This document shows positions 1 through 64,000 of a DNA stretch of 64,000 nt, piece after piece. Each line of letters starts with the position of its first letter. Position 1 is the stretch's first letter. Source of the DNA: Streptomyces sp. WMMC500 (GTDB taxonomy: Bacteria; Actinomycetota; Actinomycetes; Streptomycetales; Streptomycetaceae); contig NZ_CP114905.1 of the NCBI RefSeq assembly GCF_027497195.1, positions 1,240,001 to 1,304,000 on the forward strand. Direction: 5' to 3'. The translations under genes and the position numbers were made by a program. A model generated the notes under the pieces. That model made no database searches. It saw only the letters and a program-made list of their open reading frames with translations, and had not been told where the DNA came from.

Positions 1-439
1 ACCGATCCAGCGCCGGTCGCAGGGCGGCCGCGCCCTCCGCGGTGGAGAAGGTGAAGACGTTCTCCTGCCAGCCGGTCCCGGTCAAGCCCTCGACCTCGTC
101 GAACTGCGGCATCGCGCCGGTGGCTACCACGAGCACGTCGTAGTGCAGCAGGGTGCCGTCGGCGACGTAGACGGAACGCGCGGCCGTGTCCACGTACGTC
201 ACTTCGTGGCGTCGGCGGTGGATCCCGTCACGCAACCGCCGGGGGCGGGGCCGGACGACGCCGGACACCGTGACCTGTCCGAAGGGGGCGAACAACAGGC
301 CCGGCTGGTCGACGTGATCGTCGTCTTCGTCGACCACGGTGATCTCGGCCTCGTGCCAGGGGCAGGAGCGCCGCAACCGGTTCGCCACCAGTGTGCCGCC
401 GGTGCCTGCGCCCAATATCACGATCAGTTTCCGCGTCAT
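1..439 (-). CDS. FAD/NAD(P)-dependent oxidoreductase, C-terminus outside window
   Basis: Only about 146 N-terminal residues are visible; the frame runs off the left edge. The protein begins MTRKLIVILGAGTGGTLVA, a Rossmann dinucleotide-binding motif (GxGxxG-type) at residues 10-15, followed by an acidic strand end (TVVDEDD) typical of FAD-binding folds. The segment YDVLVVATGAMP near residue 108 is the second conserved ATG motif of the pyridine nucleotide-disulphide oxidoreductase family. The early DQPGLLFAPFG resembles sulfide:quinone reductase and type II NADH dehydrogenase-like flavoproteins. It is divergent from the RsbR-like operon at 666, and the 226-bp gap could hold both promoters. The exact substrate cannot be told from this fragment; the family assignment is firm. 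Confidence 0.8.
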   Translation of the reverse strand, partial: MTRKLIVILGAGTGGTLVANRLRRSCPWHEAEITVVDEDDDHVDQPGLLFAPFGQVTVSGVVRPRPRRLRDGIHRRRHEVTYVDTAARSVYVADGTLLHYDVLVVATGAMPQFDEVEGLTGTGWQENVFTFSTAEGAAALRPALDR

Positions 440-665
440 GTCCGTACCGTCCACCCGCGCCCTTACCGGTACGCAGGGCTGCTGGGGCCGGACCCGGGCG
501 CCGGCCGGGCCGTTCCGCAGGCCGCTCGGCCCTCGCCCGCCAAGTCCTGCCCCGCGGTGGCGAGATCGCTGCCCGGCACCAGGGCGCAAGAGCACCGGCG
601 GAGGTAGCATCCGCGCACGGGCTTGGGAGGGCCTGACGATCCCGAGGGGAAGGAAGGGACGGGAG

Positions 666-1877
666 ATGACGGAGCCCGCACCGGAGGACCGGGAGCCGAA
701 TGTACGACTGCGCGATCTGCAGTCGCTGCTGGACGCGATCACCGACTACGCAATCGTCAGGTTCGACGCCGAGGGCCGGATAGCCGGCTGGGGCCGTGGT
801 GCCCGGCTGTTGCACGGCTACGAAGAGGACGAGGCACTGGGCCACCCCGCGGCCATGCTCTACCCGGCCGACGACCGGGCGGCCGGTCGGGCAGAGCAGG
901 CGCTCGCCACCGCGCGGGAGAGCGGCCGGTACGAGTCCGAGGGCTGGCGGCAGCGCAAGAACGGCGAGCGGTACTGGGCCAGTTCGGTGCTCACCGCGAT
1001 TCGGGACGCCGGCGGCGAGGTGTTCGGCTTCGCCGAGGTCGTCAAGGACGCCAGTGACCAGCGGCGCGCGGACTCCCTGTTCCACGGCCTGCTGGAGTCG
1101 GCGCCGGACGCGATGGTCATCATCGGGGCCGACGGCCGGATCAGGCTCGCCAACCGGCAGACGGACCTGCTGTTCGGCTACGACCGCGAGGAGTTGATAG
1201 GCCAGGAGATAGAGGTCCTGGTCCCGCCCCGGTTCCGCAAGCAGCACTACGGACACCGAACCGGCTTCCTCTCCGACCCCCGGATGCGCCCGATGGGTGT
1301 GGGGCTGGAGCTGTACGGACTGCGCCGCGACGGCTCCGAGTTCCCCGTCGAGATCAGCCTGAGCCCGCTGGAGACCGACGAGGGAGTCCTGGTCTCGGCC
1401 GCCATCCGGGACGTCACCGACCGCCGCGAGACCGAGCAGCGCCTGATGCGGCAGCGCGATGAGATCATGGAACTGTCCACCCCCGTGATCCAGGTGTGGG
1501 ACAAGGTCCTCGCCCTGCCCCTCATCGGCACCCTCGACACCGGCCGCGCGGCCCGGCTCACCGAAGGGCTGCTGCAGCGGATCGCCGAGACCGAGGCCGA
1601 GGTGGCGATCCTCGACATCAGCGGCGTGCCGACGATCGACACCCAGGTCGCGCAGCACCTGCTGCGCACCGTCCAGGCGGCCGCGTTGATGGGCACGGAG
1701 AGCATCATGAGCGGGGTGCGGCCGGAGACGGCCCAGTCCATGGTTCACCTGGGCATCGACATGGGGCGGCTGCGTTCCCGCAACACACTGCGCGACGCAC
1801 TCCAACTGGCGCTGGCGGTCCTTGAGGAGCGCAACTCCGCGCCGGGAGCGACGGACCCGCTGGACGGCACCCTGTGA
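666..1877 (+). CDS. RsbR-like stressosome protein (PAS-PAS-STAS)
   Basis: A 403-residue regulator with two PAS domains (about residues 15-130 and 140-255), a short linker helix and a C-terminal STAS domain (about 270-390). In stressosomes RsbR-type proteins form the scaffold with RsbS and pass signals to the RsbT kinase. The STAS domain keeps the RsbR phosphorylation-site context IDTQVAQH, with Thr326 at the position of the RsbR threonine target, and GVRPETAQS downstream. The sensory part is PAS rather than the globin-like domain of Bacillus RsbR, so it may sense redox state or a bound cofactor. The ATG at 666 is preferred because GGAAGGAAGGGACGGGAG lies just upstream; the open frame extends further up but without PAS similarity. 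The stop overlaps the next gene by 4 bases. Confidence 0.87.
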   Translation: MTEPAPEDREPNVRLRDLQSLLDAITDYAIVRFDAEGRIAGWGRGARLLHGYEEDEALGHPAAMLYPADDRAAGRAEQALATARESGRYESEGWRQRKNGERYWASSVLTAIRDAGGEVFGFAEVVKDASDQRRADSLFHGLLESAPDAMVIIGADGRIRLANRQTDLLFGYDREELIGQEIEVLVPPRFRKQHYGHRTGFLSDPRMRPMGVGLELYGLRRDGSEFPVEISLSPLETDEGVLVSAAIRDVTDRRETEQRLMRQRDEIMELSTPVIQVWDKVLALPLIGTLDTGRAARLTEGLLQRIAETEAEVAILDISGVPTIDTQVAQHLLRTVQAAALMGTESIMSGVRPETAQSMVHLGIDMGRLRSRNTLRDALQLALAVLEERNSAPGATDPLDGTL

Positions 1878-2257
1878 ACGGCGAGGCGGGGCCGGTCATG
1901 CGGATCGGCGACACGCTGCTGGTCTCGCTGCATGGCGACCTCGACGACGACACGGTCGTCGGGATCGAGGAGCACCTGACGCGCGAGGTCGCCCGCACCG
2001 GTGCCGGCGGCATGCTGATCGACGTCAGCGGGTTGAGCGTGGTCGACACGTTCATCGCACGGGTGCTGACCCGCATGGTGAGCATGGTGCGGCTGCTCGG
2101 CGCGGAGGTGGCGATCGTCGGGATCCAGCCCGCCGTGGCGATCACCCTGGTGGACCTCGGCGTTCCGATGGGCGGTCTCGACACCGCCCTCAACGCGGAG
2201 AAGGGACTGGCGCTGCTGGCACGGCTGCGCCGCCACGGCAGTCGCCGTGCGGACTGA
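1874..2257 (+). CDS. RsbS-like STAS-domain antagonist
   Basis: This 127-residue single STAS domain starts at a GTG that overlaps the RsbR-like stop (GTGA). RsbS proteins hold the RsbT kinase in the stressosome until phosphorylated at a conserved Ser near residue 59. Here the motif is LSVVDTFIARVL with Thr59 at exactly that position, so a phospho-acceptor is retained as Thr rather than Ser. The segments GMLIDVSGLSVVD and VGIQPAVAITLVDLG match the conserved STAS beta-strand and loop. It is the second gene of the overlapping operon and presumably translationally coupled to it. The family call is strong; an RsbS role rather than a generic anti-anti-sigma factor rests on gene order. Confidence 0.86.
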   Translation: MNGEAGPVMRIGDTLLVSLHGDLDDDTVVGIEEHLTREVARTGAGGMLIDVSGLSVVDTFIARVLTRMVSMVRLLGAEVAIVGIQPAVAITLVDLGVPMGGLDTALNAEKGLALLARLRRHGSRRAD

Positions 2258-2270
2258 CACGGGACCGGCC

Positions 2271-2678
2271 ATGGACGGCACGGACGACATCGTCATCTCC
2301 GACCAGACGGATCTGATACGGGTGCGCAAGACGCTGCGCGCGCAGGCCCGGAGTGCTGGCCTGGGCCTGGTGGACGAGACCAAGCTGATCACCGCCGGCA
2401 GCGAACTGGCCCGCAACATCCTCAAGTACGCCGTCGGAGCCCGCGGCCGGCTGTGCGCGGAGCGGGTCACCGCCGACGGCCGGCAGGGCGTCCGGGCTAC
2501 GTTCACCGACGAGGGCCCGGGCATCGAGGACGTCGACGCCGCGCTCGACGACGGGTTCAGCACCAGCGGCAGCCTGGGACTCGGTCTGCCCGGCGCGCGC
2601 CGCCTGGTGGACGAGATGACCGTCACCTCGGCCCCGGGCTCAGGCACCACGGTGGTGATCGAGAAGTGGCGACGCTGA
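2271..2678 (+). CDS. RsbT-like serine/threonine kinase (HATPase)
   Basis: A 135-residue GHKL-fold kinase. The N-box ELARNILKYA, the G1 loop DEGPGIED and the G2 loop GLGLPGARRLV are all present, as in RsbT, which phosphorylates RsbR/RsbS and then activates a downstream phosphatase. The ATG at 2271 is chosen because the following sequence lines up with the usual RsbT N-terminus. An in-frame GTG at 2247 overlapping the RsbS-like gene is the alternative start and would add eight residues. The 3' end overlaps the next gene by 13 bases. Position after RsbR-like and RsbS-like genes supports a stressosome switch kinase over a generic anti-sigma factor. Confidence 0.86.
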   Translation: MDGTDDIVISDQTDLIRVRKTLRAQARSAGLGLVDETKLITAGSELARNILKYAVGARGRLCAERVTADGRQGVRATFTDEGPGIEDVDAALDDGFSTSGSLGLGLPGARRLVDEMTVTSAPGSGTTVVIEKWRR

Positions 2679-3745
2679 CCGGCCAGGCGCCGCACCGCCG
2701 CTTCCCCGTCGACACCGAGGAGGACGTCGGAGCCCTGCGCCGGGCCGTCGCCCGCACCGCCGCCGGACGAGCCGGACTGCGTACGGGAGAAGCCGAACTC
2801 GCCGCAACGGAACTCGGCACCAACCTGCTGCGCCACGCGCACCCCGGCGGCTACGTCCTGTTCCGGCCGGCCGGCGACGGCATCGAAATGATCTCCGTCG
2901 ACCACGGCCCCGGGATCCCGCCGGAGCGCATCCCGCCCCGGCCGTACGCCGGGCACACCCCCGCCGTCCCCGAGCCTCCTCCCCGTGCCGCCGGAGGGCT
3001 GGGCGCCGGGCTCGCCGCCGTCCACCGCCTGGCCCGCGACTTCGACTGCCACAGCACCCCGGACGGCACCGTCGTGCTGGCCCGACTCGATCGCGCAGCC
3101 CGGCCGATGACGTCCCGCTGGCGCCACGGCGGCGTCAACGTCCCCTTCCCCGGCGAGGACGAATCCGGCGACGGCTGGGCGGTACGCCCCGGCAACGACA
3201 GGCTGGAGGCCGCCGTCGTCGACGGCCTGGGCCACGGGCCCCCCGCCGCCGCGGCGGCGCGTGCGGCGCTGGCGGAGTTCGGGCGACAGCTGATGACCGA
3301 CCCGGCCCGGTACCTGCGCCGGGCGCACGAGGCGATGCGGGCCACCCGCGGCGGCGTACTCGGCACCTGCCTGATCGACGCGGACAGCGGCGAGCTGACC
3401 TTCGCCGGAGTCGGCAACATCACCGGACGCGTCCTGCACGACGGCCGGCGCCACCCGCTCCTCGGCCGGCCCGGCACCCTCGGCACCCAGCTGTCCCCGC
3501 CGAAGCCGGATGTGCAGCGCGTCCCCTGGACGCCGGGCTCCACCCTGGTGCTGACGTCCGACGGAATCCGCAGCGGCTGGGACGTCACCCAGTACCGCGG
3601 CCTGCTCCGGCACGACCCCGCCGTGATCGCCGCCGTACTCCACCGCGACCACGGCCGGCTGACCGACGACGCCACCGTGCTGATCGTCACGGAGGTGCCA
3701 TCATGGGAGCGAGGACAGACCAAGGGCCCGGGAGAGGCGACGTGA
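2666..3745 (+). CDS. RsbW-like ATPase fused to SpoIIE-type (PP2C) phosphatase, RsbX-like
   Basis: A 359-residue two-domain protein beginning at GTG 2666 inside the end of the RsbT-like gene. Residues about 5-150 form an anti-sigma HATPase domain (ATELGTNLLRHA N-box, VDHGPGIPPER). Residues about 160-345 form a SpoIIE/RsbX-like phosphatase domain (VVDGLGHGPPAAAAA, TFAGVGNI, VLTSDGIRSGW). In Bacillus RsbX resets RsbR and RsbS by dephosphorylation, so a phosphatase at the end of an R-S-T module fits that reset role. The fusion of an ATPase to the phosphatase is common in actinobacteria. The motif VVDGLGHG carries the metal-binding Asp of this phosphatase class. No sigma factor gene is seen nearby, so the final output is unknown. 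Confidence 0.85.
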   Translation: MATLTGQAPHRRFPVDTEEDVGALRRAVARTAAGRAGLRTGEAELAATELGTNLLRHAHPGGYVLFRPAGDGIEMISVDHGPGIPPERIPPRPYAGHTPAVPEPPPRAAGGLGAGLAAVHRLARDFDCHSTPDGTVVLARLDRAARPMTSRWRHGGVNVPFPGEDESGDGWAVRPGNDRLEAAVVDGLGHGPPAAAAARAALAEFGRQLMTDPARYLRRAHEAMRATRGGVLGTCLIDADSGELTFAGVGNITGRVLHDGRRHPLLGRPGTLGTQLSPPKPDVQRVPWTPGSTLVLTSDGIRSGWDVTQYRGLLRHDPAVIAAVLHRDHGRLTDDATVLIVTEVPSWERGQTKGPGEAT

Positions 3746-4926
3746 GGAGCACGCAGCCGCCGCGTACGCTCGCCGAGGCGCAGGAGGTGCTCCGGCGGCA
3801 AGAAACCGAACTGGACGAAGGCAGACGGCAGATCGCCGAACTCAGCCGTGAGCTGAGCGACGCCGACCATGGCCTCATCGCCCTGCACACCGAACTGGAG
3901 GAGGCCCGGGGCGCCGCCGCCCGGCTCGCCGCCATCGTCACCTCCTCCGGCGACGCCATGATCTCCATCAGCCCGCAGCGTACGATCCAGACCTGGAACC
4001 CCGGCGCCGCCCGCCTCCTCGGCCACGACGCCGACGCGATGGTCGGGCGCTCCGCCGACGAGCTCATTCCCGAGGGCGCGCTGCCGGCCTTCGAGGACGC
4101 GCTGGCCCGCACGGGCTCCGGGGAGCACGTCGAGCCGGTGGAGACCCGCTGGCGCAGCGCCGACGGCGGCCTCGTGGACGTCTCCGTCACCGTCTCGGCC
4201 ATGCGCGACGGCGACGGCGCCCTCATCGGCTACTCCATCGTGGGCCAGGACATCGGCCGCCGCCTCGCCCTGCAGTCCGAACTGGCCGGCGCCCGCGCCG
4301 AGCGGGAGGTGATCGCCGACCGCGAGCGCATCGCACGCGACCTGCACGACATGGTCATCCAGCGCCTGTTCGCCGCCGGCCTGACCCTTCAGGGCGTCAC
4401 CGCCTTCCTCGACCACGCCCAAGCGGTCAGCCGCATCAAGGGCGTCATCGGCGAACTCGACGCCACCATCCAGGAACTGCGCAACGCCATCTTCGACCTG
4501 CACCGCGCCCCGCAGCACACCACGAGCCTGCGTGCGCAGATCTTCGACGCCACCACCGCCGCGCGCCGCAACCTCGGCTTCGCACCCACGGTCGCCTTCG
4601 AAGGACCGGTCGACGCGGCCATCCCGGACGCGATCGCCGTTCATCTGCTGGCCGTGCTGCGCGAGTCCCTGTCCAACATCGGCAAGCACGCGCACGCCTC
4701 CGCCGCCGAGGTGAGCCTGCACACCGGCGAGGAGCTGCTGCTCACCGTCAGCGACAACGGCCGCGGCGTCGGCCCGAGCACCCGCCGCAGCGGCCTGGCC
4801 AACCTGCGCGAGCGCGCCGAGGAGCTGGGCGGTACCTTCGAGATCGCCGACCGCCCGAGCGGCGGCACCCGCCTGGCCTGGCGCATCCCCCTCGCCCGCC
4901 ACCGGGACGGGACCGCCCGGAACTGA
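3703..4926 (+). CDS. PAS sensor histidine kinase (NarL/DevS class)
   Basis: A 407-residue cytoplasmic kinase. An N-terminal coiled coil (about residues 20-75, rich in Glu/Arg/Leu) is followed by a PAS domain (about 75-190), a HisKA_3 dimerisation domain with the phospho-acceptor in RIARDLHDMVIQRLF, and a HATPase domain with N-box ESLSNIGKHAHA and DNGRGVG. No membrane segment is visible. The ATG at 3703 has a strong GGAGGT ribosome site six bases upstream and overlaps the phosphatase gene by 43 bases. A GTG at 3742 with GGGAGAGG upstream is an alternative start. As the last gene of the stressosome operon it could link that switch to the LuxR-type regulator at 7382-8086, the nearest partner of matching class. 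Confidence 0.86.
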   Translation: MGARTDQGPGRGDVRSTQPPRTLAEAQEVLRRQETELDEGRRQIAELSRELSDADHGLIALHTELEEARGAAARLAAIVTSSGDAMISISPQRTIQTWNPGAARLLGHDADAMVGRSADELIPEGALPAFEDALARTGSGEHVEPVETRWRSADGGLVDVSVTVSAMRDGDGALIGYSIVGQDIGRRLALQSELAGARAEREVIADRERIARDLHDMVIQRLFAAGLTLQGVTAFLDHAQAVSRIKGVIGELDATIQELRNAIFDLHRAPQHTTSLRAQIFDATTAARRNLGFAPTVAFEGPVDAAIPDAIAVHLLAVLRESLSNIGKHAHASAAEVSLHTGEELLLTVSDNGRGVGPSTRRSGLANLRERAEELGGTFEIADRPSGGTRLAWRIPLARHRDGTARN

Positions 4927-5199
4927 GCCGGACGAGAACGCCGGCCATCTTTCTTTGGGCCCTGGGCCGTCGGGCGACTTGCCCACGTATCGGGGACGGA
5001 GCCCGGCAACCGGCCTCTTCCGGCATGGGCTGATCGGCTGCGCCGACTGCCCGGACGGATGGACGCGACAGCCGCCCGGCCCCTGGGAGCGCGCCTGGGC
5101 TGCGATGAGGCTGAGAGGTGACGAAGGCCGGGCGGTCGCAAGCACCGCGATCGCCGGTCCTCCCCGCCGACCGCCCCCGACACCCCGGAAGAAGAAGCC

Positions 5200-6111
5200 A
5201 TGACCGCCACAGACAAAAAACCCTCGCTGCACGGCCACGTCGTCATCGGCTACGACGGCTCCCGACACGCGGAACGAGCCCTGGAGTTCGCCGTCGAGGA
5301 GGCCGTACGCCGCCGCACCGGTCTGCAACTGCTGTGCGGCGTGCCGTGGCCGCCGCCGGCCTCGGCCGGTCTCGGGCTGTCCCCCGCCGAGCACAGCGAG
5401 CGCGAGCGGGTCACCCGCGAGCTGCTCGACGAGGCCGCCGAACGAGCCCGCAAGCTGGCCGCCGGTGAACTGGACGTGGTCACGACGGTGACCCGCGACC
5501 CGGCGGTTGAGGCACTGGTGCACCATGGTCGTACCGCGGCACTGACGGTGGTCGGCACCCGCGGGCACGGCGGCTTCGCCGGACTGCTGCTCGGCTCGGT
5601 CAGCCAGCGCGTGGCCGCCCACACCCATATGCCCCTGGCCGTCGTACGAGGCGACGCCGACGGCACCGGCGAACACGCCGACACCGTGCTCGTCGGCGTG
5701 CGGTCGAACAGCGAGACCGCGGCCGTCCGCTACGGCTTCGAAGAAGCCGCCCGCCGCGGCGCCCGGCTGCACGTCCTGCACGCCTGGAGCTACGCGCCCT
5801 TCACCGGCACCCTCACGAGGCCCGACTCCCCGCGCAGCCACGAGGAGACGGCCGAGGCCCGCAAGGCGGCCGAGGCCTTGCCGCGCTACGCCGTGGCACC
5901 GGTGCGCGACGAGTTCCCCGAGGTCGAGGTGACCACGGACCACGAGTGCCGCTCGCCCTCCGCCGCCCTCGTCGAGCGGACCAAGTCCGTCGAGCGGGTC
6001 GTGGTGACGGTGCACCGCCACACGCACCCGTTCGGCCGCCGTCTGGGCCCGGTCACCCACGCACTGCTGCACCACGCGCACTGCCCGGTGATTCTCGTTC
6101 CCGGCACGTGA
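5200..6111 (+). CDS. Universal stress protein, tandem Usp domains (copy 1)
   Basis: A 303-residue protein with two Usp domains (about residues 13-150 and 160-300). The first keeps the ATP-binding signature as GTRGHGGFAGLLLGSVS (G-2x-G-9x-G-S). The second ends THALLHHAHCPVILVP but has lost the first glycines of the loop. Tandem ATP-binding Usp proteins are hallmark members of mycobacterial DosR-type dormancy regulons. Its closest relative in this window is the copy at 12588, which shares the same loop and the C-terminal HAHCPV block. The start is supported by GGAAGAAGAAGCC before the ATG. It is monocistronic, and a strong palindromic terminator follows at 6197. Confidence 0.9.
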   Translation: MTATDKKPSLHGHVVIGYDGSRHAERALEFAVEEAVRRRTGLQLLCGVPWPPPASAGLGLSPAEHSERERVTRELLDEAAERARKLAAGELDVVTTVTRDPAVEALVHHGRTAALTVVGTRGHGGFAGLLLGSVSQRVAAHTHMPLAVVRGDADGTGEHADTVLVGVRSNSETAAVRYGFEEAARRGARLHVLHAWSYAPFTGTLTRPDSPRSHEETAEARKAAEALPRYAVAPVRDEFPEVEVTTDHECRSPSAALVERTKSVERVVVTVHRHTHPFGRRLGPVTHALLHHAHCPVILVPGT

Positions 6112-6196
6112 CGTGACGCGCACCCCGTCTGCCCCGGCCGACCGAGGTGCCACGCCAGCCCTTCCTCCGGGCCGTCCACGGCCGGCTCCGCCCTGG

Positions 6197-6220
6197 GCTG
6201 GGGCGACCCGTCGCCCCAGC
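6197..6220. terminator. Convergent terminator between Usp and Acg-like genes
   Basis: A perfect 10-bp inverted repeat, GCTGGGGCGA and TCGCCCCAGC, flanks a CCCG loop. It lies between the plus-strand Usp gene (stop 6111) and the minus-strand gene ending at 6263, so it can serve both. There is no T-run, as is usual for Streptomyces terminators. Confidence 0.7.
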
Positions 6221-6262
6221 TCTGGCGGGGCAGGTCGGCTCTGGACAGGCATCGCAGGCCCG

Positions 6263-7249
6263 TCAGCCGCGGACCGGTGCGCCGGCGGTCAGTACGTCGC
6301 CGGCCGGGCTGCGCGGTGTCGGCGGGCCCTGCGGGCCGTAGCCGAAGCGGATGAGCATCTGGACGTGGCCGCCTCCACCGCGGACGTCGCGCAGCGCTTC
6401 GCGGACGTCGGGCCACTCCATCCCCTGGTGGAGCAGCGAGTAGCGCAGTCCGTGGGCGGTCGCCACCAGCAGGACGTGCTCCAGCGCCTGGCCGGTGCGC
6501 AGCCAGTCCACGCGCCGGTCGTGGCCGGTGGTGAGCAGGGCGAGGGTCGGTTTCCTCTCGAAGACGGCGGCCGGGGTACGGGTGTCCGCCCGGTCCGCGA
6601 AGTCGCGCATCGGGATCCTCTCGGCCGCGTCCATCGGGCCGAGGGCCGCGGTCGGTATGCCGAGGACTCCTTCGTTGCGCAGCCAGCGGCGGCTCTCCAT
6701 GCGCTTGAGCGCGTCGCCGGTGCTGCGGCGTTCCGCCTCGGCCGTCAGCTGCAGCAGGTGGGCGGTCTCCGCGGGGTCGGGCAGCTTGAGGTCGGTGCCG
6801 GCGGTGTGGGCTGCGGCGGACAGCTCGGTCAGCAGCTCCGCCGGCGGGCGGCGATCGGCGAAGGGATACCGGCTCGAGCGCCGGCGCCAGATGGCGGGGT
6901 AGAGGTCCGCGCGGTGTCCGTTGCGGGCGGGTGAGCCGCCGGCGAGGCGGACGGTGGCCAGCAGCCGCGGCTCCTTCGGGCGCGGCAGCAGACGCACGAT
7001 CGGTGTCCAGCCGAAGTGCGCGACGCCGACGCAGAGGTTGAACACCGAGGCGCCCACGGACACGTGCAGGGCGCGGCCCGAGGGGTCGGTGTGGGGCAGG
7101 CCGCGCTCGGTGACCGCGTACGCCTCCAAGGTGACGGTGTCCGGGTCCAGGCGGTAGCGCCAGGGCTGGGTGTTGTGGATGGACGGTGCGGCGGCCGCGG
7201 CGGAGATCAGTGTCTCCAGGGTCTGCGCGTCGAGCGTCTTCACGGGCAT
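6263..7249 (-). CDS. Acg-family FMN-binding nitroreductase-fold protein
   Basis: This 328-residue protein carries the Acg-family N-terminal signature AAAAAPSIHNTQPWRYRLD (residues 17-35), which holds the FMN-phosphate-contacting residues of nitroreductases. It also has PSGRALHVSVGASVFNLCVG and a C-terminal segment with QALEHVLLVATAHGL. Mycobacterial Acg (Rv2032) belongs to the DosR regulon; the family often lacks ordinary nitroreductase activity and is thought to sequester FMN. Length fits the family. It is on the minus strand, just downstream of the LuxR-type regulator gene but separated by 132 bases, so it probably has its own promoter. The annotation is firm; the physiological substrate is not known. 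Confidence 0.87.
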   Translation of the reverse strand: MPVKTLDAQTLETLISAAAAAPSIHNTQPWRYRLDPDTVTLEAYAVTERGLPHTDPSGRALHVSVGASVFNLCVGVAHFGWTPIVRLLPRPKEPRLLATVRLAGGSPARNGHRADLYPAIWRRRSSRYPFADRRPPAELLTELSAAAHTAGTDLKLPDPAETAHLLQLTAEAERRSTGDALKRMESRRWLRNEGVLGIPTAALGPMDAAERIPMRDFADRADTRTPAAVFERKPTLALLTTGHDRRVDWLRTGQALEHVLLVATAHGLRYSLLHQGMEWPDVREALRDVRGGGGHVQMLIRFGYGPQGPPTPRSPAGDVLTAGAPVRG

Positions 7250-7274
7250 GGTGGCGCTCCTCCCGGTGGCCGGT

Positions 7275-7306
7275 ACGGGCGGGCCCGTTGCCGTGCGCCC
7301 GCCCGT
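7275..7306. repeat. Inverted repeat between regulator and Acg-like gene
   Basis: A perfect 10-bp inverted repeat, ACGGGCGGGC and GCCCGCCCGT, flanks a 12-base loop. It lies 75-107 bases past the stop of the response regulator and 26-57 bases before the start of the Acg-like gene. It could be a terminator for the former or an operator or leader structure for the latter; nothing in the sequence decides between them. Confidence 0.5.
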
Positions 7307-7381
7307 GCGGTCAGGGTGCGTGGCGGAGCCGCGCCACCGCAGGAGCCGTGTGTGTCCCGCCGGTTGGGTCGGCCGGGCCCG

Positions 7382-8086
7382 TCAGCGACGGCCGTCCGGC
7401 CGCCGGTCGTCGCCCGCCGACTTGGCCTGGCTGGCCAGCATCGCGGCTTGGATGCGCCGCTCCACGCCGAGTTTCGACAGCAGGCGGGAGATGTGGTTCT
7501 TGACGGTCTTCTCCGAGAGGTAGAGCCGCTTGCCGATGTCGCGGTTGGTCAGGCCTTCGCCGATCAGCTCCAGGATGTCGCGCTCGCGGTCGGTCAGCGA
7601 GGCCAGCGCCGCGTCCTCGGGCTCCGGCTCCGCCTCGCTGCGCAGGCTGTCCATGAGCCGGGCGGTGGTCGCCGGGTCGAGCATCGACTTGCCCGAGGCG
7701 ACGGTGCGTACGGCGTTGACGATCTCGTCGCCGCGTATCTGCTTCAGCACGTAACCGGAAGCGCCCGCCATGATGGCGTCGAGCAGCGCCTGGTCCTCGT
7801 CGAACGAGGTGAGCATCAGGCAGGCCAGCTCCGGCATGCGCGAGCGCAGCTCCCGGCAGACGCTGATCCCGTCGCCGTCGGGCAGGCGCACGTCCAGCAC
7901 CGCCACGTCCGGACGCACCGCCGGGCCGCGGGCCACGGCCTCGGCTGCGGTGGCGGCGTCGCCGACGACTTCGATGTCCGGCTGGGCGTCGAGCAGGTCG
8001 TGCAGGCCGCGCCGCACCACCTCGTGGTCGTCGAGCAGGAAGACGCGGATCGGTCGCTCCGCGGCGGATGCCGGTGTCTCGGACAT
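7382..8086 (-). CDS. DevR/OsdR-like LuxR-family response regulator
   Basis: A 234-residue two-domain regulator. The receiver domain (residues 13-130) has the acidic pair DD19-20, the phosphorylation site Asp65 in [11 protein letters not shown], Thr93 and Lys115 (YVLKQI). The C-terminal LuxR/NarL helix-turn-helix (about residues 165-225) contains [18 protein letters not shown] and [19 protein letters not shown]. This matches DevR/DosR of mycobacteria and OsdR of Streptomyces in length and motif. The gene order with Usp, Acg-like, Rv1733c-like and DevS-like genes strengthens the call. The ATG at 8086 follows GAGGGAGCAGTC; the open frame extends upstream without similarity. A candidate self-regulatory box lies at 8175-8190. 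The partner kinase is probably the GAF protein at 13605. Confidence 0.9.
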
Positions 8087-8174
8087 GACTGCTCCCTCGG
8101 GGTTGTTCGCACGCCCCCTGCCATACGGGTACGTGACGGCAGACCGATTATCCGTCGCGGGTGAGCCGGTGGAA

Positions 8175-8190
8175 GGGGCCGGACGGACCC
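8175..8190. promoter_or_regulatory. Candidate response-regulator box GGGGCCGGACGGACCC
   Basis: A 16-base near-palindrome with dyad positions GGG-C-G--C-G-CCC. It sits in the 259-bp divergent promoter region, 89 bases upstream of the DevR-like gene and 155 bases upstream of the Rv1733c-like gene. It shares layout with sites at 23535 and 17676 and with GGGnC...GnCCC half-sites known for DevR. Binding is an inference. Confidence 0.45.
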
Positions 8191-8345
8191 GTGGGGCGAT
8201 GCGGAACGGCCCCGCCCGTACCCCGGCGCGGGCCCCTCGCGGCCCTCCTTCGTCCCGACGGCGCGTGTGACGGTGCAAGCGGGAGTCCGGCGATCGTGTG
8301 CCCGGACCCCGCCGGCACGGAACGTGGTTGCGGGAGGTGGGGGCG

Positions 8346-8936
8346 ATGACCTCGAGGAGATGGCTGTGGCGCTGGCGGCGTAATCCGCTCCGGCGGCGCC
8401 TGGACCGGGTCGAGGCGTGGACCCTGCTGGCGGCGGTGGTGCTGTTCACGGCCGGCGTGCCTGCCGTCGGCGCCACCGCTGCCTCCGCCTACCACGACCA
8501 CCTGCAGGACGAACGCCGGGCGCGACAGCCCGTCCAGGCCGTCCTGGTCGAGGACGCAGAGCCCCTCTTCACGCGTTCGGCGCTCACCGGCGGACTCGCA
8601 GGCGGCGGCGACGGGCTGATCCGGACCAAAGTGCGCTGGACGGACGACGACGGCACGGTGCACACCGGAGGGGCGCGGGTGCCCGCGAGGCTCGACGTGG
8701 GGGCCACCGCGCGGATCTGGACCGCCGACGGCGGGAGCCGGGTCGTTCCGGCACCCCCGACGACGCAGCAGGTCGTCGGCGCGACGACCGCAGGTGTGTC
8801 GGTGGCGGGCGTCTTCGCCGCCCTGTCCCTGGCGGCGCTGCGTGGCGTACGCGTTCACTTCGACCGGCGCCGCGAGGAGCTGTGGGAGCAGGAGTGGGCG
8901 CGCGTCGGCCCCCGCTGGGGCCACCGCACGGCCTGA
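8346..8936 (+). CDS. Rv1733c-like two-TM membrane protein
   Basis: This 196-residue protein starts with an Arg/Trp-rich cytoplasmic segment ([20 protein letters not shown]). A membrane helix follows (about residues 26-48), then a roughly 95-residue external domain with [20 protein letters not shown], a second helix (about 142-165) and a basic tail ending in [13 protein letters not shown]. This layout and these motifs are those of the Rv1733c family, whose mycobacterial founder is a DosR-regulon membrane antigen; the biochemical role is unknown. The ATG at 8346 has GGGAGGTGGGGGCG upstream. It is divergent from the DevR-like gene, with a candidate box in between. Confidence 0.8.
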
Positions 8937-9041
8937 CCCCGTCACACCGGCGGTCACCACGGCGGCGTGCGAGGCGGAGTCCCCCAGCGTCGCCCCCGGC
9001 CGGGCGGTGAGCCGCGGCGGTTCCTTCACGCCCCATCACCC

Positions 9042-9056
9042 GGAGCCGATGGTCCC
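9042..9056. promoter_or_regulatory. Candidate response-regulator box upstream of phosphoketolase
   Basis: GGAGCCGATGGTCCC lies 90 bases upstream of the phosphoketolase start. It matches the site at 22401 at 12 of 15 positions and has the GTCCC half-site of DevR-type boxes. The spacing is one base shorter than in the 16-base sites at 8175 and 23535. Function is inferred only from recurrence. Confidence 0.4.
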
Positions 9057-9145
9057 GCCCTCCCGCCCCGTGCGGCCCTACGTGACGGGTGCCGCGGCGG
9101 CGGAGTCTGGCGGTAACCCCTTACACCACAGCAAAGGACGGACTC

Positions 9146-11530
9146 ATGCAAGAGGTGACGACGCCCGAGCCGGCCGCCCCCGGCGACGACGAGCTCGCCG
9201 CACTGGATGCCCACTGGCGGGCCGCCAACTACCTGTCGGCCGGCCAGATCTACCTGATGGACAATCCGCTGCTGGCCGAACCGTTGCGGCCGGAGCACGT
9301 CAAGCCGCGGCTGCTCGGGCACTGGGGCACCTGCCCCGGGCTCAACCTCGTGCACACCCACCTCAACCGCGTGGTCAAAGCCCGCGGCCAGGACGCACTG
9401 TGTGTCTGGGGCCCGGGCCACGGCGGCCCGGCGGTGCTGGCGAACTCCTGGCTGGAGGGCTCGTACTCCGAGACGTACCCGGACGTCGGCCGGGACACGG
9501 CCGGCATGGCGCGGCTGTTCCGGCAGTTCTCCTTCCCCGGCGGGGTGCCCAGCCACGTCGCGCCGGAGACACCCGGCTCGATCCACGAAGGCGGAGAGCT
9601 CGGCTACGCCCTCAGCCACGCCTACGGCGCCGCGCTGGACAACCCCGATCTCCTCGTCGCCTGCGTCGTCGGCGACGGCGAGGCCGAGACGGGGCCGCTG
9701 GCCGCCTCCTGGCACTCCAACAAGTTCCTCGACCCGGTCCACGACGGCGCCGTGCTGCCGATCCTGCACCTGAACGGATACAAGATCGCCAATCCCGCGG
9801 TCTTGGCCCGCCTGCCCGAGACCGAACTCGACGAGCTGCTGCGCGGCTACGGCCACGCCCCCATCCACGTCACCGGCGACGACCCGATGACCGTCCACCG
9901 CGCCGTGGCCCGGGCGATGGACACCGCGCTCGACCGCATCGCCCTGATCCAGCGGACCGCCCGCGAAGACGGCGTCACCGAGCGCCCGCGCTGGCCGGTG
10001 ATCGTGCTGCGCACACCCAAGGGCTGGACCGGCCCCGCCGAGGTCGACGGCCTGCCGGTCGAGGGCACCTGGCGCGCCCACCAGGTGCCACTGGCCGCGG
10101 TCCGCGACCACCCCGAGCACCTGCGGCAACTGGAGGCCTGGCTGCGCTCCTACCGCCCCCAGGAGCTGTTCGACCGCGACGGCCGTCCCACCGCCGAGGT
10201 GCTGGCATGCGTGCCGGACGGTGACCAGCGGCTCGGCGCCACCCCGTACGCCAACGGCGGGCTGCTGCTGCGCGAGCTGCCGCTGCCGCCGCTGGAGGGG
10301 CACGCGGTGAAGGTCGTCGAGCCGGGCGGGAGCACCCACGAACCCACCCGCGTGCTCGGCGACTTCCTCGCCGAGGTGATGCAGGCGACGGCCGGCCGCC
10401 GCGACTTCCGGCTCGTCGGCCCGGACGAGACCGCCTCCAACCGGCTCGACGCCGCCTACACCGCCACCGGCAAAGCCTGGCAGGCCGGCGTGACCGACAC
10501 CGACGAGCACCTCGACCGGCACGGCCGGGTCATGGAGATCCTCTCCGAGCACACCTGCCAAGGCTGGCTGGAGGGCTACCTGCTCACCGGCAGGCACGGC
10601 ATGTTCTCCTGCTACGAGGCGTTCGTGCACATCGTCGACTCGATGGTCAACCAGCACATCAAGTGGCTGCGCACCACCCGCCGGCTGCCCTGGCGGCGCC
10701 CTATCGCCTCCCTCAACTACCTGCTGACCTCGCACGTCTGGCGGCAGGACCACAACGGCTTCAGCCACCAGGACCCCGGCTTCGTCGACCACGTGATGAA
10801 CAAGGCGCCCGAGGCCGTGCGCGTCTACCTGCCGCCGGACGCCAACACCCTGCTGTCCGTGGCCGACCACGCGCTGCGCAGCCGGGACTACGTCAACGTG
10901 ATCGTCGCGGGCAAGCAGCCGAGCTTCGACTGGCTGTCGATGGAGCAGGCCCGCGTGCACTGCGCCCGCGGCGCCGGCATCTGGGAGTGGGCCGGCACCG
11001 AACGCGGGGTGCGCAGCCCCGACGTGGTGCTGGCCTGCGCCGGCGACGTGCCCACCCTGGAGATCCTGGCCGCGGCCCAGCTGATCCGCCGCCACCTGCC
11101 ATACCTGGCCGTACGCGTGGTCAACGTCGTCGACCTGGCCCGGCTGCTGCCGCACGACGAGCATCCGCACGGCATGACCGACGCCGAGTTCGACGCGCTC
11201 TTCACCCGCGAGAGCCCGGTGATCTTCGCGTACCACGGCTACCCCTGGCTGATCCACCGGCTCGCCTACCGCCGCGCCGTCCACCCCCACCTGCACGTCC
11301 GTGGCTACAAGGAGATCGGCACCACCACGACCCCGTTCGACATGGTCGTCGGCAACGACCTCGACCGCTACCGCCTGGTCATGGACGTCATCGACCGCGT
11401 ACCGGACCTGGCCGTGCGCGCCGCCCCGGTGCGCCAGGCCATGGAGGACGCCCGCGCCCGCCACGCGGTCTGGATCCGCGCCCACGGCACCGACATGCCG
11501 GAGGTCGCCGACTGGACCTGGACCCCCTGA
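9146..11530 (+). CDS. Phosphoketolase (xylulose-5-P/fructose-6-P)
   Basis: A 794-residue thiamine-diphosphate enzyme of normal family length. It cleaves xylulose 5-phosphate (and often fructose 6-phosphate) with phosphate to acetyl-phosphate plus glyceraldehyde 3-phosphate or erythrose 4-phosphate. Visible family motifs include WGPGHGGPA, the thiamine-diphosphate/Mg site [19 protein letters not shown], and [11 protein letters not shown] in the middle domain. The start at 9146 has AAAGGACGGACTC upstream. Only 28 bases separate it from the GAPDH gene, so they form an operon: the glyceraldehyde 3-phosphate made here can feed directly into GAPDH. The acetyl-phosphate could give ATP through acetate kinase, which is not seen in this window. 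A candidate regulator box lies at 9042. Confidence 0.93.
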
Positions 11531-11558
11531 CCCGCACGTCGAAGGAGAGACACGCATC

Positions 11559-12575
11559 ATGACCGTACGCGTCGGCATCAACGGCTTCGGCCGCATCGGC
11601 CGCAACTACCTGCGCAGCGCCCTCGGCCGGGACGGCCGCGACACCACCGCGGTGGAGGTCGTGGCGGTCAACGACATCACCTCCACCGCGACCCTGGCGC
11701 ACCTGCTGCAGTACGACTCCACCTACGGCCGGCTCACCGCGGACATCACCGCGGACGACACCTCGATCACCCTCGACGGCCGACGTATCGCCGTCACCGC
11801 CGAGCGCGACCCGGCCGCCCTCGACTGGTCGGCCCACGGCGTCGACGTCGTCATCGAGTCCACCGGCCGCTTCCGCGCCCGCGACGACGCCGCGCTGCAC
11901 CTGAAGTCCGGCGCCCGCAAGGTGCTGGTCTCCGCCCCGGGCAAGAACGCGGACGCCACCGTCGTGATGGGCGTCAACGAGTCCGACTACGACCCGGGCC
12001 GGCACCACGTCGTCTCCGGCGCCTCCTGCACGACCAACTGCGTGGCACCCATGGCGCACGTCCTGCACCAGCGCTTCGGCGTCGTCAAAGGCCTGATGAC
12101 CACCATCCACGGCTACACCAACGACCAGGCCCTGCTGGACGGCCCGCACAAGGACCTGCGCCGCGCCCGCTCCGCCGCGGTCAATATCATCCCCACCTCC
12201 ACCGGCGCTGCACGGGCGACCGGCCTGGTGATACCCGCGCTGGACGGCGCCCTTGACGGCATCGCCGTGCGCGTGCCCGTCGAGGACGGCTCCCTCACGG
12301 ACCTCACCGTGATCCTGGACCGCCCCGCCGGCGCCGAGGAGATCAACGACGCCTTCGCCGACGCGGCCGACGGCCCGCTGCGCGGCGTCCTGCGCCACTC
12401 GACCGCGCCGATCGTCTCCCGCGACGTCATCGGCGACCCGGCGTCCTGCGTCTTCGACGCCGCCCTGACCCGGGCGAGCGGCGAACTGGTCAAGGTCTTC
12501 GGCTGGTACGACAACGAGTGGGGCTACAGCAACCGGCTGCTCGACCTCACCGAGTACGTCGCCGCACGGTTGTAA
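11559..12575 (+). CDS. gap: Type I glyceraldehyde-3-phosphate dehydrogenase
   Basis: A 338-residue GAPDH. Its NAD-binding N-terminus is VRVGINGFGRIGRNYLRSAL, the catalytic Cys is in SGASCTTNC and the phosphate-binding motif is STGAARATG. The C-terminal YDNEWGYSNRLLDL motif is intact. It oxidises glyceraldehyde 3-phosphate to 1,3-bisphosphoglycerate, making NADH. It is placed 28 bases after phosphoketolase and 12 bases before a Usp gene, so it is probably co-transcribed with both. It is likely a second, stress-specific GAPDH rather than the housekeeping one, an inference from the neighbourhood. GAAGGAGAGACACGCATC precedes the ATG. Confidence 0.94.
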   Translation: MTVRVGINGFGRIGRNYLRSALGRDGRDTTAVEVVAVNDITSTATLAHLLQYDSTYGRLTADITADDTSITLDGRRIAVTAERDPAALDWSAHGVDVVIESTGRFRARDDAALHLKSGARKVLVSAPGKNADATVVMGVNESDYDPGRHHVVSGASCTTNCVAPMAHVLHQRFGVVKGLMTTIHGYTNDQALLDGPHKDLRRARSAAVNIIPTSTGAARATGLVIPALDGALDGIAVRVPVEDGSLTDLTVILDRPAGAEEINDAFADAADGPLRGVLRHSTAPIVSRDVIGDPASCVFDAALTRASGELVKVFGWYDNEWGYSNRLLDLTEYVAARL

Positions 12576-12587
12576 GGAGGATCCGCC

Positions 12588-13508
12588 ATGTCCGACAACA
12601 CACCCCGGTGTCCACCGCTGCACGGCCGCGTGGTCGTCGGCTACGACGGCTCGGCGCACGCGCAACGCGCGCTGGACCACGCCGTCGACGAAGCCGTGCG
12701 CCGGGACACCGCGCTGCAGATCATGTGCGGCGACCCCTGGGCGCCGCCGCCCCCACCGGCCGTCGGCCGGACACCGGAGGACTATCCGTCCCTGTACCGG
12801 GCCGCTCGCGGCGCCGTCGACCGCGGCGTTGAGCGCGCCCGCGGCCGCGCTTCCGGCCTGGACATCGTGCCGTCGGTGATCTCCGAGCCCGCAGCCGAGG
12901 CGCTGCTGGACGCCGGCCGCACGGCCGCGCTGACCGTCGTCGGCACCCGAGGGCACGGCGGCTTCGCCGGGCTGCTGCTCGGCTCGGTCAGCCTGCGGGT
13001 CGCGGCACATTGCACGGGGCCCCTGCTGGTCGTCCGGGGCGATGCGGACCTGGACACCGTGCCGCGCGGCCGGGTCGTCGTGGGCGTGCAGTCGGACGAG
13101 GACTCCGAGGCGGTGCGCTTCGGCTTCGAGGAGGCCCGACGCCGCGGCGCCGAGCTGCACGTGCTGCACACCTGGCTGTACCCCGCGGTGACGGGCGTGG
13201 TGGCGATGGCGCCGCCCGGTCCGTCCGGTCGGCAGCAGCTGGACGACGCCGCCCGGCGCCGGGCCGCCCAGGCGGTGCCGGGCCTGGCCGTGGCTGCGTA
13301 CCGCGAGGTGTACCCGGACGTGCCGGTGGTGACCGACGACGAATGCGGCTCCGCCGCCGCGGTGCTGGCCGAGGCGAGCCGGCGGGCCGACGTCGTGGTG
13401 CTCACCGCACACCGCAACACGCACCGCATCGGCGCCCGCCTCGGCCCGGTGACGCACGCGCTGATGCATCACGCGCACTGCCCCGTGGTGCTGATCCCCT
13501 CGCCGTGA
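12588..13508 (+). CDS. Universal stress protein, tandem Usp domains (copy 2)
   Basis: A 306-residue tandem Usp protein very similar in layout to the one at 5200. The first domain has YDGSAHAQRALDHAV and the full ATP loop GTRGHGGFAGLLLGSVS. The second keeps THALMHHAHCPVVLIP but lacks the first loop glycines. An excellent GGAGGATCCGCC precedes the ATG, 12 bases after the GAPDH stop, so it closes the phosphoketolase-GAPDH-Usp operon. The pairing of a Usp with two central carbon enzymes points to joint induction in energy stress. The molecular role of such Usp proteins is not established. Confidence 0.91.
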   Translation: MSDNTPRCPPLHGRVVVGYDGSAHAQRALDHAVDEAVRRDTALQIMCGDPWAPPPPPAVGRTPEDYPSLYRAARGAVDRGVERARGRASGLDIVPSVISEPAAEALLDAGRTAALTVVGTRGHGGFAGLLLGSVSLRVAAHCTGPLLVVRGDADLDTVPRGRVVVGVQSDEDSEAVRFGFEEARRRGAELHVLHTWLYPAVTGVVAMAPPGPSGRQQLDDAARRRAAQAVPGLAVAAYREVYPDVPVVTDDECGSAAAVLAEASRRADVVVLTAHRNTHRIGARLGPVTHALMHHAHCPVVLIPSP

Positions 13509-13604
13509 CGCGCGGCAGCAGCAGCCCGACTCGTGGAAACGGTAAGAGAGCAGCGGGCGCCGCGAGCCGCCGGCAGGCGGCGGGGGCGTCGAAAGGGTGA
13601 CCGG

Positions 13605-15377
13605 ATGGAGCTGGAACACGCAGGCGGCGGCGGGCGGGCGCCGCGGCTGCAACTGGACGAGCTGCTCGACGAACTCCAGCTGCACGTCGACGAGGTCCGC
13701 GGCACCCGCGACCGGCTGCACAGCCTGCTGGACGCGGTGATGAACGTCGGCCGCGACCTGGATCTCAGCCATGTGCTGCGGCGCATCGTGGAGGCGGCGG
13801 TCGTGCTCGTCGACGCGGAGTACGGGGCGCTCGGCGCCCTCGGCGAAGCGCCGGAGGACCGGCAGCTCGCGCAGTTCCTGCCGGTGGGTATCGACGAGGA
13901 GAAGGCGGCCGCGATCGGCGCACCGCCGTGCGGCCGCGGCATCCTCGGCGTACTCATCCGCCACCCGGAACCGCTGCGGCTGCGGGAGATATCCGACCAC
14001 CCCGACTCGCACGGCTTCCCCGCCCACCACCCCCCGATGCACTCCTTCCTCGGCGTCCCGGTCCGGGTCCGCGACGAGATCTTCGGCAACCTCTACCTCA
14101 CCGACAAGCGCGACGCCGACGAGTTCGACGCCGAAGACGAGGCCGTGCTGTCCACGCTCGCCGCGGCCGCCGGCGTGGCCATCGAGAACGCCCGGCTGTA
14201 CGAGGAGTCGCGCCGCCGGCAGCGGTGGATGGCCGCCTCCGCCGAAGTCACCGCGGCGCTGCTGTCCGGCGCCGCCGAAGACGCCGTGCTCGGACTCATC
14301 GTCGAGCGGGCCCGAGAACAACTCGGCGCGGAGCTGGGGTCGGTGGCGCTGCCCGTACCCGGCAGCGCTCGGCTGCGGGTGGCGCTTGCCCACGGCCCGG
14401 GCGCCGAGGAGCACGAAGAGCGGCTGCTGCCCGTCGACGACTCGCTGTCCGGCCTCGCCTACACCAGCGGTGAGCCGGTGCTCAGCGAGGACGTGCAGAG
14501 CGAGCCCCGCCTGCACGGCACCACGCTGCGCGACGCCGGACTCGGGCCCGCGGTCGCCGTGCCGATGGGCACCGAGGACGGCCGGCGGGGCGTGCTGCTG
14601 CTCGCCCGCGCCGCGGGCGCACCGGCGTTCACCCCCGAGGAGACCGCGCCGCTGCAGGGCTTCGCCGGCCAGGCGGCGCTGGCGATGGAACTGGCCCACC
14701 GCCGCCGCGACGCCGAGCAGCTGGCACTGTCGTCCGAGCGCGAACGCATCGCGCGCGACCTGCACGACCTGGCCATCCAGCGGCTCTTCGCCACCGGCAT
14801 GACGCTGCAGAGTACCGTCCGCCTGGAGCGGACCGCGGAGGGCGAGGAGAAGCTGCTGCGCGCCGTGCGCGAACTCGACGAGACCATCAAGATCATCCGC
14901 ACGACGATCTTCGGGCTGCGCGCCCACGAGGCGGGCGACCACGGCGCCGCCGGCCTGCGCCGCCGCCTCGTCGACACCGTCGAAACCGCCGCGACCACCC
15001 TCGGGTTCAGCCCGGCGCTGCGCACCGAAGGACTGCTCGACGTGAACGTGCCCCCCGACGTCGCCGACCACGCCCTGGCGGTCCTGGGCGAAGCGCTGAC
15101 CAACGTCGCCCGCCACGCGCGCGCCCATTCGGTCGACGTCATCCTCGCCGTCGGCGGCGACGACCTCACCCTGACCGTCGCAGACGACGGCGTCGGCCTG
15201 CGCCCCGGCGGCCACCGCGGCGGCCTGGCCAACATCGCCGAGCGAGCCGAGGAACTCGGCGGCACGCTGAAGCTCACCACCCCGACCGGCGGCGGCACGC
15301 GCCTGGTCTGGCACGTCCCGCTGCACGGCGCGGACCGGACCGGTCCCGCCGGCGCCCCGCCGCGCGCCGGCGGCTGA
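13605..15377 (+). CDS. DevS/DosS-like double-GAF sensor histidine kinase
   Basis: A 590-residue soluble kinase: coiled N-terminus, GAF-A (about residues 55-195), GAF-B (about 215-365), HisKA_3 with phospho-acceptor His387 in RIARDLHDLAIQRLF, and a C-terminal HATPase (GEALTNVARHARA, DDGVGLRPG). GAF-A contains GFPAHHPPMHSFLGVPVRVRD. In mycobacterial DevS/DosT the equivalent HHPPM segment supplies the proximal haem histidine, here His141 or His142, so a haem-based O2/NO/CO sensor is likely. The ATG at 13605 follows a GAAAGGGTG ribosome site. It lies 96 bases after the Usp gene and is convergent with a CBS-BON gene. Its probable partner is the response regulator at 7382-8086. Confidence 0.9.
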   Translation: MELEHAGGGGRAPRLQLDELLDELQLHVDEVRGTRDRLHSLLDAVMNVGRDLDLSHVLRRIVEAAVVLVDAEYGALGALGEAPEDRQLAQFLPVGIDEEKAAAIGAPPCGRGILGVLIRHPEPLRLREISDHPDSHGFPAHHPPMHSFLGVPVRVRDEIFGNLYLTDKRDADEFDAEDEAVLSTLAAAAGVAIENARLYEESRRRQRWMAASAEVTAALLSGAAEDAVLGLIVERAREQLGAELGSVALPVPGSARLRVALAHGPGAEEHEERLLPVDDSLSGLAYTSGEPVLSEDVQSEPRLHGTTLRDAGLGPAVAVPMGTEDGRRGVLLLARAAGAPAFTPEETAPLQGFAGQAALAMELAHRRRDAEQLALSSERERIARDLHDLAIQRLFATGMTLQSTVRLERTAEGEEKLLRAVRELDETIKIIRTTIFGLRAHEAGDHGAAGLRRRLVDTVETAATTLGFSPALRTEGLLDVNVPPDVADHALAVLGEALTNVARHARAHSVDVILAVGGDDLTLTVADDGVGLRPGGHRGGLANIAERAEELGGTLKLTTPTGGGTRLVWHVPLHGADRTGPAGAPPRAGG

Positions 15378-15389
15378 ATCTTCCGTACC

Positions 15390-16097
15390 TCACCGGGCGT
15401 TCGCGCCGTCCGGTCGCGTCGCGCGCTGCGGCCGCGGCGGCGGGGCGGCGAGGTCCATTCGGACGTCGACGACGCCCTCCACCGCCCGTACGAGCCGGGC
15501 CAGCACCGGGACGCGGGTGCGGTCGTCCAGCTGCCCGGTGAGGGTGACGACGCCCTCGTGCACCAGGGCCTCGACCTGCGGGGGATAGCCGAGGAAGAGG
15601 TGCGCCAGCACCTCGTCGCGTACCGCGGCGGCCAGTTCCTCGTCCGATCGCAGGAAGACCTTGAGCAGGTCGGCGCGGCTGACGACGCCCGCCAGCTTCC
15701 CCTCGGCGTCCGCCACGGGCAGCCGCTTGACGTGCCGCACCGCCATGATGCGGGCGGCTTCGGCAAGGGTGGCGTCGGCGTGCACCGTGACGGCGGGGGT
15801 GCTCATCAGCTCCCGGGCCGTGACGGCGCCTGCCTTGGCGAGGTCTTCCAGGCGCCGCAACTGCTCGAAGCGGGTGGGGTCGCTGTCCCGGAACTCCTCC
15901 TTGGGCAGCAGGTCCGCCTCGGAGACCACGCCGATCACCCGGCCGTCACCCGCCAGCACCGGCAGGGCGCTGACCTTCCACTGCTGGAGGATGGCGACGA
16001 TCTCCTTGAACGGCGCGTCGCATCCGACGGCGACGACCGTGTGGGTCATCACGTCGCTCACCTGGTACGTGCCTTCCGAGCCGGTGGGGGCGGACAT
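15390..16097 (-). CDS. CBS-pair/BON-domain protein (copy 1)
   Basis: A 235-residue protein with two CBS motifs (about residues 10-65, DVMTHTVVAVGCDAPFKEIV; and 95-150, ELMSTPAVTVHADATLAEAA) and a C-terminal BON domain (about 160-225, VALVHEGVVTLTGQLDD-like). CBS pairs bind adenine nucleotides; BON domains are usually linked to membrane or periplasm binding, but no signal peptide is present. CBS proteins of this type occur in DosR-type regulons. The start at 16097 has GAAGGAGAACGCC upstream. It may be co-transcribed with the diaphorase-like gene 86 bases upstream. A paralogue with the same architecture lies at 18867-19598. Confidence 0.87.
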   Translation of the reverse strand: MSAPTGSEGTYQVSDVMTHTVVAVGCDAPFKEIVAILQQWKVSALPVLAGDGRVIGVVSEADLLPKEEFRDSDPTRFEQLRRLEDLAKAGAVTARELMSTPAVTVHADATLAEAARIMAVRHVKRLPVADAEGKLAGVVSRADLLKVFLRSDEELAAAVRDEVLAHLFLGYPPQVEALVHEGVVTLTGQLDDRTRVPVLARLVRAVEGVVDVRMDLAAPPPRPQRATRPDGANAR

Positions 16098-16182
16098 GGC
16101 GTTCTCCTTCGGATGTGCCCGACCGTGGGGTCGAGGATCGGGATAAGCGGGGAAGGAACGGGCCGGACTGCGCCCGGACATC

Positions 16183-17013
16183 TCACAGCTCCTTCACGGT
16201 GAGCAGGCCGGCCACCCGGTCGTAGCCGACGACGGGGCCCTCCCGGCACAGCCGCACCGGACCGAGCCGGCACCGGCCGCAGCGACCGGTGGCGCAGCGC
16301 ACGTTCCGCTCCGGCGACACTCGGATGCGCTCGCCCGGTACGCCGCGGTGCAGCAGCTCGCGAGCGGTGTCCAGGGCCATCGCCTCGGGGCCGCAGACGA
16401 ACGCCGTGGTGGCGGACGGGTCGAAGGGAACATGGTCCAGCTGCCGGGTCACCACGCCCACCCGACCGCGCCAGCCGGTGGCCGGACGGTCGACGGTGAC
16501 GGTCACGTGCGCCGCGGACGCGTCGGCCAGGCACCGCAGTTCGTGCCGGTACAGCAGCTCGGCCGGGGTACGGGCGCCGACCAGCAGGCTGATCCGGTTG
16601 AACCGGTCGGCCTGCGCCAGGACCGAGCGCACGAGCGGACGCAGCGGGGCGAGGCCGTCTCCTCCCGCGACGACCAGCACGTCTTCGCCGTCGGCGGCCT
16701 CCGGCGCCCAGTCGGTGCCGTAGGGTCCGCGAACGCCCAGCACGGTGCCCGGCCGCGCGGCGTGCAGGACGGCGGGGACGGCGCCCCCGGTCCGTACGGT
16801 GTGCGTCAGCCGGCTCCGGTGCTCCAGGATCCCGCTGACCGCCACGGCGGCTTCTCCGGCACCCTCTCCGGCGCCGAAGCCCTGCAGCACCGCGAACTGG
16901 CCCGGCCGGAACGCCGGCAGCGCGGCGCCGTCCGGTTCGATCACGAGCGTGACCGTGCCGGCGCTCTCCTCGATGCGCCGCACCACCCGATACGGCACAG
17001 GGGGCGCGGTCAC
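16183..17013 (-). CDS. FAD/NAD(P)-binding diaphorase, hydrogenase-gamma/HydG-like
   Basis: A 276-residue ferredoxin-reductase-type protein. An FAD-binding barrel (about residues 5-100, with FRPGQFAVLQ) is followed by an NAD(P) domain (VLVVAGGDGLAPLRPLV, FVCGPEAMA). The C-terminal cysteine cluster CATGRCGRCRLGPVRLC (C-x4-C-x2-C-x7-C) is expected to hold a [2Fe-2S] cluster. This is the architecture of the gamma (diaphorase) subunit of NAD(P)-linked [NiFe] hydrogenases and sulfhydrogenases and of DHOD electron-transfer subunits. The gene overlaps the cyclic-nucleotide-binding gene by four bases, the order seen upstream of group 3b hydrogenases, but no hydrogenase small or large subunit follows. 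Its electron partner is therefore unknown. Confidence 0.8.
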   Translation of the reverse strand: MTAPPVPYRVVRRIEESAGTVTLVIEPDGAALPAFRPGQFAVLQGFGAGEGAGEAAVAVSGILEHRSRLTHTVRTGGAVPAVLHAARPGTVLGVRGPYGTDWAPEAADGEDVLVVAGGDGLAPLRPLVRSVLAQADRFNRISLLVGARTPAELLYRHELRCLADASAAHVTVTVDRPATGWRGRVGVVTRQLDHVPFDPSATTAFVCGPEAMALDTARELLHRGVPGERIRVSPERNVRCATGRCGRCRLGPVRLCREGPVVGYDRVAGLLTVKEL

Positions 17014-17471
17014 GGCATCGGTCCGCTGCCGTAGGGCCCGTACAGGTCGAGCAGTCGGGTACGGGCGGCCTGCAGCCGGTGGCCGATGATCTCGGCGACG
17101 CGGTGGGTGACCGCCCAGCCGGTCGCCGGGTCACGCTCGCACAGCTCCCGGACCACGGTGGCGTCGAACTCCAGGGCGCGCACCGGGCTCAGGGCCTGCG
17201 CTCCCAGGTGCCACTGGTGCGGCCGGAACAGCCAGGACCAGCCCAGCAGGTCGCCGGAGCCGAGGGTCTCGACGGTGGCGGCCTGCCGCCCGGGGACGTG
17301 CAGGTCGAGGGTGACCGAGCCGGTGCGCAGTACCCAGAAGCGGTCGGCGCGCTGCCCTTCGTTGAAGATCCGCTGCCCCGCCGCGAAGGACACCTCCACA
17401 GCGTTCGCCAGCAGTCGTTCCCGGGTCTCGGGCTGCAGGGCACCGAGCAGGCTGGTACTTGTGTTGATCAT
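17010..17471 (-). CDS. Cyclic nucleotide-binding domain protein without HTH
   Basis: This 153-residue protein is essentially one cNMP-binding beta-roll (about residues 12-125; FAAGQRIFNEGQRADRFWVL is the typical start of the fold) plus a C-terminal helix. There is no winged helix, so unlike Crp/Fnr regulators it should not bind DNA. It is translationally coupled (4-base overlap) to the [2Fe-2S] diaphorase. Such small Crp-like proteins accompany hydrogenase modules in actinobacteria, where they may act as a structural or ligand-sensing subunit. The ATG at 17471 follows CGGAGAACATC. Two Cys are visible, too few for an Fnr-type cluster. Confidence 0.78.
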   Translation of the reverse strand: MINTSTSLLGALQPETRERLLANAVEVSFAAGQRIFNEGQRADRFWVLRTGSVTLDLHVPGRQAATVETLGSGDLLGWSWLFRPHQWHLGAQALSPVRALEFDATVVRELCERDPATGWAVTHRVAEIIGHRLQAARTRLLDLYGPYGSGPMP

Positions 17472-17675
17472 GATGTTCTCCGTCCGGTCGCTGGGCGGGT
17501 GCCTCGGCGTGCCCGGCCTCCACGGACTCGTGGGGGCCGTGACCGGAGAGGGCCGCCGCCGAGGTCTGCCATCGCTCCTCCTCCGTGTGGGGCTTCCACC
17601 TCCACCATCCGCTCCGGGCACCGCGGACGGCAGAGGCCGAGCGGCGCCCCGCGGCCATCCGGCCGGCCCGCTGAC

Positions 17676-17691
17676 GTGCCCGAACGGCCCC
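17676..17691. promoter_or_regulatory. Candidate response-regulator box upstream of OsmC gene
   Basis: Read on the minus strand this is GGGGCCGTTCGGGCAC, matching the GGG-C-G--C-G-CCC dyad at nine of ten positions. It lies 62 bases upstream of the OsmC-like gene and 205 bases upstream of the divergent cNMP-binding gene. Confidence 0.35.
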
Positions 17692-17752
17692 AGCGGAGCA
17701 GCCAGGAGCGCGCTTGGCTGGAAGCGGGACCAGATGTGGAGAGGAGCCGGAG

Positions 17753-18214
17753 ATGAAGGACGAGACCGCGCGGCGCGTGGTGCACACCGCGGCATTCGGC
17801 AACCCGGGCCCGAGGCAGGAGGGAACCGCCGACGTCGCCTACGTGTCGGGGGAGCTGTACCGGATCTCCGCGGGCGGCCACCGCCTCATGACCGACCAGC
17901 CGGGCAGTGCCGGTGGCGGGGACCTCGCCCCGACGCCGGTGGAGCTCTTCGTCACCTCGCTGGCGGCGTGCATGGCGTACTACGCGGGCCGCTACCTGCA
18001 CCGGCACGGCAAGACCCGCGACGGGCTGCGGGTGGAGACCGCATACGCGATGGCGGAGGACCGGCCGGCCCGGGTGGCGCGGGTGACGATGCGCGTTGTC
18101 GTTCCCGCGGACCTCACGGAGCGGCAGCGTGAGGTCCTGCTGTCGGTGGTGCACCACTGCACCGTCCACAACTCGCTGCTCCGGCCGCCCAAGATCGAGA
18201 TTGAGCTAGCCTGA
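17753..18214 (+). CDS. OsmC-family peroxide-reducing protein
   Basis: A 153-residue OsmC/Ohr-fold protein. The two expected redox cysteines are present: one in TSLAACMAYYAGRYL and the second in VVHHCTVHNSL. Family members reduce organic hydroperoxides at a dithiol active site. The start at 17753 has GGAGAGGAGCCGGAG immediately upstream; an in-frame GTG... extension to 17714 lacks similarity. It is transcribed alone and ends before a strong bidirectional terminator at 18290. Its place in the cluster suggests protection on re-exposure to oxygen. Confidence 0.86.
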   Translation: MKDETARRVVHTAAFGNPGPRQEGTADVAYVSGELYRISAGGHRLMTDQPGSAGGGDLAPTPVELFVTSLAACMAYYAGRYLHRHGKTRDGLRVETAYAMAEDRPARVARVTMRVVVPADLTERQREVLLSVVHHCTVHNSLLRPPKIEIELA

Positions 18215-18289
18215 ACGGGAGCCGAGGGCCGGCCCGGCTCGGCCGGGCGGGCCCGGCCGGTTCTGCCGGTACGAGTCGATGTGAGCAGG

Positions 18290-18321
18290 CGGGGCGGCCT
18301 GAGCGGGATCAGGCCGCCCCG
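18290..18321. terminator. Bidirectional terminator between OsmC and flavodoxin genes
   Basis: A perfect 13-bp stem (CGGGGCGGCCTGA paired with TCAGGCCGCCCCG) with a 6-base loop. It lies between convergent genes ending at 18214 and 18338. Confidence 0.8.
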
Positions 18322-18337
18322 GAGTCGTCAGGCCGGT

Positions 18338-18850
18338 TCAGGCCGCCGCGTGCGTGCCGCGTATCTCCGCGGCGACCTCGGCGGCCCAGTCACGGATCTG
18401 CCTCCGGTCCCGGAAGTCGCCGCCCTTGCCGGACCGCACGATCCGCCTGGCGACGAAGCCCTCGGCGCTCTCGTCCAGCTTTCCGCCGAAGACGACGTGG
18501 GACTCGGCCCGCACCCGGTCGGCCAGGCGCTTCGTCGCCGGTGGGCTCACGGCCCGGCCCTCTTGCGCCGAGTCGTCCAGCGGGCCGCTGCTGAACAGCC
18601 ACACGGGCCGGCGCAGCAGGGCGCGGCGGTGCCGGCGGGCGAAGCGGACCGCCTCGCGCCGCCAGTGCGCCGCGTACACCCCGGAGCCGAGGACGACCGC
18701 GCCGTACGGGCCGAGATCGCGCACCTGCCGGGCCGGCTGCACGTCTGCGTCGATGCCCTGCTCGCCGAGTTCGGCGGCGATCCAGTGGGCGATCTCCGCC
18801 GTGGAGCCGTTCTTCGAGCCGTACGCGACGAGCACACGGAGCGTACTCAT
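18338..18850 (-). CDS. Flavodoxin-domain protein
   Basis: A 170-residue flavodoxin-like protein. The FMN-phosphate loop is YGSKNGSTAEIAHWIA at residues 10-25, the second FMN contact region is VVLGSGVYAAHWRREA, and a third conserved strand is PVWLFSSGPLD. This type resembles HemG-like/flavodoxin-domain proteins found near dormancy genes in actinobacteria; it could carry low-potential electrons. It is 16 bases downstream of the CBS-BON gene start region on the same strand (that gene ends at 18867), so the pair is probably one operon. Whether it serves the diaphorase or the pyruvate formate-lyase activase is not shown. Confidence 0.85.
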   Translation of the reverse strand: MSTLRVLVAYGSKNGSTAEIAHWIAAELGEQGIDADVQPARQVRDLGPYGAVVLGSGVYAAHWRREAVRFARRHRRALLRRPVWLFSSGPLDDSAQEGRAVSPPATKRLADRVRAESHVVFGGKLDESAEGFVARRIVRSGKGGDFRDRRQIRDWAAEVAAEIRGTHAAA

Positions 18851-18866
18851 GACCGCGTCACCTCCC

Positions 18867-19598
18867 TCACACCCTGCGCAGCCATTCGTCGGCCAAGCCG
18901 TGCCGGGCCTGCTCGACGGGGCGGATGCGGGAGTCGTCCATGCGGTAGGTCAGCCGGTTGTCCACGCCGACCACGCCGTCGACCTTCTCGGTCAGCGTCC
19001 CGGCGATCTCGACCTCGCTCTGCCGCTCCAGCTCGCCCTCCAGGACCACGATCCCTTCCTCGGCTCCGACGCGGACCTGGCCGGCGACCAGCCACAGGCC
19101 ACGGGTGAGAACCTCGTCGAGCACCTCACGGCGGATGTCGGCGTCGCTGCGGACGAAGACCTGCAAAAGGTCGCGGCGGGTGACGATGCCGATCAGCCGG
19201 CTCTCGTCGTCGACCACCGGAAGCCGCTCCACGCGGTGCTCGGCCATGATGCGGGCCGCGTGCGTGACGGTGTCGTCGGCGCGCACGGTGATCGCGGGAC
19301 GGGACATGAGCGCTTCGGCGGAGGTCGCCTGCGCCTTGCGGTGCTCGGCCCGCGCCCGGCGGGTCAGCCGGGGCAGCAGGCGGCGGCGCGGCGGCTCGTA
19401 GACGGGGCGCTGGGTGGCCTGACGCAGCATCAGGTCGGTCTCGGAGATGACTCCGAGGACGTTCTCGTCGTCGTCGACGACGGGCAGGCCGCTGATGCGG
19501 TGCTCGTGCAGCCGACGCGCGACCTCCTTGAACGGGGTGGCGGGCCCGACGGTGACCACGTCGTCGGTCATCACGTTGCCGATCTTGCGGTGTTTCAT
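18867..19598 (-). CDS. CBS-pair/BON-domain protein (copy 2)
   Basis: A 243-residue protein with two CBS motifs (NVMTDDVVTVGPATPFKEVA and ALMSRPAITVRADDTVTHAA) and a C-terminal BON domain (about residues 165-225). A longer Arg-rich linker between the CBS motifs separates it from copy 1 at 15390. The ATG at 19598 follows a GAGGAGACAGCG ribosome site. Upstream by 31 bases is the large GNAT/acyl-CoA synthetase gene, and downstream by 16 bases the flavodoxin gene, so all three appear to be one minus-strand operon. The adenylate-binding CBS pair could read out energy charge for the neighbouring NDP-forming synthetase; this is an inference. Confidence 0.87.
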   Translation of the reverse strand: MKHRKIGNVMTDDVVTVGPATPFKEVARRLHEHRISGLPVVDDDENVLGVISETDLMLRQATQRPVYEPPRRRLLPRLTRRARAEHRKAQATSAEALMSRPAITVRADDTVTHAARIMAEHRVERLPVVDDESRLIGIVTRRDLLQVFVRSDADIRREVLDEVLTRGLWLVAGQVRVGAEEGIVVLEGELERQSEVEIAGTLTEKVDGVVGVDNRLTYRMDDSRIRPVEQARHGLADEWLRRV

Positions 19599-19629
19599 CG
19601 CTGTCTCCTCGTCAGATGCGCGGGTGCGC

Positions 19630-22317
19630 TCAGCGCAGTCGGCGCAGGTAGGGGTCGTGCTCCCGGCGCGGCAGCACACGGATGCGCACGTCCACGGCGG
19701 TGACGCCGTCCGGCCGCGCCAGCAGCGGGTTGAGGTCGGCCTCGGTGAGCTGCGGCAGGTCGTGGACCATCGCCGACAGCCGCAACAGGTGCTGCTCCAG
19801 ACCCGCCAGGTCCACGGGTCCGGCGCCGCGGTGGCCGAACAGCAGCGGGGCGCAGCGCGGAGTGGTGATCAGGTCGTGAACGTCGCGGTCGGTGAGCGGC
19901 GCGAGCCGCGCCGCGTGGTCGGCCAGCAGTTCGGTGGCGGTGCCGCCGAGGCCGAAGAGGACCAGCGGGCCGAAGACGTCGTCGTCGGTGACACCGGCGA
20001 ACAGCTCGGTGCCGCGCCCGGCCATGGGCTGCACGAGCACGCCGGTCATCGTCCCGGCGAAGCGGGCGGCGAGGTCGCGGCACGCGGCCCGCACCTGGGC
20101 ATCGCCCTGCAGGTCCAGCACCACTGCGCCCTGCTCGCTCTTGTGCACCAGCCCCGGCCAGTACGCCTTGAGGGCCACCCGGCCGTCCGGGCCGGCCAGC
20201 CGGGCGGCCGCTTGGGCCGTGTCCTCCTCGTTCTCCGCCCAGGCCCAGGGCAGCCGCCGGATGCCGTAGCAGTCGAGCAACTCCGCGCAGCCGCGAGGGT
20301 CGAGCCAGCCGCCCTCCGGCCGATTCGCCAGGAAGCCGTCGACGAGGGCGCGGGCGCGCGCCGGGTCGATGCCGTCGAGGACGGGGTGGGCGCCTGGCGG
20401 GCGGGCCAGCCAGCGGGCCCGCTCGGCTGCGTGTGCCAGCGCCCGGGCGGCGGCGTCGGCGTCGGCGTAGGCCGGCACTGCGCCGCCCTGCGTGTGAGGC
20501 AGCAGCCGCACCTGCTCCGGCTGCCCGAGGACGACCGCGGCGACCGTTCGGGAGCAACGCCCGGCCAGCAGCCCGAGAACCGGGTCGTCGCCGGTCGCCG
20601 CGGCCAGCGCGGTGGGTGCCAGCGCCACCAGCACCGCGTCGACGGCGCCGTGCGCGGTCAGCCGTTCCACGCAGGCGCGCAGCGCCCGGGAGCCGACCGC
20701 GGCGGTGGCGTCGACGGGGTTGGCGGCGAACGCCCCTTCGGGCAGCACCCGCAGCAGGTCGTCGACCAGAGCCGCGGGCAACTCCGGTACCGTCAGGCCG
20801 GCTTCGGCGCAGGCGTCGGCCGCCAGGACGCCGACGCCGCCCGCGTTGGACACCACCGCCACCCGGCTGCCCGCGGGCAGCGGCTGAGACTGCAGGAGGG
20901 CTGCGGCGTCGAGCAGTTCGGACACCGACCGGGTGGCGGTGACCCCGGCCTGGGTGAACAGCGCCTGCCGGGTCATCGTCGGGGTGGCGGCGGCCGCCGT
21001 GTGCGAGGCGGCGGCCCGCCGTCCGGCGGCGGAGCGGCCGGCGTCGACGGTCAGCACCGGCATCCTGCGCGCCACCCGGCGGGCGGTGCGGGAGAAGGCG
21101 CGCGGGTTGCCGAAGGACTCCAGGTGCAGCAGCGCCAGCTCGGTCGTCTCGTCGGATTCCCACCACTGCAGCAGGTCGTTGCCGCTGACGTCGTACTTGT
21201 CGCCGAGCGAGACGAAGCTGGAGACGCCGATGCCGAGCCGGGTGAGCCCGTCGAGCAGCGCGATGCCCACCCCGCCGGACTGCACGGCGACCCCTGCGCG
21301 GCCGCGCGCCGGGCGGCGTGCGGCGAAGGTGGCGTCCAGACGTACCGCCTCGTCGGTGTTGGCGATGCCCAGGCAGTTGGGGCCCACCAGTCGCATCCCG
21401 TGGCTGCGGCAGGCGTTCAGCAGCGCGGCGCCCTGCTTCTCGTCGAGCCCGGAGGACAGGACCACCAGGGCCCGTGCCCCCGCCTTGCCGCACTCCTCTG
21501 CCGTCGCCGGCACCGCGGCTGCGGGGACGGCCAGCACGGCGAGATCAGGCACGGCGGGCAGGGCGCCGACGGACGGGTAGCTGGGGGTGCGCTCGACGGC
21601 GTGGGCGTGCGGATTGACCGCCAGCAGCCGGCCGGCGAAGCCGCCGCGCCGCAGATTGCGCAGCACCGCCCGGCCGACGGAGCCGGGGCTGCGCCCCGCG
21701 CCGACCACCGCGATGCAGTCGGGCCGCAGCAGCGGCTGCAGGCTGGCGGTGTCGGCCGTGCGCCCCCGTTCCTCGCAGGCTTCGAGGTAGCGCTCGTCCG
21801 GCTCCAGCTCCACCGTGCAGCGCAGCTCCGAACCGTCGAGCCGGCGGGTCACGCGCAGCCCCACATCGGTGAAGACCTGCTGCACCTCGTGGTTGTCGGC
21901 CAGCGCGTCGGCGGTGAAGACCCGCACGCCGTCGGTGCGTGCCGCGTGCACCAGGTGCTCGAGCAGCAGCGTGCCGATGCCGTGGTGGTGCAGGTCGTCG
22001 GCGACCGTGAGAGCGAGATCCGCGCTCGCGGAGCCCGGCTCGGCCTTCTCGTATTCGGCCACCCCGACGATCCGCTCGCCCAACTCGGCGAGCAGCGCGG
22101 TGTGCCCGGTCCGCCCCGGGTCGCACGCCCGCTCCGCCGCCCAGCGGCCCGGCCGCGCGGCGGAGCTGAAGAACCGCAACCGGAGGTTCTCCGGCGACAT
22201 CCACCGGTACAGCTCCAGCAACCGGTCGTGGTCATCCGGCCGCGCAGGCCGGATCAGCACGGTCCTGCCGTCTGCCAGCAGCGCGTGTGCGGCCTTGTCC
22301 TGCACGACGTCCGTCAT
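19630..22317 (-). CDS. GNAT acetyltransferase fused to NDP-forming acyl-CoA synthetase-like protein
   Basis: An 895-residue fusion. Residues about 20-165 are a GNAT domain with the acetyl-CoA loop HHHGIGTLLLEHLV. The rest follows ADP-forming acetyl-CoA synthetase order: CoA-binding domain (about 195-290, CIAVVGAGRSPGSVGRAV), succinyl-CoA-ligase-like domains (VGPNCLGIAN, VAVQSGGVGIALLD) and an ATP-grasp domain (about 665-890, RVALKAYWPGLVHKSEQGAV). This is the layout of Pat-type protein lysine acetyltransferases, in which the synthetase part may be regulatory; SHTAAAAT could hold the phospho-His of active enzymes. Two roles are possible: acetylation of metabolic enzymes, or ATP formation from acetyl-CoA. 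Confidence 0.87.
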   Translation of the reverse strand: MTDVVQDKAAHALLADGRTVLIRPARPDDHDRLLELYRWMSPENLRLRFFSSAARPGRWAAERACDPGRTGHTALLAELGERIVGVAEYEKAEPGSASADLALTVADDLHHHGIGTLLLEHLVHAARTDGVRVFTADALADNHEVQQVFTDVGLRVTRRLDGSELRCTVELEPDERYLEACEERGRTADTASLQPLLRPDCIAVVGAGRSPGSVGRAVLRNLRRGGFAGRLLAVNPHAHAVERTPSYPSVGALPAVPDLAVLAVPAAAVPATAEECGKAGARALVVLSSGLDEKQGAALLNACRSHGMRLVGPNCLGIANTDEAVRLDATFAARRPARGRAGVAVQSGGVGIALLDGLTRLGIGVSSFVSLGDKYDVSGNDLLQWWESDETTELALLHLESFGNPRAFSRTARRVARRMPVLTVDAGRSAAGRRAAASHTAAAATPTMTRQALFTQAGVTATRSVSELLDAAALLQSQPLPAGSRVAVVSNAGGVGVLAADACAEAGLTVPELPAALVDDLLRVLPEGAFAANPVDATAAVGSRALRACVERLTAHGAVDAVLVALAPTALAAATGDDPVLGLLAGRCSRTVAAVVLGQPEQVRLLPHTQGGAVPAYADADAAARALAHAAERARWLARPPGAHPVLDGIDPARARALVDGFLANRPEGGWLDPRGCAELLDCYGIRRLPWAWAENEEDTAQAAARLAGPDGRVALKAYWPGLVHKSEQGAVVLDLQGDAQVRAACRDLAARFAGTMTGVLVQPMAGRGTELFAGVTDDDVFGPLVLFGLGGTATELLADHAARLAPLTDRDVHDLITTPRCAPLLFGHRGAGPVDLAGLEQHLLRLSAMVHDLPQLTEADLNPLLARPDGVTAVDVRIRVLPRREHDPYLRRLR

Positions 22318-22400
22318 CGCGGATCCCCTCTCGGTACGAGTCCGCTTTCAGCATCCGGCGCCGCCCCCGTCCGCCTCAGGGGCTGCCCGGGGCCGACCGC

Positions 22401-22415
22401 GGGGCCGAGAGTCCC
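22401..22415. promoter_or_regulatory. Candidate response-regulator box GGGGCCGAGAGTCCC
   Basis: The core GGGCCGAGAGTCCC matches the mycobacterial DevR-box layout GGGnC-n4-GnCCC exactly in spacing. It lies 84 bases upstream of the synthetase gene and 208 bases upstream of the divergent Usp gene. Confidence 0.5.
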
Positions 22416-22622
22416 GGCCCGTGTCCGGTCGACCGGCCCGGTCAGAAGGGCTGGCAGGTAAGGCTTCACGAGGCTCGTACTCGACCGCGCCGGGCAGGGG
22501 GCCCGGTGGTGCATCCCCGTGAGGGCCGGTCGGTGTCGATCGGAGCCGAAGCGCCCTTCATCCCCGCCCGCGGCCGCGCTCATGCTCGGCGACGACGAGT
22601 CCCGCCGACGGAAGGCAGACAG

Positions 22623-23381
22623 ATGAGCACAGGGCGAGTGCTGGTGGGTTTCGACGGCTCGGTCCCTGCGGTGCGGGCCCTCGACCTGGCGGCGGAAGAA
22701 GCGGTGCGGCGGGGAGCCGCGCTGGAGATCCTCTACGCGCTGCCGGATGTGGACGGCGCCGCGCCCGTCCTCGCGGTCGCCACCGACCGCGTACGCGAGC
22801 GGCACCCCGGGCTGGAGGTCGTCGCCGTGCCGGTGGCCGGTGACCCGGTGAGCGCCCTGGTGAGCCGCGGCGGTACGGCCGTGCTGACGGTGGTGGGCAG
22901 CCGAGAGCTCGGCGGGATCGCCGGCCTGGTGGCCGGCTCGGTGAGCCGGCGCACCGCGGGACGGGCCGAGGGGCCGGTGATGGTCGTACGCGGCGACCGG
23001 CCCGCCCGTACGTCCCCCGGGCAGGGCCACGTCCTGCTCGTCGTCTGCGGCGACGACGAGGTGGACGCCGCGGCGTTCGCCTTCGCCGAGGCCCAGCGGC
23101 GCGGCGTCGGACTCCGCGTCCGGCACGCGGGGACGTACGCGCCGACGACGGCCGAGGCCTCTGCCGCACCCCGGGCCTCCACCGCCACCGATCCGGACCG
23201 CCGGGCGTCCCGGTCACGCGATCCCCGAGCCCTCGTCACCACCTCCGCGGCGCAGGACGCGGAGACCGGCGGACCCGTGCTGGCCGTCGCCACCCGCGGC
23301 CGCCGCCACGGCGCGCCCCGCGCGGTGCGCAGCCTGCTCCGTGATGCCCGCTGCCCGGTCGTCCTGGTTCCGGCCCGCTAG
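22623..23381 (+). CDS. Universal stress protein, degenerate second domain (copy 3)
   Basis: A 252-residue Usp protein, shorter than the other copies. The first domain (about residues 4-128) is complete with VGFDGSVPAVRALDLA and an ATP-type loop GSRELGGIAGLVAGSVS. The second domain is trimmed: the middle is replaced by a low-complexity Ala/Ser/Arg/Thr stretch (about 165-205), but it still ends RSLLRDARCPVVLVPAR. The start has GGAAGGCAGACAG upstream. It is divergent from the synthetase operon, with a candidate regulatory box in the shared 305-bp promoter region. Apart from that box I see nothing else assignable in the gap. Confidence 0.85.
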   Translation: MSTGRVLVGFDGSVPAVRALDLAAEEAVRRGAALEILYALPDVDGAAPVLAVATDRVRERHPGLEVVAVPVAGDPVSALVSRGGTAVLTVVGSRELGGIAGLVAGSVSRRTAGRAEGPVMVVRGDRPARTSPGQGHVLLVVCGDDEVDAAAFAFAEAQRRGVGLRVRHAGTYAPTTAEASAAPRASTATDPDRRASRSRDPRALVTTSAAQDAETGGPVLAVATRGRRHGAPRAVRSLLRDARCPVVLVPAR

Positions 23382-23534
23382 GGAGACCGCGAACCCGGGG
23401 CCCCGCGCGCCCGGCCCTGCCGCGACCGGCCCGCCCTGTCCGCTACCGGGCGTGATCGCGACTCGGCGCCTCGACCGTCGCCGATCACCCCGGAGTGCTC
23501 CCGCGCCCGCGGCAGCGGGCCGGCCCTCGCCCTC

Positions 23535-23550
23535 GGGGCCGAACAGTCCC
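23535..23550. promoter_or_regulatory. Candidate response-regulator box GGGGCCGAACAGTCCC
   Basis: This near-palindrome has all ten dyad positions of GGG-C-G--C-G-CCC and differs from the site at 8175 at three of 16 positions. It lies 129 bases upstream of the DoxX-like gene in a 297-bp gap that shows no gene. Confidence 0.5.
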
Positions 23551-23678
23551 TTGGCTCGCCGACCTTCGGGCCGATGCGAAGGCCCTCTTCAGGCCATCCG
23601 CAAACAGCCCCCCGCACGGGAGATTGAAAGCGCACAGACCGAATCGGAATCGAGACTTCACCTCAAGGGAGCGCAACC

Positions 23679-24311
23679 ATGGCAGTGCACCAGCAGCCCC
23701 GACGGCACTTCGCCCTCCGCCTGCCGCAGTGGCGTGCAGGGCGCACGGCGAACGGGACCGAGGCGGCCGACGCGACCGCAGCGGCGACCACCACCTCGGC
23801 AGTCGGCTACGTCCTCGCAGGCGTCCGGCTGATCACCGGCTTCGTCTTCCTGTGGGCCTTCCTGGACAAGACCTTCGGGTTCAGCTACGCGACCCCGGGC
23901 AACAACGCCTGGATCGACGGCGGCTCGCCCACCGAGGGCTTCCTCGGCGGCGTCGCCGTCGGCCCGATGGAGGACACCTTCCACTCCTGGGCCGGTGACG
24001 CCTGGGCCGACTGGCTGTTCATGCTCGGCCTGCTCGGCATCGGCCTCGCCCTCGTCCTCGGGGTGGCGCTGCGGTTCGCCGCGGTGGCGACCACCGTGAT
24101 GATGGCCCTCATGTGGGTCGCGGAATGGCCGCCGGCCCAGCACCTCTCCGACGGCTCGCCGAGCATGTCGACCAACCCCATCGTCGACTACCACGTCATC
24201 TACGCCGTCGTGGCCATCGCCCTCGCCGTCACCTACGCCGGCAACACCTGGGGACTCGGGCGCATGTGGGAGAAGCTCCCCTTCGTCCGCGACCACCGCT
24301 CGCTCCTCTGA
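23679..24311 (+). CDS. DoxX-like membrane protein
   Basis: A 210-residue protein with a soluble N-terminal segment (about 40 residues) and four predicted membrane spans: about 42-60 (YVLAGVRLITGFVFLWAFL), 107-125, 128-147 and 170-190. The first span plus LDKTFGFSYATPG fits the DoxX/thiosulfate-quinone-oxidoreductase-like family often annotated in actinobacterial stress clusters. The catalytic role is not known. AAGGGAGCGCAACC precedes the ATG. A hairpin at 24335 follows the stop, which suggests a separate transcript from the HAD gene. Confidence 0.75.
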   Translation: MAVHQQPRRHFALRLPQWRAGRTANGTEAADATAAATTTSAVGYVLAGVRLITGFVFLWAFLDKTFGFSYATPGNNAWIDGGSPTEGFLGGVAVGPMEDTFHSWAGDAWADWLFMLGLLGIGLALVLGVALRFAAVATTVMMALMWVAEWPPAQHLSDGSPSMSTNPIVDYHVIYAVVAIALAVTYAGNTWGLGRMWEKLPFVRDHRSLL

Positions 24312-24334
24312 CCACATGACCCCACGACACGGCA

Positions 24335-24362
24335 GTCCGGGTACCCGCCGCGGTGCCCGGAC
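24335..24362. terminator. Hairpin between DoxX-like and HAD genes
   Basis: An 11-bp stem (GTCCGGGTACC with GGTGCCCGGAC, one T-G wobble) and a CGCCGC loop lie 24 bases after the DoxX-like stop and 36 bases before the HAD start. It is probably a terminator, or an attenuator of the HAD gene. Confidence 0.55.
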
Positions 24363-24397
24363 CGCCGTACGTCACGCAGCGAGAGGAGACGGCACCG

Positions 24398-25195
24398 ATG
24401 AACACGGCCCCACCCGGCGAACCGATCGGCACACCCCACGACGGGCTGGTGCCGCGACTGCACGGACTCCACGCCGTGGTGTTCGGCACCGACGGCGTCA
24501 TCACCGACTCCGCCCGCGTCCACGCCGCGGCCTGGAAACCCGCCTTCGACGCCGCCCTGCGCGCCCACCCGCCCGCAGACCCCGCGCTGCGCGGCCCGTT
24601 CGACCCCGTCGAGGACTACCGGCGCCACGTCGACGGCAAGTCCCGCATCGACGGCGCCGCCGACTTCCTCGCCGCCCGCGGGCTGTCGCTGCCCCCGGGC
24701 ACCCCGGGGGACCCCGCGGGCACCGACACCGTGTGGGCTGTGGCCGCGGCCAAGGAAGCAGCCTTCACCGCCCACCTGGACGAGCACGGCGTCGAGGCCT
24801 ATCCGGGCACCGTGCACCTGCTGGACCGGCTGCGCCGGGCCGACGTGCCCTGCGCCGCCGTCTCCGCCTCCCGGCACGCCCGGGAGCTGCTGCTCCGCGC
24901 CGGCGTGCGGGACTACTTCGCCTGCCTGGTGGACGGTGCCGACAGCGCCCGCCTGGACCTGAAGGGCAAGCCCGCGCCGGACCTGTTCCTCGAAGCCGCC
25001 CGCCGGCTGCGGACCGAGCCGTCCGCAGCCGCCGTGGTCGAGGACGCCCTCGCCGGCGTCGAGGCCGGCCGCCGCGGCGGCTTCGACCTGGTCATCGGCG
25101 TGGACCGGACCAGCACCCAGGAGAGCGAGGCGGACCTGCGACGACACGGCGCGGACATGGTGGTCCGCGACCTGGCGGAGCTGCTGGAGCCATGA
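24398..25195 (+). CDS. Beta-phosphoglucomutase-like HAD protein with nucleophile Asp replaced by Gly
   Basis: A 265-residue HAD-superfamily protein of the beta-phosphoglucomutase subfamily. Motif I should read FDxDGVITD, but here it is VVFGTDGVITDS: the nucleophilic first Asp is Gly (codon GGC). The second Asp, motif II Ser in AAVSASRHA, motif III Lys in KGKPAPDLF and motif IV VVEDALAG remain. Such proteins are usually paired with a GH65 disaccharide phosphorylase and isomerise its beta-glucose 1-phosphate product. The downstream gene, overlapping by ATGA, is indeed a GH65 gene but is wrecked. Loss of the nucleophile predicts no mutase or phosphatase activity. Start chosen at ATG 24398 after GAGAGGAGACGGCACCG. 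Confidence 0.85.
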   Translation: MNTAPPGEPIGTPHDGLVPRLHGLHAVVFGTDGVITDSARVHAAAWKPAFDAALRAHPPADPALRGPFDPVEDYRRHVDGKSRIDGAADFLAARGLSLPPGTPGDPAGTDTVWAVAAAKEAAFTAHLDEHGVEAYPGTVHLLDRLRRADVPCAAVSASRHARELLLRAGVRDYFACLVDGADSARLDLKGKPAPDLFLEAARRLRTEPSAAAVVEDALAGVEAGRRGGFDLVIGVDRTSTQESEADLRRHGADMVVRDLAELLEP

Positions 25196-25840
25196 GCGAC
25201 GACTGGAGCTGGACCTACGAGGGCCACGACCCGGCACAGGTGCAGCTGCGCGAGGCGCTGTGCACCTGGGCAACGGCTACGTCGCCACCCACGGTGCGCC
25301 CCCGAGACCGACGCCGACGACACCCACCACCCGGGCACCTACGCCGCCGGCGTCTACAACCGGCTCACGGTCGGTACCCTACGACGGCGCGAGCATCGCC
25401 GGGCTGCTCACCCTACGCGCCGTCGCCGGCGAGCCCGTCACCGCGGAGAAGACCGCGGCGCTGTACACCTCGCGGGACCCCGCCATCAGCGACCCGCTCC
25501 AGGCCGCCCGGCCCCGGGCGCGGGAAGCACCGGACTTCACCGCTCTCCTGACCTCCCACACAGCTGCCTGGGAGCACCTGTGGCAGCGCACCGAGCCGCA
25601 CGAGCCCGGCGAGGCCGGGAACATCCTGCGGCTGCACACCTTCCACCTGCTGCAGACCCTCTCCCCGCACACCGCCGGCTGCCCGCGGCCCGCCGCGCCG
25701 CCGCGGCCGTCGGGTATTGCGGCGCGATGTACCCCCTGGCAGAGCGGCAGCGACGGCCGCGAGGAGCCCCAGGAGCTGCACCTCAACCCGCGTTCCGGCC
25801 ACTGGCCGCCGGACCAAAGCCGACTTCGGCACCACGTGGG
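25192..25840 (+). pseudogene. GH65 glycoside phosphorylase remnant (copy 1)
   Basis: The start MSDDWSWTYEGHDPAQVQ is typical of GH65 maltose/kojibiose-type phosphorylases and overlaps the HAD stop. After about 25 codons a base is missing (TGC ACC TGG GCA where LGNGYVATHGA is expected one frame over), a second shift follows, and after VYNRLT the sequence jumps to the internal region YDGASIAGLLTLRAVAG. It then reads SHTAAWEHLWQRTEP and TFHLLQTLSPHTA, jumps again, and ends with YPWQSGSDGREEPQELHLNP in another frame. So at least two frameshifts and two internal deletions are present, removing most of the catalytic domain. The 234 bases to the next gene hold nothing recognisable. A second remnant lies at 37941. 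Confidence 0.85.
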
Positions 25841-26074
25841 CCTGGTCTGCGCCCGCCGCCCTCGCCTCGCGCCGCCGGCCTCTCCGGTGGGTACGCCGAC
25901 GCGATCCGTCCCACCGGGGTTCCTCGATCGTCGCGGTCGTCCCGGGCCGCTCGGCGGGCGGGTGCGGGCCGGGCAGCCACGGCGGTGGGCACCGGGAGGC
26001 CCTGCCGCCTGTGACCGGCGAGGACGAGGCTCTGAGTAGGAGCACCACATGGCGCGGAGCCGAAGGAGTCCACC

Positions 26075-26959
26075 ATGATCCGACCCGTCGTCGCCGGCAT
26101 CGACGGCTCCCCGGAGAGCCTGGCCGCCGCCGACTGGGCGGCGCGGGAGGCCCAGCGTCGCGGGGCGCCGCTCTCGCTCGTGCAGTCGTGGGAGTGGCCG
26201 CCGCGCGGTGTACCCGAGCTCGCCCACGACGACAGCGCCCGCTACCACGCGGAGCGCGTCCTGCGCACCACCGAGGCATCTCTGCGGTCCAGCTACCCGG
26301 GGCTGGCCGTCGCGGCGGCACAGAGCCCCGACCTGGCGGTGCCGATGCTGCTGCGGGCCGCTGAGGAGGCGGAGGTGCTGGCCCTGGGCTCCCGCGGGCT
26401 CGGCGGCCTGGCCGGCTTCCTGCTCGGCTCGGTCGGACTGGCCACGGTCGCCCGTGCCGCCTGCCCCGTGGTGCTGGTCCGGTCGGACCAGCGGCGGGAG
26501 GACGAGCACGAGCAGGACGCCGACGGCCCCGGCTCCGCAGCCGGCCGGCACCGTCGGGTGGTGGTCGGCGTCGGCTTCCGGCGGCCCTGCGACCCGCTCC
26601 TGGAGTTCGCCTTCGACGCCGCCGCACGCCGGCGCACCTCGCTGCTGGCGGTCAACGGCTGGCGAACGCCCCTGCCGTACTCCATCCCGCTGTCGGGGCC
26701 CGCCACGCAGGCGGACGCCGCACGCATGCTCGCCGCCGCGGTCGCCCCCTGGCGCCGCAAGTACCCGGAGGTCCGCGTGATCGAGGACGTGGCCACCGGT
26801 AGCGGCGCAGGGCACCTGCTCGACGTCGCCGCCGACGCCTCGTTGCTCGTCGTCGGCCGGCGGATCAGCCGCCCGCCGTTCGGCACCCGGCTCGGCCCGA
26901 TCGCCCACGCCGTGCTGCACCACGCCCACTGCCCCGTCGCCGTCGTCCCCTACGACTGA
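26075..26959 (+). CDS. Universal stress protein, tandem Usp domains (copy 4)
   Basis: A 294-residue tandem Usp protein. Domain 1 (about residues 3-140) has AGIDGSPESLAAADWA and the ATP loop GSRGLGGLAGFLLGSVG. Domain 2 (about 157-292) ends THAVLHHAHCPV-like (AHAVLHHAHCPVAVVPYD). It belongs to a different subgroup from copies 1 and 2 (ADWAAREA instead of LDHAVDEA) and resembles copy 5 at 29787. Only 34 bases separate it from the PPDK gene, which implies co-transcription. The region upstream is debris of the GH65 gene, so its promoter may lie within that debris. Confidence 0.9.
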   Translation: MIRPVVAGIDGSPESLAAADWAAREAQRRGAPLSLVQSWEWPPRGVPELAHDDSARYHAERVLRTTEASLRSSYPGLAVAAAQSPDLAVPMLLRAAEEAEVLALGSRGLGGLAGFLLGSVGLATVARAACPVVLVRSDQRREDEHEQDADGPGSAAGRHRRVVVGVGFRRPCDPLLEFAFDAAARRRTSLLAVNGWRTPLPYSIPLSGPATQADAARMLAAAVAPWRRKYPEVRVIEDVATGSGAGHLLDVAADASLLVVGRRISRPPFGTRLGPIAHAVLHHAHCPVAVVPYD

Positions 26960-26993
26960 CCGCGGGCCCGCCCGCAGGAGGAAGAGGATCCGC

Positions 26994-29699
<2,706 letters not shown>

Positions 29700-29715
29700 G
29701 ACCGGCACACTGGGC

Positions 29716-29739
29716 GCGGAGCCGCGGCGGCGGCTCCGC
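29716..29739 (+). terminator. Terminator of the Usp-PPDK transcript
   Basis: A 9-bp inverted repeat, GCGGAGCCG and CGGCTCCGC, with a 6-base loop lies 16 bases after the PPDK stop codon and 48 bases before the next gene. Confidence 0.65.
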
Positions 29740-29786
29740 ACCTCATCCGTACAAGGACCCGCGTGGTGGGAGAGGGAGGCCGATAC

Positions 29787-30617
29787 ATGTCAGGAAGCGT
29801 CGTCGCCGCGATCGACGGCTCCGCGGGCAGCGCCGCTGCAGCGGAGTGGGCGGCGGGTGAAGCCGCCGCGCTGGGGGCGGAGTTGCTGCTGGTGTACGTC
29901 GTCGCAGACGAGCCGGAGCCGGGCACGCATAGCGCCGACGCGGATGCGGGCCCGCTGCTTGAGCGGGCCGCCGGGGAGGTGGCCGGCCGGTATCCGGCGC
30001 TGCGGGTCACGACCCGGCTGCGGCACGGCGACCCGGGGTCCGAGCTCGCCGCGGCCGGGGCGGAGGCGGAGGCCGGACTGCTGGTGCTGAGGGCGCCCGG
30101 TGCGGAGGGCTGGGAGCACGCGCCCGCCGGCGGCGCGGCGTTCGCCCTGACGGCCCGCGCGTCCTGCCCGGTGGTGCTGGTGCCGCGGGGGGAGCGGCAG
30201 AACGACGGCGACGAGGTGGTCCTCGGCGTCGACGCCCGGCACGCCGATCAGTCCGCCGTGGACCTGGCCTTCGCCACGGCCCGGCGCCGCGGAGCGGTGC
30301 TGCGCGCCGTGCACGCCTGGGGCCTGCCGCCCGCCGCCGAGCGACTGCCGTACACGGTGACGGAGGAGGACCGCGGCGCGTGGGAGGACCAGGAGCTCCA
30401 GCGGCTCAGCGACACGCTGCGCGGCTGGCGGGAGAAGTACCCGGCGGTGCACGTCCACGACGACCTGCGGCTGCTGCCCCCCGACGAGGCGCTGCCGGCG
30501 GCGTCCGCGCGGGCCGAGCGTATCGTGATCGGCCGCGGCGGCCCGGCGATGAGCCCCACCGCCCGCGCCGTCCTGCGCCGGGCCCGCTGCCCCGTGGTCG
30601 TCGTACCGACGACCTGA
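29787..30617 (+). CDS. Universal stress protein with degenerate ATP loop (copy 5)
   Basis: A 276-residue tandem Usp protein. Both domains have the fold markers (AAIDGSAGSAAAAEWAAGEA; VLGVDARHADQSAVDLAF; ARCPVVVVPTT), but the G-2x-G-9x-G loop of domain 1 is replaced by LRAPGAEGWEHAPAGGAAFA and that of domain 2 by IGRGGPAMSPTARA. ATP binding is therefore doubtful. The ATG at 29787 follows GAGGGAGGCCGATAC; a GTG at 29763 is a weaker alternative. It has a hairpin on each side, so it is probably monocistronic and ends at the strong terminator at 30672. Confidence 0.85.
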   Translation: MSGSVVAAIDGSAGSAAAAEWAAGEAAALGAELLLVYVVADEPEPGTHSADADAGPLLERAAGEVAGRYPALRVTTRLRHGDPGSELAAAGAEAEAGLLVLRAPGAEGWEHAPAGGAAFALTARASCPVVLVPRGERQNDGDEVVLGVDARHADQSAVDLAFATARRRGAVLRAVHAWGLPPAAERLPYTVTEEDRGAWEDQELQRLSDTLRGWREKYPAVHVHDDLRLLPPDEALPAASARAERIVIGRGGPAMSPTARAVLRRARCPVVVVPTT

Positions 30618-30671
30618 CCCCCCGCCACGGGGCCTCACGTGTCGTACCGGAAGTCGGCTTTCTCACCAGCG

Positions 30672-30709
30672 GAGCACCCGGCCGTCTCGGCAGAGACGGC
30701 CCGGTGCTC
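30672..30709. terminator. Strong bidirectional terminator between Usp and adhE
   Basis: A 17-bp stem (GAGCACCCGGCCGTCTC with GAGACGGCCCGGTGCTC, one central mismatch) closes a GGCA loop and is followed by TTCTTC on the plus strand. It separates convergent genes ending at 30617 and 30730. Confidence 0.9.
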
Positions 30710-30729
30710 TTCTTCGCGACGGGCGGCCC

Positions 30730-33402
30730 CTATCGCGCGGGGACCGGTTCGGGGACGGCGGCGTCGCCGTAGTAGGCCGCTCGCATCAGCTCCTGCATGT
30801 CGGCCAGCATCGGCATCCGCGGGTTGGCCGGCGCGCACTGGTCCTCGTAGGCGTTGAGGGCCTGCCGGGGCAGCGCTTCGAGGAAGCTCCGCTCGTCCAC
30901 GCCGAGCTTCTGGAACGAGGGCTCGATGCCGACGGCGTCGCGGAGCCGCTCCACGGCCGCGGCGAGGGACTCCACGGCTTCCCCGGCGGTGCCGGCGGGC
31001 AGGCCGAGGGTGCGGGCGATGTCCTGGAAGCGCTCGGGTGCGCGGTAGTGCTCGTACTTCGGCCAGCCGGTGAGCTTGGCCGGCACGGTGCCGTTATAGC
31101 GGATGACGTGCGGCAGCAGCACCGCGTTCGTACGTCCGTGGGCGATGTGGAACGTCGCCCCCAGGATGTGCGACATGGCGTGCACGATGCCGAGGAAGGC
31201 GTTGCCGAAGGCCATGCCGGCGATGGTGCCCGCGTTGTGCAGCTTCTCCCGCGCCACGGGGGAGGCCGCCCGGTCGTTCACGGCAGCTTCGAGGTGCTCG
31301 AAGACCAGGCGGATGGCGTGCAGGGCGGGGCCGTCGGTGAAGTCGTTGGCGTAGACCGACACGTACGCCTCGATGGCGTGGGTCAGGGCGTCGAAGCCGC
31401 TGTCGGCGGCCAGCGCCGGAGGCAGGTCGGCGGTCAGCAATGGGTCGACGATGGCCACGCTGGGGGTGAGCGCGTAGTCGGCGAGGGGGTACTTCTTGCC
31501 GGTAGCGGGGTCGGAGATGACGGCGAACGGGGTCACCTCGGCGCCGGTGCCGGACGTGGTGGGAATGCACACCAGGCGGGCGGCCGCACCCAGGACCGGG
31601 AAGCGGAAGGCGCGTTTGCGGATATCGGAGAACTTCTGCCGCATGTCCGCGAAGTCGATCCCGGGCTGCTCGTACAGCAGCCACATCACCTTGGCGGCGT
31701 CCATGGGCGATCCGCCGCCCAGCGCGATGATGGTGTCCGGGCGGAACTCCCGCATCAGGTCCGCACCGTGCTGCACGGAGTCGATGCTCGGCTCGGGTTG
31801 GACGTTGTCGATGATCTGCAGGGTGACGGGCTCGCGGCGGCGTTGCAGCACGCGGCTGACGCGGTCGACGAAGCCCAGGCGGGTCATGGTCGCGTCGGTG
31901 ACGATCGTGACGCGGTGGAGGTCCGGCATGGCAGCCAGGTACCGGATGGCCTGCGGCTCGAAGTAGATCTTCGGCGGGACCTTGAACCACTGCAGGTTGT
32001 TCTGCCGGGTGCCGACCCGCTTGATGTTCAGCAACTGCGCGGCGGAGACGTTGTTGGACACCGACGTACTGCCCCACGAACCGCAGCCCAGGGTCAGCGA
32101 CGGCAGCAGGCTGTTGTAGACGCCGCCGATCGCGCCCTGCGAGGAAGGTGAGTTGACGATGACCCGCACGGTCTTCATCCGCATGCCGTACGCCTCGGCA
32201 AGCTCGCGGTCCCCGGTGTGGATGACGGCGCTGTGCCCCTGGCCGTGGAAAGCGACCATGTCGGCCGCCAGGTCGAAGCCCTGACGGGGTGAGCCGGCAC
32301 GCAGCACGGCCAGCACCGGGCAGAGCTTCTCGCGGGTCAGCGGCTCGTCCGGACCCACGCGCGTCGCCTCGACGAGGATCAGGGAGGTGCCCTCGGGCAC
32401 GCTGAAACCCGCCTGCGCCGCGATCCACGCCGGACTCCGTCCGACGGCCGCGGCGTTGACCTTGGGCTCGCAGCCCGCGTTCGAGGCGCCGACGGGGAAG
32501 AGGAACGCCTCCAGCTTCGCCTTCTCCGCGGCGGTGGCCACGTAGGCGTGCAGGGTGCGGAACTCGGCGAGCGCCGCGTCGTAGACCTCGGAGTCCAGGA
32601 TGACGGCCTGCTCGGAAGCGCAGATCATCCCGTTGTCGAACGACTTGGACAGCACCAGGTCGTTCACGGCACGGCGCAGGTCGGCGCTCTTGTGGACGTA
32701 GGCGGGAACGTTGCCCGCGCCCACGCCGAGCGCGGGCTTGCCCGCCGAGTAGGCGGCCTTGACCATGCTGTTGCCGCCGGTGGCCAGGATCAGCGAGACC
32801 CCCGGATGGTGCATCAGGGTCCGGGTCGCCTCGACGGACGGCTCCTCGATCCACTGCACGCAGTGCGCCGGCGCGCCCGCGGCCACGGCCGCGTCGCGCA
32901 CGATCCGGGCCGCCTCCGCGCTGCACCGCTGGGCCGAGGGGTGGAAGGCGAAGACCACCGGGTTGCGGGTCTTCAGCGCCATCAGCGCCTTGAAGACGGT
33001 GGTGGAGGTCGGGTTCGTGACCGGGGTGATCGCGCACACCACGCCCACCGGCTCGGCGATCTCGACCATGTCCTCGGTCTCGTCGCGGGCGACGACACCC
33101 ACGGTCTTCATCCGGCCCATGCTGTGCGTGACGTGCTCGCACGCGAACATGTTCTTGACCGCCTTGTCCTCGAAGACGCCGCGGCCGGTCTCCTGCACCG
33201 CGAGCAGCGCCAGCTCGGTGTGCCGGTCCAGGGCCGCGACCGACGCCTTCTTCACGATGTGGTCGACCTGCTCCTGGTCCAGCGACGCGTAGTCGCCGAG
33301 CGCCTTCAGGCCATTGGTGACCAGCCGGTCCACGGCTACGGCGGTCTCGGAGGGCCCGGTCTCGGGTGTGGTCGTGCGGTTTCGCTCGTCCTGGCCGGTC
33401 AT
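30730..33402 (-). CDS. adhE: Bifunctional acetaldehyde-CoA/alcohol dehydrogenase
   Basis: An 890-residue AdhE. The N-terminal CoA-acylating aldehyde dehydrogenase half (about residues 20-450) has the catalytic Cys in SFDNGMICASEQAV and NPTSTTVFKALMALK. The C-terminal iron-dependent alcohol dehydrogenase half (about 475-880) has the NAD loop ALGGGSPMDAAK and the iron-ligand region GFDALTHAIEAYVSVY plus HAMSHILGATFHIAHGRTNA. It reduces acetyl-CoA to acetaldehyde and then ethanol, regenerating two NAD+. The ATG at 33402 is 37 bases after the pyruvate formate-lyase activase, so it is the third gene of a pflB-pflA-adhE operon. AdhE is classic in facultative and strict anaerobes and unusual in Streptomyces. 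Confidence 0.94.
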   Translation of the reverse strand: MTGQDERNRTTTPETGPSETAVAVDRLVTNGLKALGDYASLDQEQVDHIVKKASVAALDRHTELALLAVQETGRGVFEDKAVKNMFACEHVTHSMGRMKTVGVVARDETEDMVEIAEPVGVVCAITPVTNPTSTTVFKALMALKTRNPVVFAFHPSAQRCSAEAARIVRDAAVAAGAPAHCVQWIEEPSVEATRTLMHHPGVSLILATGGNSMVKAAYSAGKPALGVGAGNVPAYVHKSADLRRAVNDLVLSKSFDNGMICASEQAVILDSEVYDAALAEFRTLHAYVATAAEKAKLEAFLFPVGASNAGCEPKVNAAAVGRSPAWIAAQAGFSVPEGTSLILVEATRVGPDEPLTREKLCPVLAVLRAGSPRQGFDLAADMVAFHGQGHSAVIHTGDRELAEAYGMRMKTVRVIVNSPSSQGAIGGVYNSLLPSLTLGCGSWGSTSVSNNVSAAQLLNIKRVGTRQNNLQWFKVPPKIYFEPQAIRYLAAMPDLHRVTIVTDATMTRLGFVDRVSRVLQRRREPVTLQIIDNVQPEPSIDSVQHGADLMREFRPDTIIALGGGSPMDAAKVMWLLYEQPGIDFADMRQKFSDIRKRAFRFPVLGAAARLVCIPTTSGTGAEVTPFAVISDPATGKKYPLADYALTPSVAIVDPLLTADLPPALAADSGFDALTHAIEAYVSVYANDFTDGPALHAIRLVFEHLEAAVNDRAASPVAREKLHNAGTIAGMAFGNAFLGIVHAMSHILGATFHIAHGRTNAVLLPHVIRYNGTVPAKLTGWPKYEHYRAPERFQDIARTLGLPAGTAGEAVESLAAAVERLRDAVGIEPSFQKLGVDERSFLEALPRQALNAYEDQCAPANPRMPMLADMQELMRAAYYGDAAVPEPVPAR

Positions 33403-33439
33403 GGCGATGTGCCTCCGTAGTCGAGTTCTGCCGCGCGGC

Positions 33440-34192
33440 TCAGCACGCGCGCAGGCCGTGTGCGGCGAAGCGGTCTCGGACCCGCCGCACGAGGCCCCGG
33501 TCCGGCACCGGGGTGTCGCGCAGCGGGAAGGGGATGCCGAGCGCGTCGTACTTGGCGGCGCCCAGCTTGTGGAACGGCAGCACGTCCACCCGCTCGACGT
33601 TGCCGAGGCCGGAGAGGAACGCGCCGAGGGCATCGACGCTCGCGTCGTCGTCCGTCCAGCCCGGCACGAGGACGTAGCGGATCCACACCGGGACACCCAG
33701 CCCTTCCAGCCTGCGGGCGAAGGCGAGCGTGGGGGCGAGCCGGCCGCCGGTCAGCCGGCGGTAGGCGGCCGGGTCGTAGGACTTGACGTCCAGCAGGACG
33801 AGCTTCGTGTGCCGCAGCAGCGCGTGGCTCGCGCGGGTGCCGAGGAAGCCGGAGGTGTCCAGCGCGGTGTGCAGGCCCAGGGCCCGGCACCGGCGCAGGA
33901 TCTCCCCGGTGAACGCCGCCTGCAGCAGCGGTTCTCCGCCACTGAGGGTGACCCCGCCGCCCGCGGCCTCGAGGAACGGACGGTGCTGCTCGATGCGGGC
34001 CATCACCTCGTCGGCCGTGGTGCGCCGGCCGTCGCGCATGCGCCAGGTGTCGGGATTGGCGCAGTACAGGCAGCGCAGCGGGCAGCCGCTGAGGAAGAGC
34101 ACGAACCGGGTTCCCGGGCCGTCCACGCCGGTGGACAGGTCCCAGGAGTGGACCCGGCCCACCGGCGCGGCCACCTTCTCCACGGTGCTCAT
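33440..34192 (-). CDS. pflA: Pyruvate formate-lyase activating enzyme (radical SAM)
   Basis: A 250-residue radical SAM enzyme with the CxxxCxxC cluster motif in [14 protein letters not shown] (Cys at about residues 37, 41 and 44) and the SAM-contact motif [11 protein letters not shown]. It has the normal length of PflA and lacks the extra ferredoxin domain of other glycyl-radical activases, which supports pyruvate formate-lyase as its partner. It uses a [4Fe-4S] cluster and S-adenosylmethionine to install the glycyl radical. Its start overlaps the lyase stop by four bases (ATGA), so the two are translationally coupled. It needs a low-potential electron donor; the flavodoxin-like protein at 18338 is one possible source. 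Confidence 0.93.
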
Positions 34193-36468
34193 CGGGAGTC
34201 GTGGAACGTGCGGCCGATCACGTCGAGCTGCTGCTCGCGCGTCAGGCGGACGAAGTTGACCGCGTAGCCGGAGACACGGACGGTCAGCTCCGGGTACTTC
34301 TCCGGGTGCGCCATCGCGTCCTCCAGCGTCGCCCGGTCCAGGACGTTGACGTTCATGTGGAAGCCGCCGGCGGCGACGTAGCCGTCCAGCAGGCCGACCA
34401 GGTGGCCGGCGCGTTCGGCCGGGTTGTGGCCCAGGCCCTCCGGGGTGACGGTGGAGGTGAGCGAGATGCCGTCGCGGGCGTGGTCGTACGGGAGCTTGGC
34501 CACCGACAGCGCGGAGGCGGCCATGCCGTGCCGGTCGCGCCCGTTCATCGGGTTGGCGCCGGGCGCGAAGGGGGCGCCGGCGCGGCGGCCGTCGGGGGTG
34601 TTGCCGGTGTGCTTGCCGTAGACGACGTTCGAGGTGATGGTCAGCACCGACTGGGTGTGCTCGGCGTTGCGGTAGGCGGGGTGGCGGCGCACCTTGGCCA
34701 TGAAGGAGCGCACGAGGCCGACGGCGATGTCGTCGGCGCGGTCGTCGTTGTTCCCGTAGGCCGGGTAGGCCGGTTGGGTCTCGGGGCCGCCCTCGGTCTC
34801 GTAGTCGACGGCGAGCCCGGTGGCGTCGCGGATCACCCGCACCCGCGCATGCTTCACGGCCGACAGGCTGTCGGCGGCGACGGACAGGCCGGCGATGCCG
34901 CAGGCCATGGTGCGGTGCACCGGGTGGTCGTGCAGCGCCATCTCCAGCCGCTCGTAGGCGTACTTGTCGTGCATGTAGTGGATGACGTTCAGCGCGTCGA
35001 CATACGTGGCCGCCAGCCAGTCCAAGGTGCGGTCGTACGCCGCGGACAGCTCGTCGTAGTCCAGATACTCGCCGGTCAGCGGAGCGGTGGGCGGGGCGAT
35101 CTGCTCACCGGTCAGCTCGTCGCGGCCGCCGTTGATCGCGTACAGCAGTGCCTTGGCGAGGTTGACGCGGGCTCCGAAGAACTGCATCTGCCTGCCCACC
35201 GTCATCGCCGAGACGCAGCAGGCGATGGCGGTGTCATCGCCGGTGACCGGACGCATCAGCTCGTCCGACTCGTACTGGATCGCGCTGGTGTCGATCGAGG
35301 CCTGGGCGCAGAACCGCTTGAAACCGGCCGGCAGCTTCGGCGACCACATGACGGTGAGGTTCGGCTCGGGTGCCGGCCCGAGGTTGTACAGGGTCTGCAG
35401 GAAGCGGAAGGAGGTGCGGGTGACCAGCGGCCGCCCGTCCGCGCCGATGCCCCCGATGGACTCGGTGACCCACGTCGGGTCGCCGGAGAACAGCGCGTCG
35501 TACTCCGGGGTGCGCAGGAAGCGCACGATGCGCAGCTTGACGACGAAGTCGTCGACCAGCTCCTGCGCCCGCGATTCGTCGATGACGCCGTCGTCGAGGT
35601 CGCGCTGGAGGTAGACGTCGAGGAAGGTGGAGGTACGGCCCAGGGACATCGCGGCACCGTTCTGCTCCTTCACCGCGGCCAGGAACCCGAGGTACAGCCA
35701 CTGGATCGCCTCGCGCGCGCTCTGCGCGGGACGGCTGACGTCACAGCCGTACGAGGCGGCCATCCGCTCCAGCTCGCCGAGCGCCCTGATCTGCTCGGCC
35801 AGCTCCTCGCGGTCCCGGATCACCTCGGCCGTCGACGGCTCGGCGTCGAGCAGCGCGCGCTCGGCGCGCTTGGCCTCGACCAGCCGGGCGGTGCCGTGGA
35901 GGGCGACGCGGCGGTAGTCGCCGATGATCCGGCCGCGGCCGTAGGCGTCGGGCAGCCCGGTGATGATCCCGGCCTTGCGGGCGCGGCGCATCTCGGGCGT
36001 GTAGGCGTCGAAGACACCGTCGTTGTGGGTCTTGCGGTACGTGCCGAAGACCGCCGTGACGAACGGGTCGGGCTCGAAGCCGTAGGCGCGCAGCCCGTTC
36101 TCCACCATCCGCAGGCCGCCGTTGGGCATGACAGCCCGCTTCAGCGGAGCGTCGGTCTGCAGCCCCACGATCAGCTCGCGGTCCTTGTCGATGTACCCGG
36201 GCGCGTGAGAGGTGATGGTCGAGGGAGTGGCGGCGTCGACGTCCAGCACGCCCTTGCGCCGCTCCTCCGGAAAGAGCCCGGCCACCGCGTCCCACACCGC
36301 GCGGGTCCGCTCGGTCGGCCCGGCGAGGAACGAGCCGTCGCCCTCGTAGGGCGTGTAGTTGGCCTGGATGAAGTCCCGCACGTCGATCCGCTCGCGCCAC
36401 CGCGCGCCACGGAATCCACGCCAGGCGCGCTCCGCCGTGCTTCTGCCGTCGTGGGCCGTCACCGTCAT
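34189..36468 (-). CDS. pflB: Pyruvate formate-lyase (formate C-acetyltransferase)
   Basis: A 759-residue glycyl-radical enzyme of full length. The two catalytic cysteines are adjacent in [14 protein letters not shown], and the glycyl-radical loop near the C-terminus is [14 protein letters not shown]. The pair Cys-Cys marks pyruvate formate-lyase rather than diol dehydratase or benzylsuccinate synthase. It converts pyruvate and CoA to acetyl-CoA and formate and works only without oxygen, because O2 cleaves the radical form. It is the first gene of the pflB-pflA-adhE operon. The start at 36468 has a modest GGGGCGGG ribosome site. A perfect palindrome at 36560 lies 92 bases upstream. No formate dehydrogenase or formate channel is visible nearby. 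Confidence 0.95.
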
Positions 36469-36559
36469 CGTCCCGCCCCTTACGCGTCCAGGATCGACCA
36501 ACTGTTCTCCGCTTTCCATGCTGGAGTTGCGTCGGCTGTGTGAGACGGGGCCGCAGGGC

Positions 36560-36575
36560 TCGGACTGCCGTCCGA
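36560..36575. promoter_or_regulatory. Palindrome TCGGACTGCCGTCCGA upstream of pflB
   Basis: A perfect 6-bp inverted repeat spaced by four bases, located 92 bases before the pflB start. The GGAC-n4-GTCC core has the spacing of DevR-type boxes. It is nested in a larger dyad formed by GGGGCC at 36547 and GGCCCC at 36578. It is a likely operator for the anaerobic operon. Confidence 0.5.
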
Positions 36576-36596
36576 CTGGCCCCCGCCCGCGTACCA

Positions 36597-36806
36597 CTAG
36601 GTGTAGGAGGCCAGGCCGTTCGTTACGCCTTCGCATAGTCTCCGGGCTGGTGGTTGATCTCCTGCTCCGCTGTGGCGTCGGTGGTAGTTGTCATGGATGT
36701 TCCAGATGCCGAGAGCCTCACGGCGCTGGTCTTCGGACAGCCAGGTTCGGGCGTAGAGGAATTCTTCGGCGATGATCCGGTTATAGCGCTCCACTTTGCC
36801 TCGCAT
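36597..36806 (-). pseudogene. IS481-like transposase C-terminal remnant
   Basis: The minus strand encodes GKVERYNRIIAEEFLYAR, then [35 protein letters not shown], the C-terminal end of an rve-type IS481/IS3-like integrase core (the GKVER(Y/F)N motif precedes the catalytic Glu region). Only about 65 residues remain; upstream in the same direction (36807-37003) I find no continuation in any frame. It lies immediately upstream of the pflB promoter palindrome, so an insertion event has truncated or reshaped this intergenic region. Confidence 0.7.
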
Positions 36807-37003
36807 TCCGATCCCGGCTTGGTCGGGTGGCGCATGCAGGGAGGTCTGGCATGGCTTCGACGGGCACGCTGCCGCTGTTCGAACCCGCCTGCCGACCCGG
36901 GCGTGCTGGTGAGCGGGCGCACCCCGGCCACCCGCTTTTCTCGTGACGGCACCGGCGGAACCAGCTAACGCCAGTGCGATGCCGGTGCAGATGTCTAGTG
37001 CTG

Positions 37004-37591
37004 TTACCGCATAGGTTCGCCGGGTTGGTCAGGACGCCTGGCCCCCTCCTTCCTTGCCTCTGCGTCGCGCCACCAGGCCACGCCGAGGGGCACCAGGGAA
37101 ACAAGGAAGACCGCAAGCGTGACGGGCCAGATCCAGCCCTGAACGTCGGCGGTCTGTGTCGTGCGCCACTGCACCCAGCACAGCGGCAGGAAGGCGGTGC
37201 CGAGGACGGCGTTCATCATCAACAGCGCACTGACCAGGCGCTGGGCCGAAGCAGCGGTGGCCGGACGGCCGTTCATGACCGAGGCGGCCTTTCCCCACTG
37301 ATCCTGCGGCTCGGGCACCGCGTCAAGCGGCGTTACGCGCGCCGCGCCGACCGCGCAGGTGAGGACGACCACCGTGGCCCCGGCGTAGACGAACACCGGC
37401 AGGAACACGGTCCACACGCTCTTGTCCGTCCAGGCGTCCACGCCCTCCAGGCCGATGCGCCCGGGCACCCGCTCGGGCAACTGTGAGTACCGCACCGCGC
37501 CCCAGACCACCATGGTGCCGAGCAACAGCAGGCTCGGCATCAGCCACATCCACCACGTCCTTCTCTGCCGGGTCACGGTGCTGGTCGCCAC
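37004..37591 (-). CDS. DUF1648-type membrane protein
   Basis: A 195-residue protein with four likely membrane spans: about residues 14-34 (WMWLMPSLLLLGTMVVWGAV), 58-80, 122-142 and 152-172. Between the first two is LPERVPGRIGLEGVDAWTDKS, the DUF1648 signature. The GTG at 37591 is chosen because AAAGGGAGACGCGAC lies just upstream; an ATG at 37636 in the same frame has no clear ribosome site. The function of this family is unknown. Small DUF1648 genes are often next to GntR regulators, but none is seen here, only transposase fragments on both sides. Confidence 0.7.
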   Translation of the reverse strand: MATSTVTRQRRTWWMWLMPSLLLLGTMVVWGAVRYSQLPERVPGRIGLEGVDAWTDKSVWTVFLPVFVYAGATVVVLTCAVGAARVTPLDAVPEPQDQWGKAASVMNGRPATAASAQRLVSALLMMNAVLGTAFLPLCWVQWRTTQTADVQGWIWPVTLAVFLVSLVPLGVAWWRDAEARKEGARRPDQPGEPMR

Positions 37592-37727
37592 GTCGCGTCT
37601 CCCTTTGTCGCAACCCGTCTCTGTCGTCATGCCCATTCAACATATGGTGCGCCACCACAAGTTCGCCGGGTTGGTGCCGCGGCGGTTGGCTGGGCGGTGA
37701 CGTCCGTTCCGGCAACCGTGAGGTGAG

Positions 37728-37940
37728 GTGGCCGAGCCCGTGCGGGTGCGCAGACTGACCGATCAGGAAGGGCAGAAGCTGCAGCAGATGGTGCGCCGGG
37801 GCAGCACCAGCTCGGTGCGCTATCGCCGGGCGGCGATGCTGCTGGCGTCCGCCGGTGGGAACCGCGTTCCGGTAGTCACCCGGCTCGTCCAGGCCGACGA
37901 GGACACGCTGCGGGAAGTGATCCACCGGTTCAACGAGATC
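37728..37940 (+). pseudogene. IS630-like transposase N-terminal fragment
   Basis: Starting at GTG 37728 the frame reads [20 protein letters not shown] and then [19 protein letters not shown], with [15 protein letters not shown]. This is the N-terminal helix-turn-helix of IS630-family transposases. At RFNE the sequence switches without a stop into GH65 text ([10 protein letters not shown]), so the transposase is cut at about 37940 and fused to the second GH65 remnant. No DDE catalytic domain or terminal repeats remain. Confidence 0.72.
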
Positions 37941-39271
37941 AACGGCCACTTCGCCACGCGCGGCGCCGTTCCCGAGTCCCACGCCGACGGGCCCACTACC
38001 CGGGCACGTACGCCGCTGGCGTCTACAACCGACTCACCTCCACCGTCTCCGGCCGGCAGGCCGAGAACGAGGACATGGTCAACCTGCCGAACTGGCTGCC
38101 GCTGCGCTTCTACGCCTGCCCCCGCACGGTGACGTCCCCGGCCGCTGGCTGACCACAGCCGACGCCGACCCCGCCGCGTACCGGCAGCACCTGCGGCTGC
38201 GCACCGGGGTGCTGAAGCGCAGCGCGGTCTTCACCGGCCTCCAGGGACGCCGGATCGCGCTGTCCGAGAAGCACCTGCTGCACATGGGCGACCCGTGCCC
38301 GGCGGCCTTGCGCACCACGCTGACCCCGCTTGGCTGGTCGGGGACCCTGGAGGCCGAGGCGGCGCTCGACGGCTCCGTGACCAACTCCGGCGTCGAACGC
38401 TACCGTTCCCTCGCCGGCCGCCGTCTCACCCGCGCCCACACCGGCGCCGACGAGCCCGACACGGTGTGGCTGCGCTGCCGCACCAGCGACTCCGACGTAC
38501 GCGTCGCGCTGGCGGCCCGGACCCGCGTCACGGGGCGAGACGACCGGCTCACGGTCAGTACGCGACGACGGCGCGCGCATCGCCGGTCTGTTCACCGTAC
38601 GAGCCCTCGCGGGAGGGCCCATCACCGTCGAGAAGACCGCCGCGCTGTACACCTCGCGGGATGCTGCCATCGGCGACCCACTCACGGCCCCACGCGAACA
38701 CGCCTCCCGGAGCCCTCACTTCACCGCGCTCATGGCCTCCCACACCGCCGCCTGGGAACAACTGTGGCAGCGCGCCGAGCTGCGCGTGCCCGGTGAGGCC
38801 GGGGACGTCCTGCGGCTGCACACCTTCCACCTGCTGCAGACCCTCTCCCCGCACACCGCCCACGTCGACGCCGGGGTACCGGCGCGGGGCCTGCACGGCG
38901 AGGCGTACCGCCGGCACGTCTTCTGGGACGAGCTGTTCGTGCTGCCGTACCTGAACCTCCACCTGCCGGAGGTCTTCCGCGCCCTGCTCGACTACCGCCA
39001 CCGGCGCCTGCCCGCGGCGGCGCCATGGCCGGCAACCTCGACATGGTCTCGCGGCCTGACCGGACTGGAGACGCGCGAGGACGCGCTGTGGCTCGACCCC
39101 GTACCACTGCCGCAGATGTCCGAGTACGCCCTTCGCGTGCGCTACCGCGACCACTGGGCCATCGAGCTGCGCCTGCGCGCCGAGCGCCTTCAGGTTACGG
39201 TCCCGCCGTCCACGGCCACGCGCCTCAGCACCATCACCGCCGCCAACCTCACCCCGGAGACGCATCGCTGA
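37941..39271 (+). pseudogene. GH65 glycoside phosphorylase remnant (copy 2)
   Basis: The remnant begins inside the GH65 N-terminal domain (NGHFATRGA, then [15 protein letters not shown] and [12 protein letters not shown] in a shifted frame). A further shift brings KRSAVFTGLQGRRIALSEKH and SVTNSGVERYRSLAG. It continues after another shift with YDDGARIAGLFTVRALAGG, SHTAAWEQLWQRAEL, FHLLQTLSPHTAHVDAG and GEAYRRHVFWDELFVLPYLN. From RLPAA it jumps to the C-terminal ETREDALWLDPVPLPQMSEY and ends at 39271. At least three frameshifts and one deletion across the catalytic part are present, and the 5' end is replaced by an IS630 fragment. It is more complete than copy 1. Confidence 0.85.
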
Positions 39272-39391
39272 AAACGCACACTGACCATCAGCGTTCTCAA
39301 ACCGCCTGGCACCTCCGCAGGTCAGCGAGCCGCAATCTGCCAGATGCGCTTCGGGGGACAATCGCCCGCCCTGGGGTCGCTTCGTGCCAGG

Positions 39392-41173
39392 TCAACCGGT
39401 CGTCGCGGCCTGGTCGGGCGGCTGGGCATCGTAGTTGACCACGCTTCCGAGGAAGGTTTCGGCGGCTCTCGCCCAGGAGCCGTCCGCGATCATCTGGTCG
39501 ATCGCCGCGTGGATGTCGTCGCGTAGTTCCGTCTCGCCCTTGGGCAGCCCGACGCCGTAGAGGTTCTCGGCGCTGAGTTCCAGTCCTGCCAGCCGGTAGT
39601 CACTGGGGTCCCCACTCCGGGTGGCGTATCCGACGAGGAGGGAGTCGTCGGTGGTCAGTGCATCGACCTCACCCTTGTCCAGGGCGGTGAGGCATTCTCC
39701 GTAGGAGGCGCGCTCCGTGAGGTCCGCGCCCGGTGCCCCTCCCTCTTTCACGACCTGTGCGGAGGTGGAGCCGGTGACCGAGCACAGCTTCATGTCGTTG
39801 AGGTCTGTCACATCGGGAGCCCGGTCGCCGGCGCGCATCAGCAGGTCCTGGCGGGCGGAGAGGTAGGGGCCGGCGAAGTCGACCTCTTCCTTCCGCGCGT
39901 CGGTGATCTGATAGCGGGCGACGACGAAGTCGACCTCGCCGCGCACAAGGACGTCGGTGCGCTCGGTGGCGGACACTTCCCTCCACGTGATGTCCTCGAC
40001 CTCGACGCCGAGTTCGCCGGCAACGTACCTGGCGACGTCGACCTCGAATCCGGCGTACTCCCCGTCCTGGTCGCAGTAGCTCATGGTCGACTGGTCGGGC
40101 ATGATGCCGATCGTCAGACCCTCCCGCCCCTTACCGCCACCGGAGGCGGACTCGGCCGGGGAGTCGGCGGCGCACTCGGTTGGCGAGTCGCCCGCTGTCG
40201 CACCGTCACCGCCCGACGGCAGCAGCCATACCGTCGTCGCCGCCGCGAGCGCTGCGACGGCCAGGGCGGCCGCGGCCACCGTCGAGCCCCGGCGTCGCGG
40301 CGGTGCCGGGAGCGCTGGCGGCACCGCCCCGGTCAGCCGCCGGTACGCCGGTAACTCCGCCAGCGCGTACGTCACGCCGCACCGCCCGACGACATCCAGG
40401 GGGCCGGGCCGCTGCGCCGGGTCCCGGGCGACGCACTGCCGGATGAGCTCGGCCAGCCCGGATTCCACTCCGTCGACATCGATCTCGCCGTGCACGACAC
40501 GGTAGCTCACGGCCGGCCACTCCCCGCCGCCGTACGGCGACCGGCCGGTGGCGGCGGCGGCCATCGTCGCGCCGAGCGCGAAGACATCCGCCGCCGGGCC
40601 CGCCTCGCCGCCCAGCAGCACCTCGGGCGCGGTGTAACCGGGGGTACCCGGCATCTGCCCCGTACGGGTGAGCTGCGTGTGCTCCGCCGCCCGGGCGATA
40701 CCGAAGTCGATCAACTGCGGCCCTCCCGGGGCCAGGATGACGTTGTGCGGCTTCACGTCCCGATGCACCACCCCATGCCCGTGCACCGCAGCCAGCGCCT
40801 CCGCCAGCGCCGCGAACAGCCCCCTGCACAGGGTGGGTTCGAGGGACGTACCGCGCGATGCCTCCAGCAACGTCGGGCCCGGCACGAACTCCGTCGCCAG
40901 CCAGTACGGCGGCACGTCCAGGGAAGCGCCGACGAGACGAGCGGTGTACGGGCTGCGCACCGCCCGCACCGTCGCCACCTCACGCCGGAACCGGACCAGG
41001 GCATCGGCATCCTCCGCGAAATCCTCGCGGATCACCTTGATCGCCACCTGCATCCCACCCGGCGACCGCCCCAGATACACCCGCCCCATACCGCCACTAC
41101 CCAGCCTGGCCAGCAGCCTGAACTCCCCCAGACGCTTGGGATCCTGGCTTCTCAAATCCTCCACGCCCGCCAC
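39392..41173 (-). CDS. Membrane Ser/Thr kinase with C-terminal SBP_bac_3 solute-binding domain
   Basis: A 593-residue receptor-like kinase. The cytoplasmic kinase domain (about residues 18-275) has GSGGMGRVYLG, VAIKVI, the catalytic loop HRDVKPHNVIL, DFGIA and APEVLLGGE. One membrane helix follows (about 300-320, VAAAALAVAALAAATTVWLL), then a Ser/Gly linker and an external family-3 solute-binding domain (about 355-585; GIMPDQSTMSYCDQDGEYAGFEVDVA, ALTTDDSLLVGYA). The layout implies that binding of an amino acid-like ligand outside controls kinase activity. Starts are GTG 41173 or GTG 41164, because the longer frame carries low-quality sequence and no ribosome site is clear. It is monocistronic. 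Confidence 0.85.
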   Translation of the reverse strand: MAGVEDLRSQDPKRLGEFRLLARLGSGGMGRVYLGRSPGGMQVAIKVIREDFAEDADALVRFRREVATVRAVRSPYTARLVGASLDVPPYWLATEFVPGPTLLEASRGTSLEPTLCRGLFAALAEALAAVHGHGVVHRDVKPHNVILAPGGPQLIDFGIARAAEHTQLTRTGQMPGTPGYTAPEVLLGGEAGPAADVFALGATMAAAATGRSPYGGGEWPAVSYRVVHGEIDVDGVESGLAELIRQCVARDPAQRPGPLDVVGRCGVTYALAELPAYRRLTGAVPPALPAPPRRRGSTVAAAALAVAALAAATTVWLLPSGGDGATAGDSPTECAADSPAESASGGGKGREGLTIGIMPDQSTMSYCDQDGEYAGFEVDVARYVAGELGVEVEDITWREVSATERTDVLVRGEVDFVVARYQITDARKEEVDFAGPYLSARQDLLMRAGDRAPDVTDLNDMKLCSVTGSTSAQVVKEGGAPGADLTERASYGECLTALDKGEVDALTTDDSLLVGYATRSGDPSDYRLAGLELSAENLYGVGLPKGETELRDDIHAAIDQMIADGSWARAAETFLGSVVNYDAQPPDQAATTG

Positions 41174-41528
41174 TCTTGCAGAGCAGCATGCACGAGGCCG
41201 AGCAGAAGACGGACTGCAACGCCACTTCCGATCCCCATCCCAACAGACAAGGGACACCAACGGGAGACGAACTCCGAGGGGCCAACGCCTGAGACAGCTA
41301 CGGAACACCAGGTCAATCGGTCATGCCGGCGTCGAGGTCGATGTACGTGCCACGGTCGAGTGCCGAGCCAGTCTGCGCTGCGCGAGCTTCTGCGACACGT
41401 AGGCGCATCGCGCGCTGCTGGGGCTGCCGGGCAGCAGTTTGCGCGGCCGTGGTGGCCTCGCCCGCAGGGTGGCCCGCGGAGTCGTCTGACCTTTCATCCG
41501 GTCACATGCGGCCGGAAATGCTCCCGGC
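41174..41528. other. Gap without a recognisable gene
   Basis: About 355 bases between the kinase gene and the terminator of the small secreted protein gene. No frame on either strand gives a family match or a plausible ribosome site, and no tRNA or repeat is seen. It presumably holds the kinase promoter. Confidence 0.5.
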
Positions 41529-41557
41529 GGTGGCGGCCGCGATCCGCGACCGCCACC
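41529..41557 (-). terminator. Terminator after small secreted protein gene 1
   Basis: An 8-bp stem (GGTGGCGG with CCGCCACC) lies 15 bases beyond the stop codon of the minus-strand gene at 41572. Confidence 0.6.
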
Positions 41558-41571
41558 ACCGGTGCCTCAGG

Positions 41572-41916
41572 TCAGTCAGCCAGGGGAGGCGTACCCTCAC
41601 AGCCGAACCCGAGCACCGCCACTGGCACAGCGGCCAGCCCCGTATCACAGGTGAAGCTGCGGTTCGGTGTGTTGACGATGAAGGGGCCGTTGATCACGCC
41701 AATCCTCGGCGCGCCCGGCGACGCGGTGCAGTCGAAGCCGGTGACGAGACTGAATGTCTTGACACCTTCGTCGCAGTCGTACGTCGGAACCTGCTGCTGA
41801 GTCGGCTGGACGGCGAGCGCCGTTCCGGTGGCCGAGGCCGTCAGCGCCAGTGCGGCGACAGCGCCGACCGCCATGACACGCGCGGAACGCCGGGTCGATC
41901 GCATCCTGTTCATCAC
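41572..41916 (-). CDS. Small secreted protein, paralogue 1
   Basis: A 114-residue protein with a twin-Arg/Lys-poor Sec-type signal: basic N-terminus (RMRSTRRSARVM), hydrophobic core VGAVAALALTASATGTA and a cleavage site near ALA-VQ (about residue 36). The mature part is about 75 residues with four Cys (YDCDEG, FDCTAS, FTCDTG, FGCEG), so two disulphides are likely. INGPFIVNTPNRSFTCD is a conserved core. Its paralogue at 56396 is on the opposite strand with the same layout. No known domain is recognised. The first ATG is at 41916, with ATG codons at 41913 and 41904 as alternatives. Confidence 0.75.
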   Translation of the reverse strand: MMNRMRSTRRSARVMAVGAVAALALTASATGTALAVQPTQQQVPTYDCDEGVKTFSLVTGFDCTASPGAPRIGVINGPFIVNTPNRSFTCDTGLAAVPVAVLGFGCEGTPPLAD

Positions 41917-42238
41917 TTTTTTGCTCCAAACTGTGTGAGATCACCATGAGCACCGAACGCGAGAGAGGATTTCCTTCCGGGATGCCGGCACAACGCTCGG
42001 CATTCAGCAGGATCAGACTGAACCTCTCCAAATGACGTCAACAGGGCGCGAGACGGGGGCGAAGATGCGTTTTCGGCCGCGTCAGTTGCGGTTCCACCGC
42101 CAAGTGTTCTGATTGCCGACCTTCCGTCACCATTCGCGGGTCTTCCTTACGCAACGAATCGTTCGCACACTCTGATCGCGCCGGTGGTACATCTCAGAGT
42201 CACGCGCTCCACCTTTCGGATGAGTTCGCACACCTGTT
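41572..42238 (-). repeat. Inverted duplication, copy 1 (gene plus upstream region)
   Basis: Read on the minus strand, the secreted protein gene and about 320 bases upstream match 56109-56722. The outer boundary is near TGCGAACTCATCCG (here) and TGCGAACTCACCCG (other copy), followed by shared TGTACCACCGG and AAAACGCATCTT/TAAACGCATCTT blocks. Similarity ends abruptly beyond that point. The degree of divergence indicates an old duplication. Confidence 0.65.
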
Positions 42239-42717
42239 GTTGCGCTTGAGTTCCTCGTGTGGAGTATTGGAATCGTCCATCCGGTGGACCGCCCGCCCTC
42301 TCCAGGGAATGTCAATCGGCATCGGAGGTGTGATCACGACAGTTGGCAAGAAGTGTGCGGCTCTTGCGCTGTGGCCGGCTCATCGCCAAGGTGTGTGCGG
42401 ACGCCGCCACCACGGCAGGTGGCGCCAACAACAGCCGTCGGTACGTCGCGCATTGCGGGCACCTGCCTGGGCCGGAGCGAGGACATTCGGTTCGTCGCTG
42501 AGATGGCCAACGCAGTCATCCCCCGCCGGGGAGGCATGTCCCCGGTCCGTCCACTGAGGCCATCTTCCTTGAGGACATTCGCCCTTTTTCTAGCAGGATC
42601 CGAAAACGCATCCTGCACCACCTAACTGGCCCTTATATCGCCCCCGCAAGCAGCTTATGGCGGCAGGAATTCGGGTAAACATTCTTCATGATCGGATAAC
42701 ACCGGAAGGACAGTCCA
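42239..42717. other. Region upstream of the polyketide operon, no gene seen
   Basis: About 480 bases with lower GC towards the right end (TTATATCG, TAAACATTCTTCATGATC near 42630-42690), typical of a promoter region for the operon that begins at 42718. The open frames present have no recognisable protein features. Confidence 0.5.
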
Positions 42718-42927
42718 GTGCTGCATTCGAAGATTGTCATCCTCGCCGATTGCCCGTTCACGATTCCGCTCTTGCCGCATTCGGCCGAGACCGACCACGA
42801 GAGCAAGGTCAAGATTCTCCAAGGGAACGGTTATGAGCACTTTGAATTCCGCGGCGAATATGTCGAGGTGAGCGGAATTCTCACGCCGATCTACCAATGG
42901 CGCAATCGCACCTTCATCGCGGAATAG
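42718..42927 (+). CDS. DUF5988-like small protein of polyketide locus
   Basis: A 69-residue protein starting at GTG after a GGAAGGACAGTCCA ribosome site. The core KVKILQGNGYEHFEF and the end YQWRNRTFIAE match the DUF5988 pattern of small proteins encoded next to ketosynthase/PKS genes in Streptomyces. Function is unknown; the small size and position suggest an accessory or scaffolding role. It lies 33 bases before the ketosynthase gene on the same strand. Its base composition is less GC-rich than the rest of the window, as is the start of the next gene. Confidence 0.68.
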   Translation: MLHSKIVILADCPFTIPLLPHSAETDHESKVKILQGNGYEHFEFRGEYVEVSGILTPIYQWRNRTFIAE

Positions 42928-42960
42928 CCTGCGCCGCCAAGCGCCCATCACAGACAAGGA

Positions 42961-44280
42961 ATGCCGATGAAGCGATCCAGGAATTCCCAGGACGTTGTCG
43001 TCACCGGAATGGGATTCTGCTTGCCAGGCCATCCCGCACCCACCTTTACCGCCGACGATCTCTGGCAGGTCGCGTCACGCGGCGGGACCTTCCTGAGAGC
43101 CGCGCCGATGTACTACGGATCCGTGGATCTCACCCCAGAGATGTTCGCCGAACGATTCCCTGATGTCCCCGAGTTCTTCTCCAGGCACTACACGGCGGCC
43201 CACCGCTTCGGCTTGATCTCCCTCGCAGAAGCATGCGCGGACGCCGGATTGGAGCTCCGCTCAGCCGCACTCGCCGAGGCGGCCATCCTCGTGGGGCGCG
43301 GTGGCATTGATGCCAACATCGACAGCTACATGTCGGTGCTGGGCGCCGATCCGGCGGGCACCAGCCCGCAGGAGGCGATGGAGCTCTTCGTCGCGGCCGA
43401 GCAGGCCATGACGCCTTCCGACGTGTCGCTCGTCCAGGCGGCGCTGACTTGTTCCACCGGCCCCTGCTTCACGATCTCGTGCGGCTGTGCTTCTTCCGCC
43501 GTGCAACTCGGCCAGGCGCGACGACTCATCGCCCAAAACGAGGTGGAGGTCGCCGCCGTGACGGGCGTCGACGTCTTCAGCATCGACCTGATCGAAAACG
43601 TCCAACGGCTCCTGCGCGGTGCCCAGCGTACGTACGACGCTCTGCGCACCGACGGGATGCCGGAGCTCGTCCCGTCCTTCGAAGACCTGATGCGGCCGTA
43701 CGACCGTCGCGCCCGCAGCATCAACCACGGTGCGGGCTCCGCCACGCTCATCCTGGAGAGCCGCGCGCACGCAGAGCAACGCGGCGCGTCTGTCTACGGC
43801 CAGATCCTCGCCACGGCCATGACCCGCGACGGGTTGGCGAATCCGCTGGCCTGTGACGATACCGGCGCCGAGCTGGTCAGAGCCGTCCGTGACTGCCTCG
43901 GGGAGACATGGAGCCTGTCGCAAGTCGGCTACGTGCACGGCGGCAGTGACGGCAACACTGTGGTGACCGCGTTCGAGTCCGCGGCGGTCAGGAAGCTGTA
44001 CGGCGACTCCTCCGACCTGCTGATGACGTCTCAGGAAGGCATCTTCGGCCACAACGGCTCCGCGGCCGGCTGTCTGGGCGCCGCACTGACGCTGTTGATG
44101 ATGGAACACGGCGAGGTGTGCCCGACGGCCAACTGCGAGCAGCCCGCCGACGGGCTCCCCTTCGACCCCGTGCCGGGCACGAAGACCCGCCCACTCGACT
44201 TCGACCACGCGCTCAGCTTCAACTACCAGGTCGGTGGCGTAAAACACGCCATGCTCCTGGGCAGCGCGGACGCAGTGTAG
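42961..44280 (+). CDS. Stand-alone beta-ketoacyl synthase with atypical motifs
   Basis: A 439-residue FabF-type ketosynthase. The fold markers VVVTGMGFCLPG, FTISCGCASSAVQLG (active-site Cys in GCASS), NHGAGSATLILE and a C-terminal FNYQVGGVKHAMLL are present. However, the first His motif reads HGGSDGN instead of HGTxTxxND, and the Lys-containing segment before the second His (TKSxxGH) reads SQEGIFGHNGSAAG. Cys-His-His are thus kept, but the conserved Lys and Thr are not. It could prime or extend a chain for the adjacent modular PKS, or act only as a decarboxylase or partner subunit. It is 15 bases upstream of the PKS, with GGAGAGAGGTCAGTC between them. Confidence 0.83.
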   Translation: MPMKRSRNSQDVVVTGMGFCLPGHPAPTFTADDLWQVASRGGTFLRAAPMYYGSVDLTPEMFAERFPDVPEFFSRHYTAAHRFGLISLAEACADAGLELRSAALAEAAILVGRGGIDANIDSYMSVLGADPAGTSPQEAMELFVAAEQAMTPSDVSLVQAALTCSTGPCFTISCGCASSAVQLGQARRLIAQNEVEVAAVTGVDVFSIDLIENVQRLLRGAQRTYDALRTDGMPELVPSFEDLMRPYDRRARSINHGAGSATLILESRAHAEQRGASVYGQILATAMTRDGLANPLACDDTGAELVRAVRDCLGETWSLSQVGYVHGGSDGNTVVTAFESAAVRKLYGDSSDLLMTSQEGIFGHNGSAAGCLGAALTLLMMEHGEVCPTANCEQPADGLPFDPVPGTKTRPLDFDHALSFNYQVGGVKHAMLLGSADAV

Positions 44281-44295
44281 GGAGAGAGGTCAGTC

Positions 44296-47200
44296 ATGGA
44301 CGACAACCCACACACGCCTGCCCGTGCGCACGACGAGGCTGCAGGGCATGGGGCACGCGGGGAACTCCTCGACGCCGCGCGGAGGGGGCGTGGCGGAGAG
44401 ATCGCCGTGCTCGGCGCAGGTTGCAGGCTGCCCGGCGACGCCGATTCTCCTGCCGCCCTCTGGCAGCTCCTGGCGGGCGGACGCGACGCCGTCGGCGAGC
44501 TGCCCTTGGACCGGGCGGAGCTGAGTGCTTGTACGGACGCTCAGCTCCGCCCTTGGGGCGGCTTCCTGCGCAACGTCTCGGGCTTCGACGCCGACTTCTT
44601 CGGCGTTTCCGGTCGTGAGGCCGAAGTTCTCGACCCGCAGCACCGGTTGCTGCTCGAGGTGGCATGGGAGGCTCTTGAGCACGCCGGATTCCGCCCCGAA
44701 TCACTCAACGGCGTGCCCGTGGGCGTCTTCACCGGAATGAGCTACCACGACTACATGGACGGACTCACGGGCCACCCTCGCGAACTGGAAGGCTCCGTTC
44801 TGACCAATGGCCACTGTGTGGCCCCGGGCCGCATCTCCTACCTCCTTGGTCTGCGAGGGCCGTCGCTGTCATTGGACACGGCCTGTTCCTCCTCCCTCGT
44901 GGCGCTCCACCTGGCTGCCCAGTCCCTCAATGCAGACGAGTGCGAGATCGCTCTGGCCGGGGGCGTGTCCCTCATCCTTCAGCCCCGGATCACGCAGTCG
45001 TTCGCACGGATGGGCATGCTTTCGGCCACCGGCCACTGCCACGCCTTCGACGCCGCCGCCGACGGCTTCGTGCGAGGAGAGGGCTGCGGTGTGGTCGTAC
45101 TCAAACGACTCGCAGATGCGGTGCGGGCGGGCGACAGGGTGCTGGCTGTGCTACGTGGCTCGGCGGTCAACCAGGACGGCGCCTCGGAAGGACTGGCCGC
45201 GCCCTCCCCCGATGCTCAGCGGGCCTTGTACATCCGTGCACTGTCCGCGGCGGGCGTCGACCCGCGCGACGTCGGTATGGTCGAGACACACGGCACCGGC
45301 ACGCCGGTGGGCGACCCGGCGGAGTTCGCCAGTCTGGCCGCGGTGTACGGCGAGCGCCGGACCGATGGGGGCCGGTGCGCGCTGACGTCGGTGAAGACCA
45401 ACCTCGGCCACCTGGAGCCGGCCGCCGGCATCACCGGGCTGATCAAGGCCATCGGCAGTCTCGGCCGGGGCCTGATCCCCCCCAACCTCCACTTCACCGC
45501 CTGGAACCCGGCGTGTCGACCCGAGGGCACGCGACTGTTCGTGCCCACCAGGCTTGTCGAATGGCCGGTCCGATCCGGGCCGCGGCTGGCTTCCGTCTCT
45601 TCCTTCGGATTCGCCGGGACCAACGCTCACGCGGTGCTTGAGCAGCCTCCCACCACGAGGTCACGCGGTGGCCGGGGCAGGCCGAGGCCGGCAGTGCCCA
45701 CCCCCCCGCCCTCGCCCGCACCCGAGGTCTTCCTGGTCCCCGCCGGCTCGACCGCTGTGCTGCCGACCGCCGCGCTCCGCCTTGCCGAATGGCTGAGGGT
45801 CGGCGGTGCGGCCGTGCCGCTGCGGGACATCGCCCACACCCTTGCGATGCGGCGCAGCCCCGGCCGCGGCCGCCTGGGTATCGTGGCTGATTCACACGAC
45901 CGGCTCGCGGAGTCGCTGCGGATGTACGCGGCCGGGCAGACGGAGCCACATGTGGTGACGGGCTCGGTCGGCTCCGGTATCTCCCGCCGGCCGGTGTGGG
46001 TCTTCTCCGGGCAGGGTTCCCAATGGGCGGGAATGGGCAGCGGACTGCTCGGCACCGTGCCCGACTTCGCATCGGCGCTGGCAGAAGTCGACGAACTCAT
46101 CGGCGCCGAGGCCGGATTCTCCGTACTGGATGTGGTGCGCCAAGGCCAGCCGGTGAGCGGCTGCGGACGGGTGCAGCCGGTGCTCTTCGCCCTGCAGATC
46201 GCCCTCGCCGCTGCCTGGCGTAGCCACGGCGTGGAGCCGGCCGGAGTCATCGGGCACTCGATGGGTGAGGTGGCCGCCGCCGTGGTCGCCGGGGCGTTGT
46301 CGCTGCCGGACGGGGTACGGGTAATCTGCCGCCGCTCCGCGCTGCTGGAGCGCATCGCCGGTAACGGTGCCATGGCGACCGTCGAACTGGACGCGGAGAC
46401 GGTCGAGGCGGAGATCGCCGAAGCCGACTCGGACCCCGCCGCCCCGACCGGGCAAGTCTCGATCGCGGTGCTCGGCGCGCCCGGGTCCACCGTCGTCGCC
46501 GGGGACACGGACCGCGTACACCGGATGGTGCAGGACTGGCAGGCGCGCTGCATTCCGGCGTCCACCATCGCGGTGGACGTGGCGTCCCACTCGCCGCAGG
46601 TGGAGCCACTGCTCGATGATCTCCGCGCCGCTCTCGACGGCCTGACACCCGGCTCACCGCGCGTGCCCTTCTACTCGACGGTGCATGACGACCCCAGACA
46701 GCAGCCGGCCTTCGACTCCGACTACTGGTGCGAAAACCTGCGCCGCCCGGTGCGGTTCGCGGCCGCTTTAGCTGCCGCAGCCGCCGACCGCCACTCGCTC
46801 TATGTAGAAATCTCGCCGCACCCCGTGGTGAGCCGGGCCCTCACCAGCAGCCTCACCGCACTGCCCGATCAGGCGACCGAGCCGGTGGTGCTGCCCACGC
46901 TGCTCCGAAAGGAAGACGAACTGACCACACTGCGCGTCCAGCTAGCGGCGCTGCACTGCGCCGGGGGCACCGTGGACTGGTCCGTCCTCTACGCGGACGC
47001 GCAACTCGCGGAAGTGCCCACCATCGCGTTCGACCGCACGCGCCACTTCACCCGGCCGGAGATCGCGCAACCTCGTCTGGAGGCAAGCCCGGCCGGCACG
47101 GATGGTGACACACTTCCCGGCAGGCGCACGGAGATTCCGGGAACACCGCGCCGCCTGTGCTGGCATGGGGACTCCGGCATCTCCCGCCTCCCCTGGCTGG

Positions 47201-50200
47201 CGGATCACCAGGTCTACGGCTCAGTGGCCCTCCCGGGCGCGGTCCACTGCGCCATCGCGCTGAGCTGCGCCTGCGAGGCGTTCAACGCCAGACCACACGA
47301 GGTGGAGATCACCGACCTGCGCTTCCTGGAGCTCCTCCGCCTCACCGAGCGAACCCCCGTCAGCACCACCGTGACAATGACAGATGCCGACCACGCCCGG
47401 TGTGAAATCTTCGCACAAGGCGAGAAGGACGCCTGGGTACTGCAGGCCACGGCTGTGCTGCGCCGCCGCGCACAAGTGCCGCCTCCCTCGCCCTCGTCGG
47501 CTGACTCCCCCGCCTCCCAGCATCCTCGGCACATCGACCCGCGCAACCTCTACGAGAGCCTGCGAGCCCGTGGACTCGCCCACGGACCGGCCTTCGCAGG
47601 TGTGACGGAGCTGCGGGGCGCCGAGGACGGCGAGAGCTACTGGGCACGGGTGGAGGTACCCCAGCAGGCCAGGCAGTCCGGGCACACGCCGCTACGGATT
47701 CATCCCGTGCTGATCGACTTGTGCGCTCAACTCGTCGCCACCCGGCTGATCGAGGAGACTGATTCGGGCACGCTGCTCCCGGTAGGGATGCGGCACCTGC
47801 GCATCCTGGGCGATCCAGCCACCGCTGTGTACTGCCACTCACACATCGTCGAGACGACCGATAATGCCCTCACCGGCAACGTGCGGCTCTTGGACCAGGC
47901 GGGCAAGCCCGTGCTGTCCATCGAGGGCCTGAAGTTCACACGACGCACGGCCACCGACCCCAAGGCGGTGGACGGCTGGTTCAGCGGCATCAAATGGCAC
48001 GAGTCCCCGCGCCGTACACCGTCGCAGGAACTGTCGGCGCCCGGTACGACGCTGATCGTCTGCGAGAGAGGGCAGATTACCGAGAGTCCCCGTGCGCTAG
48101 CCCGCGCCATCGAGTCGGTGGGCGGGAAGGCAGAGGTCTGGGAACAGCCGCCCGCTCAGGAAGGACTGCAGGAGCTGGCGGCCTCACTTGTAGCGCGGCT
48201 AGGGACATCCAAGACACCCCGAGCGGTAGTGGTGCTGTGCCACAGGGAGGTGGGGCAGGACCCGGCTGCGGTGGGCCTGCGGCAAGTCAGGCTCCTGCTC
48301 GCCGTCGCACAGGCGATCACAGGAGTGGCGGCTGGACCCGTGCGTCTCTACGCCGTGACGCGCGGTGCTCGCCGGGTGCGCCCCGGCGATATCGCCGATC
48401 CGGCACAGGGAGCGCTTCGCGGCGTGGTACGGGTGCTGGCGCTGGAGCACCCCGAGTTGCAGGCCACTCTGGTCGATGCGGATGCAGGCTCTTACTCTGG
48501 CCGGGACACGGGCAATGGCGGCAATGGCTCCGACATGCGGGAACTGGCCCGTGAGCTGATGTCTGACCAGGCGTACGATGCCGAGAACCTCGAGGACGAG
48601 GTGGCGCTGCGCGGTGGGGTGCGGCACGTCGCCAGACTGGAGCGGACGCCACTGACGAAGCCCGAGCGAGCTCCCGTCGCCGCGCACCTGGCGCGCAGCG
48701 GCGAGGACGGGTTCCGGCTGCGTGTGGTCCGCCCCGGGGATCTGACGAGCCTGCAGCTAGCCGAGTCACCGCGGATCGCGCCCGGCGCCGGCGAAGTGGA
48801 GGTGCGCGTGACCGCCACCGGGCTGAACTTCCGCGACATTCTGATCGCCCTCGGCCTGCTCCCCGACGCCGGCACCGGGGCGACCGACTACCGCGACAGG
48901 ATCGGTTTCGAGTGCGCCGGCGTCGTCACTGCCGTCGGCCCCGACGTCGAGCACTTCCGTGTCGGCGACGAAGTGCTCGCCGTGAATCTCGAGGGCGGCG
49001 CCTTCGCCTCGTTCGTCACGCTGCCGGCCAGAGCCGTCACCTCGATTCCTCCGGGGCTCGGAGCAGTCGACGCCGCCGGGCTGCCGATCGCCTATCTCAC
49101 CGCCTGGTACGCGCTGCGCCACGTCGCGCGACTGGTCCCCGGGGAGCGTGTGCTGATCCACTCGGCGACCGGCGGTACAGGACTTGCGGCCATCGCAGTC
49201 GCCCGGCATCTGGGGGCAGAGGTGCTGACCACTGCGGGCAGTGAAGAGAAACGTGACCATCTGCGGGCCATGGGAATCACCAAGGTGATGGATTCCCGAA
49301 CGCTGGACTTCCGGGACCAGACCGTTGAGGCGACCGGCGGCGAAGGCGTCGACGTCGTGCTGAACTCCCTCTCGGGAGCGGCCATCCGGGCCGGGCTGGA
49401 AACACTCCGACCCTTCGGGCGCTTCATCGAGCTGGGCGTGCGCGACATCCTCTCCGATGAGCCGCTCGGGCTCTCGCCGCTGAGGCACAACATCACCTTC
49501 CGCACGGTCGACCTGATCGAACTTCAGCGATCACAACCAGAGGTGTTCGTTACAGTGCTGCGGGAGGTGCTTGGCGAGTTCACGGCGGGCGGGCTCACTC
49601 CGTTGCCCTGCACGACCGTTCCGCTCACCGCCGCCTCTGAGGCGTTCCGGCTTATGGCGGGCGCGCGCCACCTGGGCAAGCTGGTGCTGACCGCGCCAGC
49701 ACAAGACGAGACCGTCGCTGTGCTGCCTGCCGTGCCGGTGACCGCGCGGCGGGGGGGAGCCTATATCATCACCGGCGGCCTACGCGGCGTGGGACTGGCC
49801 ACCGCGGGGTGGCTGGCCCAGCAGGGCGCCGGTCATCTCGTGCTGAACGGGCGTACAGCGCCCACCCCCCAGGCCACGGCAACACTGGACGACCTGGCCG
49901 TCCACGGCACCAAGATCACGGTCGTGCTGGGCGATATCGCCGAGGAGCACACCGCCGAGCGCCTGGTGGCCGCGGTCGGGGAACAGCCCTGGCCGCTGCG
50001 GGGCGTGGTGCACGGCGCAATGGTACTGGCGGACGCCGCCATCACCACACTGGACGAAGAACGGCTCCAGAAGGCATGGAAACCGAAGGCCGACGGCGCG
50101 TGGTACCTGCACAGGGCCACCGCCCCTTACCGGCTCGACTGGTTCGTCGTCCACTCCTCCATGGCGTCGCTGCTGGGGAATCCCGGCCAGGCCGGGTACG

Positions 50201-50808
50201 CGGCAGCGAACGCGTGGCTGGATGCCTTCGCGACCTGGCGAAATGCTCTCGGGCTGCCCACGCTGGCGGTCAACTGGGGCCCATGGGGTGAAATCGGGGT
50301 AGCTACCGATTTCGCCAGACGCGGATACCAGACCATCCCTACGGAGAAGGGATTTCGGGCGCTGCAGGAACTGCTGGAGCACGGGAGCGCCCAGGCCGGG
50401 GTCATCCCCGGAGACCCTGGGACATGGATTCCAAGAGCCGCCTGGAACAGGGATTTCTTCAGTCTCGTCAGGCCGGGCGACGACGCCGGTTCGAGCGAAA
50501 ACGCAGGGAGCCCGGGGGAACTGGTGGAGCGGCTGCGCTCCATGCCTGCGGGCCCCGCCCAGCTACAGGCCTTGGAGGCGTTTTTGGCCGAGCACATCCA
50601 CGCGGTGCTGCGGCTCGGCACCACGAGGATCGATCCGCAGACCCCGCTGCGCAGCCTGGGCTTCGACTCGCTGCTGGCCACCGAGGTGCGGGCGCGCATC
50701 GAACCAGTCCTTGGCGTGCGACTGGCAGGCGACTTCGTGTGGCGGCACCATACCCTCGCGGCACTCGCCGAAGGGCTGTCCGAACGCCTGGGACTGATGC
50801 CCTGCTGA
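44296..50808 (+). CDS. Highly reducing type I PKS (KS-AT-DH-ER-KR-ACP)
   Basis: A 2170-residue single-module synthase with a full reducing loop. KS (about residues 35-455): Cys197 in DTACSSSL, His332 in HGTGT, His372 in NLGHLEP. AT (about 560-860): [10 protein letters not shown], Ser655 in GHSMGE, and VASH at the specificity position, which favours methylmalonyl-CoA. DH (about 955-1230): His971 in [13 protein letters not shown] and Asp1141 in [12 protein letters not shown] (about 1480-1800): [16 protein letters not shown] (about 1815-1995): TGGLRGVG, Tyr1968 in GYAAANA. ACP (about 2085-2165): Ser2125 in LGFDSL. The order matches mycocerosic acid synthase-like iterative enzymes. There is no thioesterase, docking domain or second module, so product release needs another protein. 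The product is probably a reduced, perhaps methyl-branched acyl chain. Confidence 0.92.
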
Positions 50809-51344
50809 GGGTGCCGCGACCTGACGGGCTCCGGGGCGTGATCGAGCCGTTCCCGGGGCCCCGTCGTCCAGAGCGGGACACTCCTCGCCGCATCCTTCTG
50901 CAGAGTCCCCCTGAAGTCGTCGCATGCACCGCGCCGGAACCTCAGAGCCTCCACGACGGGCTGTTCACGCCCGCCGGCCATCGGAAATTCACTGGCACAG
51001 AACCTACTCGGTCTCTCCCCCCCCCACCGGTCCTCGACCTGGTGGGCGCGCTCGCCCCCGCGTCCGCCGTCGGGCTCATGGGCGTCTCCGGGTGCTCATC
51101 TCGCGCACCTCCCCGCAGCCCCCGCCGTCACGGCAACTCGCGCCAACGGCCGAACTGGACGCCACAACCCAGAGCTCGACCCGCCGGATACATCTGGCGG
51201 GGGAGACGTACGACTCCGTCGGCTACACCGTCCAGCAAATCGTCGACTGATCAGGCGTCACCCACCCTCACCTTCCACCGCCGCCCGACAACGCTCTGCC
51301 GCAGCGAGCCCCGCTGGTGTGCCAGCCCTGAGAGTCGCTGAGCG
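50809..51344. other. Gap after the PKS, no gene assigned
   Basis: About 535 bases between convergent genes. One plus-strand frame ends with RIHLAGETYDSVGYTVQQIVD at 51250, which reads like the end of a real protein, but nothing upstream in that frame is convincing. It may be a gene remnant. No clear terminator hairpin is seen. Confidence 0.4.
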
Positions 51345-52826
51345 CTACTTCGCGGCCGGTGTCTGTTCCAGGAGTCCGGGGGCGGCAGCGTGCCAGCGGC
51401 CCACGGCCGTCTCTCCGGCCCCTGCCTCCCCTCCTGGTCCCCTGCTCAACGTGATACCGCTGCTGGCCACCTGATCCTCGAACGCACGCCGCGCTTCGCT
51501 GTCTCTGCTTCGATTCAGGCGTTGGCGGAAATCACTCAGGTACTCCATGCCGAGGTGAGAGCGCAACCCGCCGAGTAACTCCATCGCGCGCAAGGCATGG
51601 TGGCACCCTTCGGCCACTTCGCCGGCCTCGGCTCGTGCGGTGGCGAGCAACAGCAGATCGATGGCGCGACGGCGCACGTCTCGCCGGGGTAAGCCATCAA
51701 GCGCAGCCTGCGCCCAGCGCGCCGACTCCGCCGGATGGCCCAGGTCGCGGTAGCAGTGAGCCAGCCCGTCGGCCAGGTGCGCCGCGGTGAAGCCGGTAAG
51801 CCAGGCGGGCTCGCTGTCCGAGGACGCCTCGTTCAATGTCTCGATAGCAAGGTCCGCGCTCTTCTCGCAGGAGAGTGCGTCGCCGACCAGAGCGTGCCCG
51901 CGTGCCTCCGTCAGGTGAAACAGCGCTTCCAAGGCCGGGGTCGAGTGGCTACGGGTACCGCCACGGGCAGCGAGGGCGAGTGACACCACTTCTCGCGGGT
52001 GGCCAAGAAGCGGCGCGATGTTGGCCATACCGTCGGCCAGCACGAATCCACCGAGCGCGCGGTCGCCGGCCGCCTGAGCTAGGCGTAGCGCTTGGATGTA
52101 GTAACGCTGCGCCAGGCTGGGATGGCCGATGTCCACTGTCATGAGGGCGGTGTGCTTGGTGAGTTGCGCAACACCGGCGAAGAGCCTGCGGCCGATCGCC
52201 TCCGTGTAAGTGCCGGTGAGCAGCCCGGAGACGAACGCGTTGAGATAGTGCACGGCAAGGGAGCGAGTGTGGCCGCCGCCGAAGCTGCGGTCAAGGCTTG
52301 ACAGCGCCAGAGTCGTCTCCCGTACCGCCTCCACGTCAGCAATGTGCACCTGCGAGCCGCCCTCACGGGAGACCTCGGCGTCGCATGCTGTGATGAGCCA
52401 GTCGCGGCTGGGACCGATCAGGGTAGAGACTGCCACCGTGGGCCCGAAGACCACTCCGCGGGGATCGGCATCGCAGGACCAGAGCTCGCACGCCATCTGG
52501 GTGGCAGCGGCCAGATCTGACACGAATGTCAGACCGACATTGCTGGCCAGATTCTTTCCGTACGCCATGCCGATTTCGTCCAGCGATACGGTACGGTCAA
52601 GTTTCTCGCTAAGCACTTCGCTAATGATCACGGCCGTGCGGACCCGAGGACGCTGACCACGTACCCACCGGCTCACAGAAGTCTTGTCGTGACGCAGGTT
52701 GAGACCGCGCTGGCTGCCCCGAATGTTGACTCGGCGAGCGAGTCCGGCATTCGAGATCCCCGCCTCATGCAGCAGAGCCTCAAGTCTCTGATTCGGCTGG
52801 CGAGAAATAAGCTTACGGGCAGCCAT
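51345..52826 (-). CDS. NsdA-like XRE/TPR transcriptional regulator
   Basis: A 493-residue protein. The N-terminal 80 residues form an XRE-like helix-turn-helix region (NQRLEALLHEAGISNAGLA, RHDKTSVSRWVRGQRP). The rest is a helical TPR-like domain (repeated Ala/Leu-rich helices, LAQRYYIQALRLAQAAGD, SARWAQAALDGLP). This layout matches NsdA, a Streptomyces regulator that represses sporulation and antibiotic production. The ATG at 52826 follows GAAAGGATGAAG; an ATG six bases earlier and an upstream ATG at 52874 are alternatives. It is convergent with the PKS and may regulate it, an inference from position only. Confidence 0.78.
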   Translation of the reverse strand: MAARKLISRQPNQRLEALLHEAGISNAGLARRVNIRGSQRGLNLRHDKTSVSRWVRGQRPRVRTAVIISEVLSEKLDRTVSLDEIGMAYGKNLASNVGLTFVSDLAAATQMACELWSCDADPRGVVFGPTVAVSTLIGPSRDWLITACDAEVSREGGSQVHIADVEAVRETTLALSSLDRSFGGGHTRSLAVHYLNAFVSGLLTGTYTEAIGRRLFAGVAQLTKHTALMTVDIGHPSLAQRYYIQALRLAQAAGDRALGGFVLADGMANIAPLLGHPREVVSLALAARGGTRSHSTPALEALFHLTEARGHALVGDALSCEKSADLAIETLNEASSDSEPAWLTGFTAAHLADGLAHCYRDLGHPAESARWAQAALDGLPRRDVRRRAIDLLLLATARAEAGEVAEGCHHALRAMELLGGLRSHLGMEYLSDFRQRLNRSRDSEARRAFEDQVASSGITLSRGPGGEAGAGETAVGRWHAAAPGLLEQTPAAK

Positions 52827-53805
52827 CTTCATCCTTTCAAAGAACCCCTGAGTGTAACGAGCTTGCCGACACACGACGAGGAAATTTGACCAAGCAGCCG
52901 AATCCCAGACTTCCCGCAGTCATTCTCATGCATCAGGTTTCACCAGGCAACCGCGCAGGGATGTGAACCGGGATCGAGGAGGCATGTACCGGCGCGCAAG
53001 TAGCATTTGAGAAAGAAACGTTCCATCGCGCACCGCGTCCACCTTCTAATTAGTTATTCCTTTCAAATGCGATGCCGGCAGGAAGTGGTGCTGCAGGTGT
53101 GAAGAAAGTCGACGCGTTGGCAAGCGCCCAAGAGTCGCCGGCTCGGCACCATCGGCACAGCCCTCTCGGTAATCTCAGCAGGGAGGATGAACGTGCAGGC
53201 CAGGGCGCCCTGTGCACGGCATCAGCCGTGACCTGGACCTCGGCTGGTATACGGCCGCCAGTTCGTCTACCTCCGCATCCCCATCCTCGGGAAGGGGGGA
53301 ATCGAACCAGCAGTGCCACAAAATCAGCAAGTTGGCTTGCCATCAGGTCAGAGTGCCGGCACCACCGCAAGCCGCGCGCCCAACTACACCCCAATCGCCA
53401 CCAGCAGCCGAGCCGACCACCGTGTCGGGGCTGCCGAAGGACCAATGGGATCGGCGTGCTCAGAGGTGCCCCGGCCGACCGGGTTGAACGGTCGAACGGT
53501 TCGGTCGCGGCACCCCGGGTCCGCGGTGTCCCGCCAAGGCCGAGTTGCCGAGAGTCGCCACTACTCCAGGCGTTGGCGGTGGCTTTCAGCAACTCACAAG
53601 TTTACTGTGATTGTCCCATCAACCTGACGAGCCCTCCGATCGGCGCTCCGGGACGGCTGCGGGCGCCGCTCAGCCCTGTGAGCTGGGCGAGCAACGCCCA
53701 GTTGCCAGGAATGTTCAGTGCACCACGACGTCGTTGTCCATGTTGCCGACGACAAAGCTGATCATGCTGCAGCAGGCGACGGGGCAGAAGCGGAACGGCG
53801 GATTT
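52827..53805. other. Gap before the insertion sequence, no gene assigned
   Basis: About 980 bases. The part next to 52827 is AT-richer and likely holds the regulator's promoter. The plus-strand text at 53290-53310 (GGGGGGAATCGAACC) resembles the T-arm end of a minus-strand tRNA, but no complete cloverleaf can be drawn. Open frames here carry no recognisable domain. Confidence 0.5.
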
Positions 53806-53875
53806 CCGCTGGTCAGGTGCACCTTTCTGAGGTGCCTGGTTGACGTGCCGTCAGGTGTGGGTAGTTCGTGACCTC
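53806..53875 (+). repeat. Left terminal inverted repeat of the IS701-type element
   Basis: An imperfect match to the reverse complement of 55194-55261. It contains a small internal hairpin (GCACCT with AGGTGC). Confidence 0.75.
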
Positions 53876-55167
53876 GGGTGCGGTAGTGGCAGCGGCGGGC
53901 GGTGGCTTGCTGGCGGCGGCGCCATATGGACCAGTTCAGTGCGTGGCCGGCGCGCCGGAGACGGGGCTGGGCAGGGCCAGTTGCCAGGAGTCGCCGGATT
54001 TCTGCCACGGTGAGCGGTGCAAGGGCGCCGGAACCGTTTCTGCTGCCCTCTTGTACCGGCTTGGGCAGCGATGGCGGCGAGGAAAGCGTGGGCGAGCATG
54101 GCCAGGGTGATGTGCCGGTACCAGCCTGGCCGGCGGACTTCGCACTGGTCCAGGCCACACTCGTTCCTGGCGGCCTGGAAGGTTTCCTCGATCGCCCAGC
54201 GGGTTCCGGCGATGCGCACCAGTTCGGCGATGCTGGTGCCGGTGGGTGCGTAGGCGAGGTAGTAGGCGATCTCGTCGGGGCGGGCCAGGCTACGGCGGGC
54301 CAGGACCCACCGGTGGGGGGAAGGCTCCTCGCCGTCGAAGTCGTCACTGGTGGGCAGGCGAGCTGCGGCCCGGTCGTAGACGCGCGGACCCTTCGCGCCG
54401 TCGCCGCAAGAATGGCGTTCCCACACCTCGTCGGGGGTCCGGGCGACGACGAAGTCGATCAGGCCCACGGCGTGGACGTGCTGGGACTTCGACACGGCCA
54501 GGACGTAGCCGACGCCGGCTTCCTCCAGCATCCGCCGGAAGCGCCACTCCTGGCCGTAGGCGGAATCCGCGGTCACCCAGGCGATCGGCAGCGGCGAGGC
54601 CAGCGCCCGCGCCACCATGGGGTTGGCCAGCTCGCCCTTGGTGGCGAACACCAGCTGCCGGGGGATCTTCGCCGTAACGCAGCGGTCAGGGTCGCTGGTC
54701 CAGGACTTCGGCAGGTACAGCTCCCGGTCCACCAGCGCCCGCCCCTTCGGGGAGGCATACGCGGCGAAGACGCTCATCTGGCAGCTCTCGGTGTGTCCCG
54801 CGGTGCCGGAGTACCGCCGCTGCACCCCGGCCGACGTCACGCCCTTCTTGAGGAACCCCGTGTCGTCCACGATCAGCACACCGCCGGACTCACCGAGCTT
54901 CTCGGCGACGTATTCCTGCAGGTCATCGCGTATCTCATCGGGATCCCAGCAGGCCCGGCCCAGCAGGTGCTGCAACCCGGCCGGAGTGCTGTGGCCGGCA
55001 TACTCAGCCAGCTGCCATCCGTTCTTCCGGCCCACCGGTCCCAGCAGTCCGCGCACATAGGCCCGCATGCGCAACCGCAGATCCACCCGCCCGAACCGAT
55101 GACCGATCCGCACCAGCAGTTCATCCAGCTCCGCCGACCAGACATCGGGCCCCACAAAACATTGCAC
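53851..55167 (-). pseudogene. IS701-family transposase, probably frameshifted
   Basis: The 438-codon frame has the DDE_5-type transposase core: GGVLIVDDTGFLKKG (first Asp), ITADSAYGQEW-like WVTADSAYGQEWRF (second Asp) and GTRWAIEETFQAARNECGLD (catalytic Glu). After MLAHAFLAAIAAQAG (about 54055) it becomes low-complexity Pro/Arg text. The expected C-terminal end, ALAPLTVAEIRRLLAT followed by HALNWSIWRRRQQATARRCH, lies in a neighbouring frame over the same bases. A one-base shift near 54040-54060 therefore separates the two parts. It is either a disabling frameshift or a programmed one. The catalytic residues lie before the shift. Confidence 0.75.
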
Positions 55168-55193
55168 GACAAGTGCAACGACCTACCGCACCA

Positions 55194-55261
55194 GAGGTCA
55201 CGAACTCACACCTGGCGACACGTCAACCAAGTACCCCCAGAAGGGGGCACCTGACCAGCGG
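55194..55261 (-). repeat. Right terminal inverted repeat of the IS701-type element
   Basis: An imperfect match to 53806-53875 read on the other strand. The transposase promoter should lie within or just inside this end. Confidence 0.75.
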
Positions 55262-55390
55262 CAATAGCGGACTGCAAGAGGGGTTTTAGGCGGCTCACGC
55301 AAGGATTGTAAGAACGTGGCCCAGGACGCCTCACCCCCTGGTCCCGGACGGGAGGATGAGTGAGACACCCCCTGCCGGTGCCAGCTCGTA

Positions 55391-55419
55391 CTCGCCCGCG
55401 CTGAGGGACTGCGGGCGAG
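55391..55419. repeat. 9-bp inverted repeat
   Basis: CTCGCCCGC and GCGGGCGAG flank an 11-base loop in the gap right of the insertion sequence. No neighbouring gene ends here, so a simple terminator role is not obvious. Confidence 0.5.
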
Positions 55420-55576
55420 ATGGAGCGCCACGAGGGAGGAGGAGCAGGCTGTGCCCCACGCAGCGACGTCCCGCGGAGACCGAGAAGGTAGGAGACCGGC
55501 TCACGGCGGCGTCGGGCCGTTGGTCAGGACGGAGCCTTCGAACTCGACAAAGCTGCGAGGTCCCGCAGGCCCCCGA

Positions 55577-55622
55577 GGGCGGAGCTGGGCGGTCTCCCCC
55601 ACTCGAGTGCCCAGCTCCGCCC
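55577..55622. repeat. 14-bp perfect inverted repeat
   Basis: GGGCGGAGCTGGGC and GCCCAGCTCCGCCC flank an 18-base loop. The stem is longer than most terminators in the window and is not next to a gene end. It may be a remnant of a mobile element end or part of a structured RNA. Confidence 0.55.
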
Positions 55623-56108
55623 GGCCTGGTGGCGGCTCTCCAACGGCGTCGCGCCCGTCCGTCAGCAGCCGCCAGAGTGCAGCGGAGGAACAGTCCCCCG
55701 GAGGGAGGACATCGGGAGCCCCGACCGGCCGGGGGGCAGGGGGTCGGCCGGGGCCGCTTGTGAGTGGGCCTCACACGCCGACGGAGGCGTCGGCGTGCCG
55801 GGCCCTCGAGATGGTGCCCATGGTCCTGCCGTCGGTCGATCCCTCCTTGCGTGAGATGGGACCGGTCGTCTCCTTTGCTCAAGGTTCAAGTTCGCGTTTT
55901 CCGGATTCCCGGATCGGGATGTTTACGGGGCGTGCGCGCGGTGCCGCCGGGGTCGAGATGGACTGATAGGAATGAGCCACACCAGCCTACGCCTGACGCT
56001 TGCACCGACTGACGGGCAATTGGCACTTCCAGTCACCATTACTCCGGAGCTGATGGTGACCCACCGATTGGACAGTTCCAGTACTCCATACGGGTCCCCA
56101 GACCGCAA

Positions 56109-56722
56109 TAGGTGACGTGCGAACTCACCCGTAAAGCGAAGCGTGTGACCCGAGAATGTACCACCGGAGCGATCCTGACACTCCGGGGCATGTTCTCGTC
56201 ACAGCGGCCCCTCGCACCAAACCCAACTCATGCTGCCGTAAACGCATCTTTGCCACCACAACGCGCCTGTTCATGTGCATTCAATCAGGGGACAGTCTGA
56301 TCGTGCTGAATGTGAGTGCCGGTTCCCGGAAGGAAAGCCGGAGTCTCACATTTGGTACTCAACCGTGATCTCGCACGAGCAGGAGTTGATGAGGAATGAA
56401 GAGCATGCGAACGGTACGGCGTTCCGCGCGGTGCCTGGCCGTCGGTGCCGTCGCCGCACTGGCGCTGACTGCCACCGCCGCCGGCACGGCGGTCGCCGCC
56501 CAGCCGGCCGAGAGGGCTCAGCAGGTGCCGACATACGACTGCCAGGAAGCGGTCACGGCTGCCGGCCTCGTCTCGGCCTTCGACTGCGACGCGTCGGCCG
56601 GCGCCCCGACGTTGGGCACGATCAACGGCCCCTTCACCATCAATACACCCTCCCACAGTTGGACCTGCGACAACGGGCTGGCGGTCGTGCCGGTGACGGT
56701 GGTGGGATTCGGCTGTGAGTGA
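56109..56722 (+). repeat. Inverted duplication, copy 2 (gene plus upstream region)
   Basis: Matches the reverse complement of 41572-42238, covering both the secreted protein gene and about 290 bases upstream. The conserved upstream blocks suggest a shared promoter or regulatory leader. Confidence 0.65.
56396..56722 (+). CDS. Small secreted protein, paralogue 2
   Basis: A 108-residue protein with a Sec-type signal (RTVRRSARCLAVGAVAALAL, cleavage near AVAA-QPAE) and a mature domain of about 70 residues with four Cys in the same spacing as its paralogue at 41572 (YDCQEA, FDCDAS, WTCDNG, FGCE). The shared core is INGPFTINTPSHSWTCD. It differs by a longer QPAERAQQ segment after the signal and lacks the short C-terminal tail. 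TGAGGA precedes the ATG. No known domain is recognised; a secreted, disulphide-bonded small protein is all the sequence supports. It ends at a strong terminator. Confidence 0.78.
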   Translation: MKSMRTVRRSARCLAVGAVAALALTATAAGTAVAAQPAERAQQVPTYDCQEAVTAAGLVSAFDCDASAGAPTLGTINGPFTINTPSHSWTCDNGLAVVPVTVVGFGCE

Positions 56723-56751
56723 CCCGGCCCAGGTCCGCTGACCGATGCCGA

Positions 56752-56784
56752 AGCGGGGGCGGCCGCGCACTGCGGCCGCCCCCG
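56752..56784. terminator. Strong bidirectional terminator
   Basis: A perfect 14-bp stem (GCGGGGGCGGCCGC with GCGGCCGCCCCCGC) with a GCACT loop lies between the plus-strand secreted protein gene and the minus-strand glycosyltransferase gene. Confidence 0.85.
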
Positions 56785-56838
56785 CGGTGTGAGCCTCCCC
56801 ACTGCCCCTTGGGCGGCCTCAGAACCGGATCGGGGCAT

Positions 56839-57939
56839 TCAGTGCAACAACGACTCGTACCACTCCTCAACTCGGCGGGCCACCCTCGGCCAGTCCAGCA
56901 TCTCGGCCGCCTGCCTGCCCAGCGTGCCCATCTGCTCCCGCGTGGAGGGTTCGTCAAGCACCTTGGCCACGGCTGCCGTCAGCCCCGCTGCCGAGCCCGA
57001 CGCGAAGACGCGGTATGCCGCCGGGTTGGTGACGACCGGGTCGAGGGTGGCGTGGGAGGAGACGATGACCGGCGTGCCGAGGGCGAGTGCCTCCAACGCG
57101 GCGGTCGGCACGCCCTCTCCCTTCCCGGCAAGCCTGCGAGAGGCGAGCACGAAGATCTGCGCCCGCCCGACGAGGTTGTAGACCTCTTCCTGCGTCAGCG
57201 CGCCGGCCAGCTTCACCCCGGGTCCCGCCGCCGCCAGCCGCGCGAGCCGGTCGCGTTCGGGGCCGTCGCCCGCGATCACGAGCCGAAGTCCGGCGCGGTC
57301 GCGGCTCAGCTGTCGGAACGCCGCGATCAGAAGGGCGTGATCCTTCATCGGATTGAGGGCACCGACGCTGACGATCAGGCCGGGCTCCCTGGCCGGCGCG
57401 GGGACGGGCGGCGGCATGCGGGAGAGATCGAGTCCGCTGGACATCACGAGGATGCGCCGTGTCTCCACGCCCCGCTCCATCAGGTCGGCCGCGGTTGCCC
57501 CGCCCAGCGCCACGAACCCGGCCGCGTACCCGAACGCGTGCCGGGCCAGCCGGCGGTGGCGTTCGCTGAGTGTCGCGTGGACGGTGACGAACAGGGGAAC
57601 GCCCAGACGCCGGCACGCCGGTCCCAGCACGAGGAGTTCGACGTGATCACCGTGCAGGTGCACCAGGTCCGGGCCGCGCGAACCGCCCGCCACGGCTCGC
57701 AGGGCCAGGGCCGCCTCCGCCGCAGTGGCCAGCCTGTCGGACACCGTGCCCAGCACGCGGGACGTGGAAGACGGCCGCAGCTGTATCCGAGCCGCGCCGT
57801 CCGGAACGCATGCCCCGTGCCGGAACGCCAGAGACACCTGGTGCCCGGCGGCGATCTGCTCACGCGTCAGGCGTTCGACGTGACGTTCCATTCCACCGGG
57901 CTCGGGAGGGATCCGGTAGCTCACCCGCGTGATCCTCAT
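56839..57939 (-). CDS. GT4-family glycosyltransferase
   Basis: A 366-residue GT-B glycosyltransferase. The N-terminal domain begins ITRVSYRIPPEPGGMERHV (residues 3-21; PPxxGGxE acceptor-side loop) and the C-terminal domain has IVSVGALNPMKDHALLI, LVIAGDGPERDRL and the nucleotide-sugar motif GEGVPTAALEALALGTPVIV, with Glu at the expected donor-binding position. The second half of the family motif is intact, so it should be active on a UDP- or GDP-sugar. It is divergent from the asparagine-synthetase-like gene; the 143-bp gap between them is notably AT-rich near 58000-58035 and probably holds promoters for both. Confidence 0.88.
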   Translation of the reverse strand: MRITRVSYRIPPEPGGMERHVERLTREQIAAGHQVSLAFRHGACVPDGAARIQLRPSSTSRVLGTVSDRLATAAEAALALRAVAGGSRGPDLVHLHGDHVELLVLGPACRRLGVPLFVTVHATLSERHRRLARHAFGYAAGFVALGGATAADLMERGVETRRILVMSSGLDLSRMPPPVPAPAREPGLIVSVGALNPMKDHALLIAAFRQLSRDRAGLRLVIAGDGPERDRLARLAAAGPGVKLAGALTQEEVYNLVGRAQIFVLASRRLAGKGEGVPTAALEALALGTPVIVSSHATLDPVVTNPAAYRVFASGSAAGLTAAVAKVLDEPSTREQMGTLGRQAAEMLDWPRVARRVEEWYESLLH

Positions 57940-58082
57940 ACCGCCGCACTATCGCCGGTGACACGGGACGACATGCCAGCTCTATCCGGATTTTCACTCG
58001 AAAGCCTTGTTTAGATGGTAAATTGCTATCATGGACATATCTTTTGGGCATGCTCCCTGCGGTACTTGCGAAGGGACGTTTG

Positions 58083-59942
58083 ATGTGCGGAATCGCAGGG
58101 GCGGTCTCGGCCGAGGGCGCCGATCCGCTTCTCAGCGGCCGGATGTTCCGGGTCATCGATCACCGCGGCCCGGACGGGGAGGGCTTCCACGACGAGCCGC
58201 ATGCCAGCCTGGGCATGCGCCGCCTTGCTGTCATCGACATCGCCACCGGTGACCAGCCTGTCTACAACGAAGCCGGCAGCGTCGTGGCGGTCTTCAACGG
58301 CGAGGTGCACAACTTCGCCGAGCTGCGGGCGGAACTCGAAGGCAGAGGCCACCGGTTCACCACCCGCACCGACTCCGAGTGCCTGGTCCACCTCTACGAG
58401 CGGTACAGCGAGAACCTGGTGCGCCACCTGCGTGGCATGTTCGCCTTCGCCGTCTGGGACAGCCGCCGGTGCCGCCTCGTGCTCGGCCGTGACCGGTTCG
58501 GCAAGAAGCCGCAGTACTACGGCACCAACGGCAAGGGCCTGCAGTTCGCCTCCGAGCTCAAGTCGCTCACCCAGGCCGCCGAGATGCCCCCCCGGCCGGA
58601 CCTGGTGGCCCTCCGCCACTACCTGACCTTCGGGTACATTCCCGCCCCCTGGTCGATCTACCAGGGCGTCAGCAAGCTACCCCCCGGCCACGTACTGATC
58701 TGGCCGGACGGCACCGCGGTGCTGCGCCGCTGTTGGCGGCTGGACTTCACTCCCCGGCCCACGACGGGCGAGCACGAGGAAGCCGACCGGCTGCGCGCGT
58801 TGCTGCTGGAGGCCACCCGCACGCGCATGGTCAGCGATCGCCCGCTCGGCGCCTTCCTGTCCGGCGGCATCGGCTCGTCCGCCGTGGTGGCGGCGATGGC
58901 GATACTGTCGCCCGGCCGCGTAATGACCTTCAGCGTCGGGTTCGCCGAGCCATCCTTCGACGAGCGCGGCTACGCCCGCGCGCTGGCCCGCCATGACAAC
59001 ACCGACCACCACGAAGTGGTCCTCACCCCTTCGGTGGGCGAGTTCCTGCCCTCGCTCGCCTGGCACTTCGATGAGCCGTTCGCCGACTCCTCGGCTCTGC
59101 CCACCTTCTGCCTGGCGCGCATGAGCGGCAAGCACGTCACCATGGTGCTCACCGGAGACGGCGGCGACGAGATGTTCGGCGGGTACCGCCGCTACGCGCT
59201 GATGCGCCGGGCTGGCCGGCTGGCCCTCCCGCGTCCGGCGGGGACCTGCCGGGGCCGTCTCGGCGACCGCCTGGCGGCACACAGCAGGCCCCGGTCCCGG
59301 CCGCGCGACGTGCCCCGGGTGCTCCAGCTGCTGGCCCACCCCGTCAACCGCCGCTACAGGCGCATCGTGTCCTGCTTCACCGCCGAGCAGAAGAGGGCGC
59401 TGTATACCGACGCCCTACGCGGGCAGATCGCCGTGGACAGCGAAGGGCTGCTCGCAGAGGCGTGGCGTTCCTGCACGGCAACGGGCACCGTTGGACAGCT
59501 GATGGAGGTGGACCTCGCCACCATGGCCCATGCGCTGGAGGCCCGTTCACCGCTGCTCGACCACCACCTGGCGGAGTGGGCGGCGGCACTCCCCGACGAG
59601 TTGCGGGTGCGCGGCGGCCAGACCAAGTACCTGCTGCGCAAAGCGGTGGAGCCGTGGCTGCCCGCCCGCTTCCTGCACCGGCCCAAGGTCGGCTTCGGGG
59701 TGCCGCTGGCCGACTGGCTCCGCGGTGAGCTGCGGGACTTCGCCCACGACCTGCTCACGGACGCGGCATCGGTTGCCAGGGGCCTGTTCCGCCCTCAGGC
59801 GGTGGGCGCACTGCTACGCGAGCATCAGGCGGACCACGACCACGCCGACCGCATCTGGGCACTCACCCAGATGGAACGGTGGCATCGCCACTTCGGCGCG
59901 GACCAGGCCCTCCCGTCCAACAGACCGCTGTGTCAGGGGTGA
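58083..59942 (+). CDS. Asparagine synthetase-like amidotransferase with altered PP-loop
   Basis: A 619-residue AsnB-type protein starting MCGIAGAVS, with the N-terminal nucleophile Cys2 of class II glutamine amidotransferases (domain about residues 2-215). The synthetase domain (about 240-600) has LTGDGGDEMFGGYRRY and RSPLLDHHLAEWA. The ATP-pyrophosphatase loop, normally SGGxDSS, reads LSGGIGSSAVVA: the Asp that helps bind Mg-pyrophosphate is Gly (codon GGC). This may abolish ligase activity while leaving glutaminase activity. The upstream frame to 58023 is discarded because Cys2 must be N-terminal. Such proteins occur in polysaccharide loci, where they amidate sugar acids. The next gene starts six bases after the stop. 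Confidence 0.87.
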   Translation: MCGIAGAVSAEGADPLLSGRMFRVIDHRGPDGEGFHDEPHASLGMRRLAVIDIATGDQPVYNEAGSVVAVFNGEVHNFAELRAELEGRGHRFTTRTDSECLVHLYERYSENLVRHLRGMFAFAVWDSRRCRLVLGRDRFGKKPQYYGTNGKGLQFASELKSLTQAAEMPPRPDLVALRHYLTFGYIPAPWSIYQGVSKLPPGHVLIWPDGTAVLRRCWRLDFTPRPTTGEHEEADRLRALLLEATRTRMVSDRPLGAFLSGGIGSSAVVAAMAILSPGRVMTFSVGFAEPSFDERGYARALARHDNTDHHEVVLTPSVGEFLPSLAWHFDEPFADSSALPTFCLARMSGKHVTMVLTGDGGDEMFGGYRRYALMRRAGRLALPRPAGTCRGRLGDRLAAHSRPRSRPRDVPRVLQLLAHPVNRRYRRIVSCFTAEQKRALYTDALRGQIAVDSEGLLAEAWRSCTATGTVGQLMEVDLATMAHALEARSPLLDHHLAEWAAALPDELRVRGGQTKYLLRKAVEPWLPARFLHRPKVGFGVPLADWLRGELRDFAHDLLTDAASVARGLFRPQAVGALLREHQADHDHADRIWALTQMERWHRHFGADQALPSNRPLCQG

Positions 59943-59948
59943 GCCGGA

Positions 59949-61106
59949 ATGGTGCGGGTCTGCGAGGTCATCAAGACGCTCGACGTGGGCGGCGCGGAGG
60001 TGCTGCTGACCGAGCGGCTCAGCCTCGCCCCCAAGGACGACCTGTCGTACACGGTGGTGTGCCTGCGCGCCCGCACCCGCGGGCTGACCGACAAGCTGCG
60101 TAACGCGGGCGTGCCGGTGGTCGCCCTGTCCTCAGCGCGAGGTTCCGCCCCCTACCTGCGTCTGGCGTCGACGGTGCGACGGCTGCGGCCGCACGTGGTC
60201 AACATCCACTCACCTCTGCCGGCCGGCCTGCTGCGGCCCTGCCTCCGGCTGCTGCCGCACCGGCCCCGGCTGGTGTCGACAATGCACAGCGTCCACCTGC
60301 GGCGGCCCACCGCCGTCCTCAACCGGCTGACGATCGGTCTGGACGACATTACGGTGGCCGTCTCCCCGCTCGTGGAAGGCGCCCCCACCACCCGCGGCGC
60401 CCGGCACCTCGTCAGCAGAGTGCACGGCGTCAACCTCGCCGAGCAGCGGCGCTGGGCGCAACGGGCGGCCGCCACCCGTGCGGAATTCGGCGTGCCGGAC
60501 GGGGCGTTCGCCGTAGTCTGCATCGCCAACTTCACCTGGATCAAGAACCACACGCTGCTGGTGAGAGCCGCCGACCGGGTGGTCCGCCAGCGACCCGACA
60601 CCCTGTTCCTCCTGGCCGGCGAGGGCGAACTGCGGACCGCGGTCGCCCACGACATCGCGCGGCGCGGACTGGGCGAGCGGGTCCGCATCCTCGGCCACGT
60701 GGCGAACGCCAGACGGCTCGCGGCCTGTGCCGACCTGGTGGTCCTCAGCTCACACCACGAGGCTCTGCCCGTGGTGATCATGGAGGCGCTCGCCGCGGGC
60801 GTGCCGGCGGTGTGCACCGCCGTGGGCGGCGTGCCCGACCTGGTGCGCCACGGGCACAACGGCATCCTCACCGAGCCGGAGTCGGCCGAGGCCCTGGCCG
60901 CCGGGATTCTCGAGGCGATGAGCCCGGACACCCACCGCAGGCTGCGGGCGGGGGCCCGCGAGGACGCCGCCGTGGTCGACATGGCCTCGACCGCCGTGTG
61001 GTTCGAGGGGCTCTACAGGGAGTTGGCCGCGGGCCGCCCACGCGCTTCCCGACCCTTACAGCCAGGAAACGGAGCCGACAGATGCCCACCACCGTCCAGG
61101 GCATGA
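59949..61106 (+). CDS. GT4-family glycosyltransferase
   Basis: A 385-residue GT-B glycosyltransferase. The N-terminus reads CEVIKTLDVGGAEVLLTER, with the GGAE loop of this family. Later come VCIANFTWIKNHTLLVRAAD, FLLAGEGELR and the donor-site motif SSHHEALPVVIMEALAAGVP with the conserved E-x7-E pair. The C-terminal 25 residues are low-complexity and overlap the start of the methyltransferase gene by 25 bases. It follows the asparagine-synthetase-like gene by six bases, so the two are in one operon. The acceptor is unknown; the context points to an exopolysaccharide or glycolipid. Confidence 0.88.
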   Translation: MVRVCEVIKTLDVGGAEVLLTERLSLAPKDDLSYTVVCLRARTRGLTDKLRNAGVPVVALSSARGSAPYLRLASTVRRLRPHVVNIHSPLPAGLLRPCLRLLPHRPRLVSTMHSVHLRRPTAVLNRLTIGLDDITVAVSPLVEGAPTTRGARHLVSRVHGVNLAEQRRWAQRAAATRAEFGVPDGAFAVVCIANFTWIKNHTLLVRAADRVVRQRPDTLFLLAGEGELRTAVAHDIARRGLGERVRILGHVANARRLAACADLVVLSSHHEALPVVIMEALAAGVPAVCTAVGGVPDLVRHGHNGILTEPESAEALAAGILEAMSPDTHRRLRAGAREDAAVVDMASTAVWFEGLYRELAAGRPRASRPLQPGNGADRCPPPSRA

Positions 61107-61978
61107 TCGAGATGATCTGGAACCACCCCGCCAACCGCGGGCGCCGGGTCCGCGCCCTGGCCGCCATGACCGGATGGCAGGCGTACAAGCGGCTCATCGG
61201 GCGGCCGTTCGACCTGAGCGTGTACGGCGGCATGCCGTTCCGTGCGTACCGGGACAGCTCGCAGGTGGGCCGGTTCCTCTACTTCGGCGGGCTGCCGGAC
61301 TACGAGGAGATGACCTTCATGTCGCGCTTCCTCCGCCCGGGCGACGGCTTCATCGACGGTGGCGCCAACGAGGGCATGTTCACTCTGCTGGCGGCAAAGC
61401 TCGTGGGCCCCACCGGGGCGGTGCATGCCTTCGAGGCGGTGCCGGCCTACCTGGACCGCCTCCGGGACAACGTCCGGGCGAGCAGGCTGGACTGGGTCAC
61501 CGTCCACGGCGTGGCGATCGGCGCGGAGCCGGGCCGGGTGCCGTTCGTACTGAACGGCGTCGGCTCCCGCATGCGGAGCGAGGCCGACGAGGCCACTGGG
61601 CCGGAGGTGAGTGTCCGGCGCCTCGACGACGTGCTGCCCGAGCGGCCGTTCGCCATGGGAAAGCTCGACGTGGAGGGCGCCGAGCACCAGGCCCTCATCG
61701 GCGCCACCCGGCTGATGACGCGTGGGCAGCCAGCGGTGTGGATGGTGGAGCTCGTGGACCGGTACCTCGGCCGCTACGGATCCTCCCGCGCGCGGCTCCT
61801 TAGATGGCTCGACGACCAGGGCTACGACCTGGCGCTCTACGACCCGCACCGCAACGAGCTGACGCCGGCAGCACGCGCGCCTGCTCAAGGACCCGACGTG
61901 CTGGCCGTCTCGCGGCGCCACATGGCCTGGGTGCGGAATCGACTCCAGATGGGGGCAAAGGCGATGAAAGGAACATAG
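61082..61978 (+). CDS. FkbM-family methyltransferase
   Basis: A 298-residue SAM-dependent methyltransferase. The SAM-binding loop is FIDGGANEGMFTLLAAKLVG (about residues 92-111), motif II is AVHAFEAVPAYLDRL, and the FkbM hallmark KLDVEGAEHQALIGA is present. Family members O-methylate sugars or acyl groups. A GGAGCCGACAG ribosome site supports ATG 61082, which lies inside the end of the preceding gene (25-base overlap). The epimerase gene starts two bases after its stop. A decayed second FkbM-like gene is found at 62962. Confidence 0.87.
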   Translation: MPTTVQGMIEMIWNHPANRGRRVRALAAMTGWQAYKRLIGRPFDLSVYGGMPFRAYRDSSQVGRFLYFGGLPDYEEMTFMSRFLRPGDGFIDGGANEGMFTLLAAKLVGPTGAVHAFEAVPAYLDRLRDNVRASRLDWVTVHGVAIGAEPGRVPFVLNGVGSRMRSEADEATGPEVSVRRLDDVLPERPFAMGKLDVEGAEHQALIGATRLMTRGQPAVWMVELVDRYLGRYGSSRARLLRWLDDQGYDLALYDPHRNELTPAARAPAQGPDVLAVSRRHMAWVRNRLQMGAKAMKGT

Positions 61979-61980
61979 TA

Positions 61981-62958
61981 ATGAGTACGACAAGCCCCGC
62001 GCGTCGCATCGAACGCGCGGTCGTCACCGGTGCCGCCGGCTTCATCGGATCCCACTTGGTGGATACCCTCCTGCGGCGAGGGGTCACCGTCCTCGGCATC
62101 GACCGGCGCACCCCCCAGAACAACGATGCGGCGGCGCAGAACCTCCGCGACGCGCTCAGTGAGCCCGCCTTCCGGCTAGCCTCGGGCGACCTGGTCACCG
62201 ACGAGCCGAAGCGGTGGCTGGAGGGCGCGGACGCCGTCTTCCACCTGGCCGGCCTTCCCGGTGTTCGGCCGTCGTGGGGAGACGCCTTCCGCGAGTACCT
62301 TGCCTGCAACGTGCTGGCCACGCAGCGGCTGATGGAATCCGCCCAGTCCCTCCGCGTGCCCCGCCTGGTCCTCGCTTCCTCCTCCAGCGTCTACGGCGAG
62401 ACGGTCGGTACCGGCCCGCTGCGCGAGGACGGCGTCACGGCCCCGAGATCGCCGTACGGCGTCACCAAGCTTGCCGCGGAGCGGCTCGCGCTCGCGTACG
62501 CGCTGGCGCCGGGGAGCCCGACCAGCGTGGTCGCGCTCCGCTACTTCACCGTCTACGGTCCCCGGCAACGGCCGGACATGGCCATCGGGCGCATGCTCAG
62601 CGCGGTGGTCACAGGGCAGCCGCTGGTGCTGTACGGGGACGGGCGACAGCGCCGGGACTTCACCTTCGTCACCGACGCCGTCGAGGCGACCATCGCGGCC
62701 GCCGTCGCGCCCGCCACCGCTGAGGCGGTCAATGTCGGCGGCGGAGACAGTGTGACGGTGCGCCAGGTTCTGCGGCACGTCGCCGACGTCACCGGAAAGG
62801 AGGTTCCTGTGACGGCCGACGAGGAGCAGGCGGGTGACGTGCGCACCACGGCCGCCGACCTCTCCAAGGCCCGCACGCTCCTCGCCTACCGGCCCTCGGT
62901 AGCCCTGCGAGAGGGCGTCGAACGCCAGTGGGCCTGGTTGTCATCCCGGACCGGGTAG
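61981..62958 (+). CDS. NAD-dependent sugar-nucleotide epimerase (extended SDR)
   Basis: A 325-residue extended short-chain dehydrogenase. The NAD loop is VVTGAAGFIGSHLVDTLLRR (residues 14-33), the catalytic Tyr and Lys are in SPYGVTKLAAE, and the active-site Ser region is LASSSSVYGE. C-terminal RYFTVYGPRQRPDMAI and GDGRQRRDFTFVTDAV are typical of UDP-glucose/UDP-glucuronate epimerases, so the enzyme probably makes the hexose or hexuronic acid donor for the local glycosyltransferases. It ends the operon that starts at 58083. The exact sugar cannot be told from the sequence. Confidence 0.88.
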   Translation: MSTTSPARRIERAVVTGAAGFIGSHLVDTLLRRGVTVLGIDRRTPQNNDAAAQNLRDALSEPAFRLASGDLVTDEPKRWLEGADAVFHLAGLPGVRPSWGDAFREYLACNVLATQRLMESAQSLRVPRLVLASSSSVYGETVGTGPLREDGVTAPRSPYGVTKLAAERLALAYALAPGSPTSVVALRYFTVYGPRQRPDMAIGRMLSAVVTGQPLVLYGDGRQRRDFTFVTDAVEATIAAAVAPATAEAVNVGGGDSVTVRQVLRHVADVTGKEVPVTADEEQAGDVRTTAADLSKARTLLAYRPSVALREGVERQWAWLSSRTG

Positions 62959-62961
62959 GGA

Positions 62962-63521
62962 GTCAGGACCATGCCTCGACGTCGGGGCACACTACGGCGA
63001 GGCGCTGGACATCGCGCTGGATCCCGGTGAGGTTCGAGCGGATCTACTCCTTCGAGCCGTCGCGGACCTGCCATCGAATCCTGCGGGGCCTCCGCGACTC
63101 CCGGGTCCGCATCGTGCCGGCAGGGCTGTCCGCCAGGGCGGGCGAGGCGACCCTGTTCGGCACCGTCCTGGTCGGGGCGAGCGTGTACGCCGACAAGGGA
63201 CAGCACACCCGGCAGTTGGAGGGCGGAGGCCATCGCTCCGATGCGCGCCACGGACTGGCTGCGCGCGAACACCTCGCCGGACGACGAGGTCTACCTCAGG
63301 CTCAACTGCGAGGGCAGCGGGGCGACGTGCTCGACGCCCTGCCGGACGGCGGAGCCATCGACCGCACCTGCAGCGTCTACGTCGACTTCGACGTGCGGAA
63401 GGTGCCCAGCCAGGTCCACCACCAGGCGTTCATCGAGCGGCGCCTGCACGAGCGGGCCACATCCTTCGTCACGCCGGGCACGCTGGCGCTTCCCGCCGGC
63501 GGCGCGGCCGTGCGGGCATGA
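62962..63521 (+). pseudogene. Decayed FkbM-like methyltransferase
   Basis: Fragments in more than one frame together give an FkbM protein: CLDVGAHYGEALDIALD (SAM loop) at about 62976, then RFERIYSFEPSRTCHRIL and VRIVPAGLSARAGEATLFGT. A frame change follows, and then DWLRANTSPDDEVYLRLNCEGS at 63255 and SVYVDFDVRKVPSQVHHQA at 63378, in yet another frame, before a stop near 63521. No single start-to-stop frame spans it, so it should be inactive. It directly follows the epimerase gene and may once have been in that operon. Confidence 0.75.
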
Positions 63522-63725
63522 CTCGTCCCGGTGCGTCCGGTCGAGCGCGCCACGCCGGGCCGCTGGCGGGACCGCCTCGGCCTCCACCGGCCTCCCTACC
63601 TCTGTGCCAGCCGCGCCGAGCGGCGTCTTCCCGAAGCCGGTCTACGCCCTGGCCGCGCCCGTCTGGGTGCCCGGTCTCGGCCGGGCCCCGCCGCTGACCC
63701 AGCCGGCACGCACGGTGTCCGGCCC

Positions 63726-64000
63726 TCACAGCAGGTCGTGGAGCATCGCGGCGACGCGCTGAGGGGAGAACTCGCACTCCGCTCGGGCCCGCAGCCGCCG
63801 TCCCAGTGCCCGCCGCTCCGCCGGGGCGGCGGACACCACGGCGCACACGTGGCCCACGAGCACGTCGAGGTCGCCGACCGGCGCCACGTACGGGTAGCCG
63901 GCGCCGACGACGTCGGCGGATCCGCCCGCGTCCGTCGTCACCACGGGGGTGGCGGAGGCCATGGCCTCCAGCAGCACACGCGGAAATCCTTCCTCGTAGC
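63726..64000 (-). CDS. Glycosyltransferase (GT4), C-terminal part only
   Basis: The right edge cuts this gene; only the last 91 or so residues are visible. They include EEGFPRVLLEAMASATPVVTT (the donor-site E-x7-E region, here split as EGFPRVLLEAMA) and GGSADVVGAGYPYVAPVGD, then a helical C-terminus ending LHDLL. This is the end of a GT-B glycosyltransferase of family 4. It converges with the operon ending at 62958; the 204-bp gap at 63522-63725 shows no gene. Confidence 0.8.
   Translation of the reverse strand, partial: YEEGFPRVLLEAMASATPVVTTDAGGSADVVGAGYPYVAPVGDLDVLVGHVCAVVSAAPAERRALGRRLRARAECEFSPQRVAAMLHDLL

Follow-up and report, generated by a model that had tools for sequence, protein, structure and literature searches.

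The oxygen-sensitive pyruvate formate-lyase (PFL), its activase and the bifunctional AdhE encoded in a hypoxia-dormancy island of Streptomyces sp. WMMC500 probably serve survival by fermentation as one module within the OsdR (DevR) regulon. Because the PFL genes of many relatives lie behind the operator of this low-oxygen control system, the arrangement suggests that Streptomyces, which are regarded as strict aerobes, ferment to survive without air. The window analyzed here is a stretch of 64,000 nucleotides whose gene list was made with a home-made codon model, and the pflB-pflA-adhE operon forms the end of a roughly 30-kb island of the hypoxia/dormancy type within it (Table 1). From sequence we infer the activity, induction, products and physiological role of the module.

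The preliminary description of this DNA had called the three genes of the operon full length and complete in their motifs, and this is confirmed by curated family cut-offs, all of which are passed, and by alignment of the catalytic motifs. PflB aligns over residues 14-758 with E. coli PFL (1h16), including the catalytic Cys-Cys pair (417/418) and the glycyl-radical loop RVSGYAVNF near the C-terminus, in which RVSGYAV occupies residues 731-737 and the glycine is Gly734. The dedicated activase gene adjoins pflB, and its product aligns with 3c8f and carries the motif CPLRCLYC. AdhE, a fusion of Aldedh and Fe-ADH Pfam domains, aligns over residues 24-882 with the solved AdhE 6ahc. The spacing given in that description is likewise exact, pflB and pflA overlapping by 4 bases and pflA being followed by adhE after 37 bases. 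The intact set is not due to chance.

Table 1. Features of the operon, the surrounding island and the regulatory sites, in window coordinates
Feature	Position	Strand	Evidence or remark
pflB, pyruvate formate-lyase, 759 aa	36468..34189	minus	TIGR01255 1129.7 bits vs curated equivalog cut-off 994.2
pflA, radical SAM activase of PFL, 250 aa	34192..33440	minus	TIGR02493 295.5 vs 231.75
adhE, acetaldehyde-CoA/alcohol dehydrogenase, 890 aa	33402..30730	minus	NF010378 1326.7 vs 951
DevR/OsdR-type response regulator	7382..8086	minus	receiver and LuxR-type HTH
DevS/DosT-type sensor kinase, two GAF domains	13605..15377	plus	Pfam GAF, HisKA_3, HATPase
Phosphoketolase	9146..11530	plus	NF003619 1416.6 vs 962
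GAPDH	11559..12575	plus	TIGR01534 409.7 vs 367.2
Flavodoxin-domain protein	18338..18835	minus	PF12724 81.8 bits vs 27; NCBIfam matches under cut-off
GNAT and ADP-forming acyl-CoA synthetase-like fusion	19630..22317	minus	Pfam domains over cut-off
Universal stress protein	26075..26959	plus	PF00582 147.7 bits
Pyruvate, phosphate dikinase (PPDK)	26994..29699	plus	TIGR01828 1213.7 vs 843.45
Universal stress protein adjoining operon	29787..30617	plus	PF00582 111.7 bits
OsdR-type site before DevR/OsdR-type regulator	8176..8189		9/10; second-best 14-mer of window
OsdR-type site before phosphoketolase	9043..9056		9/10; best-scoring 14-mer of whole window
Exact OsdR-type box GGGCCGAGAGTCCC	22402..22415		10/10; between synthetase gene and usp gene
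Weak OsdR/DevR-type site GAGCCCTGCGGCCC	36548..36561	minus	-93 of pflB; 9/10 core positions
Transposase remnant frame	36600..36980	minus	recognisable rve_3 domain ~36648-36803; PF13683 E 9e-7

Both a DevR-type regulator and a DevS-type sensor are encoded near the operon. The regulator scores 260.9 bits against DevR (3c3w), with the next best match at 148.7, and the GAF domain of the sensor kinase scores 173.5 bits against 2vzw and 156 against DevS (2y8h). The His of the HPPM motif is conserved in this domain, and we take it to be haem-binding. Among the other kinds of island gene are those for five Usp proteins; the Usp and CBS labels were assigned by eye at first and confirmed with Pfam. The synthetase-like fusion combines GNAT, CoA-binding, Succ_CoA_lig and ATP-grasp_5 domains and aligns with 8wzu, retaining an SHT motif whose His is presumably functional; its match to TIGR02717 (362 bits) falls under the cut-off of 567. 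The flavodoxin-domain protein is a candidate electron donor to the activase PflA.

Across the genus, the operon is not the single-genome oddity that it had seemed: PFL passes the cut-off in 134 of 392 sampled genomes, about one third, and what sets the window apart is the uninterrupted pflB-pflA-adhE order, which no other of the 48 PFL/AdhE pairs within 30 kb shows. Disabled homologues in sister strains, an outcome that the preliminary description had named as refuting its reading, are not the rule: 11 of the 145 PFL-matching genomes hold fragments, split frames or weak matches only, the other 134 being over the cut-off. Streptomyces PFL comprises two classes, A (64 loci, including the window) and B (56 loci), and the accompanying PFL tree (FastTree, midpoint root) was used for its shape only and carries no supports. 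Class A resides mostly in dormancy-type islands: within the stretch fetched per locus, up to about 9 kb on each side, at least three kinds of island gene were counted in 51 of 64 class A loci versus 2 of 56 in class B. Class B PFL adjoins narK and a molybdopterin-FeS-Rieske operon. A motif regular expression captured pflA in 21/64 class A and 45/56 class B loci.

Class A pflB genes are commonly preceded by a 14-bp palindrome, GGG[AC]CNNNNG[GT]CCC, present upstream in 44 of the 64 loci where 0.93 would be expected, an expectation uncorrected for shared ancestry, as are all motif expectations here, so that class B calls for the strongest caution and Rex and class A for a weaker one. The flanks of the palindrome are not conserved, and the exact box is absent in the other 20 loci. 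Its form came from a dyad search and EM on upstream regions; the EM forced palindromic matrices, and a different element outscored the OsdR-type one (149.2 vs 143.8). An alternative box form, GGGAC-N4..8-GTCCC, occurred in only one of 34 upstreams and was abandoned, and a whole-genome count of GGGMCNNNNGKCCC in this genome was uninformative (229 per strand vs 438 for a reversed-pattern control). Found de novo and matched to the literature afterwards, not before, the palindrome equals the OsdR consensus AGGGCCGATCGGCCCT, which was derived in S. coelicolor and is backed by EMSAs there (PMC5069765).

The distribution of the palindrome within loci follows the island genes selectively. In the 37 class A loci examined, it lies upstream of devR in 21 of 23 cases and of USPd-like genes in 34 of 59, seldom before CBS1 (1/13) or phosphoketolase (1/11), and was not found upstream of pflA (0/37), GAPDH (0/5) or DevS (0/4). 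Both the island setting and the operator found in relatives indicate hypoxia and dormancy, as the preliminary description had guessed. The palindrome also precedes adhE in 9 of 16 cases in these loci, and this sharing of a pflB-type operator bears on whether PFL might serve biosynthesis or side reactions instead of fermentation, supplying formate for one-carbon units or cleaving 2-ketobutyrate, a possible PFL substrate. The absence of AdhE over cut-off from 42 of the 134 PFL genomes would suit such a role, but we consider it improbable: AdhE almost never occurs without PFL, which is present in 92 of 94 AdhE-positive genomes and kept as fragments or split frames in the other two, and in 9 further loci adhE immediately precedes pflB in the same orientation.

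A Rex operator lies upstream of pflB in 25 of 56 class B loci (0.0 expected), as in the Rex regulon of fermentation genes reported for S. aureus (PMC2883068), whereas class A pflB, including that of the window, is without one. At up to 3 mismatches, none was found upstream of class A pflB (0/64), and the best site upstream of the window pflB has 6 mismatches. Nothing was drawn from other class B motifs, since the expectations ignore shared ancestry. On a broader reading, hypoxic dormancy in Streptomyces would be powered by PFL-AdhE fermentation under two oxygen-limitation controls, OsdR-DevR for the island PFLs, sensing oxygen/NO through haem, and Rex for class B, sensing NADH/NAD+; on this proposal we are evenly divided.

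Direct OsdR control of pflB in the window's own genome is uncertain, because an IS remnant sits where sister genomes keep the operator. In six sister loci, operators are found at -154 to -182 of pflB, a distance inside the remnant frame of the window (-132 to -512; recognisable domain at about -180 to -335). A weak site lies closer, at -93. It lacks the exact core, scores 7.3 and thus falls under all 44 class A sites (minimum 8.7, median 17.5), although a matrix derived from other genomes places it at rank 7 among the 63987 14-mers of the window. Roughly one shuffled upstream in four is expected to reach 9 core positions as its best score, so the site is not rare on its own.

It is conceivable from this arrangement that the window operon is a recent casualty, its promoter severed by the IS insertion and its decay under way, while relatives use theirs. 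Besides the position of the remnant, PFL fragments in other strains and a raised pflA dN/dS in the window lineage (0.345 vs 0.251 among relatives) would agree with such a fate. We nevertheless regard it as rather unlikely, given three full-length frames with high third-position GC (0.95-0.96 in pflB, pflA and adhE alike), a pflB dN/dS similar to that of relatives and the persistence of the weak site; IS ends, moreover, can provide promoters. The dN/dS check proposed at the outset gave medians of 0.18 for pflB and about 0.35 (0.345) for pflA, both for the window against class A loci, and 0.19 for adhE against loci of either class, none of them near 1. All three genes are under purifying selection.

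As a survival module of the OsdR regulon, the operon would act as follows. Falling oxygen would cause the DevS/OsdK-type haem kinase to phosphorylate DevR/OsdR, which in its phosphorylated form would turn the island on. PflA would then put a glycyl radical onto Gly734 of PFL, enabling PFL to cleave pyruvate to acetyl-CoA and formate. AdhE would convert one half of this acetyl-CoA to ethanol, with NAD+ regained, and the other half would yield acetate and ATP via acetate kinase or the ADP-forming synthetase of the island, thereby covering the energy needed for maintenance in mycelium or spores that are not growing.

The same enzymes, together with ackA and an NAD-linked FDH-like cluster that are both present in this genome, could also sustain an ordinary facultative mixed-acid fermentation with real anaerobic growth, beyond survival. 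Survival is likelier than anaerobic growth because the FocA formate channel (PF01226 without a match), NarG over cut-off, the class III ribonucleotide reductase NrdD (B12-dependent RNR being outside the search) and GrcA were not found in this genome. NarG counts correspond to 134 genome rows with E = 0, the same as the over-cut-off tally. The dormancy-type context of the operon and the stated inability of streptomycetes to grow anaerobically (PMC5069765) also speak against true anaerobic growth, which seems very unlikely.

In S. coelicolor, the OsdKR regulon around SCO0167-SCO0219 has been called orthologous to DevRS/DosT of M. tuberculosis, and it has in common with the window island the type of regulator and sensor, the operator palindrome GGGCCGATCGGCCC, USPs, PPDK, a nitroreductase and a Crp-like protein (PMC5069765). 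That regulon takes in the nitrate reductase Nar2, whereas the window genome is without NarG over cut-off, and the main text of the paper holds 0 occurrences of 'formate', 'pfl' or 'ethanol' (PMC5069765). None of the matches listed in the open-licence PMC literature, judged by titles and abstract starts, is a paper on Streptomyces PFL. The same S. coelicolor work notes that the term 'anaerobic paradox' has been used for the fact that streptomycetes outlive anoxia without known anoxic growth despite their anaerobic-metabolism genes (PMC5069765). On the broader reading with two controls, maintenance fermentation, providing energy and redox balance without growth, would explain this paradox. The survival reading would give a DevR-type dormancy regulon a fermentative energy metabolism. 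Roughly one in three of the sampled genomes carries PFL over the cut-off; wherever selection was tested it is purifying, and the gene often lies behind an OsdR-type operator in class A or a Rex operator in class B, which reduces the paradox to a few gene deletions and metabolite measurements.

The PflB/PflA/AdhE mixed-acid module of E. coli consists of the same enzyme families as in the window, with aligned catalytic motifs and adjacent pflB and pflA. Unlike that module, the window set has no focA or grcA found in its genome; its adhE shares one operon with pflBA, and the whole set sits in a dormancy-type island of a genus regarded as strictly aerobic.

The pflB-pflA-adhE operon of the window is a real, complete fermentation module under selection, and its best explanation is that it serves survival as part of the OsdR/DevR regulon, the hypoxia and dormancy regulon of that response regulator. 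As the preliminary description held, the three genes are full length with their motifs: each product exceeds the curated cut-off of its NCBIfam family, residues 14-758 of PflB align with E. coli pyruvate formate-lyase (PFL) and place both the Cys pair and the glycyl loop in register, PflA aligns with E. coli PFL-AE, and AdhE with a solved AdhE over residues 24-882. Coordinates reproduce exactly the 4-base pflB/pflA overlap and the 37-base pflA-adhE gap. In a search of the whole 8.61-Mb genome, neither PF02901 nor PF01228, the glycyl-radical domain, matched any protein but PflB. The parts of the module were known already; their combination was not found in the open-licence PMC literature searched.

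Features of the WMMC500 genome (window positions, except those in Mb, which are genomic)
Feature	Position	Strand	Context or evidence
pflB	36468..34189	-	NCBIfam match over curated cut-off
pflA	34192..33440	-	NCBIfam match over curated cut-off
adhE	33402..30730	-	NCBIfam match over curated cut-off
Predicted OsdR-type site, rank 1	9043		before phosphoketolase; matrix
Predicted OsdR-type site, rank 2	8176		before devR; matrix
Predicted OsdR-type site, rank 3	519		left of island; matrix
OsdR-type matrix match, rank 4			inside a gene; matrix
Predicted OsdR-type site, rank 5	22402		between synthetase and usp gene; matrix
FdhA-like protein	7.949 Mb		641.9, below cut-off 666.25
NuoEF-like and FeS subunits	7.949 Mb
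FdhD	7.949 Mb		over cut-off
Oxalate/formate-type MFS protein	few genes from FdhA-like set at 7.949 Mb		below cut-off

Neutrality is rejected for all three genes. Median Nei-Gojobori dN/dS between the window and relatives is 0.179 for pflB (64 loci of class A, the Streptomyces PFL class of the window; 0.162 among relatives), 0.345 for pflA (63 class A loci; 0.251) and 0.188 for adhE (27 loci of either class; 0.186), so the values near 1 named beforehand as contrary evidence were not seen; constraint on pflA is weaker along the lineage of the window. Six adhE loci were dropped, four because a stop codon fell in frame within the aligned part; the genome listing shows no such stop in those genes, so the alignment probably ran past the gene end.

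Among 392 sampled genomes of the genus, any PFL match occurs in 145, PFL over cut-off in 134, AdhE over cut-off in 94, and both together in 92 (Fisher p ~1e-53, relatedness ignored). Disabled homologues, also raised as contrary evidence, do exist in some relatives, but 134 of the 145 PFL-matching genomes are over cut-off. PFL is present solely as fragments or split frames in genomes G034 (stretches L174/L176), G105, G374 and G272; G034, with fragments, and G105, with its gene split over two frames, are the only two genomes with AdhE alone over cut-off. The proposed synteny holds in part: 48 pairs of over-cut-off pflB and adhE matches lie within 30 kb, but the contiguous pflB-pflA-adhE order occurs in the window alone. 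In 9 of these 48 pairs adhE lies directly upstream of pflB on the same strand, at 68-286 bases. In G218 it lies downstream (same strand, 1738 bases off), and the equal-length contig of S. morookaense (L074) has a CBS gene on the opposite strand in between. NarG is positively associated with PFL (71/134 PFL genomes vs 63/258 others).

The operon forms one end of a dense island, at about 5.2-36.5 kb in the codon-model gene list and family searches. The island encodes five universal stress proteins (USPs; PF00582), a response regulator, a two-GAF kinase, a cNMP-binding protein, nitroreductase, phosphoketolase, GAPDH, an NAD-binding oxidoreductase, a HAD phosphatase, PPDK, two CBS-BON proteins, OsmC, a flavodoxin-domain protein, a GNAT/ADP-forming acyl-CoA synthetase-like fusion and, below cut-off, a DoxX-like protein. 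The response regulator matches DevR at 260.9 bits (next family 148.7), and the first GAF domain of the kinase matches those of DevS-type sensors and conserves the HPPM-motif His, which we take to be the haem ligand. Elsewhere in the genome, another DevR/DevS-like pair, without PFL, is encoded at 2.590 Mb (C1:2590238-2592787, L191:8239-10788; DevR 77% identical), and 4.534 Mb has a third DevR-like regulator of 65% identity. Beside the island, at window:666-4926, genes for PAS-STAS, STAS, anti-sigma-type ATPase, SpoIIE-type phosphatase and PAS kinase proteins stand in a row as a stressosome-like signalling set.

The 134 genomes hold 141 over-cut-off PFL places, of which 120 with flanks and the window were analysed and 20 left out, including the second copy of G253. 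Class A (64 loci) has 82-86% identity to the window PFL and class B (56 loci) 69-76%. In the fetched stretches, three or more kinds of island gene adjoin 51/64 class A vs 2/56 class B loci; class A neighbours there are USP (56 of 64), CBS (38), DevR (35), Crp-like (30), adhE (23), PPDK (18), phosphoketolase (12) and DevS (11). Class B (for instance L034:8756-11026, L050, L065 and L231) adjoins NarK in 40 of 56 loci, adhE in nine, and a molybdopterin oxidoreductase, FeS protein, Rieske protein and membrane protein in 33 each; six carry an anaerobic C4-dicarboxylate transporter. In the tree, class B groups with Kitasatospora PFLs and class A with those of Actinomadura, Sphaerisporangium, Acrocarpospora, Dactylosporangium, Virgisporangium, Actinoplanes and Kineosporia. 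Since DevR-, USP- and DevS-like genes adjoin the Sphaerisporangium locus, and GAPDH, three USPs and one CBS protein that of Dactylosporangium, the association of PFL with the island seems older than the genus. The pflA CxxxCxxC motif is followed by Ala in 21 captured class A motifs (43 loci escaped the pattern) and by His, as in E. coli, in 45 class B motifs (11 escaped).

Upstream of class A pflB, over-represented dyads include GGGC-N6-GCCC and its sub-dyads among the top matches, as well as ACGA-N2-ATCG. The latter belongs to a second conserved element, about CGACGAYCATCG; in EM restricted to palindromic matrices this element ranked above the OsdR box (149.2, with GGGCCGATCGGCCC next at 143.8 and shuffled sets at most 28.2). 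GGGCCGATCGGCCC was reached alike from random seeds and a DosR-like seed. This palindrome, found before any literature comparison, agrees with the OsdR consensus AGGGCCGATCGGCCCT of PMC5069765, which was derived from the promoters of osdR in 12 species of Streptomyces and has EMSA support in S. coelicolor. The centre of single sites is most often GAAC or CAAC. The core GGG[AC]CNNNNG[GT]CCC precedes pflB in 44/64 class A loci vs 0.93 expected, and 40/49 sites lie at -138 to -101. Conservation ends at the 14-bp edges, so common descent of the upstream region is unlikely to be the whole explanation. By gene, across 37 class A loci (five named ones and 32 from the 64; matches were dropped if they covered less than half, began beyond residue 24 or had fewer than 151 bases upstream), the core precedes pflB in 25/37, devR 21/23, USPd-like 34/59, Crp-like 10/19, adhE 9/16, nitroreductase 5/10 and PPDK 3/8; it is rare before CBS1 (1/13), CBS2 (1/11) and phosphoketolase (1/11), and was not found before pflA (0/37), GAPDH (0/5) or DevS (0/4). 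Class A as a whole is thus a well-supported putative member of the OsdR regulon.

In the window, 63987 14-mers were ranked with a matrix built from one site in each of those 44 loci, none from the window (see table). At 5.0-37.0 kb, 4/8 sites scoring at least 7 are fully intergenic, vs 11.7% of the sequence (p 0.009); outside that count the first 5 kb hold three (519, 791, 3177), and none occurs at 37-64 kb, a less GC-rich stretch. Before pflB, the site at 36548 reaches a score of 7.3 (rank 7/63987), below every class A site (at least 8.7), and deviates from the consensus at position 3 of the 16-mer, where G to T cut OsdR binding by about 50% (PMC5069765). Six near relatives (L036, L053, L060, L061, L069, L073) carry operators matching 9 or 10 of 10 positions at -154 to -182; in the window, that distance from pflB lies inside the frame of a remnant integrase-type transposase (-132 to -512). 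The weak site and this remnant make direct OsdR control of the window pflB uncertain.

The Rex operator TTGTGAANNNNTTCACAA (PMC2883068) occurs at up to 2 mismatches upstream of pflB in 25/56 class B loci (0.0 expected), at least six being perfect. With as many as 3 mismatches allowed, it was found in 0/64 class A loci, and the window pflB has no upstream site better than 6. The two classes therefore look wired to different signals. A TGATCGATCA palindrome also precedes class B pflB in 33/56 loci vs 0.1 expected, among related sequences.

As to products, ackA is present and the SHT motif is kept in the island synthetase, so acetate and ATP could arise by either route. FocA was not found in the genome; the FdhA-like/MFS locus at 7.949 Mb is a possible outlet for formate. 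Nor did the genome yield NrdD or, outside PflB, a GrcA-type domain; its best NarG match (E 2.9e-9) is not over cut-off, its six molybdopterin oxidoreductase matches being FdhA-like, two NasC-like, NuoG and two FdhF/YdeP-like.

Right of the island lies part of a glycosyl hydrolase family 65 gene (window:38732-39271). Beyond it, 43108-50808 and 53851-62958 hold a different cluster of lower GC. It begins with a single-module reducing polyketide synthase and a separate ketosynthase-like protein, followed by genes for a DDE_5 transposase, glycosyltransferases, an FkbM methyltransferase, an epimerase and an asparagine synthase-like protein.
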